A DNA stretch of 64,000 bases, taken from positions 124,001-188,000 of the forward strand of contig CAMPDV010000240.1 in assembly GCA_946699065.1 (NCBI GenBank). The letters run 5' to 3'. A program made the position numbers and the translations under genes. Below are positions 1 to 64,000 of the stretch, piece after piece. Numbering within the stretch: the stretch's first letter is position 1; the number at the start of each line of letters is the position of its first letter. Origin of the DNA: Loxodes magnus (taxonomy: Eukaryota; Ciliophora; Karyorelictea; Loxodida; Loxodidae). The notes beneath the pieces were generated by a model. The model did not search any database. It saw nothing but the letters and a program-made list of their open reading frames with translations, and was not told where the DNA came from.

Positions 1-104
1 TAACTCTTTACCGTTTTTTGTAAACCATTATAATATTAGTTTATCACTCATAAATTATTTACATTAGTTTTAATAAAAATAAAGTTCATCTTTCTAATGG
101 CAAA

Positions 105-640
105 TATTTAATCAAAGAAGGCTGCTTTCAAATGGGTTGAAATATTATTAAAAGAGACTATAATAGAATTTAATTTGAGTAATTTAGTTTATTTCCTTCA
201 TTTATTCTACCTGTTTATATGAGTCTTAAGCTTTTATGTCGAGTAATACCCGATATTTGTTAATAGCTGAATAAATTTTGAAATATAAAATATAAGCATA
301 TCTTGAAAAATAAATATGGAAACAAAAGCAGGAATACATTATTACAAAGTTTATATTTTTGTGATAAGTTTCGCTATTTATTTTATAATAGCTTACAGTA
401 AAGAAACTCATTAAAAAAGTTTACAAATGGATAACAGAATTATTTCAATTTATTTTCCTCGTCATAGAAAATTATCTCTAAAAATAGTAATTTATTAAAA
501 CTAGTAATTAATCATTTCGAACAAAAAATTGGTTTAAAAAATAATTAAGTAAAATTTAATTTAAATAAAGAGAATAAATGATGCATAAAATTCAAATAAA
601 ATTTAATAAATTTAAAGTTAAATTACAACCAATTTTGTTT
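105..640 (+). repeat. Diverged direct repeat, copy 1
   Basis: This stretch is similar to 2,705-3,240 in the same orientation, about 2.6 kb away. Shared landmarks are an 'atcaaaga' block, 'gagactata', 'tttatttcct', 'attctacctgttt' and 'agtcttaag', in the same order and at similar spacing. Many substitutions and small gaps separate the copies, so the duplication is old. No protein frame is recognisable in either copy. I aligned them by eye and the edges are approximate. Confidence 0.5.
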
Positions 641-2704
641 TATCTATATTAGAGATATATTTTTTATAAAAATATATTCTTAATTATTCTTTAATAACAT
701 TAAAAAAAATATGTATAACTGGTAATAAATAAGTTTAAAACAAAAAAAAATTAGAAAATTCATTTGGAAAAGCAACAATAGATATAAAAAAGATATATTT
801 AAGTTCAAACCTGTGAAAAATATTAAAGGTCTTTTTTGAAAGCTATAAATAAAAAAGTTTTGAACTTAGTAAATTTTTAAAAATTCTCTTTGTATTTATT
901 TCATTTTGTATATTAATTATTAAAAAACATTATATAACGAACTTATTTATGGTTATTGTAAAAATAAAAAAAGTTTTCTTTTCTAATTAAACTAATCTAC
1001 ATTTTAAATCTGAAAATAAAATTCAATCTCTAAAAAATAAATAAATATATAATTTTTGATAAAACCATGCTTTTATTTTTTTAGATACGAAACTGACTGA
1101 AAATTTAGATTAAAAACGTTTTTATCTTGATGAAATGTATTTACTACCTTATATTTATTTGTAGAGCCTTTTAATGTACAAAAAATATATCATTAATTTT
1201 TTATAAAACACTTTGTAAAATGTTATAATTATATGAAAACTATGACATATAAAATAAAATCGAATTTTCAAATAATTACTAATTTAAATAAACTATTTTT
1301 TATCATTCTAGTGACTTAAAATATTGAGTTATATAGTTACATAAAGTTCTTTATTTCGATAATGACAAAAGAATGAAATATTTTTATTTAATAGTTCTTT
1401 CTTTTTACTTAATATATTCTTTTTTTCTATTTTACTTATAGATTATTTCTAAGAATCTATTCTTTTATGGAAGAAATAGAAAACTTTTTTCAAATAAAAA
1501 TTTTGATTATTTATTCTAAATGTTATGTTTTTAATCAGTATATGAAATTTAGAATAATTTCAAGAATTACTCATTTCTAAAAATTATTGCTCTCTATAAT
1601 TAAATTAGATTAAGCTGTAAATCCCAAAAGTTTAAAATATTTGTTATAATCAAAACTAAAATATTCTAAATAGAAAAAGTAGTTCCGTAGACATTAAGAA
1701 GAACAACTTTTATAATCAATGTAATTAATTCTTAATCCTACAAAATTTTAATTTTCTTTTGTTAAAGGGAAAATAAAATCCAACTATGCAAGTTATTGAT
1801 TTCGTAAAGTGATGCTAAAAGTAAAATTTAATATGCAAATGGTATATGTAAAGAATCTACGCTTTAAAATAATTGTTTTCCTTTAGATATCACTGGAAAT
1901 GACTTCATCACTTTATGCACTAAACTAACGAGTTAATTTCACATTCAAACTTTACTAAGCTTCAACTTAAAATAGCATGTCTTAAAGTTCAATAAAGGAT
2001 AAGAGAACTAAAGTTAATAAATTTAATATGGACATTTTTTCTACTTTTATCGAAATCTAATTCAAAGTATTCTTACAAATCTTAAAATAGGATATTTTTC
2101 ATTTATTTTGAATATCCATAAAATTAAATCGATAGTTAACTCTTACATTTGGAAATTTTACTTATATTAATATAAAGTTAAGTAGAAAGATAATTTAAAA
2201 TCAATAAAAGATGTTTGGTATTTATTTTTATTTTGTAGGGATTAATATTCAATTTTATAAATATGAATGCTTACTTGATATTTTTTATTTTTTAAATAAG
2301 AAAAAAATCGTTATATTTTAGAAATAAACTCTTGTTATAAATACTAATTAAATATGCTTTATTACATGCTCTAATAAAATAACATTCTATCTAAAACCTA
2401 TTTGGATAGAGTCAGAATATATTAAATCACTTATGTATTGTGAAGCATTATTTTAACGTTTTATCTTTTACTTACTTCAATTATATCTCAAAAACTTTTC
2501 AATAAAGAAATTAAAGTAGAATTAAACTCCTTTTTCGACGATTTGCTTGCTATAGATGCATCATCTAGTAAATGTAAGAGATTAATATAATCTAGATATT
2601 TAGATTTTAATTCTTTCTCTTTTTGCTAAACTTTGAAATATCAATCTATCGCTCAGAAATGGTTTTTGTTGATTTTCAATAAAAATTGGGCTCTTTCCGA
2701 GACA
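641..2704. other. AT-rich DNA between repeat copies, no gene seen
   Basis: About 2 kb of very AT-rich sequence with homopolymer and dinucleotide runs. I could not read a convincing protein in any frame, even with TAA/TAG as Gln and TGA as Trp. A short block near 2,050-2,090 resembles one near 4,140-4,190, so the duplicated unit may be longer than the clearly alignable part. Confidence 0.4.
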
Positions 2705-3240
2705 AAAGCTTTAAATCAAAGAATGATTGTTATAAAAATGTTTAAACACTATTAAGAGACTATAAAAAAACTATCTTTAGTTTTTCAAGTTTATTTCCTT
2801 TATATATTCTACCTGTTTGCATAAGTCTTAAGATCTTTAAGTCGAGAAAAGCTCAATATTTGCATACAAATGAATAAATTTTTGATTGGTAAATTAAAGT
2901 TAACTTCAACAAAATAAATGTGAAAACTAAAAATAATGTGTATTAAAAGCTTATATTTTGTAATAATATTTCTAAAAAACTTTTTGAATAAGAGCTCCTA
3001 GAAGGAAAATGATTTTTAATTTCGAATTTGTAAAAATGATATCTGATTTTACGTAATTTTCCCTATAATTAAAAATCATTCAACAATAGTAACTTTCTAA
3101 GAAAAGGAATTTAAATTGCCTTAAAAGAAAAATATTCATTTAAATAATTAAAAAGAGGATTAAGTTAAATTTGATTTAAGCAAAAAAAGCAAGATGACCC
3201 GCAAAAGAATAGAAATGTTTGACTAAAAAACTTAAAGTAA
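2705..3240 (+). repeat. Diverged direct repeat, copy 2
   Basis: Second copy of the unit at 105-640, same orientation and the same landmark order. It is the nearer copy to the coding remnant at 4.3-4.7 kb. The edges are approximate. Confidence 0.5.
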
Positions 3241-4264
3241 ACGGAAAATTATTTAGGATTATCTATATAAAAATAATTATTTTTTACAAAAATATGCTAT
3301 ATTTTATCTATATATAAATAATTTTTTACGATTTGTTATATGATTCAAAATAATAAAAAAATAAAGAAACAATAATTAAGAAATGTAGCATTAATTAAAA
3401 AGATAGTTAAGCTAATATATTCAAATTTACATACAAAAATATAAACATATTACGATTTTTTGCTTAAAAATTAGAAAAAAAAATAATAAAAAATCAAAAA
3501 AAAGAGCAAAAAATTAAAAAATGGAACTAAATTTTTTTTCTAGATTGCTCTTTAATTAAATATTATTTTAAAGTTTTATCTTTAGATTATTTCATTTTAG
3601 AAGAAGAGAGTTTATATTCATAAAGTATATAAGAAATATTTTTCATTCATTTTAATTTCTTAAATCTTAATTAATAAAAAAATTAATATTATAGTTTAAT
3701 TAAAACTTTAAAATACAATTTACAAATTAAAGAAATAATATGGTAATGAATTATTTTATAATTTCAAGCATATCTTCTCTTTTTTTTCATTTTTTTAGCC
3801 TTTTATAGAAAAATAATTTCGTAAGAGAAAGGTAGTTATTTTGTAGTATAAATGAAATTTGCTTTTAACAACTATGGAATCGAAAGTGAAGGAGAAAATT
3901 CTTAGTTAATAAAAAAATTTATCTTCTTTGCTAATCTCTTAAAAAGTGTTAACTGATTCTTCAATTTTTCTAGAATTTTCACTTTTTAGCCAGTTTTCAC
4001 TAGAAAAGTTGAACTTAAAGACTAATAAGCTACTGCAATTTCTTTGCAAGATTTAACCTTGATACGAATCAATTCTTAAATAAATCTAATTTGGAATTTA
4101 ATTATACGATGTTTAAAAAAGAAAAGATTGAAAATATATACCAAACCTAATTCAAAATTATTACTGTAAAAAGATCCTTATAAATCTTATAAGCGAATGA
4201 ATGAAAACCTTAGGTGTATTTCGAATTATTATTAAATCATAAAGATCTGAAATAAATAATATCT

Positions 4265-4735
4265 ACAGATGATTATGATGCTATTTTCAATAAGAATCTT
4301 GCCTGAATCTTTTTCTTAATAATAGAAGAAAAAGTTTTATTTCCTTCTAAATAAGAAAGTCCTAATCAACTTTGAGCTTAAGAATAATATACTCGATGCT
4401 TTGCTGGTAAAAATCCTTATGTAAGTAAAAAAACTTATGCAGTAAACATGTTAGCTGGTATATGAGAATTTTTGCTACTCCATTTTTAGGTAATAAATCA
4501 CTTCTTACTTAGGATTTAAAAAACAAATCTAAAGGAATTTGCGATTTTTAAGCACATAGTGTGTACCTTATGAATACTTTAAATTGATCCGAGGATAAAT
4601 GCTATGACGAATGAAAATCTGGACCACTTTTTAACAAGATAAATAAAAAGCATATTGAATAAGGAGAAGAAGAGCCTGTTTTAAAAGAATATTATATAGT
4701 CCATGGATAAAGAAATGCAATTTGCAACTGATTCT
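4265..4735 (+). pseudogene. Coding remnant, unidentified protein
   Basis: I do not recognise this protein. With TAA/TAG as Gln, two adjacent frames read as ordinary protein. The first, from about 4,265 to 4,480, contains motifs such as EEKVLFPSKQESPNQL and GKNPYVSKKTYAVNMLAG. The second, from about 4,478 to 4,735, contains TPFLGNKSLLTQDL and EEEPVLKEYYIVHGQ. The change of frame near 4,480 marks either a single-base indel or a short unspliced intron. Several in-frame TGAs lie where Trp would read naturally. Base composition is less extreme than in the surrounding DNA, which supports a coding origin. I saw no domain, signal peptide or clear start codon. Confidence 0.35.
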
Positions 4736-4739
4736 ATAT

Positions 4740-6049
4740 TAAGCAATTTTAAAATTTAAGTTTAAATATAAATCTACCAACTTAAAGGTATAGAAAAAGG
4801 TTTAAAATTTAATTTAAATTTATCTTTTAGATAAGGAATTTTTTTAAAAGATAAACTAAAATAATAGAATTATAGTAAATTAAATAAAATTTAACCAGAA
4901 ATTGAAACTGTAGAGATATACAAAATAATTAAAAAGTTGAATTTATAATTTTAAGCTTATTATATTACTTTTTTTATCAAATAAGAAATAGAAATTATTT
5001 TTATAAAAGTTTAATGAAATAACTTAAATTTTAAATTTAAAAACACCTTATGAGAGTGAAAGTAGCAGAAATAGGGAGATAAAGATATAAAATCATAAAT
5101 TATAAAAATAAATAAGGGAAGTAAATACTAATTTATCACAAAAATTTAAGCGAAATTTGAATAAAAAGCAATATAGAATACGAATCATATTTAATTAATA
5201 AATTAAGTATTTTTTTATTTATTTATTTATAAAATTAAAAAAATTAAAAAATAAAGGAATTATAAAAATAAAGAAAAGAATATTTAAATAGCTGCTATAT
5301 TATTAATCTGTACTAAAAATCAATATGAAAAAAATTAAATATTACTTCATTTTGATAATTTATAAAATCCTTAGATTTACAGATAGAATTTTAAATAAGT
5401 AAATAAAGTATTATAAAGCTTAAGTTGTGAAAATTGAATAACTACTTTTATATAATAATTAATTTTCCATAATTTACATTAATTAAAAAAAATTTAAATT
5501 CCCAAAAAAGCAATCTTTAAAAATATTCTTGGGATTTGTACATTTTTAAAAAAGAATATTAAATTTTTAATTAGAATCAAAACTGTTTCATCTTAAATAC
5601 CAAATCAGAATAAAATATTTTATATTTTTTTAATTATTTAGCTTAATATATCTCTTATAAAAATTTTATTTCATAATTAATATTTAATGCTTTAGTTTTA
5701 TATTTTAAAATATTTATTTACCTATTTTTATTGATGGGACATTAAACAATTTAATTAATCTGTTTTTTTTAATTTTAATAGCAAATTAAACTGTAGCTAT
5801 CACTATTTTTTATTTTCTGTCTAGTACTAAAGAAAAAATTTCAATAAATTAAATCATTTTCTTTCTCTTTATGTAATTAGTCTTAATTTGCTAGTTATTC
5901 TTTAAATTTTTCTACCAAAAATATGCTGAATTAAAGTATCAAAAAAAATATAAAAACATTTCTTTTATTTGATAATTTGTTTTTCTTTCTTTATTATTTT
6001 CTTTACTCGCAAATATCTTTACATTTTTTTAGATTTTATCTTTATCATC
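4740..6049. other. AT-rich stretch with no assignable gene
   Basis: Mostly A/T runs. The part from about 5,700 upward is T-rich on this strand and may include the eroded 3' part of the minus-strand coding remnant that follows. I could not hold one frame through it. Confidence 0.35.
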
Positions 6050-7060
6050 AATTTTAAATTTTAAAAGTACTCTTTTAGGACATTTTTAAGCGATTTAATT
6101 TTTTTGAATTGTTAACTATAAGATATAGTAATTTAATAAACTTTCAAAATTATATTCTTTAACTCTAAATAATCTACTAAAAATTTTGTAATTGTATGTA
6201 AAATCAACTTTAACCTTATAAAGCTTAGAATTCTTTAATTTTTTTTAATAATTGAAAAAATATGCATAAGTTTAATAAATTCAAGCATTAAAACCGTTAT
6301 AAAAATTTTAATTTTTTACTTTTATTTGCAAAAGTTTAAACTGTTGGGCGAAAATTTTAAGATAAATTTTTAAAATTTATTTAAATAAAATTATTGAAAT
6401 CATTTTTATTTTAATTAAGATCTGTGCATATAAAAATTTAGTAAAATATGTGCTTTTTTTCTTGATTTTTAAATAAAGCAAATTTTATTTTTCAGTATGT
6501 TCATGCTTAATTTAATTAATTATTCAAAATTTAAATATTTACTATTTTAAAATCCTTTCATTTAGCTTTTTATTTTTTCATAATTTATAAAACTATTTAA
6601 TGCAAACATTTTCTAAATTTAAATATTTTTTATAGTTATTGAAAAATTTGCATGCTCAAAATTTTTTTTGAGAAAATTTTCATGAGATTCAACTAATAAA
6701 ATTAATAACTAGGTAAAAATTATTTGAACTTCTTTTTTTAATTATCATGCATATATTCTATTTTGAACTAAAATGGAAACATCTAATTAAAAATTTTATT
6801 CTCAAAAACTTTTATTTCTAGTTACTGAAATTTCTATTTCAGTGATTAATGGAGCCATTCTTGTATCAAACAGGGGCATTGTAATAGCTAAAACTTTAGT
6901 AATCTCTTTCGCAGAATTTAATTTAATTTTTTATAATTTTAGCAAATTTTTATTTTTAGGATTAAGAATTTGTTCGAAATCAGTTTCTTTTAATTTTATG
7001 ATCTTTCAGTCTATTTTTCAAGACCTAAATATATTCATTTATTTCTCTTATTCTTATAAT
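6050..7060 (-). pseudogene. Minus-strand coding remnant, unidentified
   Basis: Read on the minus strand with TAA/TAG as Gln and TGA as Trp, one phase gives protein-like sequence over about 330 codons. It contains LKETDFEQILNPKNKN, KEITKVLAITMPLFDTR, MAPLITEIEISVTRNKSF and LVESHENFLKKNFEHANF. Five landmarks between about 6,960 and 6,159 were checked and fall in the same codon phase. Beyond both ends the protein-like reading moves to other phases, so the gene is either interrupted by introns or decayed. The protein is Lys/Gln/Leu-rich without a recognisable domain. Its alternating hydrophobic and charged segments resemble long regulatory proteins of ciliates, but I cannot name a function. The start and stop are not defined. 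Confidence 0.35.
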
Positions 7061-9599
7061 ACTACTAAAATTTAAAATTCATAATAGATAGTCAGAAAAT
7101 TAAGTTATAAAAAGCATTCTAGTTTTCTGCTTGATTTTAATAATAAAAAGGTATAAATTAATTATAGTAACTTAATTAAAATATTCCCTTTGAGATAATT
7201 TTTACTATTTAACTGTACTTTATTTTCTTTTTCAGTTAAATAAGTCTTTAATTGTTCGTATATGAAAAAATTATCTCTTAAAGATATTATACCATTTTAC
7301 ATTTTTGGTTATGCATTTTTCCGACTTAAATTAAATAAATTATGAACAATTTAATACTCAAAAACATATCCTTCATGAGCTTAAATTATTTTTATGATAA
7401 GTTTAATTTTTAATTAAACTATCTTAATTCTTTCTTTTTATCTTTGATTTATTAATTGATTATTTAGTTTTGTGTATATATTTATTTTTCTGAGTCAAAT
7501 TTGTATAAAATAATTTTATTATTCTTCGATAATTTGATCCGTTATTTTTGGTCCTTTAAACCTTATGCTTTATTTGAAAACTGATTTTAAATTATCTTTT
7601 TTAGTTGGATTTTCTTTCTCATTATTAATACATACAATTCAAAATTCTTATACCTTGTTCTTGCATATATTTAATCATTCTCATATACTTTTTTAGATGC
7701 TACTTTAAAAGTTTATCATAAAAATTTAAAATTATTAGATTAGACAAATTACTTTCTATCCGCTTAAAAGTATATTTCAGATGTATTAAGATATTGGTAA
7801 TATTTAAAAATTTATTTGATCAAATTGAACAAGTGAATTGATATTCTTATATTTCTGATGCTTTTTTGATTTACTTTCTATTGAAATATTTACCTTTTTT
7901 ATTAGTGCAAGAAATTAAAATTATTTTGAATATATTTTAAGACAATAGTTCAAAATATCAAAAGCTGAATATTTAATGATACTTTTTTAGATTATGTAAA
8001 ATCTAAAGTTTGAAGGAAAAATAATTAGGACTGTAAAGTTTCGATTACTTGTTTTAAAAAGCAAGATAAAAAAATAAAATAAGCGATCTTTAAATTCCTA
8101 TATCATATACATTGTTCTATCTGCTATTTTCTTTACTATGAATGTAAGATAATGAAATTTAAGATAGTTTTTTAATAGAATTATGAGTAAGAAATTAGAT
8201 AAAAAATAAGTTTAACTAGATTTAAAGAAAATTATAAAATAAACTTTTTTAAATATGAAGCTTATAAATATATTTGACTGCTTAATATAAATTTTTGATG
8301 TATTTGGTGCTATCATATAAACAATTTATAAGTTTGATCGTTATATAAAGATAGTTATTTTAGTTAAATTTATATTCTAAGTAAATAGTCTTAGATGTTA
8401 TTAAATAAAAATAGTTTTCAGTATCTAATAATTTAAATTTTTCTTTTAGTTATACCATGAGGAGTTCACTGATTTCAAAATCTTTGTAGATTAAATAAAA
8501 GTTTTTTTATTTGTTAATTTATTTGCTTTTAATTTTATTGAAAGTTAAGAGTAAGAAAAGTTTTCAAAGAGTAAGCTAAGTATTCTACAATTTTCCTTTC
8601 AAATCGTAAGAACAAAGTTTGTAGTCATTACTATATTTCGAGTAACTTAGATTATGAAAGTTGAAGATAAGTTCTTGTTATTGATGGAAAATTCTTCCAT
8701 GATTTATTATTTATTTAAAATCGAATAAAGCTGTTCTATCAAAACATTAATATTCATTAGAAATAAATAGAATTTTAGTTTTTAAAGGATTAACTTTAAA
8801 TTATATGGGATTCTGGCTCAAGTATATTCTTTATTTAAAGTCATTAATTTCTCATACATACTAAAATGTATATGAGCTCATTAATCCAGTATATCTCTCT
8901 AATACTGCATACATTGCCTTTTGAATAAATAAATATGTTTCCAAAAGTATTTTAAGGAAATTTTGAAATAAATCAAGATTTATTTGAGTTCTATCAAAGA
9001 CTTCAAAAAATCCAGTCTATGTTAAATACTACATTACGCGCTTATAAAATATAAATTTTCATTTATTATCCAAAGTTAATTTATTCTTCCTTCACGGATA
9101 TTTTTTAGCTTATGCTAATTTTTTTTTTATATTCAAAAGAGAAATAAAGTAAATCCTTAGAATGACTAAATTTTTTATCAGTCAGTTGTAATATAAAATA
9201 ACTCTTGTCACTATATTATTCTTCTTACATCTCATGCGATATAAATTAGTTATCTTAATTTCATAAATTTTTCATTTATTTAAATAATTATTTTGATAAA
9301 TGATTCCACTCTATGTAACATAAATTATGCAAAAATTTTAATTGAAGAGTAAAATCGGAATTAAACTTAGCAAAGAATTCTTTTTGTCTTAGAATTTTGC
9401 AATTTCCTGTCTACCTTAAAAAACAGTAATAAACAGGATAAAAAAAAATTTTATTACATTTTATCTTAGTTCTGAAAATCTATAATAATGCTGTTATGAT
9501 TCGATCTTATCTTCCTTTGTTATTTACTCTCTTCTTATATTTCTTCCCTTTGGAATAATGTAGTTTTGTCATCTGGATTTATAATTTTTATTTTATTTT
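7061..9599. other. AT-rich region, possible further coding scraps
   Basis: T-rich on the plus strand. A short minus-strand piece near 7,340-7,380 reads as protein (KLMKDMFLSIKLFIIYL) but in a different phase from the downstream remnant. Otherwise I see no assignable gene, repeat array or RNA. Confidence 0.3.
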
Positions 9600-10235
9600 A
9601 TTTCAAGATTTTTATTTCTTTTAGCTTTTAAAAAGGTATTGGAAAGATTTACAGTAATTGTGTTTTCTTGGCTTGATAAATCTTAGCTCAGTCACCTCTG
9701 TTTTGCGAAAATTTCCATTTAAACTACTTCCATTCCCTACTTAATTTTTCTGTAGCAAATTGGATCATCTTAAGATGTTCTTCTTATTTATTTAATCTCT
9801 CATTCAGTTTATCTGAGCAGCGGCGATTTTTTTATGCTGAATATTGAAGAGAGGATTCATCTGACGCTTGTAGGATTAAATTCTTGATTCTTTTTGTTGA
9901 TTTGTCTCCTCCAACTTCTATGTAAGTTTATAATCAGATGTTTCAGCTTTTGACGTTTTCCTGAACATTGACGATCATTAAGCAAACTGAGCGAAATTGA
10001 TTTGCTCAGTTCCAAAGTCGAAGACTCACACTCCCCAGTTCATAACAATTTTCTGTCTTCTTGGCTACTTTTGCGTACTTGAAGTATCATTAGTACCTCT
10101 TATCATTGTTTATGATTTAAAGGGTTAATTTATTCAGATTTTTGTGTTAAATAATATGTGATAGGATTTGACGCCATGATTCGCATCCCAAAATTAGGAG
10201 GTGGCAATAAAGTCTTTCTTGAAGCCGTCTGGCAT
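9600..10235 (-). pseudogene. Degraded gag-like ORF1 of a non-LTR retroelement, copy 3
   Basis: The minus-strand start at 10,233-10,235 opens MPDGFKKDFIATSQ, matching MVEGFKKGFYTTSQ at the start of the intact-edged copy at 23,692. Downstream the frame changes and the Lys/Gln-rich middle is recognisable only in pieces (for example QKLEETNQQKESRI). Near 9,605-9,690 the zinc-knuckle region is still visible as KPRKHNYCKSFQYLFKSQKK, aligned to KPRCFVCKQTGHKYRQCQK in the other copy. The first Cys, the His and the last Cys are lost, so the knuckle cannot bind zinc. The stretch is clearly less AT-rich than its surroundings, as are the other retroelement copies. I did not find a target-site duplication. 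It is the oldest of the three ORF1 copies. In LINEs, ORF1 proteins bind RNA in the retrotransposition particle. Confidence 0.7.
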
Positions 10236-10556
10236 TCTTATTTTTTCATGTTCCAATCTTTAAGCAAAAAGATTTTTTAATTTCTTTTTCTATCTAAAGT
10301 CAGAGCTCTTCCTTTGCTTATATAATTTATCTTAATTATTTATTTAATTTTAAAAATAAAGCAATAGTTATTTTTATATCTTTAAAACCATTTTTACTAC
10401 CATTGCCTAATTTTTATTTCAATTAAACACTCTAATTTCGAATGTTACTCTAGTGACTTTAACTTTTAATTAGAAGATCTCTTTGCTGATTTATTGTTCT
10501 AATAGCTTTTCATCTTTTATAAAATCTTTAAGATGTTCTTTTGTCCGTGGCTATAT

Positions 10557-10660
10557 ACAGTGATTCAGAGTTCATCATATCGGGAAGTGGATATAAGACG
10601 GTGAGACTATGGGATGTCAAGACAGGTACCTGTAAAACCATGAGTGGTCACACTTATTCT
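10557..10660 (+). pseudogene. WD40-repeat fragment
   Basis: A single frame reads VAIYSDSEFIISGSGYKT followed by VRLWDVKTGTCKTMSGHT. This is the core of a WD40 beta-propeller blade: the D-containing turn, the SGSGYKTVRLWD strand and the next GH dipeptide. The Trp here is TGG. The piece covers about one blade and no neighbouring blade could be read on either side. It is strikingly GC-richer than the flanking DNA. It lies about 320 bp beyond the start of the minus-strand ORF1 copy and on the opposite strand. The likely explanation is a captured or relocated gene scrap. The call as a WD40 repeat is firm, but no function is implied. Confidence 0.65.
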
Positions 10661-12499
10661 TTATTTCTAATCTAAGCATAACAGATTTATTCAAGTATAA
10701 AGAACTAGTTTGAGACACAAGATATGTATGCTAAATATCCACATGGTAAAATAATTTATCTTTCTTGAGATAAAAATCTCCATTATAGACACAGATTTGA
10801 TACTAACGGACATTTTCAAATATTTGCAAAAATTATTTTTATATAATGATCTTAAATTATTTAGTTTACACTTAATCAATTTTAACACTTTAACAAGATA
10901 ATTAATATTATAATTCCTTAACTATCGCTTAAGAAATCTTATTTTTATATTCTTTATATTTGCTATTATCTTTCTTTGTTCTGTTTCGATCTTTTAATAT
11001 GCTTTCATGCCAAAAAATCTTAAATTATTTCTTAATATCATTAATATAATTTTTCACATTTAAACTTATTTCATAAAACTTATTTTTTAACTATTTTATA
11101 AAGATATAGGCTTTAAAAAATATCTTAATAAAAGGATTAAAAAAAATAATTAAAAAAATAACTAAATATTCAGTAATGATATCATAAGAAGATTTTTGAA
11201 CCAACTAAAATTGAATGAAGTCAAATAAATTTGATTTAAAAACGTCAAGATTTGAAGAAAAATCTAGTTTAAATAACTAAATTTCAGACCGAGTTCTTTT
11301 TATTCAAAGCTAATAAAAAGAATCAGCAATAAATCAGCATAGTTCGCCAAATTTTTAAAGTTCTTTTTAAGTGTTTATCAAAGATAAAATTATTTATTCA
11401 TTTTAGATAAGATCAAAAAATACCAAATATTGTCAGAATTTAGAAGGAAAAAATTATAGCAAAAGAATGAAATGATAAAGAATCATAAAAAAGGAGTAAA
11501 ATAAAACTCTAAAAAACTTAATAAATTCCATCAATCTTATCTCTCAGAATATTTAACTATTACTTTGACACAACATCAAGAATATAAGAAATATAATATC
11601 TCAATTAGAAGAAAAAATCTTATTATAATACTATTCAAAGCTTATTAGTTAATAAGAAATTGGCAAATTCAAGAATTGTTTATATGAAAGTTTTGACAAA
11701 TTTTAAAAGGATTCTTAATAAGCAAAGAAAAATTTAAGCAGTAATACATTAAATATATGCTATCTCCCTTATTTAATAAGTTATTTAGAAGATTGAGCAA
11801 TTAAAATTTGCTAATTTATATACAAATCAAAGTTATGAAAAAAGTAAATGATAGCAAAGAGTAAAACTGACAATATATCATTGATATTAAATAGGATTTT
11901 CATTTTCTAAAACTAATTTTAACTATATTGATAATAAAAGCAGGCTAAATTGTAACAATTTTAAAATATAACTAGTAAAAAAGAAAAAACATTAAAATCT
12001 AAATAAAGCATTGAATAAATTATATAACTTCATTATAACTATTTTAGCAGATAAACAAGTAGCAGTCCGTTTAAATTAGTTAATTGAATTTAGAAGAATA
12101 TTTTATTTTTATGATTAAATGATAAAGAGAAGATTGGCGTAAGTTTAAAAATAAAAAAGAAAAATAACTTTTGATGTTGCAGTAAAATGAATAGTCAATA
12201 AAATATAAATACTTAGTAGATTTTAAATAATAGAAGGTAAATAAAAATAAGCAACTAAAAAATCAAAGAAATTAAGGATTACAAATATATATTAGCTCAA
12301 GAGAAAGTTATAGATGAGAAAATAGAATAGGAAAGAGTTATAATAATGATTCTTAATTTAAAACCTATTTAATTTTTCTGGGTTTCATATCTTTTAAGTT
12401 TTAAACTAATTAAATTAAATAAATTTAAACTTAAAGAATTTTTTGATGTCTTTAATTGCAAGAATTGTTTCTTTCAACTATAGACGTTAGTCAATTTTT
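10661..12499. other. AT-rich region, no gene seen
   Basis: About 1.8 kb of A-rich sequence. Short Lys/Gln/Asn-rich readings occur on the plus strand between 11,200 and 12,300, but none has a domain or a stable phase. I see no array or RNA. Confidence 0.35.
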
Positions 12500-12950
12500 T
12501 AACTTACTTTTTAATTTTGTCTTGATTTCATAATTTTTTTAATTACTCCTTCTTTCTACTCAACTTTGACTTCTTCTTTTTATCTTACTCCATTTCTAGA
12601 ATCCCAAGTCTTCTTGTTATTAGCTTCATGTGAAATATTTGGATGTATAAATCAAAATACTCAGTTTAAACCTTAATAATGGATTTATATATTATTGATT
12701 GTATAGTACAAGACATCTTAAGCCATAACTCTCGATCTTATCCGATAATCAATTTTCTATTTTAGAATAGTATATACATCTAAAGATATGTTCGAAAATC
12801 TCATACTCTCCACACACACAATAGGGATTATCAATAGGAAAATGACGGTCTTTAAGATCCTTACGAAGACTATAGGATTAAGTTCTAAGTTTATATATAC
12901 TGACCCTCATCTTTTTAAGTATTAAATTTATTTTCATCTTTTCTAATAAA
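12500..12950 (-). pseudogene. C-terminal end of a LINE-type ORF2, copy 2
   Basis: On the minus strand, starting near 12,915, the frame reads SIYKLRTQSYSLRKDLKDRH and then FPIDNPYCVCGEYEIFEHIF before RC. This is the C-terminal CxC...H...C zinc-binding module that follows the reverse transcriptase in LINE ORF2 proteins. It aligns closely with the copy at 22.45-22.55 kb (DRNFPDDNPKCKC, EYDTFDHLQNVC). About 100 codons further, a KIKRRSQS...VERRSN tail matches KQKSSQII...RRENS of that copy, and both have a TGA at the dots. Nothing recognisable as the reverse transcriptase core remains upstream; the sequence becomes AT-rich above about 12,960. It is therefore a 5'-truncated, inactive insertion. Confidence 0.7.
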
Positions 12951-15900
12951 AATAAAGGTTTAGCTTCTATAATATAAATAATATTTAAGCTGAAAAAGTC
13001 TATCATCAAGTGGTATTTATTAACTAAAGATTTTAATTTTGTCTATCACTCAAATTAATTAAGTACGCTCAAAAAATTTTATTATAACTAAGATTATTAA
13101 ATTATTATCTCTGAAAAATTTAAAATTTACTTATAAAAGATTTTAATAAAATAATTGAGTGAAAATAGTAATATTTTTTAATTCTAATTTAATATATATT
13201 TACTTTATTTATAGTTGACTACTCTATAATTAAAGATATTTTATTATTTTAAACTTTTTTAATTTTTGTTGATTTGAAAATTATCTATTTTCTGCTTTTA
13301 ATCTTTATCAAAATATCAACTCATAAAATTAAATTTTTGCTAATGTTCCTCTAAATGATATGCATATCGTTTTAAACTGCTTCTTTAATATTTTTAGTAC
13401 TAACTTTTATTTAATTTATTTTAATGATCTTTATATATAAATTTTAGTGAAGTTATACTTAATTAAAAGTATTTCTTAGAAAAAAAAATTTGTAAAATAT
13501 TATTAGAATAAGTATTTATGGTACATTTTTCTAAAATATCTAATGAGTTTTTATTTCTGTACGAATTAAAGGGATTAAATCATCATAAATTTTACTTATC
13601 TCTACCATTCTTTTTTTTGAGCCTGTTCGTTCTTTCTATTTCACTGTAACGAAACTTCTCAGAAATCAAATTTAACTTTATTTACTTCAATCTAAGGATT
13701 TATAATATGTAAATCTCGATTGCGGTATTGGATAATTCAAAAAAGTTAGAAGTGAATAAGTCTAGGATGTTGTTTAACTTTCTGATTAAATGGTTAAATT
13801 TTAGAAAATGTGCTTTTAAATAGTTAATAAGAAAAATGCAAAGATTTGAATACAAACATCTAATCCCTAACCGTAAGTAAACATTTGATCAAAACATCAA
13901 TTATTTTGTAAGAATTTATTTTAAGTTAAGACCTCAAAATTTAAGTTAAAAAAAATAAGAAAAATAATACTTAAAAGAGATAAAATCTTAAAGCTCAAAT
14001 AAAACATTAAAATAGTTTTTTATTCCTTTTTTCTTTTAAAGAATTTATAATAAATTTACAAGCGAAAATGTTTTAGTACAATAAGCGAAAAATGCTTTCA
14101 TTTTAAATTTTTGCAATAATTTTTTAAATCGAGGAATAATATTATGATATGCTTCTTTTTTACTATGTTCTTTTAATTTAAAACTTATCCTTATAGTATT
14201 AAAATTCTTTCAAATATTATATAAGAGCTGCCTTCTATTGAGGTGTTACGTGATCTAAAATTTAAGTTTATTTTAATTTTTTTAAATATTTTAAATACTT
14301 TCGATTCATAATTTTTATCTTACTTTTTAAACATGATGGGAAATATTTATATACTTACTATCATTCGGAATTTTTATACGATCAGAATTTTATTTTTTTA
14401 ATTTTTACTTTTTTTAATTTAAAATAGTAGATTTTTTACTAAAAAAGAGGTAAGTTAAGTATTATAATTAGAAAGAAATATCTAAAATAATAGAATATTG
14501 CAATTATAAAAAAATAATGCCGTTGTAGCATGTTTTAATTTTAAAGTACTAAGAAAAACTATCTATTATACAATAGCGAAATATACGACATAAGTTAATT
14601 GTACAGCTATTTTAAGATTATATAATTAAATTTTATTATTTTTTAATAATTTTCATTAAGAAATAAATTTCATCTTAAACATTACAAAGATAGAATATTT
14701 TGCAAATTTTTGATTCAGAATTTTCTCAATTATATGCTAGTCAGTATTTTTTTCAGGCAATATTTCTGAGCTTAACTTTTATAAATACGATTAAAATATT
14801 TAGTAGCAAAAAACTTGTAATATTAAAATATTGCTCTTAATTAAAAACTTTAATTATCTATATCAAATGTTCTCTATAGTTCTCATAAAAAAATACTAAC
14901 GATATATTATAAATTATGCCATTTCTTTATCCTTTTTACTTATTTAATTGATTTAAAGCTAATACCTTTTAATAAATATTTATTAAAATTTTGTACAAAT
15001 TAAATTTGTCTATAATATTTGAAACTTTTGGCACTTTTTTAATTTATTTTCAGAACTTATTTTTACTGAAAGCATCTTAAAATAAGTGAAGTGATATATT
15101 TTATTATTATATAATCCGATTTTCTTAAAAGAATTTTTTTATTCCCTTATTTATATTTTTTAATAAATATACACTTTTTTGATTAAAATTATTTTTTATC
15201 TTCAAGATGCATGTTTAATACTATTGAATCTTATCAGTTTGACTTCTGAAATTATAATGAAAATCTAAGCAAAATTCTATGTTTTCTATTATACTAAAGA
15301 TATCAAATTTTTATTCTATTTATTCGTTTAAAAATTCCTTCTTTTTTATTTATTGTAGCAAGATTCTTTTTCTATCATATTTATTAGAAATTAGTTTTTT
15401 ATATTTTTTTATATTTTTTTATGAAGTTAATCAAGCATTTTTAATCGTAATTGTCATTCATAAAGTAATCACTTTCTCATTTTGCATAAAATATATCTTT
15501 TAGTTATAATCCAGGAAAACCCAAAAATAATATTTTTTATTTAGTCTGGAATTATAAATTCTCGAAAGATCATCTATAAGAAGTAAGTTAATCTTTTCTT
15601 TTGATTCATTTTATTATTATGGTAATGCCTCCAATAATCCCTATAGCTTTTAAGCATAAATTTTAATTATTAAGTCTACATTTTTTCTCTAAACTCAAAG
15701 AAAAAAATTAGAAAATGATGATGAATCTTTTGTTTTTCGCTAATATGTCAACAAAAATTTTGAATATTTCTTTATAATCTTATTATTAAAGACTGTCTTT
15801 GCATGTAAATATTCTTATAAATCTAACTTTACATTTACTTTTCTTAAATCTCGGAAACATTTGATTAAAATATTAAAAAGTCGAATTTGTTAATTTTCAA

Positions 15901-18370
15901 GTTATCAGATCAATTGCTTCTTTGTATCCCATTTAGGTTTTTTATTTCATACTCCGAATTCAAAAGTCGATCTTAAAGTTGCTAGATGAATTAATAAGCT
16001 TCAAGTTATTTAATTATCTGTTTTATTCCTCGTTTTTAATTTTTTAACTGACACTATTCATTTTATTAAATCAACAACTGTCATAAATCGACCTTTATCG
16101 CTTTTTGTGAAACAAAAATTTCAAAATCTCTAAAAGATATAATTAGAAAATCTCTGAATAACGTATTTATTATCAGTAATTAACAATAATTTATACCTGC
16201 TAATGGTTTATAGCAATTTAAATTAAACTAGTTTATTATATAGCAACATAACTTTTTTTTTCACTAAATAAGGAATTAAATTTCTTTATAAAATATTTTA
16301 AACTTAAAATCCGTTAATATATAGATAATATATCAATCAATGTTTGCCTTTTTATTTGAAAATACTATCTTTGCAAATGAGGATTTAGTAATAGAAAATA
16401 AAATGATTCAATTTTGATAATGAAAGGCTTATTTTATGAAACTAAGAAATTAACTTAATTTACTTTTTTTTGTTATAAACTTAAGGAAAAAGCTGTTCTA
16501 AAAGCTTTCATACCTATAAATCAATCTCTATATTATTTCAAGTAAAATTTTTAAGTTAAAATATTATTTTCAATTATTGTCAAAACAAAAAGGAAAAATT
16601 AAAAAATGCTAACTAGTTAAATTTCAATTTAAAAATCAAAATGTCATACTAATTAAGATATATAAGATAAAAAATAGAATATAATTAAATAAAAAAGATT
16701 GAGATGTGTTATTGTGTTTTTATATAAAATAAATGTTCATCATATATTATGTATGAAATTCAAAAAAAATTAACTCTAATAATAATTTCATTTTTGTGTA
16801 AATAATAGTCATTTAAAAATTTTATAAAAATGCAAATACTTTAATAAACATTTTATTTCATAATAAAGGTAAATATTATGCAATTTTTTGCTTTTTTAGC
16901 TAAATTTTTATAATGGAAATTAGAAAAAGCAGGCTACTAAGTATTTGTAGTCTTAAAGAAAAATTGCTAGTAAATTCTTTATAATAAATTTAAAAAAAGT
17001 TAATGATAAAAGATTTACTATATGTGTAAGTAAAAGACAAAGAAATACTATAATTTAAAATACTAAAATCACATAATATAATATTCACTTAAAATATTAA
17101 GAAAATAATTTAATCAAATTCGAAGATAAAATTTTAAACTAAAAATTTTAAATTTTATGTTGTTTAAAGCTATTTTATGAAAGAAAATTTTAAAAATATA
17201 ACTTATGAAGAATTAGTCATTATTGAAAGATATTCTATTTTTGTTTATAATAAAGATAAATTAATTTCTTAAGTAAAAAGGAATTTAAAATATAAAAACT
17301 AATAATGCCAACCATAAATAAAAAAACTCATAGCTATTCTATTTTTAGTTTATCTATTATTACTTTATTTATTTTTGTTGTACAAATTTTAGAAAAATAA
17401 AAGAGCAATCTGTAACCAAATTAATATTATAAATTAAACATTCTTTAACACTTTAGAGCAAAATTATATCATTTTTTTAATTGTTCTTTATAAATACCTT
17501 TAAAGAATGTAATTGAATAAAGAGCCTTTCCAATCGTATTATACCTTTGGTGGATAGTAAACAATTTCATGCAATGAAACTTATTAAAAGATATAATTCA
17601 CAAATAAAAACGTGAATTGATTTCCTATTTAATTGAAAGAAATTATCTAATAATCATATCAGAGTTTATTAAAGAACAAAATATTAAAACTAAATTAATT
17701 CTAAAATCAATTTTCTGATTTTATTTTTATTTTCGCTAAAAATTATATAAATATAAAGTAAAAAAATAGTTTGATGGCTAAAATAAAATATTTTCTATTT
17801 CGCAATTTTTTATAGTCAAGAAAATTGTGAATAGAAATTTATTTTCTACTTAAAAATCAGATGAAGGGTTTTATTTCGTTTTGCGATTTATAATTTTCTT
17901 TCTTTTGTTTGCTAACTTGGAAATTAAAAAGCTATGCTTTATGTTTAGACTTGAATATTCAGCAAATATATTTATTTTTTATTCGATTTTTGCAAATTTT
18001 TAATTATAATAAGAGAGTTATTGGATTAGTATCTTTATATGCATATTTCGTCTTAAGATATAAAGTTTCATACTTTAATAATTAACTCATTTAGTCGCTA
18101 AGTCAACCACATCCTTAAATTTAAGTCTTTAAATTCAACTTTTTAACTATTCAGTACAATGAAAATAAAGACTAATGTCTTTCAATTTCTTAATTTAAGC
18201 TAAATAAAGTTGAATTTTATTCAATGGGAAAAAATAGCTTTAATCGAACAGAAAAAATTATGAGGTACCAAAACAAATAAAAGGTGTCTGTTTACATTAA
18301 ATTTTTACTGCAAAAATAATTTGTTTATTAACCAATTAAAACTCATTAGGAGCTTTTCTAAAATTTTTTC
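12951..18370. other. Long AT-rich left flank, nearly empty
   Basis: Over 5 kb of A/T-rich DNA running up to the outer end of the inverted-repeat element. Apart from the small LINE scrap near 14.2 kb I see no gene. A few AT-rich frames (for example around 15,280-15,500) are only hydrophobic low-complexity readings typical of T-rich DNA. Confidence 0.4.
14225..14300 (+). pseudogene. Small LINE ORF2 scrap
   Basis: The reading ELPSIEVLRDLKFKF matches KELRANEVLRAL in the ORF2 piece at 22,170-22,210, and the nucleotides align there too (agagctgc...gaggt...tacgtg). The similarity is short, flanked by AT-rich sequence with no further match, and could be a very old truncated insertion. Confidence 0.35.
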
Positions 18371-21036
18371 TAATTAAAAATCTTCATCTAAAAATAAAGT
18401 CACTTATCAAATTTATTCGAAGCAAACAAACTCTATAATGCTAATTTAATTCTAATGCTGAAGAATGTTAAAATGCTATCTTTTTATTAAGTAATTATAA
18501 GATAAATAGTTATAGGATGGTAATAACTAGTCTCTATTTAATTATTATTTACATTTTTATTAAATTTAATTTTAAGAGTTAATTACTCTTAAGGAATTTA
18601 AAAATATTTATTTAGCATAAAGTTATAATTAAATTTTATACAAATCTAAAGAGTAAACATTAAATTGTTTTATTTATTTTATGAATACTCTTTATTAGTT
18701 AATCTTTCTCAAATTAATATAATTAAAATTTTAATATTAATGTAAAATTAACTTTTGTTCTAAAATTAAGATAAAAGCTTAATATCTAATTATTATGAAG
18801 ATTAATTTAAATAAATTGCTGAAAAATAATTAATAATTGCAATAAAAGTATGCTTATATATCATCTAATTTTTAAATATGAACTATCTAGTTAATAATAT
18901 AGAAAATCTCATTTAAATATTAAGTTAATTCTATTTTTTTGCTTGCTGATTTAAAAATTTTATATTTTAAAATTAATATCAAAATCTGATTATGTTAGTA
19001 AATTTAATTTTAACTAATATACTTATAAAATGCTTATTTCTATTTCTATGCTTATATAGATATAAATATCCCTTAATTTTATATAGATTTCAAAGATTGT
19101 ATTCTTAAATAAAGAGGTTTAAATTTACCATTAAGAGTAATCTTATTGTTTGAAAGAGATATAAATAAATATTTTATATAGTAAATATGAAATATAAATA
19201 GCAATTATATACTTTCTACTAAAATAATTGAAAATTCTAACTTCTATATATATTTTTAATGTTTTACCTTTTATTTACAAATTAAATTATTACTAATTTT
19301 ACAAATAGCTTTAGGCCTAGAATATATAAGCAATTATCTAAATATTTATTAATTTTTTATTAATTAGTGTAATAAGCTCTTTTCTTTCTAGAGGCTTTAA
19401 AATTAAATAATTATAAATTTTAATCTATATTTAGTTATTTTTTTTAATTGCTAGTTCTATTTATGTTAAATATGCTTTTATATAGTTCTCACTTTCACTT
19501 TACTAAGATTAGAAAAAATATAAAAAATCTCTAAGATTGAGTCTTACTATCAAATACTATTATTTTAATCTGCTCTTACTGATATTGATAATTTCAGAGT
19601 TTAATTATCTTTGTTAATATCTTACACTTGTTCATTAAATATATCTTCATATCTTAACTAGGATAGCAAAGAAATAACTAGTAGATTCTTCTGTCATTTT
19701 CTAATGTTTATTCTCGTTTAATATCTATCTTAAATAAATTATTAGTTTATCAATATTTTTTAGTTAGTTAATCAGACATAAGCTATAATAAAAGTCTGGA
19801 CTTTTTAAAAAATTAATTCTATGCAATTTTTTAGAATAAGTTCAAATATCTTAATTATTTTATTTTATTAAACTGAATTTTTCAGCCTAGATTTAATTTA
19901 AATATTTCATTCTCTCACCTTTAGTTTACTTATAATATTTTAATTATTGTATTTTTCAATCTTATTTGGTACTTAATCCTCTTATTTATTCTTCTAATGT
20001 TTTAGTTTTCTTAACTACTTTTATAGCAATTATTCTCAATTTATGTCTTAGTTGCATAATAAAAATATGAAGCTAGAATTATTTTATAGTATCATAGTTT
20101 TTGCTTTAGATATTAATTAAGAATATTAAATCTCTTAAATAAGCCAAATACGTTTTAATTTTTGAATTATAAACTTTAAAGCCTTTAAAATATTTGGTAA
20201 ATGGATAAATTCTATGATAAGCTATTAATCTGATTTATATAGGATACTTAGTAAGAAACGCTTAGTAGAAAACCCTTCTTAATTAAATTTTATAGATAAG
20301 TATTTATTATAACTATTAGCTTTGTATTGTTTTGATAGCTTACATTCTATATATGTTTTATAAAAGAATTATTAATTAAATATACGAATGTGATATAATT
20401 ATAGAGATACTTATCTATATTATTAAAAAGATATAATAGCTTTAAAAAAATTTAATTATTAATAAATCATATATCTTACTAAGAATAAAGTAGCTAGTAT
20501 TTATAACTTATAATTATATTAACTAATTTCTTAGTTAGATAATTATGTATTTGTTTAATAAATACTATTTATATTTTATATTCCTATGTTTAAATATAAT
20601 CAATCATCAATTATATACATTTATTACATAAAGATTATTAAATTTTACCAAAATAGCTTTTATTTTATATTTTTTAGAATTAATTAAGAATAATATGAAA
20701 AATATTAATTTTTACTTTAATTTTAATAATTTAGTAAAATGAAAAGTGACATCCTGTATTGGGAAGTTATATTTCCTAAGTATGACATTCCTTACTCATA
20801 TTCTCCGTATAAAACTTTAAATAAAAATATTTATCTAGTTAAGATTTACTTTATCATCTTTAAATAGTTATCACTTTCTATTTTCTCATGATAAGACTTA
20901 AAATATTTTAAAGTTTTAGAAAAATAGTATTTTTAATTATGATTTCATCATTAATTGTAAAAGTTTCTTTATTAGCATTAATAGTTCCATTTAGGTGTAA
21001 TAATCTAGCATCTATTTAGTATCTAAATAATTTTTA

Positions 21037-22794
21037 TCTAGTTAATGTATTTTCTATGTTCTAAGCTTTGTAGTTATTTAATTTACTTTGTCTTAGATAT
21101 TGAAACTAAATCAGAAAGAGTTATGTAAAATTAAATAGAAGAAACAAGTAGAATTTTTAGATGGCCTTAGTTAAATATGAATATTAGAAAATGTGTATCT
21201 ATGTAATTACTAAAATATAAAAAATATTTATAAACTAGCAGAAATAAGCCTTTTTAAAAATAATAAGTCATATACCTAAATATATTTTTCATTAAAAAGA
21301 ACCTTCATTAGTCACTATAATGAAGCTGTATTTTAATATCTAGCCAAAGCAAAGAAATCTGCTAATTAATTGATTTTAAAAAAAATGTGACACATTAGAC
21401 ATTTTAAAATCCTTCGACGACTGTTTATTTTACCTAAAATGGAATATGTAAGGAAATTGGTACTATGAAGCGTATAAAAAAGAATTCCATTAGTATTAAA
21501 TAAAATTGATTCAATTATTAGATTCATATCAAGAAAATCTTTCTAAACTGAATCAAGGTTTTTTAATAAATTATGTATATAGATTTGGATTGCCTCTCTT
21601 TAAACTCATATGGCTCTAAGGTTTCTCAAATTCATTTACAAAATCAGAAAGGAAAGTTTGGTACAAAGTAATTCGACAATAAGAAGAATATTTTAAGATA
21701 ACTGAAAAGAAGGTAACTAGAACTATAATGATGTGATGAATATGACTTAGTTTTATAAAATTGACTTAAGGGACCAAAAAATAAACAAAAATTTTATTAT
21801 AATATAAAATGGATGTCTGCCGCGTCAGACAAATTAGCAGGTAATCTGGTGCAGTGTATACTACTGTGTGAGTAATCTCGCACTAGATGCCACCACGGGG
21901 AAGAGTGGATAAGCTCCGTTGAGACAGACCTAACTTACCCCAAGGATTCTCTCTAGCAGTATGAAAGTTTGACTGACGGGCCTTCTAATTACTGACTTAA
22001 TAACTAATTCTTATTTGGACCTTATTCAAGAAGACTGAAGTATTTGACTCAAGATTTTAGAATAGATTTTAATAAGAAGATTCCCCATTTGGAGAAGCTT
22101 ACATGACTCATCGGACCTCTAGAATTTTAACAAGAAACATGAGAACATTTTTCTTAATATTAAATATTAATATTGAAAGAGCTGCGTGCCAATGAGGTTC
22201 TACGTGCTCTATAATCATTTTTATTTATTTATTTTATTTATATTTAGCAAGCATGTTAAAACTAAATAAAAGCTAGATTTTATAAAGATTCTATTCAAAA
22301 AATTAGCAAAATGATTCTATCTATTATTTATACTAAATAATTTAAAAACTTATCCTGGTTTCCAGAATAAAATATTCCAATTTTAATAAGCATTATGTGA
22401 AATAAACTATTAGAATATATAAAATGGAACACAACCTTACAGTTTTCGAAAGAAATTATAAGATCGTAATTTCCCTGATGATAACCCTAAATGTAAATGT
22501 TGAGAATACGACACATTTGATCATTTATAAAATGTATGCATTATAAAAACTTAAGGGAATTATTTTAATAATAGGTTAGGAGACATTATATAAAGATTAA
22601 TATTTTATGACTAGATAAATATTAATTAATTCCCAAGGAATTAATTAGAGCATTTAGATCTTTAAATTAAAATTTTTATAGAATCTTGCTATCTTTCACA
22701 ATTTAATTCTTGGTTGTAATAGATGGAGAGGCAAAAGCAGAAGTCAAGTTAAATAATCTGAAGAAGGGAGAATTCTGATTTGTTTTTTTAAGAC
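21037..22794 (+). mobile_element. LINE-type ORF2 fragment inserted in the left arm
   Basis: The right arm is uninterrupted at the corresponding point, which defines this insertion. The left arm stops matching at about 21,036 and resumes at about 22,795. Imperfect copies of a flank, ctaaataatttttat and tttaaatatttttgat, look like a worn target-site duplication. With TAA/TAG as Gln the insert encodes a long protein in two phases, changing near 21,715: FISHYNEA-type readings, then YEAYKKEFHQYQIKLIQLLD, LINYVYRFGLPLFKLIWL, YNIKWMSAASDKLAGNLVQ and GEEWISSVETDLTYPKDSL. It ends with DRNFPDDNPKCKC and EYDTFDHLQNVC, the C-terminal zinc module of LINE ORF2. The reverse transcriptase core is missing or unrecognisable, so it is 5'-truncated. 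Tryptophan-like positions are split about evenly between TGG and TGA. The insert is less AT-rich than its host, notably at 21,811-21,990. Confidence 0.75.
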
Positions 22795-23665
22795 TTTAAA
22801 TATTTTTGATTGAAAGAAGTATCTCTTAAAATTAAGAAGTTCTTAAACTCTTATAGTTAAAATTAATTAATTAATAGAAATAAATAGACTCTCTATTGAG
22901 ATAAATAACTTTTAATGAGTTTAATCTTATATGAGATTTGATTGATAATTGGACTTGATTTATAGATGTTATTTTTATTTAATTATATCAAATTATATTA
23001 ATATTACAATAATAAAATCAACTTTTAATACTCTTTTTTATATAAGTTCAAAAAGGAGTGAGATGCAATTAAATTTTATATTTTTTATTGTCCTCTTTAA
23101 TTATTTTAATAAGTATCCATTATGCCTATTATTTTGCATTTATTAAGTTCATTTTATTTATTTTTAGTTCTATTAATAACACTTAAATTTATTTAAACTC
23201 ATTCTTAATTAATTTGCTTATATGAAAAAAATAAAAAAAATTTTTAAGTTCACTAATTTTTCGTTTTTATATGTAAAATATTTAGGTTAATTAATTTTGT
23301 ATTTAAAACATTGTATATAAAAATTTTTTATATTTTGAAGCATTTTAATTATTTATGATATTTAATATATAGTAGATATTTATAATACTATTAAATAAAG
23401 AAAGCAATTTTTTAATATTTATTAATTATTTTCTAAATGCTTAATTGCTAGTTAAAACTTAATAATCATTCTTATTTAAATTATACCCATTTTGACTTTT
23501 AACACTAACAAATAAAGCAGATTTTATGTATGATTTACCATTTATTATCTATTTATCCTTAAATTTCTAGCTTTATATACTTTTTAGCCAGAATTTTATG
23601 ATTCTAAAGGATTAATAAAAGATAATCAAATATATTTAAATTAACAGTACTATTTTTATTATTTA

Positions 23666-23682
23666 TTAAAAATAAGTTTTAT
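23666..23682 (+). repeat. Target-site duplication, left copy
   Basis: ttaaaaataagttttat here is repeated perfectly at 24,617-24,633, directly flanking the gag-only insertion. At 17 bp it is in the range made by target-primed reverse transcription. Confidence 0.9.
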
Positions 23683-24616
23683 AGAAAAAAAATGGTAGAA
23701 GGATTTAAGAAAGGCTTTTATACCACCTCCTAAAAAGGGGAGAGAAAGTAAGAACCCTCATCTCTAACTAACACGTCTTCTTCCTAGAAATAATCTTCTT
23801 CTCAAAACCTTCAAGAATAATAGACTCAACTAGGAACTTCCAGATCAACTTAAAAGATGGGACAAAAGCGCCAAAAGGCTACCTCGATGACACCAACTGA
23901 AGAGGAAGGACCTAGAAAGGTGCTGGAGACGCAAGAAGCAGCAGCTGTGCGAGAGTTTGCGATGCCACAGTTCCAGGAAGAACAGGCATAAATTTTAGTC
24001 GCATTCTCTGATCTGAAGGAGGAAGTAAAGAAGCTACGATTAGAGAATAGAGCTCTAAAAAATTAAGTTACTGAGCTCAAGGAATGAAAAGAAAGCTTCT
24101 GGGAAGTCTACGATCGAGAGCAAAACACTTTCTTCAGGGAAATGGAATTGCTACAGCAGAGAACAACTGTGCTTGAAGAGAACAGCAAGTAGCAACTGTA
24201 TACAATTCAAGATCCAATGGACATAGAAGGAGCTATTAATTTACCGAGGAGTCCAGACAAGAAATGAATTAGGAATAAACCAAGATGTTTTGTATGCAAA
24301 CAAACCGGACATAAATATAGACAATGTTAGAAATTGAAATTAATTAAATAATAGTACTGGAATAGAAAATAATAAGAAAAATAATAGTACTAATATTAGG
24401 ATAAGATTAGATGAGAATTCTGTAACTAATTTTATCCTTCAGGAGGTCAAATCTACAAACCGAAGTGGTATACAATCTAAGGCGACTGAAGAAAGATTCC
24501 TGAAAGGAACTGGTTCCAGCCAGGTTATCAAACTGGTCCTGTGAACACGAGGTTGAAAGTCCTCCAAGTTCACTAAACTCCAATTTAAACTTTTTAATTT
24601 AGTAATTTAATTTAAT
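23683..24616 (+). mobile_element. Gag-only non-LTR retroelement, copy 1
   Basis: A 934-bp insertion delimited exactly by the 17-bp duplication and absent from the right arm. It begins agaaaaaaaatgg, so the ORF starts 10 bases inside the element with practically no 5' leader. It ends in an AT-rich tail about 100 bp after a conserved 'aggaactggtt' block that is also near the 3' end of copy 2. It carries one ORF, a gag-like ORF1, and no reverse transcriptase. Two independent copies share both ends, which suggests a genuine short element mobilised by an ORF2 supplied elsewhere, rather than random truncation. Confidence 0.8.
23692..24600 (+). pseudogene. Gag-like ORF1 with CCHC zinc knuckle
   Basis: Starts MVEGFKKGFYTTSQ. 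An N-terminal Ser/Gln-rich region (about residues 15-60) is followed by a predicted coiled coil (about 100-165; LVAFSDLKEEVKKLRLENR) and then a knuckle CFVCKQTGHKYRQC encoded at 24,286-24,327, residues about 199-212, with perfect CX2CX4HX4C spacing. A basic Gln-rich tail follows, with FYPSGGQIYKPKWYT and ERNWFQPGYQTG. Coiled coil plus CCHC knuckle is the layout of many LINE ORF1 proteins, which coat the element RNA. Glutamine is often TAA/TAG. Three TGAs lie in frame, after VTELKE, after SPDKK and after QDKIR. If TGA is a stop here, the ORF is dead after about 130 codons; if TGA is Trp, it reads through. No 3' stop is obvious. Confidence 0.75.
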
Positions 24617-24633
24617 TTAAAAATAAGTTTTAT
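24617..24633 (+). repeat. Target-site duplication, right copy
   Basis: Perfect 17-bp copy of 23,666-23,682, marking the 3' edge of the gag-only insertion. Confidence 0.9.
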
Positions 24634-25519
24634 TTATTAGTTATACAAATATTGGATTATGTTTATTTTAGAGTTTTTAAAGTAAAATAAAATAATACTA
24701 AATTTGCTAGTTTCCAAAAGTTTATTTCATTAAGATGTATAAGTGTATTTAGAAATTAACCATATTAAATTATATTTCTTAATTAAAGAAAATTACTACT
24801 TATTATATTTAAATTAGATATTCCTTAGTAATAGAATATTATTAACTATTTTATTTAATTAACAAATCTAAATATTTCTAATTATGCTAGTTAATGATTA
24901 ATTAATGCTTTTAAATTAATAAACTTTATTTTAATTATTCACTAATTATAAGCTGGCTATTCAAAATAGTTGCTTAATTAATTAAATAGTTATAATCTTA
25001 ATTTTAAGTGCTTATTACTGTTAATATCGTTCTATTTAGATTTAAAGAGTTTTATAATTATACAAAGCATTATTCTTATTCCCTTCATATTAAAAAGAAT
25101 AAATTGTATAAATGTATGCATAAATATTTGTTTTTATGGTATATTTATTTAGATTATATCTACTAGTTTTAAATATGAATATTCCTCTAAGACAAATGCT
25201 TGAAATATTTAAGTTATTTATATATTTTTATTTAATTATTTTATATCTTTTCTAGTATTTTCGTAGCAAATATAATGCTAAAAGAAATGTAGCCTATGTT
25301 CTTTTTTTAGTAGTTTTTCATTTTGAATAGCTAAATATATTGATAAAGGAAAGATCCTTTACTCTTCTATTAGCATTGCTATGAACATTAAAAAATTACT
25401 AAAATATTTTTCTTGTCTAATATAAAATCAGCACATCAAAAATGATTTCCTTAGTTAGTTATTTTTTTATATTTCTTAATATTTAAATGTATTCTCTTCA
25501 GTCTAATCATTAATTACTA

Positions 25520-26200
25520 ATTTTTTCATCATATAATAATTTATGTTTCTTATTGTTTCAGGCTTGAAAATTTTTCTACAAAGAAATAAATTCTGGCTGG
25601 TAACTTTCAAGCTTTGCTATAATTAACTGCTATAGATTCAAATTTTTAAAGATCAAAGACGATTCCTTTTTAATGATTATTTAAGCTAAAAATTTAGCTT
25701 AAAAATCCCCCTCATCTACTAGGGTTTTTTATTTTTAAATGATATTGTTGTATGGTATCAGGTTCTATTCTTACTCAATATTCATAATATCTTTAGTTAT
25801 ATAACTGGAGGGGAGATCTGTCTTTTTTTATTTTAATTCTAATATGAAATTTAATTTTTTCATTTGTCAAAGATGATCCAGATTAACCCTTTTAAACAGC
25901 TTGAGCAAAAATAATCCAGCATTTCTAAGGAAATTAATTTACTGAATAAGCTACTCTTAACCAAAAAGGGCTTTCTTTTTTTAATCATTTCTAAATCAGT
26001 TACCTTATATTTAAAAAGTATTTTCCGATAGATTTAGTAAAAGCGAACACTTTGGCGAATCTTAAATATCTTTTGAAATAATCCTAGTTACAAAGAGGCG
26101 TCATCTTATAGTAATTTTTTCAACAGAAAAAATTAAATTCTAAATAAAAAGCAGCTTTATTTAAAAATGTTGCCAGTTATTTAGACATTCAATTCCAGCA
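25520..26200 (-). pseudogene. Arm-encoded unit Y, left copy
   Basis: I do not recognise the protein. On the minus strand pieces such as GIECLNNWQHFQIKLLFIQN and DYFKRYLRFAKVFAFTKSIG read as protein in two phases. They correspond to FECHDNWTFSQLKL in the right arm copy at 56.5 kb and to EYFLKYLRSAKVYNLVKLIE in the central copy at 33.4-34.1 kb. The three copies have diverged and each has frame changes, so they look like remnants of one ancestral gene. Cys and Trp spacing in the N-terminal part could be a zinc ribbon, but I cannot assign a family. A transposase is possible but not shown. Confidence 0.4.
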
Positions 26201-28989
26201 TTTACCCCTAATAATATTCATTATAAAACACTTGTATTATTCTAACAATTATTAAAAGTTATGCTTAAAATTCTAGCTTAAATTATTCTAAATTTTAAAT
26301 TTAAATTAATGAAGTTAAAGTTTAGAATTTAATCTAAATAAAATAAATAAAAATAAATTTTAAATAATAAGTTTAACTATTATTTAGTTATTATCTACTT
26401 TTAAATAGATATATCAAAGTTAAACATTTTAAAATCATAAATATATTTAGAACTAATTTCAAATTTCTAGTTAGCTTCATAATCATTTTTTCATAAAATT
26501 TAAGATAAAGTATAAATCTAATTTATTTTAGAATATATCAAAACTTTTTAGGTTAAATTTATATTCAGAAAGAATTTAAGTAAAGCTTTATTTTTTAATT
26601 TAAATTTCTTTATAATGGCCTTCAAATTTTAACTATTTAAGAATATCCAAAAAGTATTTTATACTAAAATATTAATTTATCATAAAAGATATTTTTAGTT
26701 ATGATTACAGAAATTAATAACTATATTTTTAATTTTATTTGTTTAACTAGTAGATATTTTATTATCTTAAAATTTAAATTTGATTCTTTAAATAAACTTA
26801 CATTAAAACTTAGCAAGGAGTTTAATAGCTATGAAGCAAACTGAAGATAAATATAACTTTATAATAAAGCTTGCTAATTAAAGTAGGTAATTTTATTAAT
26901 TATTAATTAATTAATTATTTTCACTAAAATTATTTAAATTTTCTTACTATATTTAATTATATAGCATATGCTTATTATTCTTTATTTATATTATATCAGG
27001 ATTTTAGTTAAATCTAGTTTAAAATATTATATTTTAATAGTATTCATAATCATATAATTATAAAAGTATTTATCATTCTCTTACTTAGCTTATTTAATAA
27101 CTAATAAAATATCTTAACTATTTTTAAAATTATTTAAATAAAGGGATTCAACTAAAACTATGTAAATTATTAATATTATATATAATTATGTATAATTATG
27201 ATAATTTAGGTTTAAAATACAAAGAATATAATATTTCACTGTAAGAACTATGATTAAATTAAAGATATAGATTATTGTATAAAGCTTAAAAAATAGAAAT
27301 ATCTAGCTAATTATATTTAATTATAAGAGAATAATAAAAACTACTAGCATTAATTTTATAAATTATATAGATATTAAATATCTATATACTTAAATTGCAA
27401 TAATTTAATTAATAGTTTCTATAAATAGATTTACATTTATTTGTATTATTTAAAAATTAAAATAATAAGCCTTACATTCCTTTAATCTAATTATTTAATT
27501 TTAATCATTTTTAATTTAATTTAAATAAATCTAAATTTAATTTTATAAAGTTAAACTAAAAAGTCTTTTATTTAATAGGAATTAGCAATAATTAAAAGAG
27601 CTATTATATAAATTAAATTATATTATATATAATTTAATTTATAGTTGTGTTTTCTATTATGCAACGCTTATATTTACTTAGAATATTCTATGCAAATAAA
27701 TAAAATAGCTTTTATATTTTAAATCAAAATTAGTTAATTAAAAAATAAAGTATTTAGTAACAAAATTATAGCATTTTCTTAATAAAATTAAAGTAGATAT
27801 TTAATTAGATTTATTATATATACTTGATCTCTTAATTTTATTTTTATTTGCCATTTATTTCAAAACAATAAACAAAATTATATAAATGATTTTATTTAGC
27901 TATATATTTAATTATGTATCTTAGTCAAAATTATAATGAAAGGGATTAAATTAAATAACTAAATTATGAAAACTATATAAAATTTTAATAAAATAATATA
28001 AATTAAAAATTCCTTAATAAGATATAAATATTAATATCTGCTAATATATTTATTTTAAATCATTTTTATTACTTTTTTTATTATAGTTTATATTTTTTTT
28101 ATTTTTTTTTTGCGTTTTTTAATAGAAAAAATTAGATAACAATTAAATTTTATATTATATACATTTTAATATGTACTTAAGACTTAAAATAAAATAAGGT
28201 TATTTATCTAAAAAATAATAAAAAATAAAATAGTTGCTACTATTGTAAGATTTAAAACATAGTTATATTTTATACAGAATTAAATAAATTTGATTATAAT
28301 CATCTACTGTTTAAGTGACTTAGCTAAATTAAATATTTATCTTGGTAAAATAATTTATTCGTAATTTAAGTAATATTATATATCTTACTTAGATTAGTCT
28401 ATAAAAATTATAAAATATCTAATAAAAAATAAAAGTTATTTAAGCTATAAGTATTAAGAACTTTAATTTTGAGATTTCTTTATACAATTTAAAATAAAGC
28501 AAATATAGCTTATGATATATATTTCTAGATAGATATTTTAGATTTAGCTTATATAAATTTAATATAAATATTTTATTTACTTATATCTTAATTAGTTAAA
28601 TACTACTATTATTAAATTTATATAAATTTAAAGTTATTAATTATATTTAGTATTATAATATCAAAATGTTTATTAATTTATCTTACATTTATTATAAATA
28701 GCGTGTTTTTAGAATATTACTGCTTTAACTTAGTTAAATAGTTAAAATTAAAAGAACTTATTAGCTTCTATTTTTAAGAGTGTAATGTAGTATGCTTTGC
28801 AGAGTTTATTAGATTAGCTATAAAAAAATTCTAAATAAGAGAAATATTAATTTATATAATATTTATATGTAGACATTTCTTTTATCTCATTAATTTACCT
28901 AATATAATATCGATAAATCTTAAGATTAAATTTACAGTTAAAGAAAATTTTATGGATAAAAAGTCAATAAATTTCTAAGAGATGTTTAA
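26201..28989. other. AT-rich part of the left arm, no gene
   Basis: Very AT-rich DNA that pairs with about 56.4-54.0 kb of the right arm and is also related, in direct orientation, to 34.1-36.7 kb. I read no protein in it. Conservation of non-coding sequence in three places is explained by shared descent of the repeat. Confidence 0.5.
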
Positions 28990-29340
28990 GTAGTTGCTTT
29001 GTGATGTGAACATGTACTATATTGAAGATAAATGATGATAAAAACTGAAAATAGCATTATTGTTATGTTTACTCCTGAACATCTTGTTAATTTATCTTTA
29101 TTTTTACCTATATAAATATTAAGCTTTATTTTCTTGAGGCAATTTATTTGTAAAGTTATTACCTCTGAATGATCCTTAAAAATGCAGACATAATCTAATT
29201 TATATGTGAGATAGATATTCTCTTAAAGTAATTTACCCAGGCTATGATAGTAATTATGAACCCAGTTGCTATAATTAACTCATACATTTAAAATAGAAAG
29301 GAAAGAATAAAGTAAGTTCTGCAAAAAAAATAAGAGAAAC
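28990..29340 (-). pseudogene. Arm-encoded unit Z, left copy
   Basis: The minus strand matches the plus-strand unit at 53,330-53,760 (for example 'cctgggtaaattactttaag' against 'cctggataaattactttaga'). Only short protein pieces survive on this side. The product is not recognised. Confidence 0.35.
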
Positions 29341-30059
29341 ATATGCAGCGGAAATTTTCTTGATAACTAGTTATATCAAGTACTCAATAATATTTTTAAA
29401 CCTCCTGCTAAGGAAGCTCTTTTTTATGTTAAAAAGCTAAAAATAAAGAGAGTCAAAAGAGAAAGTACTTAAGAAGCTTACTGAAAAGAATACAGCTGCA
29501 AAATTATTAAAATAGCTAGATTTTTAAATCCCTCTAAAGTTTATAAAACGCTTTAGTTTATTCTTACATGATTACTCATCAATTCAATGCTTGTTTTCTT
29601 GGTTTGTAGCTTAAACTATAATATCAACCAATGTTCAACATAACTTCAATCTATTTTTCATGTATCTTACCATTACTAATATAAAATTTTTATTTTAAAA
29701 TAATTTCCTAATTATTATTACAAACTGACTGAAAAAAGTTGATGGTTTTTTAATGCTTGAAAGGAAAGATAGATTTCTATGCCCTTAAGAGATAACGATG
29801 CTTCATAATTATAAAATTGAGTATAAAAGATGCTATTAAAGTATCTATTAAGAAACTATAATTCTCTCATGAGAGATATAATATTTGCTCCATGAGAATT
29901 TAAAATAAAAGAGGTGAATCCATGCCAAACCAAAATATTTGAGGAACTATAAAGTGTTTTTATGCTTAATTGTTAAGAAATAAAAAGGATTATTAATAAT
30001 TAAATTAGTGATAACCTAATTAATAACTAAAATTCTTTATATTACTATTCTAGTTCATG

Positions 30060-31230
30060 GGCTTATCTTCTCTATTTCCTGATTATGGTTTAGAACTGAG
30101 TAAGCATCAATAAAATTAGCATTTCCATTTTTTCATGAAAGGCATTTAAAAACTAACCTTTATCATTAGCTTTACAATTTCTCGACATTTATCTTCTACT
30201 TTTAATTTCTGCTATTGGTAAGTTAGAAACAATAAAAGATAAAATTAATTCTAATATCCTTCCGTTTATTTTTTCATAAGAAAGTTTCTTTATCAATGTA
30301 AAAAGAAATACTTTCTAATTATTTTTTCCGGATCTTTTATTAAAAAATCATAAGAAGTCTTGAAAGTGGTTATTTTATTTTTTTCTCTAGTTTTAGAAAT
30401 TTATGAAGTAACGCATTAGAAAGTAAGATAGCAGAAATTTCAAAAACATTCCAATTTTTATCCAATTTATCCTGATATAGATTTCGTAACTTTTTCTGGT
30501 TCATGTTTAGGACGAAATACTACTTAATTAACTGTAAATTAATTTACTTTTATATAATAAAATCCAACAGATACTATGTTTTCTGTTTTTCCTTCTACTT
30601 GTCATTTTCCTAAATATGATATACCAGGTATTATCACATATTTCTATTCCTTTACTATCTATATTTTATTTTAAACTTTTTTTTGTATATTCAACTACTC
30701 GAAAGTTGGAATCATAACTTTGAAAGCATTAAAAATGTGATTATAGAGATTTTTATTATTTTTCTTAACTAAATTTCTCATTTCTTCTCCTATTTTAATA
30801 TTTTAATTCACTTCTATGAAAATATCTAATGGAAACCAAGCATATTTTGATAATTCTTTTTAAAGCGAAATGTATCCTATAAACTTTTCGTGAATATGGT
30901 TTTCTTGTTGTTTTTTTGGACGGAGAAATAAAGAAATAGTTTGGGTTTAGATAATGATCTATGATATCTAAGACGGGTTTACTTTTATACTAATAATTAA
31001 TTTTTTATCCTAATTACTTTAACTCTTATTCTAAAATTAACTTTATTTTCTCATCTATAGCATTTTTTATAATAAAATGGATAAATCAATTAACTACTTT
31101 CTCCATCTCCTCATCTTACATGCTTATCTATTCCAATTTTGGTAAAAATTCCATCTGATCAATCTTTCTCATATACTTTTCTTATTACTCATAACTTTCT
31201 ATTTTTTATTTCTCTATATATCTTATAAAA
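30060..31230 (-). pseudogene. DUF4246-like protein, left arm copy
   Basis: In one phase the minus strand reads MEKVVNWFIHFIIKNAIDEK and then QYKSKPVLDIIDHYLNPNYF. This fits the N-terminal part of DUF4246, where an S-x-V-D-D-V-V-D-P-x-L-Y-P segment is typical. Further on, near 30.55 kb, is GKWQVEGKTENIVSVGFYYI, the family's G-W-H-V-E-G...IVA.G.YY signature, with the Trp written TGA and the His replaced by Gln. The two parts are in different phases, so there is at least one indel. DUF4246 proteins are thought to be related to 2-oxoglutarate/Fe(II) oxygenases, so loss of the signature His would impair metal binding. The homologous unit in the right arm (51.4-52.6 kb) is also damaged. A gag-only retroelement sits just upstream of the predicted start. 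Confidence 0.6.
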
Positions 31231-31302
31231 GAAGACCTTCTTCCTACTTTATGATTATTTTACAAATTTCGAATTGGTTACTTTGACTATTTTTTCCAAA
31301 TG

Positions 31303-31321
31303 TTATATTAAAATTATAATA
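31303..31321 (+). repeat. Target-site duplication, left copy
   Basis: ttatattaaaattataata is repeated perfectly at 32,154-32,172. These are the flanks of gag-only retroelement copy 2. Confidence 0.9.
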
Positions 31322-32153
31322 ATAATAATAATATACTTAAAGTTAGTAGAGTTTTGCATTCTCTGGAATTGCAACCAGTTCCTGCGGACAGTTTTTTTAA
31401 CGTGGGTGTGATCCACGACCTTTTTATTAAGTGGAAGGTTACCACTGTAACCGTTCAAGTGGTCTTGCAAAAAGCTTTTATTTGTAGATCCCTGTTGGAG
31501 TTATTCATAGTTTATTGAGTTGTCTCCATGTTCTTTTCTGCTCTTATTCGTTTATTTTCTTTCATTATCAACAGTTTTTTAAAATATGTTGATTTGATTT
31601 GCAACATCAACAAAGTTTTTATTATTGTCTTTATTTCGTTCTTTTTTATGATAATTTATTTTCTATATTTTCTAATCTTTTAATGAAATTTGTAGCAATC
31701 ATTTCTTTTTCTGGATTCAATTCTGTTTTTAATTCTATTGGTATTTTTTCTATTTCCATTTTTGTGTCGTATTTAAAATTTTATTATGATTAAGTTCAGA
31801 GTTATTCTTCCGTTATTAATTTGCTACAAATAAGTTATCTTCTAAGTATTAGTAATTCGTTGTTCTAATCTTCTATGTTACTCATTAGTTCCCGTATTTT
31901 TTCGCCTAAGTTGTAAGTTGTTTCTTCATAATTTGAGATTACTTTTTACATTTGGTCTAATTAAATTTAAAGTTTTTGATTAGTTTCGTTTTTAGGTTAA
32001 CTTATCTCTATTTATCCTACCATAACTTTACCTTCTGAAGAAGAGCTTGACTCCTCCTATTGCTATTATTTTTTCTAAATTTCTTTTGCCGCTTTTCTCT
32101 TTAGGTTTCTAAGTTAATTTTTTGAGAGTCGAAGAGATTAATCCATTTTTTTT
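31322..32153 (-). mobile_element. Gag-only non-LTR retroelement, copy 2
   Basis: An 832-bp minus-strand insertion bounded by perfect 19-bp direct repeats and absent from the matching place in the right arm (about 51.33 kb). On its own strand it opens with an A-run directly before ATGG, as in copy 1, and ends in a TATTATTATT-type tail. It contains one ORF1 and no ORF2. It lies immediately upstream of the left DUF4246-like unit, probably in its 5' region. Confidence 0.85.
31330..32146 (-). pseudogene. Gag-like ORF1 with CCHC zinc knuckle, copy 2
   Basis: Starts at 32,144-32,146 with MDQSLRLSKNQLRN. An acidic Ser-rich block (QQQQEESSSSSEG, about residues 28-41) is followed by a coiled coil (about 55-110; LDQMQKVISNYEETT) and a second helical region (FIKRLENIENKLSQ). 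The knuckle, encoded at 31,571-31,612, residues about 179-192, has CX2CX4HX4C spacing with CCKSNQHILKNC as its core; one X of the first CX2C is TGA. After it TPTGIYKQK parallels PSGGQIYKPK of copy 1. In-frame TGAs occur after EEQL, in the knuckle and just after it. The knuckle is in the same phase as the start codon, so no net frameshift has occurred over 178 codons. Sequence identity to copy 1 is low, so these are distinct subfamilies. Confidence 0.75.
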
Positions 32154-32172
32154 TTATATTAAAATTATAATA
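32154..32172 (+). repeat. Target-site duplication, right copy
   Basis: Perfect 19-bp copy of 31,303-31,321. Confidence 0.9.
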
Positions 32173-32480
32173 TTCCATAAATGTCTATTTTCAAATATTG
32201 GTGTGATGTTTATTATATTTTTAGAAATATAAATTTTAATGTTTAAAGATGAAGAAATAATTAAGCTATTATTGAAATTAAAGCATATAAACGAAGATAA
32301 TCTTCATTTGTATTTTTGATATAAGATACTAATTTCTCCACTACAATTGCTCTACATGTTGCTCCTTTTATGTAATGTTCTTGCTTTTTTATCTTATTTT
32401 TTTTTATTAATAAATTGTTTATAACACACTAAGTACTTCTATATTTTGATGGTGGCTAAGACATTTAAAAATTTAAATTG

Positions 32481-33379
32481 AAAATATGATTTAAATAGAA
32501 GTTTCTTCCTCCAGTAGTTTAATGAAGAGAGTCTAGAGGGGCTTTATGATATAAATTTTTGAAATTAAAACTTAAAGAAAACTGAGAAAAGCAAGATAAA
32601 AACAAGTTTCAGTACTAAAATGCAAGAATAAATAAGAATTATTACACATATTTCTCAAGAATTAGTTTAATCCCTTTAAATTAGCTATTAGTCTCATATT
32701 ATAACAAGCTACTTTTCTTATTTTGTTTCCATAGTTTCCTCACTATCATAATTTGATGAATATTCAGACAAGCTAAGTTGGAGATGTTGGAATTTTCTTT
32801 TATTAGATATTTAATAAGGTAGATTTAACTGAACAAGCTTATGATTAAATGTTAAAATAAGATTAATTTAGAAAGGAATAAAGCTATTCCGTTATTATAT
32901 AAGCTTTATGTGGAGTAATTTGCAAAAAAAGAAGGATAAATTAATATTTATTGAAATGAAAGAAGCTAGAGATAATAAGAAATTAAAACTGAGTTCAGCT
33001 AAAGCTCGGAGGATTCATACCCTAATCAATTAAATGAAAATCAGCAAGTAAAATCATAAAAATAAAAAATAACATAAGAATGATAATCACTATAAGTTAA
33101 TTTAGATTCTAGCAATAAGAATATTATGTTTCAAGTTTAATCTAATAGGAAAGTTTTAAAGATTACGAATTATTTGGATATATTATTGATTTTATCATTA
33201 AATGAAGATCTCAAAATCAAAAGACAAAGAAAAAGAATATAATTTTCAAATAATTTAATTTAATTCAAATATACTTTAAATTTAAAATAAATTGACCATA
33301 AACACTAAGCTTTCAACAGTGAAAGTATTTTACTATCTTTCTTGTGAGGATAACTAAGCCATCATCCAAGAAATCTCAG
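32481..33379. other. Junction region between left arm and central repeat copy
   Basis: About 0.9 kb without a readable gene. Similarity to the right arm fades here, making this the inner limit of the left arm as far as I can follow it by eye. Confidence 0.35.
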
Positions 33380-34110
33380 TCCTGAAGTTTAACAAGCATG
33401 CTAATTGAACCAGTCAAAAAATTAGGCTAGAAAAAATTTCTTTATTAGAAGCAAACTCTGTCTAATTAGTTTTAAGATAAATATAATTAACAGCTCTTTA
33501 GACTCTTACATTTCAAGACCTAAGATAGCTTCTTTTAAATAAGGATATATTTTTTAAATTGAGCTAAACATAATTCCTTTAGATTATCCATCTTCTTCTA
33601 GGTTATTATATTAGTAAATAAATTTTTGATTAGTTCCCCAATTCTGTTCTGACACAATAATCTTAGTGTTGCTTGTCATATAACTAGATGATTTCACTTT
33701 TTTTCTATTCTGTTTTTAATAATTAATTGCAATTTAATTAAAGCACTATAAAAACTTCAGTTTAGTCTTTTTAAACGGTTTGTGCAAGATTCTTCCAATA
33801 CTCTTAAGGAAATTAATTAACTAAATAAGCAGCTTATATTCATAGGAGATTTTCTTTTTTAAACATTCCTTAAATATTTGCCTAATATTAAGAAGGGGCT
33901 TCTTCTATTAACTTAACTAAATTATATACTTTAGCAGATCTTAGATATTTTAAAAAGTATTCCATGCTATAGGAGGCGTGGTCATATTGCAAATTTCTTC
34001 GATAGAAAAAGCAGAATTTCCAAGAAATAATCAGATTAAATTAAACAAATGTACAATTATCTAGATAATCCAAATTTATAAAGTCATCTTCTTCAGTTAT
34101 TTAACAACAG
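33380..34110 (-). pseudogene. Arm-encoded unit Y, central copy
   Basis: The clearest copy of unit Y. The minus strand reads EDDFINLDYLDNCTFVQFNL, ISWKFCFFYRRNLQYDHASY and EYFLKYLRSAKVYNLVKLIE in one phase. A later part is in another phase and contains KIIVSEQNWGTNQKFIYQY and LEEDGQSKGIMFSSIQKIYP. A long Gln-containing protein of at least 200 residues is implied. The Cys/Trp/Cys/Arg-Arg pattern near the start hints at a small metal-binding module. The family is not recognised; a DDE-type transposase was considered but no catalytic acidic motif could be placed. Confidence 0.45.
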
Positions 34111-36700
34111 ACAGCACTTTTAGTTCTAATAATTAATTTAAGTTAAGCTTAAAATTTCTACCTTAAATAACCAAATTTAAATTATGAAGTTAAAGTTTGA
34201 AACTAGGATTAAATTGAATAAATGTAGACAAATTTAAAAAGTTAACTATTTATTATTTTAAGTTATATCTACTTTTAAGTAGAGATATAATTTAATATTT
34301 TTAAAACTTTAAATTGTATATACCAATATATTAATTTTCTTAAAGGCTATTAATAATTTTTACCTATAAAAATGAAGAAAAGTATAAAACTAATTTATTT
34401 TGATATAAAGCATATCAAATATTTATGTTTAAATTTTTTTTTCTTAACAAATTAAAGTAAATTTTAGGTTAGTTTTGGTTAAATTTCGTCATAATAAACT
34501 TAGATATTAGCAAATTAAAAATATCTAGAAATTATTTTATACTAAAATACTAAATTTTCTTATAAAAGATATTTATATGCTAGCTATTATTATTTTATAT
34601 AAAAAACATAATTTTAATTCTATCTGTCTAACTAATAAAAATTAAATCTCTTAAAATTAAACTTAGAATATCTTTAGCTTTTATTTATTTTACTTTAAAT
34701 AGCTTACATTATTATTAGTCAGATTAATAAATAGGAACCATAAATGAAGATGAAATCATTATATTATAAATTTAGGGATAAAAATTAAAATTTTAATTAA
34801 ATAATAAATAAAATTTACTAAAATTACTAGTTTATTTACCTTTTTAGGTTATGATTATTTGTATTTATTTATATTATTTTATTAGTTTAACTTTAATTTT
34901 GCTTTAAAAGCTTTCATAGTCATAAAAATTTAAATTGTATTATAGCTTTCTCACATAGATGATTGAATAGATAATAAATATCTTAGTTCTAGTTAATTAT
35001 TAAATTATATAAATTAAATTTAAATTATTAAAATTCATAATCTTCAGTATAATTAAGAAAATTTAGGTCTAAAATTTATTAAATTAAATTTAACTTTAAA
35101 GAACTATCATTAGGTTAAAACCATATTAAAGTATAAAGCTTCAAATTAAATAAGCATATTTATATTAAATTTAATGAGAAAGAAGAATAAACATTATTAT
35201 ATTTAGATAAATTAATAAAAATCTAAATATCTTTATCATCTATTTTAATTAATTTAAAAATAGTGTCTAGATAGAAATTTGTCTATTTATTTGTATTATT
35301 TGCAAATTAAAAATGAGAAGTATTGCATTCCTTTAGTCTAATTATTAAATTTTAAGATTTTTTTAATTTTATTTTAATAAATCAAATTATTTTGGTAAAA
35401 TTAAGCTTTAAAGCTATTATTCAATAGTGATTCACAATAATTAAAGGAGTTGAGAAAATATAATAAAGTATTAAGAATTGAATTTAAAATTAGCTTTACT
35501 CTCTTACTTAATATTCATATTTACTTAGAAAATTTATTTCAAATAAATAAAATAAAATAAAAATATACTTTTGTAAAAATTAAGTCTTTAAACAAAATTA
35601 TAGCATTTTCTTAATTAAATAAAGTGAAACATTTTAATAGATTTATTATATATACTTTATAATTAAAATTTGTTTTAGTTAGGTATTTATTTAGAAATAA
35701 TAATAAGGCTCTACAAATATCTTTATTAAAGCTATATATTTAATTATGTATTTTTTTACAACTTTAACTATAAAGGCTAGATAATAACTTAATAAAGAAA
35801 ATCACACAAAGTTTTAGCAAAACTTAAATGAAATAAAAAATCTTAAATAAGATATAAATATAAATGATTTTCATACAATTACTATAAATCATTTTTATAG
35901 CTTTTTTATTTTAGTTTTTATCTATCTCTGATTATTTTTTTGATTTTTCAAGAAAAAATTGAAGAAACGTTAAGATTTATTTTATTTACACTTTAATATG
36001 GTTCTAAGACTTAAAAGCTAATATTAGCTTATTTATTTAAAAAAGGAATAAAAGAATATAATTTTTTAATTTATTTTTTATTATGTAATAAACAATTAAA
36101 TATCTTAAGATAAAAAAAGTGGTAAAGTAACTAAGTTAGTTTAAATTTATTTATAGATAAAAAATAATTTAATTTTAGATTTAAATAAAGCTATATGTAT
36201 TACTAAGATTAACTATGAATAATTCATTCATATCTAATAATAAAAGTAAGCTATTAATGCTATAAATAAACTTTTTATATTTAATTCTATTTCATTATTT
36301 TAATAAATTACTCTTTAAAATTATTTTTATAATTCCTAAAAATTATTAACTTAAAATAAATATTTTTAACTATATTAAAAATTTAATATCTAGTTCTTTA
36401 AAGCAAGATTATGATATTTTTTATATTCTAATATTTATTGTAAGCTTAAATAGATATTTTATAATCTATTTACTTATTTCTTTGTTGGTTTGCTATTTCT
36501 CTTATCTATTTAATTCCCTAATTAAAAGAATATTAATATGATAAAAAGTCTAAATGTTCTATTAATTAATTTAAGTGTTTATTATAAATTTTATAGTTTA
36601 ATATTTCTATTTAACTTAGTTAAATAACTAAATACTAATTTATTTATTAGCTTTTAAAATTCAGAATGTAATGTAGTTTGTTTAGTGATGTATATTAAAC
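33400..36700 (+). repeat. Third, direct copy of part of the arm
   Basis: This segment repeats about 25.6-28.9 kb in direct orientation and about 57.2-54.0 kb in inverse orientation. Examples: 'aggaaattaatt' with 'ttaaac' and 'gaggcgt' blocks at 33.8-34.0 kb and 25.9-26.1 kb; 'gacagcacttttag' at 34,110 and its complement at 56,512; 'ttgtattatttgcaaattaa' at 35.3 kb and its relative at 27.45 kb. It contains the central unit Y. Its position just inside the left arm suggests a nested or duplicated element end. Confidence 0.6.
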
Positions 36701-36904
36701 CTTAAGATAAATCTAAAACGACAAAATTTAAATTTATATAAATATTAAAATTTCTCATAGTTAACTTTCTCTTTAGCTTCTGCCAGAAATAAGTTAGAAG
36801 AAATAAAAGAAAATATTAATTTTGCTACGTATCTGTTTAACTTTATTCAGAGTAAATTATAAGAGATTAAATATATAATAAATATAATTTTTAATTTATA
36901 ATGT

Positions 36905-37545
36905 TTAGCTTTTCTTTAAGTAAGCAATCTAATTTTTATCTAAACAGGTTGATTTTTTATTTATGATGATGGATAAAATTATATAGTTTTAGTTGGAATA
37001 TATAAACAAATAAGGAATAAAGCAATAAATAAAATAATACAGTTAAAGGTAGTTTATAAAGTTTTATTAGATCCATAAAGAGAAATGATAAGGATAGCTA
37101 TAATATTCATTTTGCTACTAAAATTATGAATCATAAATTATTTATTTAAAATATTAACTTTTCATAATATTCTTATATTAAGAATTGCTTAAAATCCTTT
37201 CTCAGCTATATTAGCAAAGAATTTATCATCTAAATTAGAAAAGAGATTATTAGGCTTAATATATGGTAAGAATTAATTTTATGATGAAACTTAGCATTAG
37301 AATTTTAGATATAAGAGTGGACTTAAATATGAAGAATAAAGTTTTAAAGAAATAATGCAAGATTAGGATGTTTGTTAGAAAGCTTATGTAAGAATATATT
37401 AAGAAGAAACTTTTAATTATTATAGAAATGAATATTAAGACTTAATTTAAAAAACTTAGATTAGCATAAAGGACAAGGAGAACTTCACAATGTTTATTTC
37501 CTGCATCAATCCTCAATAAATTGATTTTAGCATTTAAAAACTTAC
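36905..37545 (+). pseudogene. Possible J-domain protein remnant
   Basis: One phase contains VVYKVLLDPQR, resembling the end of a J domain (AYEVLSDPxxR), with NDKDSYNIHF following in the next phase. The HPD tripeptide is not seen. From about 37,235 onward a single phase reads well for about 95 codons: LLGLIYGKNQFYDETQHQNF, YKSGLKYEEQSFKEIMQDQD and YQEETFNYYRNEYQDLIQKT. The second part is convincing as coding sequence. The J-domain assignment is weak and rests on one helix-like motif. At least one frame change separates the two parts. The unit sits just beyond the inner end of the central repeat copy. Confidence 0.35.
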
Positions 37546-37759
37546 CAAAGTAACTTTAATTTGTGCTGTTATATTTTTTTAATTAAAGCTAAGGTAGCTT
37601 ATTTATTGCTAACTAATAATGAAATATAAATATATTATAATAATAAATTTTAATAATTTTTATTGTTATAAGCTTCCTAATTATATCAAATTCTTCATTT
37701 TATTTAGTTTATAAATTACTTCTTTCTTTTATCATCTTAATATTTCTTCTTTTTACTAT

Positions 37760-38566
37760 TCATCTTTAAATCTCAAGTTTCTTTTTCTTCCTATTTTTAT
37801 AAGTCTTTTATAAAAAATTTAAGTTCATTTTCTTAATAATGTTTAGTGAAAATTTTTGATTGTAAGAACTATTTCTGTTTCTTGATTAGAAGTAATTGTG
37901 AATTTAAATAGATTTTGTCATAAATTAGTAATCTTCACTAGCTTTTCCTGAAATTGATCTGGAAATTTTTAAGTTAATTCAAAATAGTTCATGTATTCGA
38001 AAATAATTCGAAACGTTTCTTTACCACTATTTATATAATGCTAGCTATAATAATGATATAAATGTAAAGCATATTGAAAATTATAGTTATGAATATGCAC
38101 TTAAGGATGATATTTTTTTCTTATATTCTTTTTTAATTTTAGTGTAGCTATTTCTGGACTATTCAAAAGCCATTAAGATTTATTTGGATATTTGTATACT
38201 GTCTATGTCTTTATAAAGTGAAGTCTTTTCTTTAAAAAATTTTGTTCTAATTTTTTCTTTAATAAAGCTCTCAATATTAGATTAAATTGAAAAACTGAGT
38301 TGATTGTTTCTTATTTATTCCATTAAACAATTTATTTTAATAAAAAGATGAAAATTTTTAGTTCAATTCTAAACAAATAGAATTCCTATATCAGATTCGT
38401 GATAATAGTATCTTTCTTTATTTAATGTAGAAACTGAAAATGTTTTTTTCATATGTCCAAATGAAGCCAACCGAACTTTATGCAACAAAATTAATCAAAA
38501 ATAAACTCTTATATCAATTTAAACTACTCTTGTATTATTCTTCTTCATGCTATATATTCCTTTCAT
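37760..38566 (-). CDS. Hypothetical protein, 268 residues
   Basis: The minus strand frame opens MKGIYSMKKNNTRVVQIDI and runs in one phase to a TGA at 37,760-37,762, after KKKKLEIQR. I do not recognise a family. Visible features are a hydrophobic segment near residues 22-30, a Lys-rich helical middle (FIKEKIRTKFFKEKTSLYKD, then YTKIKKEYKKK), a strongly hydrophobic stretch at about 155-175 (FSICFTFISLLQLALY) and a basic C-terminus. It may be a membrane protein. Glutamine is mostly TAA/TAG. Three internal TGAs (first at 38,495-38,497, residue 24) fall in YF-LIL, QN-TKN and LF-INL contexts where Trp is natural; one TGG also occurs. Start and stop are in phase over 269 codons. It is the most downstream of three same-strand genes. 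Confidence 0.5.
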
Positions 38567-39016
38567 TACTATTCAAGATACAATATCTCCTCCTTGTTCA
38601 GTCTTAGGAAAATTAAAAATGCGATAAATTATTTTTTAAATATTAATTTGTAACCCTCTGTAACGATTGAGAGTTAAAACATATTTATTCGTTTAATTCA
38701 ATTATCATTAAGTCCTCTGTAAACAGTGATAAATAAATAATTTTTATGTGTATCATCACTTTAAAGCATATCACTTGGTTTATTTATTTGATCTAATTCT
38801 CTTCTTCAGATTTAATTTTTTAATTTTTTTTAAAGAAACTGGAACAAATTCAAAAATTGGTTACTAAAAGAAAAATTAAAGTTATTTAAAAAGATAAATA
38901 ACTTTATAAATTAGAAATGCGACTAAGCTAAACAATTAATTTTGTATCTGTATTTGTAAAAATTATAATTGGATTAAAAAATTTGAAATAAAGATTTAAA
39001 AATTAGCAAAGTTGAT

Positions 39017-39838
39017 TCAATTTAACTTAAATACATATAAAAAACTTAATGCTAAGAATTATCTTAGAAACATAAGAAATACTTACCATTGTTCATATTC
39101 ACTTAAAAAAATATTTTATTTATAAAAAATAAACTTAAAAAATTTTGGAACTTGATCAACTTATGCCTTTTATGATTACAAAAAAAATCTCTTTCTCTTT
39201 TATGTTACCATTATTAATCTTGAAGTTTTCTTACTCTTTTGAACATCGTCTCTCTATAGCTTTTTAATTTATTTCTTTCTATAGATTTCACCATCTGAGG
39301 TTACATAGAACTTTCCAAATTATTTTAAAATTTTATTCTAATTTTTATTATTTATTTATTTAAATCTTCAGAAATTCAATTATGTATGTCCAAAATTTTT
39401 TAATATTTCATTTATTTATTTTATTGTAATATTATTGAGAGTTTTCTTATTTTCCCTAGATTTTTTATTCCATTTCAATTTGGTAATATTATCTTAAAGG
39501 AATATAAGCATTAAATTAAATTTATTCTTTAATTATTTTTTAATTTGCTGCACATTTTTTTCCATTAATATAAATTTGGACATTAAGGCTTATAATTAAT
39601 TTTAGATTAAATTTTCTAAATTTTGATCTTCCTTTCTTTGACTATCTAGAACCAATCTAAGATTTTGGTTTTCCTCTTTGAATATCTACAATTCTATTTA
39701 ATTGCTCAAATAAGGAATATAATTATTTTTTATTGATCATAGATTTCTCGAGCTATAAATTTGCTTGTTATCCTTGGATGCACAATTTCTAGCATGAATG
39801 AATCTGTCTTTTTTGAAATCTAGGTTTCTACTTCTCAT
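39017..39838 (-). CDS. Hypothetical coiled-coil protein, 273 residues
   Basis: Starts MRSRNLDFKKDRFIHARN at 39,836-39,838 in a locally GC-richer patch and stays in one phase to a TGA at 39,017-39,019. Residues about 45-130 form a Leu/Gln/Asn-rich coiled coil (QIELQIFKEENQNLRLVLD, then ENLIQNQLQALM). A basic middle follows (WNKKSRENKKT), then KFYVTSDGEIYRKKQI, which reads like a short PAS-type strand-turn, and a hydrophobic C-terminal region. The function is unknown. Two internal TGAs (residue 34 at 39,737-39,739, and one in NF-RFK) are compatible with Trp. The stop could also lie earlier if TGA is an ordinary stop, which would leave only a 33-residue peptide. It lies between the kinase gene and the 268-residue gene, all on the minus strand. 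Confidence 0.5.
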
Positions 39839-40430
39839 CCGTCGACTACGAATAGCCTAAAAATAAAATATGAAATTTAGAATCCAGGGTTACCTTTTAT
39901 AAAAATGTGTTATTTTCTTTCTTTTTAATCAATATAAATTATCCAATGCTTATATATCTGAATTTGAAGATGAATAAGCGGTTTTACAATGACTAATATT
40001 TTAAATTTGAAAAGAAAAATTTTATGAACAATATGTTAAAAGAAAAGCAAAGTATCAAGTAAAGCATAAACTTAAAAACTTCGAAATCTTAAATTAAATC
40101 GACCTATGTAATTTAGGAACTTTTAAAAGAATATTAAAGAACAAAATTTTTTTTAATTGATGACCTAAAAATTAAAAAGTAAAATTTAAATTTAGTTTAA
40201 TTGAATAAAGCTAGTTAAACTAAGATAAAAATTTATAAATACATACTTTTAAAAAAATTGCAAAACAGAAAAAAAATTTTGAAAATTCTGACCTATAAAA
40301 ACAAAATAAAAGGAATACGCATGCATAAAAAAACGAAAATTAATAGAGAAAAACGCTTTAAATTTGAATTAATTAATTTAAAGAATATGGTTAAAATAAC
40401 TTTAAAAATTACCTTTAAGTCTAAAAATTT

Positions 40431-43400
40431 TCATTTATTGAACCTTCTTTTCCTTGTTTATTTTATATCATTATGCAAGAATCCTTCATATATATCTCTA
40501 TATTTAAAGTAATATCTTCCTTTTCCATATAATTTATTTTAGAATCAATCACCTTCATAAAAGTCTCCATTTTTATACTGTTCTTTTCCTTTTCCTTATC
40601 TTTATCCTCCATATCACTAACCTTCGTATATAGCTCCGCTTTTAAATTAAAATTTTCCTTATCCGTGTCATTTATTTTAGAATCAAACACCTTCATAAAT
40701 TTTTCAATTTATATAAATTTAAATACCTTTTCCTTATCTTTATCCTTCATATCACTAACCTTCGTATATATCTCCACTTTTATATTAATATTTTCCTAAT
40801 CCATGTTTTAAATTTTAGAATCAATCACCTTCATAAAAGTCTCCATTTATATACTGTTCTTTTCCTTTTCCTTTTCTTTATCCTTAATATCACTAACCTT
40901 CGTATTTATCACCATTTTTATATTAATATTTTCCTTATCCGTGTCATTTATTTTAGAATCAATCACCTTCATAAAAGTCTCCATTTATATACTGTTCTTT
41001 TCCTTTTCCTTTTCTTTATCCTTAATATCACTAACCTTCGTATATAGCTCCACTTTTTAATTAAAATTTTCCTTATCCATGCTTTTAATTTTTGAATCAA
41101 TCGCCTTCATAAATTTCGCCATTTTGCTTATATTCAATAACTTTATTAATATTTTCTATAACTTTTACTTGTATTAATATTTTATTTTCGTTTTTTTTCA
41201 TATATATACCAGTTTTTAGCATGAAATTTTTATTTTTTTCTTCCTTATATAGCTATTAAAAGTCATCTTATTATTATATTTGCTAATTCTTTGTTTCATT
41301 TTTTTCAACAATTTTATTTTGATAATAAATTTTATTTATTTATTTCAAAATCTAATTAGATTTTCCATTTTCAAGATTTTCTTTTATTTGTTTTATTTTT
41401 AAAGTTAGTTATTTTTTAATATTTATTTTATTTTATTTTATAATTTTTTTAACTTATTTTAATAGTTATAAATCTAAAAGCATATTTTAAGGTTATTTAT
41501 TATTAATTTCTATTTATAGGTTTTATATAGTTTTCATTATTTTTTTTAAATAAAATTCATTTATATTTCTATTATTTATTTTTTGCTTTTGTTATTTTGT
41601 AATATAAAGTTACAATAAATTAATTTCTATATATTCTTTTTCAACTACTGGAAATGTGTCTTTTATTAAATAAAATATTCACTAATATAATTCATTCTTC
41701 ATCAAAAGCCAAATATTTTCTAGATCTTATTAACTTAACTTATAATTTATATCTTGTATATTCTTAAATTTTTTATATTAAAACGACCATTATACTAACT
41801 TTTTATCTCATTTTCTTATAATTTATAAGTCTTATTGATCAGTTATTGTTTTTTAATTTAAAAGTTTATTAAAATTGTAGCTTACTTTGAACGCTTATTA
41901 ATCATTCAATTCTATTAAAATACCTTTTCCATGTTTTTAACCGTTTATAAAGAATCCTTGAAATAATGTTTTTTCTTTCTTATTAAATATTCTTCCATAA
42001 CCATGTAATTTTTATTGTAAGTTTATTTCTCCCTCAAATATTTCTTATTCATTTATATTAATTAAGTAAATTTAGTTGCTTTCTATAATAATCTTCGTCT
42101 TCATAATTTCAGTGAATCTGTCTATTAGTTTCTTAATCATGTTGTCATTTATTAATAGTTAAGGAAACTATATGTTTTAATTTTAAATTTAGATATCTAA
42201 GCTCTAATTATGATTAAATATTAGTTAAGAATAAATTATTTTATCATATTCATAATAAACTCTTTCTATTGTTTTGTCTTCTAAGTTTATGAGAAGTCCA
42301 TTTCCATTTTTTAATCTATTTATGAATTCTCCTTCATAATATATTTCATCATACAAAAGTCTTCCTGTTCCTTCAGGTAAGTATTATTAATTAAGTTATC
42401 CAATGTAAAGTTTTTACTGATAAGCAATTTAACTAGAGATAAAGTATTTAGTATATTGTTATGTATAAAGCTTTTATTACTATAGATATATCAAGTAGAA
42501 ATATTAAGAATAATTAGATTCTATATCATCTAGTTTAAGATAAGGAATTTTCTCAATTTTATCCAAAGTTTGCAATGCATTTTTATATTTATGAGATAAC
42601 TATACTGATTATGAGAGTTTAGAGGATTCTTAATTGGCATTTTATAATCTTCAAAGATCAGACGATTAAGAGGACTATTTTTTATTAGCATAATGAGACA
42701 TATCAGAGAATAATTATTATAAAAAATTAGATTCTTATTATATACTTTGAGTTTTTGCTTTATTTTTACTCTCAAAATTATCATAAATTAAAACATTTGG
42801 GTTATGGTATAAATTTATCTTAAATTTTTAATAATCGATGATTTTATTTCTATAAATATGTTATAATTATTTAAAATCACATCTCTATTCTTCATCTCAT
42901 TAAAGCATTAGAAATAGAATTCATTATAAGAGTTCTTTATTTTAGTTAGGATAATATTCATCTATTAACTATCCTAACAAATGATATAATTCTTAATTAT
43001 CTTTTTCTTATTCATTTAATTTAAGATAGTTTTGGTTTTTAAGAGTAATAACTTCAAGTAAAGTAATTCCTAAGGAAAATACATCTGATTTATATAGATT
43101 TCTATTTTGATTGAATATTTATGGGGATTAATAACCTTCAGTATAGACAATAGAATTATTATCTTAATTTAAACTTTAAGGATCTGAGTAATCAAAATCT
43201 CCTATTTTTAAATTTCCTTTATCATCTATGAAAATGTTATGAGGCTTGATATCTTAATGGGAAATTTCTAAATTTTAAAAAAAAGCAAATGCATCTATAA
43301 GAAATGAAGTTATTTACTCAATTCATTCAAACCCAAAATTTTATCCGTTTTAATCTTTGATCAATTCATCTAAGGATCCTCGCTCACAATATTACATTTC

Positions 43401-46337
43401 TATCCAATATTTTTTTTTTAAAGAAATATCATAGCTATAAATTTGAACACAGTACTATTAGTATGACTCATTAAAATTTCATAGCTTTTAAATAATTTAT
43501 TCAACTCTTTTATGATTTCTAGCTGTTTTCATAAATTTTATTATTCTAACTTCTTTTTATTAGTTTAATGCTTTTAAAATATTTACTTTATTTGTTTCAT
43601 ATAAATTTTCCATTAATACATAGCCTGGTAATTTATGTTGAAATGCTCACAAAATGTCTTATTCGCTATGTGGATTGAAATAAACTTCTGTAATATTATT
43701 TGATGAAATTTTTAAAGAAATTCTATATTCATATTAACGAAACTATACTAGAATTTATTTTCAATTATATTTATTTTATTCTAAAATATCAAATATAATT
43801 TTAGGGTTATTTTATCCCAGAAAGTAAGGAGATTTAATATTTTATTTTTACTAATCTAAAGATATTCAGTACTATATCTGCTAACTGTCTATAAAAAAGA
43901 GATATCTTATGTTGTTATAGGTATCTTTTAATTTTTGTTCTATAACCGAGAAAAGATCTTCCATTTGGTTATTTTATAGCAAGCTTATATATTATTAATT
44001 TTGATATTTTATACTTTAGAAGTAATTTATAGCGTTTATAATTTAAGAAAATTCTTCAATTTCTTAAAAGTAAATTAGATAAACTAGATGTATTAAATCA
44101 AAATTATTAAGTTTATCTATAAATTCTTATTTCTAATTTTCTTTTTCTAAATAATCTCTACAGAGTTTTATTATTTCTTTGTTTGGTATTTTCCTAAATA
44201 TTTATCAATTATTATTGCATTAAACACTTTCAAATATCAAAATGTTAGAGCATTCTTAAGACTAAAATAAGTGTGAAATTGTAAAATATGTTATTAATTT
44301 TTTCTTATTTTATTCGTCAAATAAATGCATTTCTAATAAATCTAACTTAGATTACTACTCAACTATATCTTCTTGAATAAATTAATTAACAAATTTATAC
44401 ATTTCATTTATCTACTATGTTTACTATCTATCATATTTCTATTAATTTTTTTTATAGATTTAAGCAATTTATTAGTATAAGATTAAATCTTCTTATGCAA
44501 AACTAAAATTTTACTTTTCTCATCCATCTTCACTTAATATTTCCTCTACCATTTTTTAAATCACTTTATGCATTTCTTAAAACCAATTTTTTTTTTAATT
44601 ACTTTATCAATTACTAATGTTTTTTTCAACTAACTATTTTATATCTTGCTTTATTTATTTTATTATCATTTGTTTTTATTTGAATTACTCTTTTTGATTA
44701 AATATTCAATCTTCTTAATTGGCATTTTTGCTAATTTATTTATTTTCAATAAAATTGCATATCATTTTGCTTTCTTATCGCAAACTTTTGTTTTTTAGTT
44801 CTTAATGTAAATATTTTTTTCTTTCAAGTAGTTTAGTTTCTAAAAATGTTTAGTAGTATATTTCATTAATTTAACTTCAATTATTTATATTTTAATATCT
44901 TATTTATCTTTCCTAATCAAATAAAATTATTTAACTAACATCATTTTTCACTTCTATTTTTTCTATCTTTCTTATATCTAAATTATCTTCTAATAGCTCT
45001 AAATTATTTGTAATGGTAAATCTTTAATTATTTTAAAGATCATAACTATAAAATTAAGTCATAAACAATTCTCAAAATTGCATTCTATATTTTATTTATT
45101 TTCTATCAAATATGAAGATATTTCTTGGCATTTAATCTTCATAAATCTATTCTTAGTCATTAAAATATTACTTCAACTAATTATTTCTATTTTATTATAT
45201 CATTTTAATAACATTTTATTCTTATTATTTATTTCTTTTACTAATTTTGGAAAATTAATTTAAAATTTCGTAAACTGTTTCTTATGATTAATCCTATAGA
45301 GTATATGCATATAAAATTAAATGGAGTGAGAAATTACCGCTTAGAAATATAATTAATTGCTAAGATAGATTTTAATTTTCTAAAATTTGAAGTAGTTTAT
45401 CAGATAATTGTTAAGTGGTTATTTTAATATATTCAGTTTAGTTTTAATTTTAGCTGTTCTCTATAAAAACTTAAATATTTTAATCATCACTTAAGTCATA
45501 AATATCAGGATATTCATCATTATTTTTGTTTTATTCAATTTTTAAAGCTTCTTCATATAGATAATACTGTCAATCATAGCACTCATGCAGTTTTTTTAAG
45601 ATTTAATAGGTTGAAAGACTGGCTTATTCTTTATCTTATTAAGCTTCATTTTTATTTTCTAAATAAAAAGCATTCACTTTTCCATTTTAGTTTTTTAATT
45701 CTATCTTTACTATCACCGTATTTCCTTCTCAAATACTTATGCATTCAGGATCTAAAAACTTAAAATTATAATTTTCTAAATCTTTCTTATTTCTTAACTT
45801 TATGATTTTCTTCTCTTATTTGTCGAAACGATAAAACTCTGAAAACTATTTAGTTAATGAAGTAAGATAAAGCTAATATTAATTTCCAAATGCTATAATA
45901 TTTTTTCTCTTTTCTTTTTTTTAGATTCATTTATTAATTTATTCTTAAATTCCTTTTAACTACTTTATTTAATCTTATTAGATAGAAAGAATTACTTCCT
46001 AAGAATTTATTGGATCATCGTATAAAAATTATAATTAATCTAAAATTTTAGAAACTTTTATTTTTAAAATGTCTTCAAGTATCAAACCATATAAAATTTT
46101 GATGAAGCCATAAATTTTCTTATCCAAGTATTTAAGTAATTTTAATTTTAATTCTGAGTTTTAAATTTAATTTCACTTTTCTATTAATTTCGATTCTTGT
46201 ACTAGCACGAAATTTTGCTTAGAATTCTCAAATAAATTTTAATTTTAAACCTAATAAAATACTTAAAACTTTTCTTTTAAAGTAAATGATTGAACTTTAG
46301 ATTCACTTAATATTTATTCCTTTTATTTTTTTACCAT
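40431..46337 (-). CDS. Giant protein kinase with C-terminal MORN repeats, 1,968 residues
   Basis: A single phase runs from ATG 46,335-46,337 to TGA 40,431-40,433. I checked the phase at five landmarks 0.4-2 kb apart and it holds. Residues about 1-860 are Gln-rich and unassigned. A kinase domain lies at about 870-1190: EVRIIKF, YWIEMQYCERGSLDELI, catalytic HQDIKPHN (Asp 1029), DFD in place of DFG (Asp 1047), YQSPQIF, LYKSDVFSLGITLLEV, and CDF at the end. A Ser/Gln linker follows, then MORN motifs at about 1325-1350, 1430-1470 and a tandem block at 1740-1965. The product probably phosphorylates Ser/Thr near membranes or the cortex, since MORN repeats often bind lipids or scaffolds. The Gly-rich loop is poor and DFG is altered, so activity is uncertain. 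About thirty in-frame TGAs sit at Trp-like sites against four TGGs. Under code 6 it would be a heavily interrupted pseudogene. Confidence 0.7.
40440..41129 (-). repeat. Five tandem 138-bp units encoding paired MORN repeats
   Basis: The block 'gaatcaatcaccttcata' or a near-copy begins at 40,542, 40,680, 40,818, 40,956 and 41,094, a period of exactly 138 bp (46 codons, two 23-residue MORN repeats). Translated on the minus strand the unit is YEGD-x-FQNK..HGQGKY then Y..GD.YEGQ-x-YQGQRKGKGK, where x is TGA in every unit. In MORN consensus that position is Trp. Unit 4 (40,680-40,800) is the most diverged. The strict period and near-identity point to recent unequal exchange. Confidence 0.85.
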
Positions 46338-46572
46338 TTCGATTTTTCCCCCTTGCTATAAGACTACTAAGACTCTTTTATCTAATCCAAATTTTCCACA
46401 TTTTGTTTTATTTCTTCTTTTGATTATCTATCTTTACCCTCTTCAGTTTGAATAGTATTGGTATTTTAAATGTTTTGATTGATGTCTTTTACTTGTTTTG
46501 AGTGTCGCTACTGTAATTAGTTTATGAGAATAGTTTCACTAATAAAGCCTGGACTAAAATATTATTTGCTGG

Positions 46573-46634
46573 CAAGAAAATTAAAAGTTGATAAAGCCTT
46601 TTATTATCAAGGACTGGCGCTTTAATTTTCTTAG
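46573..46634. promoter_or_regulatory. Interrupted hairpin between divergent genes
   Basis: caagaaaattaaaag (46,573-46,587) is complementary to ctttaattttcttag (46,620-46,634), and inside it ttgataa pairs with ttatcaa across a short loop. It lies in the 660-bp gap between the start of the kinase gene (46,337, minus) and the gene starting at 47,001 (plus). A role in transcription is a guess based on position. Confidence 0.3.
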
Positions 46635-47000
46635 AGTATTTCAGAGGAAAGATTTTAAGGATTGGATAATAATGTCATAATTAGATGATCTTCTTACGAC
46701 ATTTTATTTATTTTCTTAAAGTTCGTTAGATTTAAATAAAGCAATCTACTTGTTTAATTCTAGAACTATAATTAAATTAAATCAGCAAGACTTTAAATTA
46801 AACCTTGTTTATCAATCTAACTTAAATATGAATATTCATATACCTTTTTATCAATATAGCCTCATACTCTTATTATTTATCTTTTAATTAATATTTTTAG
46901 CTCTGTTTTTTATAAAATGCTAGGAGCTTCGTTTATTAAGTTGAGCTATTGTAGGACTTGGGTGGTAGAATAATAAAAAAAATAAATGAGTAAATAAAAA

Positions 47001-47894
47001 ATGAAAGTTATAGTTGTATTAGGGTTATTAATAAGCATTTTGATTTATTGAACTATTAATTTACATCCTAAATTTAAAAATAGTTAAACAGGATTTAGTT
47101 TTAATTTAATGTGAATGAAAACTCTATTTTTACTAGGAGCTTTTTTAGAGGAAGGTTAATTATTTGATGCTAGAAAATTATAAAAATAAATATTGTGATA
47201 AGATTAAATTTCTAAAGTTAAAAAATTAAGAAACTTAATTATTTTGGATTGCTAGTTTAAATAAATTAATTTGGTTTTAAGTCTAAGTTATTTTCAAAAA
47301 TGCTATTTTAAAATAAATTATTATGAAAATTTTGGCTAAGCACATGCTTAAAAATCAGAAGATTTACGAGTATTAGCCTACTATGAAATAAATCAATCCT
47401 ATTAATAAATTTTTAATTCAATTATTTTTTCAAGGAAATATACATAAAAATGAATTTCATAGCCCTAAAAGATTAAAAATTTTTATAAAAAGCTGATATC
47501 TTTACTAATAAAAAAAGCTTAGACTTTATCAATCTAATGCTAAAATTTAATTTAAGATAGAATTGAAAGTCTTTAAATATTTTCTCATCTAAATAAATAA
47601 AGGGACTTTTAAAATTAAATAACTATAATAGCCTAAAGATAAATAATATCAATTTAAATCAGAGCTTTATAAAGAAAAAACTTTTAAAAATATATAGAGG
47701 CTCTCTAACTATTTATATTAAAGCTAGTTAAAATGCTAAAGCTCATAACTAGAAAAAATAATTTGATAAAATATATTAGCAACTAATAAATAAATTTGAT
47801 ATATACAAATAATCTTAGCAAACTCCTTTAATTTGTTTTCCTATTTCTTAAGCATTTTTTATATTTTTTAGTTTAACATGCAAAATTAAAGTGA
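47001..47894 (+). CDS. Hypothetical protein with N-terminal signal or anchor
   Basis: Opens MKVIVVLGLLISILIY directly followed by TGA, then continues in phase with TINLHPKFKNSQTGFSF, LFLLGAFLEEGQLFDARKL, LSYFQKCYFKINYYENFG and EDLRVLAYYEINQSYQQIF. The hydrophobic N-terminus looks like a signal peptide or membrane anchor. The alternating helical pairs (LxxGAFLEEGQLFDA; LAYYEINQSYQQI) are suggestive of TPR-like repeats, but the match is loose. Codons near the end become AT-rich and low in information, so the true stop may be earlier than the in-phase TGA at 47,892-47,894. Four internal TGAs are compatible with Trp. It is divergent from the kinase gene and the only apparent plus-strand gene in the central block. 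Confidence 0.4.
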
Positions 47895-49599
47895 AAGCTC
47901 TCTGTATTTTATAATTATGATAATTTACACTAAATCATGCTAAAAGTATTAAATTTTCTAAATTTGTATATTTAATTAATAAAATATACATATATCATCA
48001 AAATTAATTAAGAAACAAAGGAATAGAAAAGATAATTGAAAGAATAATCTTATTGCTATATAAAAAATAAGCAATAATGCATTAATTCTTTATTTATAAA
48101 TAAGCTTTCAGTAGTAACTAATTTACTATCTAAAGTCTAAAAAATCCCTGGTAAAATATAATAATAAAAGAGAATAACTAAATGTTTAAAAAGATATAAC
48201 TAAGCTATTCCATTTAAAAAGAAAAATAAACAAATATATAAAAGATAATTATTGATATCTCTATGATTTAATAGTGTATAATTCTATTAATTTAATAAAG
48301 GAAAATATATAAGAACTATTAAAATAAATAAATTATTTTTATATCTTAAATACATTTTTATTCATGTCAAACTAAGCTTATTAATAAATTAAAATTGCTA
48401 AATAGCTGAGATATTTATCAATAACTTTAATATCATAATAATAAAAAAAATTTGATAAACTAGAAATTAAAGAAAAAGGAAGATTAAAAGAACTAAGAAT
48501 TAATAGAAGCATTTTTCAGTTTGATTTATTAAGATTTTTAAATTAATTTAATATAATATTGCTTAAAAGCTAAATCAGTTTGAATTATACTTATAATAAA
48601 GTTAATAAAAAAGTTATAAAGATTCTTATATAAATTCTAAAAGTTTAAAGCTTTATTTGTCTTATATAAACTTTAAACTTAACTATTAGCTATTTATTAA
48701 TCTTCAAGGATGTTTAACTTTGACAGTATAAATATAATTAAACATTTATTTTAATTTATAACCATTCTACAATTTCCTAGCTTTTATAATTAAGATAATC
48801 TTAAAAATATCAAACATAGTTTTTTCATAATTTTTTAAAATAATAAAGTTTAAGCAGGGTTAAAATTTGTTTATCTCTTAGTTTGAAATAAAAAATATTT
48901 TCCTAGGATTATATAAAGAAGGAAAGAGGAAATTAATAGAAATAAAAGTTAATTAAAAAATTCTTAAAGCAATGAGGTTAATAATTACTAATAGAAGCTA
49001 AAATTGTTAAATAAAATAAAAATTAATAAAAGGAATAAAGCTATATACTTTATTTTAAAATTTAAATTTAAATATAACTATTTATGAAGAGCACTAAAAT
49101 TAATTTATCTTAATTTTAAGCTTTAATTTTAAATAAGTTTTGGCTTTAATTTCTATTTTCTTTATGATTTTTAGATTTAGCCAAGGCTTTTAAACAATTA
49201 TTTTTAATTTGGTTATAATTATATTTATTTTTTATTAAACTTAATAATTATAAATATTAAAAGGCTTCACTTTGAAAGGAAAATTTGAAATTTTATTTAT
49301 ACTCTATAAAGTAAACGCCAAAATCACTTTTAAAATAGATTATTTAGATTAAGAGTCAGGTTTTTTCTTAAATAGTTATATCAATATGCTTTTTAAACTT
49401 CAGAACTGAGCTCTTTAAGGTAATTGATATTTATCCTCACTTAGCATGATAGTTTAATATTTTCTTAATTGATAGCTTGAAGCTATATCCAGTTATTTTA
49501 AAAACTTAGATATATTAGACTAAACTAAAGCAATCTTTCATTGGTAGGAAAAAAACACAAATTTATTCTTAACTTTTAGCAGCTATTCGATTTTTTTAT
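47895..49599. other. AT-rich spacer, no gene seen
   Basis: About 1.7 kb of A/T-rich DNA with frequent 'aataaa' and 'ttaatt' motifs. No protein, RNA gene or tandem array could be supported. Confidence 0.4.
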
Positions 49600-50720
49600 C
49601 AGTTAATTTTTCTAGAACGCAAGATAAAGTAAAAATTCTTTCCTAAAACTTCAAAAACATCTTTGGAAGCATCTGCTATTAAATTCTTAAATACTTTCAA
49701 CTTTTCCTTAATTAACTAAAACCGTTCCCCTTTTTTTTAAACTTTAAATTTAAAGATTTTTGGATGATATGACGTTGCAATTTTCTTTTTAAATTCTTCG
49801 TAGCTTATCAAATTCATTTATGCAAATGAATATGCAAAGGGTAATTTTTTAACTTAAGGCTTAATTTAAGTTTAACGACTCTTCTTCAATCTTGAAGAAG
49901 AAATCCGAATGTTTCTTTATCCATGCTTTTTTTCATTCAATTAAATTGCTAACCTTATATTTTTGCTAGGCATGTAACTCTATTATGAAAATTTTTTTAC
50001 TTATAAACCATATTTATTTATCTTTGCTTTCCTTCTTCCAATTAAGTGTATCTCTATCAATAATTTAAATATTCTAATTAAGAGCGAAATTAATTATTTG
50101 CCTCTTTTTAAATGGCTTTATTCAATTTTTATTAAGTATAGGGAGATTTAATATTGTAATTTTCTTCGTAATTACGTAAGGCATTCTCTTAAGAAAGTAG
50201 CTTTTAGTCTCTTTGCTTTTTCTTTTAAATTCTAGAAATTTTAATTTTAGTATAAAATGATAATTCCAAATCTTTCATAATTTGTATAGCTTCCAACAAG
50301 ATTAACTTCTAACATTATAATCCTCTTATTGCTAGAATTAAAAAGACTTATAGCAGTCTTCTTTATTATGCTATTTTTAATTATATGCTTTTACTTTCTG
50401 ATCTCAAAATAACTGATTATGGTATGAATGTTTCAAGCTTACACTAAATAATTTTAATTAATATGTTCTGCTTTCTTTAGTAATCCTAACAACAGAAAAA
50501 TATGTATCTTTAACTCCATTAACTTTATACCACATCTAGCTTTCATTCCTTAGTATCTGTTGCTCCGGTTATTCAGTCGAACTAATTTCACTTCTTTTAT
50601 AGCAAAGTACTCTTCATGCAAGATTAGATAATAATAGCTTTATTCTTTTAAAAATTAATCTGATACTAACCCTATCGCTCATATGCCTGTTAACTTAAAT
50701 CTGCTTTTTTAAGAATCTTA
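49600..50720 (-). pseudogene. Unidentified minus-strand coding region in two phases
   Basis: From about 50,700 the minus strand reads SEISSTEQPEQQILRNESQ, MWYKVNGVKDTYFSVVRI and SRTYQLKLFSVSLKHSYHNQ in one phase. From about 50,200 a second phase reads QRDQKLLSQENALRNYEENY, NIKSPYTQQKLNKAIQKEA and KSMDKETFGFLLQD. Both are convincing as protein. The phase change near 50.2-50.3 kb is either an intron or an indel. MWYKVNGVKDTYFSVVRI resembles sensor-type proteins of ciliates in which a PAS-like region precedes a helical dimerisation part, but no histidine-kinase motif was found. Both TGG and TGA occur at Trp-like places. It lies just inside the inner end of the right arm. Confidence 0.4.
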
Positions 50721-51406
50721 TAAAGAGAAAATTGCAAACTTGTCTTATCTGTATATTCATTATAAGAATGAAGAAATTAAAGAAGCGAATTAAGATAATT
50801 AACTCATTATAATATGATACTATTAGCTAATTTCAAGGGAATTAAGCCTATAGTTAAATGAAATTAGCGAAGTTATTCTTATTTTATCTTGCATTAGAGT
50901 GCTAAAACTCATTTGCATTTGCTGTCCTATATTTTCTTTAAACTTTTTTTCTAAATTCATATAAAAAAGAATTTAAATTCTCTCCATCAAATCATTTAAA
51001 GTTAAAACTTATATTTATGACTTAAATCTCAACTCAAATTTTTTAACTGTCTTAACTACCATATAATTAAAGAGAAAGAAAGTACTTAGAGTGCTATAAG
51101 CATTTTATCAATAACAATTATATAAGGTTAAAAACAGCAAGAACAATTTAGAAATATATAATGCAAATATCAATTATTATGAGATAGCAAGTTCCTTAGA
51201 TTTTGAGATATAATATGATATCATTTTCTTTATGCACTTTCATTTCATCGATATATAAAGCAATTTATATATCTTTAACATTAAATTAGAGATTTTCCAA
51301 AAATGTAACTAAACATCACACCCACAATTTAAATAGTCAAAGTTAAATTTTATATTTTTATCTTCAAATTAAAATTAAAAGATATTCTAGGTAAATATTT
51401 TAAAGT

Positions 51407-52640
51407 ATGATAAACCAAAGTATAGAAGTAGGAAAAGCTTTTTTATTTATTTTGAAAAGATTAAAAAAAGAGTCAGAAGAGGAATTAGAAGAGTTAGAAA
51501 AAGAATAAAATAAATATATGCAAAATTTACCAAAATTGGAAAAAATAAATTCGTATTAATGGAGTAAGAAAAAAGATTTGAAATATCCTCTCTAATATTC
51601 AAAAACTCCCTGCATCATAGAAAGATAAATAAATGTTAGAATAAAAGCTAAAATAAGTGGGATAAAAAGCATATGATAGGCATGAAGATATACCTGTCTT
51701 AGATATCATAGATCCTTAATTATTTTTATTCTTCCCAAAAAATATATGAATAATTCTTAATGGAAAGAACAATATCCTTTATGAGAATACACTTAGCTTA
51801 AATACAACAATAAAATTACGATTTATTTCCATTAAATGTTTGCATAGACGAGAATTAGAATATTAAGATAAGAGAGGATTTTGAATTTTAGATGATAAAA
51901 TAATGGGCGACTCTATAATCATATTTTTACTCTTTCCAAAGATATGATTCTTGCTTTCCAGTAGTTAAAAACAATAAAAAATAAGTGAAGAATAAGATAT
52001 AAATAGTAAAAGCATAGAAATATGTGATATCACCAAGTACATCATATTCAGGAAAATGATATGTAGATGGAAAAAAATATAGTAGCTGCTAGAGTTTATT
52101 ATATAAAAATAAATTCAATTCCTGTTGATTAAGTAGTATTTTGTCCTAAATAAGGATTAGATAAAAATTATGTATCCTATATTAAGGATGAATCGCATAA
52201 AAAAGTAGATATTTTTGAAGAACCTGCAATCGTGCTTTCTAATTAATTACCACATAAATTCCTAAAACTAGAGAACTAAACTAATTAACCAATTCCCTCC
52301 TCAAGATACTTATAAATTTTTTCATAGTAAATCCAAAAAATATCTAGAGAGTACTTCATTTCACGCGGATTTGAAAAAGATTCTTATTAAAAAATTAAGT
52401 AAAAACATAATAAAATTAATTTTATCATATGATGCTTCTTATTTACCACCTGAAGAAGCTAAAAGGAGAAGATAGCTAACGAGAGATTATATGATGAATG
52501 ATAAAAATGAGTTTTGGGATATAATTGTGGAAAAATGGAGATGCTTAGTTTATTGATGCTTGTGCAAATTTAGAATAAATTATGGCTGATAATATATGAG
52601 AAGAAAATCCTATATCTAGAATCAAGGTAAAGAAATTGTT
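51407..52640 (+). pseudogene. DUF4246-like protein, right arm copy
   Basis: Starts MINQSIEVGKAFLFILKR with an acidic coiled segment (KESEEELEELEKEQ). Then, in other phases, come DIPVLDIIDPQLFLFFPKN, KLRFISIKCLHRRELEYQ, the signature region SGKxYVDGK (x = TGA) overlapping NIVAARVYYIKINSIPVDQV, AIVLSNQLPHKFLKLEN and finally YLPPEEAKRRRQLTRDYM and KNGDAQFIDACANLEQI. The order and motifs match DUF4246 and the left copy at 30-31.2 kb. The signature His after Trp is Tyr here. At least three phase changes show that this copy is broken or contains introns. The family is probably an Fe(II)/2-oxoglutarate oxygenase relative, and the exact substrate is unknown. It points outward toward the arm's outer end. 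Confidence 0.6.
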
Positions 52641-53329
52641 TTAGTAATTAATTAATTATCATTAATTTAAATTATAATAACTCTTAATGTTTAGATTTAG
52701 CCTCATTTAATTTTAATCTTACAGGACTCTATTTTATCTCTAAGAATTTTGACTTAACTTCTAATTAGACACTTTAAGAGTAGCATATTTACTTATTTTA
52801 GAAATATGAAACATCAAGTATATCTTAAAACCATATAGATTTTTTTTGCTTTCATTCAGCAAAAAATTTTGAGCATATAATAATGGGAAGAAAAATACTA
52901 TTTGAATATAAAAACCTTTTTAAAAGATTATTCTCAAATACTTATGCTTTATCTTTACTTTTAGCAATGGTAACTCATATGAAAAAAGATAGATAAACCT
53001 ATTGAAAATTTGTGTTTAAGTTTACGCTACAACCAAGAAGAATAAGAAATGATAGATATTTAGTTATGTAAGAATAAACGGAATAATAGTTAAAAGAATT
53101 TATATAAAATTAAAAATCTAATTGTTTTCATATATTAGTAGTGCTTTCTTTTTCAGTAAACTTCTTGAAAGTTTGCTCTTCTAATTCTCTTCTTTGCTTA
53201 TTTTTTAACATTTATTATTAAGCAGAACATGTTTCTCAGCAGCAAATGCCAAAATCTTATTTTTTCCTTGAAATATCTTGTGGACAAGTATATTAAATTT
53301 TGTTGCTTTTGTGCTTTTATTGCAGAATT

Positions 53330-53760
53330 AAATAAATTTTCTATTTGAAATTTAGGAGTTAATCTAAGCAGCTGGATCCTTAATTACACTTCACTATCCT
53401 GGATAAATTACTTTAGAAGAAACTAATTCAGCATACAAATTAAATTTCTTTGTGTACTTCTAAAAATTATTGCTGAAAGAGTTTTCTTTGCCAAGTAAAT
53501 TGTAACAAGAAAATAAAGCTTGTTATTTATACAGGTAAAAGCAAAATGGCTATCACAATATTCAAGAAGTGGATATCACATTAATAGTGCTATTTTAAGT
53601 TTAGTTCATCATTTTATCTTCAATATGCTACATATTCATTCACAAGGCTATTCTTTAAACACCTCTTGGAAAATGTTCTAAAATTTGAACATTTTTAATA
53701 GCATATTGCTCTTATATCCATATGATTTTAGTTAACTGTGACTTTTAACGTTAAGATTTA
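53330..53760 (+). pseudogene. Arm-encoded unit Z, right copy
   Basis: A plus-strand phase reads LITLHYPGQITLEETNSAYK, LNFFVYFQKLLLKEFSLPSK and NGYHNIQEVDITLIVLF, ending in a hydrophobic stretch. It is a plausible remnant of a membrane or secreted protein of about 120 residues, but I do not recognise it. The left-arm counterpart at 28.99-29.34 kb matches at the nucleotide level. The start and end are undefined. Confidence 0.35.
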
Positions 53761-56519
53761 GCTGATATATATGTTGTATACATCAATGAGATAAGAAAGC
53801 TTTCTTTATATTTTAATATCTCTATTATTTTAAATTTTCTCTTATTTAGATTTATCTATGGTTATTTAATTTACGTTGTTAAATAATCACATTACATTCA
53901 ACACAATAAAGTAATAAATTAATTTTTAACTATTTAACTAAGTTAAGCAATAATACTCTACTAATATACGAATTATATAAAGTCTTAAACAATTGAATAA
54001 AGTATTTTGATTTTATATTTATCTAGATAATATTCTCTAAATTTATAGAAATACAATAAATAAAAGAAGAATTAACTAAAAAGATACAAGTAACTAGAGT
54101 TTAACATATTTATTTATTTAGCTTATATTCAAATATCTAATTATTAATAAATATCTCAATCCTGCTTTAAAAACTTTAAATTGGGCTGCTAATTTAACTA
54201 TGAAAAAATAAAATTAGTTTAATAGCTTTTAAATTTATTAAAAATATATTTAAATAATAATTCCTTAAATAATAAAAATTAAATAAATCTATAAATCAAA
54301 GTGCTTATTTATTTTAAAGCTTTAATAGCTTAAATGTATTATTAGATATTTTAGATTTAGATTTAATATTAGTAATGCATGAAGCTTTATTTAAATCACT
54401 AATTAAATTATTATTTATGTAGAAATAATTTAAATTAGCTTGCTACTTAAACAGTAGATATTAATAATCAAATATTTTTTATTTTATTAAGATTTAAAAA
54501 GATTAAATTATCTTCAAATAATAAAGAAAGCATCAAAAGTTTTATTTTATTATTCTTTTTTTTTAAATAAATAAGTTAAATTTAACTTTTATGTCTATGA
54601 AACACATTAAAATTGATATGGAGCAAAGATAAATGTTTATATAATTATTTCCTTTCAGATAAATGAAAAAAGCAATAAATAATAATAATAAATAAAATAA
54701 TAAAAAGTTATAAAAATGATTTATAATAATTATTTTATAATTATTTAGATTTATATCTTAGATATTAATTTTTTATTTTATATACTTTTTAAAACTTTTA
54801 TCTCTTTTTTATTAAATTTTTCATAAGGTTTCTTAATTATAAATTAAATAATAAATAAAAAATTTAATATAAAGCTTATTTAAAGTCTCTTATATAACTT
54901 CGTTTATTATTTAGAAATAAATACTAATAAAAATAAAGTTATTTTAATAAATATATTTTTATTTATCAAGAATATGCTATAATTTAGTAATAAAAGTATT
55001 TATTTTTATAAAATAATGCTTTGAATTTACAATCTAAATTTTTTTAATTTATTTGAAATTTAATTTTTAGTAAATATGATTATTATGTAAAAGAGAAAAA
55101 CTAGCTAAATTTAACTTTTAACCTTTAGTTTATTTTATTAGTTTCTTTAATTATTGTGAGCAACTATTAGATATAAAACTTTTAATCTTAACTATGCAAG
55201 AAGTAATTTTATAATTATTAAAATGAAATTTTAAAACATTCTTAAAACTAAATAATAGGATTAAAGGAATGTATATTTCTTATTTTAAATTTGTAAATAA
55301 TATAAATAATTTAAAATTTCTATCTAGACACTGTTTAATAATTTAATTAAACTGTATCATTTATAAAGATATTTAATTTATTCTTCATTTATCAAAATTA
55401 TGCTAATATTATTTAGCTTCTTGTACAAATTAAATATAAAAGGCTAGATATATTTCTTTTGGAAACTTTATTAAATAATTAATATCTTTAATTTAATTAT
55501 AATTTATAAAAGGAAATTATTATCTTATTTATAACTTTTATACCTAAATTATCTTAATCATATTGAAGATTAAGAATTTTATTATTTTAATTCCTATAAT
55601 TTAATAATTTTAGCAAAAACTAAGATATTTTATTGCCTAATCAATCAGCTAATAAGATGGTTGCAGAACCTTTATAATTTTTATGACTATAAAATTTTAT
55701 AAGCAGAGTTTATTAAATAAATTTAAAGCTAAAATAATTAAATAATATTAAGCATATACAAATAATAAATATCTATATAATAGCTTAACTAGTAATTTTA
55801 ATGAAAATTATTAATTAATTAATTATTATAAAATTTAACTATTTAATCACTAACTTACTAATATATTATATCTATCTACATTATAGCTATTAATTTACAT
55901 AATCAATTTTAATGCTAGTTATTTAAAGTAAAAAAATCAAAACTAAAGATATTTTAAATTTAATTTTTAATATAATAAATTTCTATTGGTTAGATAAATA
56001 AATTAAATCTTTGCCTTTTATACTTAGTAATTATAACTAAAAAACTATTATTTTTTAAAATTTAATTTAATTTATTAGTTTAAAATACTTTTTTGGATAT
56101 TTTTAATTTTTTATGATCTAAGTCTATTATAACGAAATTTAACTAAAGTAAATCTAAATTTTACTTTAATCTTTTCTGAAAACTAAGATTAAACCTTAAA
56201 TTATGATATAATTTTTCACCAAATTAAATTATTTTAGATTTTTTTCGTTTTTATAGGTAAAATTGATTAATAAGCTTTTAAGAAAATTAATATATTTGTA
56301 TATATAATTTAAAGTTTTAAAAGTATTAAAGCTATATCACTGCTTGAAAATAGATATAGCTTAAAATAATAAATAGTAAACTTAAATTTCTATTTTAAAT
56401 TTATCTTCTTTTATTCAATTTAATCTTAGTTCCAAACTTTAACTTCATAATTTAAATTTATTAATTTAAGGTATAACTTATAAGTATAACTTTAATTAAT
56501 TATTAGAATAATAAAAGTG

Positions 56520-57300
56520 CTGTCTGTCGTTTAATTACTGAAGAGGATTACTTTAAGAATTTCGAATGCCATGATAATTGGACATTTAGTTAATTAAAGC
56601 TAGTTATCACTCAGAAGCGCTACTTTTTATGTCGAAAAAATTAGTAAAATTCACATTTCTTGTAGCATGGATTAGCTAAAAAAGACTAAGATTTGCTGAA
56701 ATATATAATAAAGTTAAGCTTATTGTAGCACTTCCAAAATATTAGGAAACTGATAAAGGAATGTTTAAGAAGAAGAAAATACTTAGAGCGGTTTATTCAG
56801 TACAAGTATTTTCTTTGAAATGCTTGAATGAATCCCAAGCAAATCGTTTAAAATAGCTAGCCTTGATCTTCTATAGTGCTTGGATAAAATTTTATTAATT
56901 GTAAAAAATAGAATAAAGAAAAAGTAGAATTATTCTCAAGTTATATGATTAACCACACTAAAACTATTGTGTCACAATAGAAATGGGAACTTTAAAATTT
57001 TGTTATTAATAAAATATCCAAGAAGAAGATAGATAATCTAAAGGAATTATTTTAAGCTATATTTAAAAAATAAATCCTTATTTAAAAGAAACTATCTTCT
57101 ATCTTGAAATATAAGGTCTAAAGTAGTTAATTATTATAAGTTTAAAACTTATCAGACAGAATTTGCTTATAGAACAGAAATTTGTCCAGCCTGAAAAAAT
57201 AAAAGCTCAAATAATTATATGAAGAAATAAGTATTTCATGATTGGACTGATGAAGATATTATTTGAATTAAAAAAAATAAAGCAAATATATCTCCTTAAG
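56520..57300 (+). pseudogene. Arm-encoded unit Y, right copy
   Basis: Reads TEEDYFKNFECHDNWTFSQL and KLVITQKRYFLCRKNQ, then shifts phase; NHTKTIVSQQKWEL parallels KIIVSEQNWGT in the central copy. Many TAA/TAG codons stand for Gln. The copy is interrupted by phase changes like its two relatives (25.5-26.2 kb minus and 33.4-34.1 kb minus). The family is not recognised. Confidence 0.4.
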
Positions 57301-60300
57301 GAGTCAAATTTTATACCTGATTTAATATTCCACATTTAATTTTTATTTTACGTCCATATGGTGATGGTTCCAGCTGGAAGTGAAAGAAGCTTGCATTCAT
57401 TTATCAATATAATTGATTTTTTAGGATGGAAAATTATCAAAACGAAAAGCTTCTTAAGATTTTCTTTCAGCATTATATTGTTGCAAAAATATGAGAAAAG
57501 ATGTAAAAATACTAAATAAACACTTTATAAAAATAAATTAAATCAGCACAAATGTATTTCTAAGAGAAATATTAGTCACTTAAAATAGAAAATATAAACA
57601 GATTAAATATACAATAAAAAAATCTTTAATACATGAATGCATACAATTGTTCTATGCAATTTAAAAGGAAAAACTTTATATAATAATAAAAATCTTAAAA
57701 TTTCAATAGAATGATATAAACAATAATAAAATACATAAAATTAAATATTTACAATAATTAAAAAATAAAATAACTATTATTAAATAAGATAATTAGCTAA
57801 TAACTAGTTTATAATTTAAATAAACTTTATTAATTTAAATTAAATTTATTTATTAACTAGCATAATTAAAAAATAGATATCTATTTTAAATTAAATAAAA
57901 ATAGCTAATAATATAATAGATATTTAATATTGTTTATTTATAAATAGATTTATACATTTTGAAATATATATGCTATAACTATTAAATTTAGTAATTATTT
58001 TATTTTAAAACTTCTAAAATAAACAATTTGAAAATAAAATAATTTAAATAAATAATATAGAGCTTAGCTAGTTATTTTTAATATAGCTATTTATAAATAA
58101 AAATATAAAAGTTATATCAATCATCAAAATTAACAAAGGAGATAATAAGCTTGCTTATTAAATTAATAAAATAAGGATAAGAAGGTAACTATATTATCCT
58201 CATATCACAAAATTCTTATGATAATTAATACATAACTTTAGAGAATTGACAATCTCTTATATTTAACGTTGATACTTCAAATAAGTATAATAATTTAAGA
58301 TAAATAGAATATATAGAATATATTACTAAGGATAAAAGCTTAAGCTTAATATTTATATAGCTAATAAATTAAATTAGCTTTAATAAAATAATAAAAGTAG
58401 AACTGCTTATTTAAAAATAGATTTAAGAAATTTTCTATTTTTATATTTAGAATCACTATATTTTAGTAAAATAGATAAGCACTACCAAAATTAAGGATAA
58501 ATAGTAAATAAATGTTAAATTATACATAAAATCTGTTGAATTGTTAGTGCTTATAGACAAAGTAAGCAAAATTTAAATAAGAGTTATTAATAAGTTAAAC
58601 TATTAATTAAAGATTTAGAAAACTATTTAATTAAATCTAAAATTTAAAGGCTTTATCTTTAACTAATATTTATAATCAAGAAATTATTAAATATCTACTA
58701 TATATTAAATACACTAAATAATAAAAAACTTCAAAACATCTGAAATAAATCTTTTATATTCAATACTTTTAATTAAAAATATCTATAGCCAAAAAGCATT
58801 TACTTATTTAAAAAGCTAAAATTAATAAATTTACAATGTTTAATAAATCTTAATCTCTTCCATATAAACTAATTAATTAGGAATTAGTTTAAATAAATTT
58901 AAGTATTATTAATAGAACCAAAAATCAATAAATTAAAATTAACAAATGCAGAATAATAGGAATAATGGATGCCTAAGAGAACATCTAAAGAGATCTAATT
59001 AAAAATACAAAACTTAATTGAATTTCACTTTTATATGAAATTTAGATAAAGGAGTATTAAAATTGATTCTATTATTTTAACATTAATATAATTTGAAATA
59101 ATTGAAATAAAAGTAGCATCCATTAATAAAGTTAAACTATCAATCAGGTAAATTAATTAAGCATTATTTATCTTATAGAGAAATTATTTATTTCTATTAA
59201 TTAATTAATTAATTTTAAATTTAAGAGTTTATGCACATATTTAATTGTAAAAATGCTTCTTTCAATCAAATTTATTTAGATATTAAAGAGATTCTCTAAT
59301 TTTTTTAATTTAATTGGAACTTCTAATGCTAATAAGAAACTTTTCAATTAGGGATGAAAATAGAATTACTAATTCTATTTACAAAGGTTTTAAAACTTTG
59401 AAGTCTGATTGCGAGAATATAGAAAGTGAAAACTATTTAAAGATGATAAAGTTAATGCTTAGCTAAACAAATATTTTTAATACACTATTTTCTAAAGAGA
59501 ATCTAAGTATGGAATGGTATAGCTTAGAAGGCATAAACTTTCATCACAATATTTTACTTTTAGTTTGAATAAATTACTAAATAAAAAGAAATAAATTAAT
59601 ATTTTCATACTATTCTCTAATTCATTCTGAAGTATATCAAATAAAAGCTATTTATGTAAACTTTTTATAATCTTTATTTAATGAGTGTAAATAAATTGAT
59701 GACTGATTATGTTTAAACATAATAATATAAAAATATAAATAATATTTATTAAACAAATACATAATTATCTAACTAAGAAATTAGTTAGATAATTAAAAGT
59801 TATAAACGCTAGCTATTTTATTCTTAGTAAGCTATATGATTTATTAATTATTTATTTATTTAAAGCTATTATATCTTTTTAATAATATAGATAAGTATCT
59901 CTATAATTATATCACTTTCGTATATTTAATTAATAATTCTTTTGAAAACATATATAGAATGTAAGCTATCAAAGCGATACAAAGCTAATAATTATAATAA
60001 GTATTTATCTATAAAATTTAATTACTAAGGGTTTTCTACTAAGCGTTTCTTACTAAGTATCCTATATAAATCAGATTAATAGCTTATCATAGAATTTATC
60101 CATTTACCAAATATTTGAATAGTTTTAAGTTGATAATTCAAAAATTAAAATGCATTTGGCTTATTTAAGAGATTTAATATTCTTAATTAATATCTAAAGC
60201 AAAAACTATGATACCATAAAATAATTTTAGCTTCATATTTTTATTATGCAACTAAGAAACAAATTGAGAATTATTACTATAAAAGTAGTTAAAGGAAACT

Positions 60301-61907
60301 AAGAAACTAAAAGAAAAAGTAAGAGGATTAACTACCAAATAAGATTGAGAAATACAATAATTAAAATATTATGAGTCAACTAAGGTGAGAACATAGAATA
60401 ATAAAATTAAATTGAGGCTGAAGAATTTTAGTTTAATAATAAAATAGTTAAGATATTTTAATCTATTCTAATAAATTTTATGGAATTAAATTAAAAAAAT
60501 CCAAACTTTTATTATAGTTTATGTCTGACTATTTAATAAAAATATTAATAAACTAATAATCTATTTAAGATAAATATTAAACGAGAATAAGCATTAGAAA
60601 ATGATAGAAGAATCTACTAGTTATTTCTTTGTTATCCTAGTTAAGATATGAAGTTATATTAATGAGAAAGCAAAAGATATTAATGAAGAGAATTAAATTC
60701 TAAAATTATCAATATAAAAAAGATTAGATTAAAAGATAATAATATTTGATAGTAAGACTCAAATTTAAAAAAATTTTATAATTTTTACTAGCCTAAAAAC
60801 AGTGAGAATCATATAAAAGCATAATAAAAATTTAAATAGCAACAATAAAGCTAGCATTTTATAAAAAGGAAATCTAATATAAATTAAAATTTAAAACTAT
60901 TTAATTTTAAATCCTCTAGGAAAAATAACTTATTACACACTAATTAATAAAATAATAATAAATGTGAAGAAAATTAATTATATAGTAAAGGTTTAAAGCT
61001 ATTTAATTAATTTCATTATAATTTATTAAATAGAAGTTAAAATATAAAAATATATCTAGAATTTAGGATTTTAAACTATTTTAGTAGAAAGTATATAATT
61101 GTTAATTATATTTCATATTTACTATATAAAGTATTAATCTACATCTATTTTAAATAATAAAATTATTTTTAATAGAAAATTTAAATCTCTTTAATTAAGT
61201 CTATAATCAATAAGCACTTGATCAAATTAAGGGATATTTAAATCTATTTTAGCATAGAAATAGAAATAAGCATTTTATTAATATATTAGTTAAAATAAAC
61301 TTAGCAAACTTAGACAGATTTTCGTTCTTGAACTTTCAAATTATCAATTTTCAGATTAGCTAGCAATAAATAATATTAACTTAAAATTTAAATGAGATTA
61401 TCTGTATTATTAGTTAGATAGTTAAACTAAATAATTAGAAGATATAGCATATTATTGCAATGATTAATGATTTCTCAGCAATTTATTTAAGTTAATTTAT
61501 ATAAAAATAAGAAATTAAACTTTTACCTTAAGATTAGATGAAATATTAATTTTACATTAGTACTCTATCTTTAGCAAATAAAGAGTATTTATAAAATAAA
61601 AAAGAACTGATAATTTTTGTTCTTTAGATGTATATAAAACTGAATGGTAACTTTATATTAAATAACTATTATGAAAAATAACTTAAGATAAATTTTCACT
61701 CAAATAACTAAATTTTAATAAAAATATAAATAATAATAAAATAGAGACTAATTATAAGCAACCTACAACTAATTATCTTATAATTGCTTAGTAAAAAATA
61801 ACATTTTAATATACTTCAGCATTAGAACTAAGTTAGCATTATAGAGTTTAGTTTGCTTCGAATAAATTTGATAAGTGTCTTTATTTTTTAGACGAAGATT
61901 TTTAATT

Positions 61908-62242
61908 ATACCTTTAATTAAATTGATCTTTTTTAAACATTTAGCTTAACTGAACATTTTCAAAAGGTTAAATTTAAGGATTTATTATGCAGTGTTTGAA
62001 GCTTTTCTCTTTTCATATATGTTTTCTTTCATACTTTTTTAATTGAAACCTAGTAAAAAATATGCTTTATTATATCAGCATTCTAAGGAACTATAATTTA
62101 GCTTTTAGATATTAAATAATTACAAAAATTTAAAGAAGACTTAAGAAATAAAAGAAATTGAGAAAGTGAGAGTCTAAAATTGAAATACTAAATAATGATA
62201 AGGAGTTAATAGGATTAATAAGTTAAAAAGTAGAATAAAAGT
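61908..62242. other. Right flank between element end and next gene
   Basis: About 330 bp of AT-rich DNA. I see no gene and no clear target-site duplication pairing it with the left flank at 18,350-18,370. Confidence 0.4.
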
Positions 62243-63253
62243 TCATTGGCTAATTATTTCATGTCTAATTACCAAGTACAAATAGACTATAAATAAAATT
62301 GCCATACAAAAAAGTAAGAGAACCAGTTAATCTGATCCTTTTCTACCTTCTTCTTCTTCTAAAATTTCTTAATCTATTTCTTCTTCATTAAGTTGAAGCG
62401 ATAAATTAGAGAAAGTTTTACCATTAGAAATCAATTGCAAACTTGACTTAGAACTTTAAAAGCTTTCTTCACTGATAGTGTCTAAACTTGAAAACGAACT
62501 TTAATATTATAAAGACGAAATACTGTTATTTTATTTATTAAATTCATTACCTTATTCATGAGGAGCTTGAGTGTCTTGAACCTAGATTTATTTATTTGGT
62601 ATACTTCTCAAATCAGTTGATTTTGGTTTTATTTATGTTTTTAATTGACTGCAAGGGAGTGATTATTGTAAAGCAGAAAATGCTCATTAATTTTATGCTT
62701 CTTATAAAAATCTTGAAATAGAGCTATTGTTGCAAGTTTTAACTTAAAGGTTGCTTAATTTTTACTATTAAGGTTCTTAAACTTTGTTATTTAGCCTTTT
62801 TTAATTATCTTTTTGAAAACTAATCTTATTTGGCTAATTTATGCTTCTCATTTTGTTGGAGATAGAATCAGTATCCTTTAAGATTGTGTTTTTGATTTAG
62901 TTATAATTTTTAGTGCTTTTATTAAGATTCTTTATATTTTCTTTAAAAAGCTGATCAGAAGCTTTTTACTTTTCATTTAGTGTTTTGCTGTCTATATACT
63001 ACTAATTATCGCCGGTTTCTCGCGTTTTTTTATGCAAAAAGTTTTAAGTTTGAGCAAGCTCAAAATTCTTTTATTATTCCTTGCTTTTAAGCTTTTGCTA
63101 GTAGTCTTTTTCCTCATATCTCGTACTTAAGCGTCAGACATAGCCTTCTTTACGAAAGGAAAGCTTCTATTTCGTATTCTCTATTTCCAAACTCACTTAA
63201 CTTTTTTCAATAGTTATGTGTTTTAGTTACTCGCTAGAGTCTTGCTTCCACAT
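62243..63253 (-). CDS. Q/S-rich coiled-coil protein with C-terminal membrane anchor, 336 residues
   Basis: One phase runs from ATG 63,251-63,253 (MWKQDSSEQLKHITIEKS) to TGA 62,243-62,245. Residues about 40-150 are a charged coiled coil (RYEEKDYQQKLKSKEQQKNF, LNEKQKASDQLFKENIKNL). A Gln/Ser-rich region follows (NKQNNSISSLQYQSSFSSLD), then an acidic patch EEEIDQEILEEEEG and a single membrane segment LVLLLFCMAILFIVYLYLVI close to the C-terminus, leaving about seven residues beyond it. That is the architecture of a tail-anchored protein such as a SNARE or organelle tether, but no SNARE heptad signature was identified. TAA/TAG codons are frequent and read as Gln. Two internal TGAs (residue 40 at 63,134-63,136, and one in NQ-AFSA) are compatible with Trp; TGG occurs once. 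The gene lies outside the inverted-repeat element. Confidence 0.6.
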
Positions 63254-64000
63254 TTATTTTATAAAATAAAATGAAAGTTAATTTATACCTCAGTATATTT
63301 AATTTAAAAATGCTTTAATTTATAAAAACTTTATCTACCTATGTTTGAAAGCTGTATAATCTTAAGGTTAGCTGATTGATAAATGTCTTCATATTTTACA
63401 AGGTATAATTAATAGCTATCAGTATAAGAGAGATACAAATTTTATTTAAAGAATAAGGTAATATTTTTCTTTTTTGTTTCTAAGTTTTGATAATTAAAGG
63501 AAATAGAAGGTAAACATCATTTAAAGTTGAATCATTAACCAGAATAATAATCTAAAACTTTAAAAATAAAATATTTTTCATTCAATGAGTACAAAAATAG
63601 CAACTAAGCAAAAATGCTAGATAGTTATAGTTCTTGGTAAATTTTAATAGCTATCTGATTATAGAAAAATAATTCTTTTTAACTAATAGCAGTAGTAATT
63701 ATAAAATAATAGTGATATTAATTTTATTTAAGGATATAAACATTTATCTACGTAAAACAAAATAGATTAAAATAATAAAAAATCATTTAAAGTAAAGATA
63801 TTTGAAAATGTTTTAAAATTTTAATTATTCTATCTTAGACATTTTACTAAAATTTTAATAAATCAAGAATATAAATTTCTGTAAGTTCTATAGATAAGTA
63901 TAATTACTTTCACATCTTAGTAATAAATTATAAAAGCATCGGAGATTGCAATCTAAGAAAATGAATTCCTTGACTTCATAATATTTATTCAATTTACAAA
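63254..64000. other. AT-rich right edge, no gene seen
   Basis: Upstream region of the tail-anchored protein gene. It is A/T-rich with no readable protein. It presumably contains that gene's promoter, but no element can be defined. Confidence 0.4.

Follow-up and report, generated by a model that had tools for sequence, protein, structure and literature searches.

A question raised by this locus is what TGA, TAA and TAG mean in a frame that contains many of each. The whole stretch of DNA that was analysed, 64 kb long and hereafter called the window, is very AT-rich and filled with repeats, many of them diverged. A single open frame of 1969 codons (minus strand, 40431..46337; GC 20.0%), with each of the three usual stops taken as a residue, specifies a kinase and MORN protein. 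From 46337 down to 40431 it holds 33 TGA codons (one of them terminal), 183 TAA, 38 TAG and 4 TGG, beside 32 CAA and 6 CAG, and it stays open only with TAA, TAG and TGA all as amino acids, TGA as tryptophan. The first-pass annotation had given these coordinates, with about thirty TGA and about four TGG codons, all of which proved right, as did its claim that the kinase and MORN regions share one phase over 5.9 kb with no indel: both matches lie in one phase, with zero frameshifts between landmarks. When read with NCBI table 27, the protein scores 97.6 bits against PF00069 (Pkinase; curated cut-off 31.7) and 130 bits against PF02493 (MORN; curated cut-off 22.5).

Codon statistics identify 40431..46337 as a genuine reading frame. 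In a half-versus-half test the kinase/MORN frame came out ahead of its five competitors, with margins of 89 and 94 nats; the codon model, trained on one gene, is weak, and training on the second half gives the first half a score of -28, with its frame still the best. Just upstream on the minus strand, a weak, possible coding stretch lies in another frame (46358..46538; log-likelihood 9.2). A short intron linking it to the main frame was considered and rejected: the frame-restoring GT..AG spans measure 29, 38, 44, 56 and 59 nt, with none of 11-26 nt. The introns of L. magnus are described as short, with a mode of 17 bp (PMC11441545). Within the gene, GTA..TAG spans of eight lengths occur zero to two times each, and the two of 17 nt compare with 0.7 in the background, all very small counts.

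The meaning of TGA is clearest in the MORN tandem array, ten 23-codon units at 40431..41120 on the minus strand. The canonical MORN Trp position is TGA in units 1-9, and is TTG in the tenth, so that the earlier claim of TGA at this position in every unit holds for nine of the ten. Three further TGAs in the array fall elsewhere, two before His-Gly and one replacing the first Gly, in line with an earlier caveat that some TGAs replace other residues. When each of 20 residues was tried for TGA, Trp gave the top MORN score (133.4 bits), narrowly above Phe (130.8) and followed by Met (110.4), with Cys at 64.2 and Gly at 36.2. The evidence for Trp comes from one tandem array, and a single gene supplies nearly all the evidence on the code. 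Two stretches before the array (41898..42416, minus strand), recognised by pattern and by eye, contain four MORN-like units in which the Trp position is filled by Leu, Phe, Ile and Phe.

The kinase domain (residues 922-1159; 42861..43574, minus strand) includes TGA at codons 953, 1005, 1139 and 1147 and TGG at codon 978. Here Trp ranks 19th of 20 in the residue trial (98.5 bits, against 105.7 for Gln). Of 5215 candidates in a protein search with the kinase part, five had E values of 1e-5 or lower, the top match being from Stentor coeruleus. In these relatives the residues opposite the four TGAs are Glu; Leu, Thr, Met, Glu or Arg; Ser or a gap; and Tyr or Leu, and never Trp. Thus the placing of TGAs at Trp-like sites, as first proposed, is supported within the array and not outside it, and the kinase alignment, tried as support for TGA as Trp, gave none. 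The homologues have little power on this point, since even the standard TGG codon 978 lies opposite Cys or Phe.

For the other two codons, reading TAA and TAG jointly as Gln was best among ten residues tried. With TAG fixed as Gln, the summed MORN and kinase score was 231.9 bits for TAA as Gln, 222.3 for Lys, 217.6 for Glu and 168.4 for Tyr, and residues beyond these four were tried for TAA only with TAG changed alongside. TAG scored 231.9 as Gln and 232.5 as Glu, with six other residues lower, and is therefore Gln or Glu by score. Within the kinase/MORN gene, the reading with the best support has TGA as Trp and TAA as Gln; the first-pass annotation had assigned Gln to TAG as well, for which Glu does equally well.

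The codon counts were examined against base composition. As the first-pass annotation had cautioned, TGA is about as frequent as chance predicts, with 33 codons where positional base composition would give 33.3; outside the array, 20 are observed against 29.4 expected, and the TAA count also equals chance expectation. TGA accounts for 32 of the 36 Trp codons, and for 20 of 24 when the array is left out, which upholds for this gene the earlier statement that TGA is preferred in AT-rich DNA. This share of TGR codons fits that of A-ending codons in five other NNR pairs, 85%, and is as expected for synonyms under AT bias.

Where do such genes end? The TGA at 40431..40433 (minus strand) is a likely stop; beyond it the strand becomes T-rich, and 45 codons separate it in frame from the next stop-type codon. 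A second likely gene (62243..63253, minus strand), of 336 codons plus a terminal TGA, has two internal TGA, 25 TAA and 7 TAG codons and a hydrophobic segment just before its TGA; its frame gave no Pfam match. This was one of three further frames said to behave like the main one, and it fared well: set against 50 matched windows it scored above the 95th percentile, though not above the maximum, and it was best of its six frames by 26 nats. The other two (39.02-39.84 and 37.76-38.57 kb) fell below the 90th percentile of 63 windows and are unsupported; since the codon model is weak, they are not thereby disproved. TGA stands at both apparent gene ends (2 of 2), which were chosen by eye and have no conserved end as anchor. 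Under the karyorelict code, UGA and UAA should become scarce from about 20 codons ahead of the stop. Here the last 20 codons contain no TGA and one TAA in the main gene (0.3 and 1.9 expected) and neither codon in the second gene, so that no depletion of UGA beyond expectation is seen in that interval.

Searches for relatives based on the kinase, the MORN array and the first 900 residues found no close homologue of the kinase/MORN protein. None of 6782 candidates reached 0.01 with the first 900 residues, none of 7992 scored candidates reached 1e-10, a strict limit, with the MORN array, and the array had no match at 0.001 among solved structures. Viral contigs yielded no relative by protein or by pattern. 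A scan of genome contigs for neighbouring pairs of TGA-bearing MORN units produced five stretches, none of them MORN; two come from repeats with CRISPR-like spacing in a single Desulfobacter contig, and the rest are short repeats or unrelated frames. Elsewhere in the window, Pfam matches in the six frames of 9401-12902, 21001-24602 and 29001-33902, and in single frames of six other stretches, were all below curated cut-offs, the best being a WD40 fragment near 10.5 kb. A tRNA and Rfam search of the 64-kb window gave no match, and it thus holds no phylogenetic marker of that kind.

We think it probable that this is a live gene of an AT-rich, repeat-rich protist, probably a ciliate on the karyorelict/heterotrich side, with a table 27-type code. 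The source would be a nuclear genome of about 20% GC in which UAA, and probably UAG, is read as Gln and UGA as Trp within genes, UGA close to the mRNA end would act as a stop, and under AT mutation pressure TGA would have become the main codon for Trp. The best-fitting code is NCBI table 27, that of karyorelict ciliates; as described for Parduczia and Loxodes, UAA and UAG are Gln, internal UGA is Trp and UGA is also the stop (PMC11441545, PMC4967479). The karyorelict-type code is already known, and what is unusual is TGA as 32 of 36 Trp codons. Sense UGA is reported as rare in both Condylostoma and Parduczia, at 0.042% of codons in Condylostoma magnum and 0.120% in Parduczia (PMC4967479), compared with 1.6% in the kinase/MORN gene. 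The GC content is far lower here, at 20.0% against the 33.5% given for L. magnus coding sequences (PMC11441545). The macronuclear and micronuclear genomes of L. magnus are described as rich in repeats and retrotransposons, and the repeat-rich window is consistent with that description (PMC11441545). Blastocrithidia has also reassigned all three stops, with UGA as Trp, but differs in that UAR is Glu and UAA is also the stop; at conserved sites the UGA share of Trp codons reaches 48.5% in the species where it is highest (PMC12153298).

An alternative is that the sense meanings are the same but belong to another lineage or stop rule, either of the Condylostoma type or of a syndinean such as Amoebophrya. 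In Condylostoma magnum (NCBI table 28) UAA and UAG also act as stops, whereas both apparent ends seen here are TGA (n = 2, picked by eye). It is alike in that all 64 codons are sense inside genes, UGA being Trp (PMC4967479). Amoebophrya sp. ex Karlodinium veneficum appears to combine UAR as Gln, UGA as Trp and a UGA stop, but in its dynein genes (14 alignments) UGG is strongly favoured over UGA (PMC6394959), the reverse of the preference found here. The window has no marker to fix the lineage, and we regard this alternative as unlikely.

It is also conceivable, but quite improbable, that the gene has decayed, with TGA or all three codons being stops in a pseudogene whose array was homogenised. 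The chance-level counts of TGA and TAA and the abundance of diverged repeats in the window would suit such decay, as would the variation across nine array units (the diverged tenth excluded), which looks neutral overall, with 6 synonymous and 30 nonsynonymous changes. At six canonical MORN positions, however, which we take from the MORN consensus, the array shows 4 synonymous variants and 1 nonsynonymous, compared with 2 and 29 elsewhere (Fisher p 0.0012), and selection acts at these positions. Decay should also have left frameshifts. Neutral inverted repeats in the window carry 175 frameshifting indels among 2678 differences (about 0.065 per difference), and 60 simulations of decay to 33 TGAs required a mean of 0.57 substitutions per site, which corresponds to about 220 frameshifts over 5.9 kb (about 90 in the fastest run), a number that comes from simulations without array homogenisation and is somewhat high because differences under-count substitutions. 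On average 3.7 of the simulated TGAs, and never more than 9, fell on the real sites. Since about 90 to 220 frameshifts and so few matching TGAs would be expected, neutral decay is unlikely, and the strong kinase and MORN scores also speak against it. The earlier worry that tandem exchange could have spread two mutations through the array is met in part, as the frame, free of frameshifts between its landmarks, has 20 of its 32 internal TGAs elsewhere.

That TGA is a sense codon for another residue seems more improbable still. By MORN score only Phe comes close to Trp; it is marginally ahead in the kinase domain (98.9 against 98.5 bits) and, of the four MORN-like units preceding the array, two have it at the Trp position. 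UGA is not known to be read as Phe in any code, and unless TGA is Trp, Trp would make up only 4 of 1968 residues. Moreover, tRNA-Trp is near-cognate for UGA, and Trp is reported to account for 86% of insertions at readthrough in yeast (PMC4967479). Least credible is RIP-like C-to-T hypermutation, which in principle would turn CAR into TAR and TGG into TGA, leaving stops at Gln and Trp sites with no frameshifts, but by the same reasoning CpA-directed change at TGG would yield TAG rather than TGA, and 52 GGA and 130 GAA codons persist in the gene, canonical MORN glycines included.

On the table 27-type reading, gene finders that use ordinary codes would report the kinase/MORN DNA as gene-free. 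A bolder and more tentative possibility, against which we lean somewhat, is that UGA has taken over nearly all Trp positions genome-wide while still serving as a stop codon. With UGA as both the main Trp codon and the stop, most Trp would be read via the codon that ends genes, and no other nuclear code compared here from published descriptions would burden a stop codon with as much ambiguity. Such a genome would show to what extent closeness to the mRNA end can by itself decide between Trp and termination, and whether AT mutation pressure drives codon takeovers.

The kinase and MORN-repeat gene at 46337 to 40431 (-) is a single frame of 1969 codons with a GC content of 20.0%, compared with 33.5% for Loxodes magnus CDS. 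When read with NCBI table 27, the karyorelict code, in which UAA and UAG are Gln and UGA is both Trp inside genes and stop, it contains a Pfam kinase domain at residues 922-1159 (97.6 bits) and, in the same phase, MORN repeats (130 bits), as the first-pass annotation had proposed from the sequence. Its estimate of about thirty TGA and four TGG codons was also borne out by our counts of 33 TGA (one being the last codon), 4 TGG, 183 TAA, 38 TAG and 38 CAR. In a codon model trained and tested half against half, the frame ranked top of six by margins of 89 and 94 nats, with one half negative in absolute score. TGT (Cys) is strongly under-used in the gene (4 vs 24 expected from positional composition).

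Could the TGA codons instead mark a decaying gene? As the earlier annotation cautioned, their number is close to chance (33 observed vs 33.3), and outside the C-terminal MORN array (40431..41120 (-)) it is 20 vs 29.4; the counts alone therefore carry little weight on decay. A local neutral rate was taken from the arms of a large inverted duplication (18371-33242 and 50202-61908; seven collinear pieces, 68-82% identity), which have diverged without evident codon phase and differ at 2678 of 10188 aligned positions, with 198 indels, 175 of them frameshifting. The kinase-MORN gene lies centrally, between these arms. In 60 simulations that started from a TGA-free gene, 33 TGAs were reached after a mean of 0.57 substitutions per site (0.23 in the fastest). 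That distance implies about 220 frameshifts, or about 90 for the fastest run; these figures are somewhat high since differences under-count substitutions, and they come from a simulation without array homogenisation. The simulated TGAs fell at a mean of 3.7, and at most 9, of the real sites. Between its landmarks, the gene has 0 frameshifts.

The array comprises ten 23-codon units. The canonical MORN Trp position, described in the first-pass annotation as TGA throughout, is TGA in 9 units and TTG in the tenth; two further TGAs precede His-Gly and one stands in place of the first Gly, a replacement already remarked upon. In four MORN-like units upstream of the array, the Trp position is occupied by Leu, Phe, Ile and Phe. 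With TGA set to each of 20 residues across 40575-43574, the MORN score was highest for Trp (133.4 bits), followed by Phe (130.8), Met (110.4), Leu (109.4) and Tyr (107.8), and lowest for Gly (36.2). Variable codons among nine units were 6 synonymous vs 30 nonsynonymous, which equals the neutral expectation (0.17), yet at six canonical positions of the MORN consensus the ratio was 4 to 1, compared with 2 to 29 elsewhere (p 0.0012). The array is thus loosely constrained except at consensus positions. A second frame of the array (40427-41077 (-)) has 0 TGA and 7 TAR in 217 codons; this near absence of stop-type codons is a shadow of the repeat.

Scoring candidate residues for TGA, along the lines of a check suggested earlier, favored Trp in the MORN array but not in the kinase domain, where Gln scored highest of 20 residues (105.7) and Trp was 19th (98.5). 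None of the four kinase-domain TGA codons is opposite Trp in aligned homologues, which have Glu at 953; Leu, Thr, Met, Glu or Arg at 1005; Ser or a gap at 1139; and Tyr or Leu at 1147. TGG 978, a standard Trp codon that serves as a control, aligns with Cys or Phe in these homologues, and with Trp in one of three listed solved-kinase alignments (STK25, but neither MEK1). The control shows that these homologues cannot discriminate on TGA, and the kinase domain gives neither firm support for TGA as Trp nor a firm refutation. The top of the five kinase homologues found was from Stentor coeruleus, which is a weak hint of lineage.

Codon choice shows the pattern expected of synonyms. TGA accounts for 32 of 36 TGR codons (20 of 24 outside the array), in keeping with the preference first noted, and the A-ending share over the AAR, GAR, CAR, TAR and TTR pairs is 85%. 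When TAA and TAG were changed jointly, Gln was top of ten residues tried (MORN and kinase bits summed). The proposed Gln assignment held for TAA changed alone, with Gln favored over Lys, Glu and Tyr, whereas for TAG alone Glu (232.5 bits) and Gln (231.9) were equal.

Past the terminal TGA of the kinase-MORN gene the strand is T-rich, and 45 in-frame codons separate it from the next stop-type codon, TAG. A second likely gene at 63253 to 62243 (-), which the first-pass annotation held to behave similarly, has 2 internal TGA, 25 TAA and 7 TAG codons, and its last stretch before the final TGA is hydrophobic; its frame scored above the 95th percentile but not above the maximum of 50 matched windows, and it had no Pfam match. 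The two gene ends were selected by eye; they are consistent with UGA as stop but prove little, and two genes are too few to reveal the UGA depletion ahead of stops seen in Loxodes.

The window is repeat-rich, with a gene-poor appearance by a weak codon model. An element of roughly 3 kb occurs in three copies (25560-28453, 33424-36751 and 53810-57192; 68-72% identity). A Gag-like frame of higher GC at 23680-24330 (+), with several in-frame TAR and two TGA, contains a CCHC zinc knuckle and had no gag-family match in Pfam. A single WD40 repeat fragment at 10500-10830 (+), under the curated cut-off, has TGG as Trp. Three short coding-like stretches (-), at 30455-30918 (inside a duplicated piece) and at 31442-31636 and 31637-32035 (between such pieces), have 1, 0 and 1 TGA, respectively, and several TAR, with no Pfam match. 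No tRNA genes were found within the 64 kb. The MAC and MIC genomes of L. magnus, a karyorelict, are described as repeat-rich and sharing the same code (PMC11441545).

One model for dual-use codons holds that release factor loses to tRNAs within the message and prevails near transcript ends (PMC4967479). By this mechanism, tRNAs would outcompete release factor at UGA inside the L. magnus message and would lose to it near the transcript end. By analogy, the decoder of UGA could be a tRNA-Trp(CCA) whose anticodon stem is 4 bp long, a mechanism described in Blastocrithidia and also proposed in Amoebophrya (PMC12005148). Sense UGA makes up 0.042% of codons in Condylostoma and 0.120% in Parduczia (PMC4967479), UGG is strongly favored in Amoebophrya (PMC6394959), and in Blastocrithidia the highest figure given is 48.5% UGA among conserved-site Trp codons (PMC12153298). 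A literature search, chiefly of titles and abstracts, found no report of comparable UGA dominance. The unusual point is the 89% UGA share of Trp codons, for one gene.
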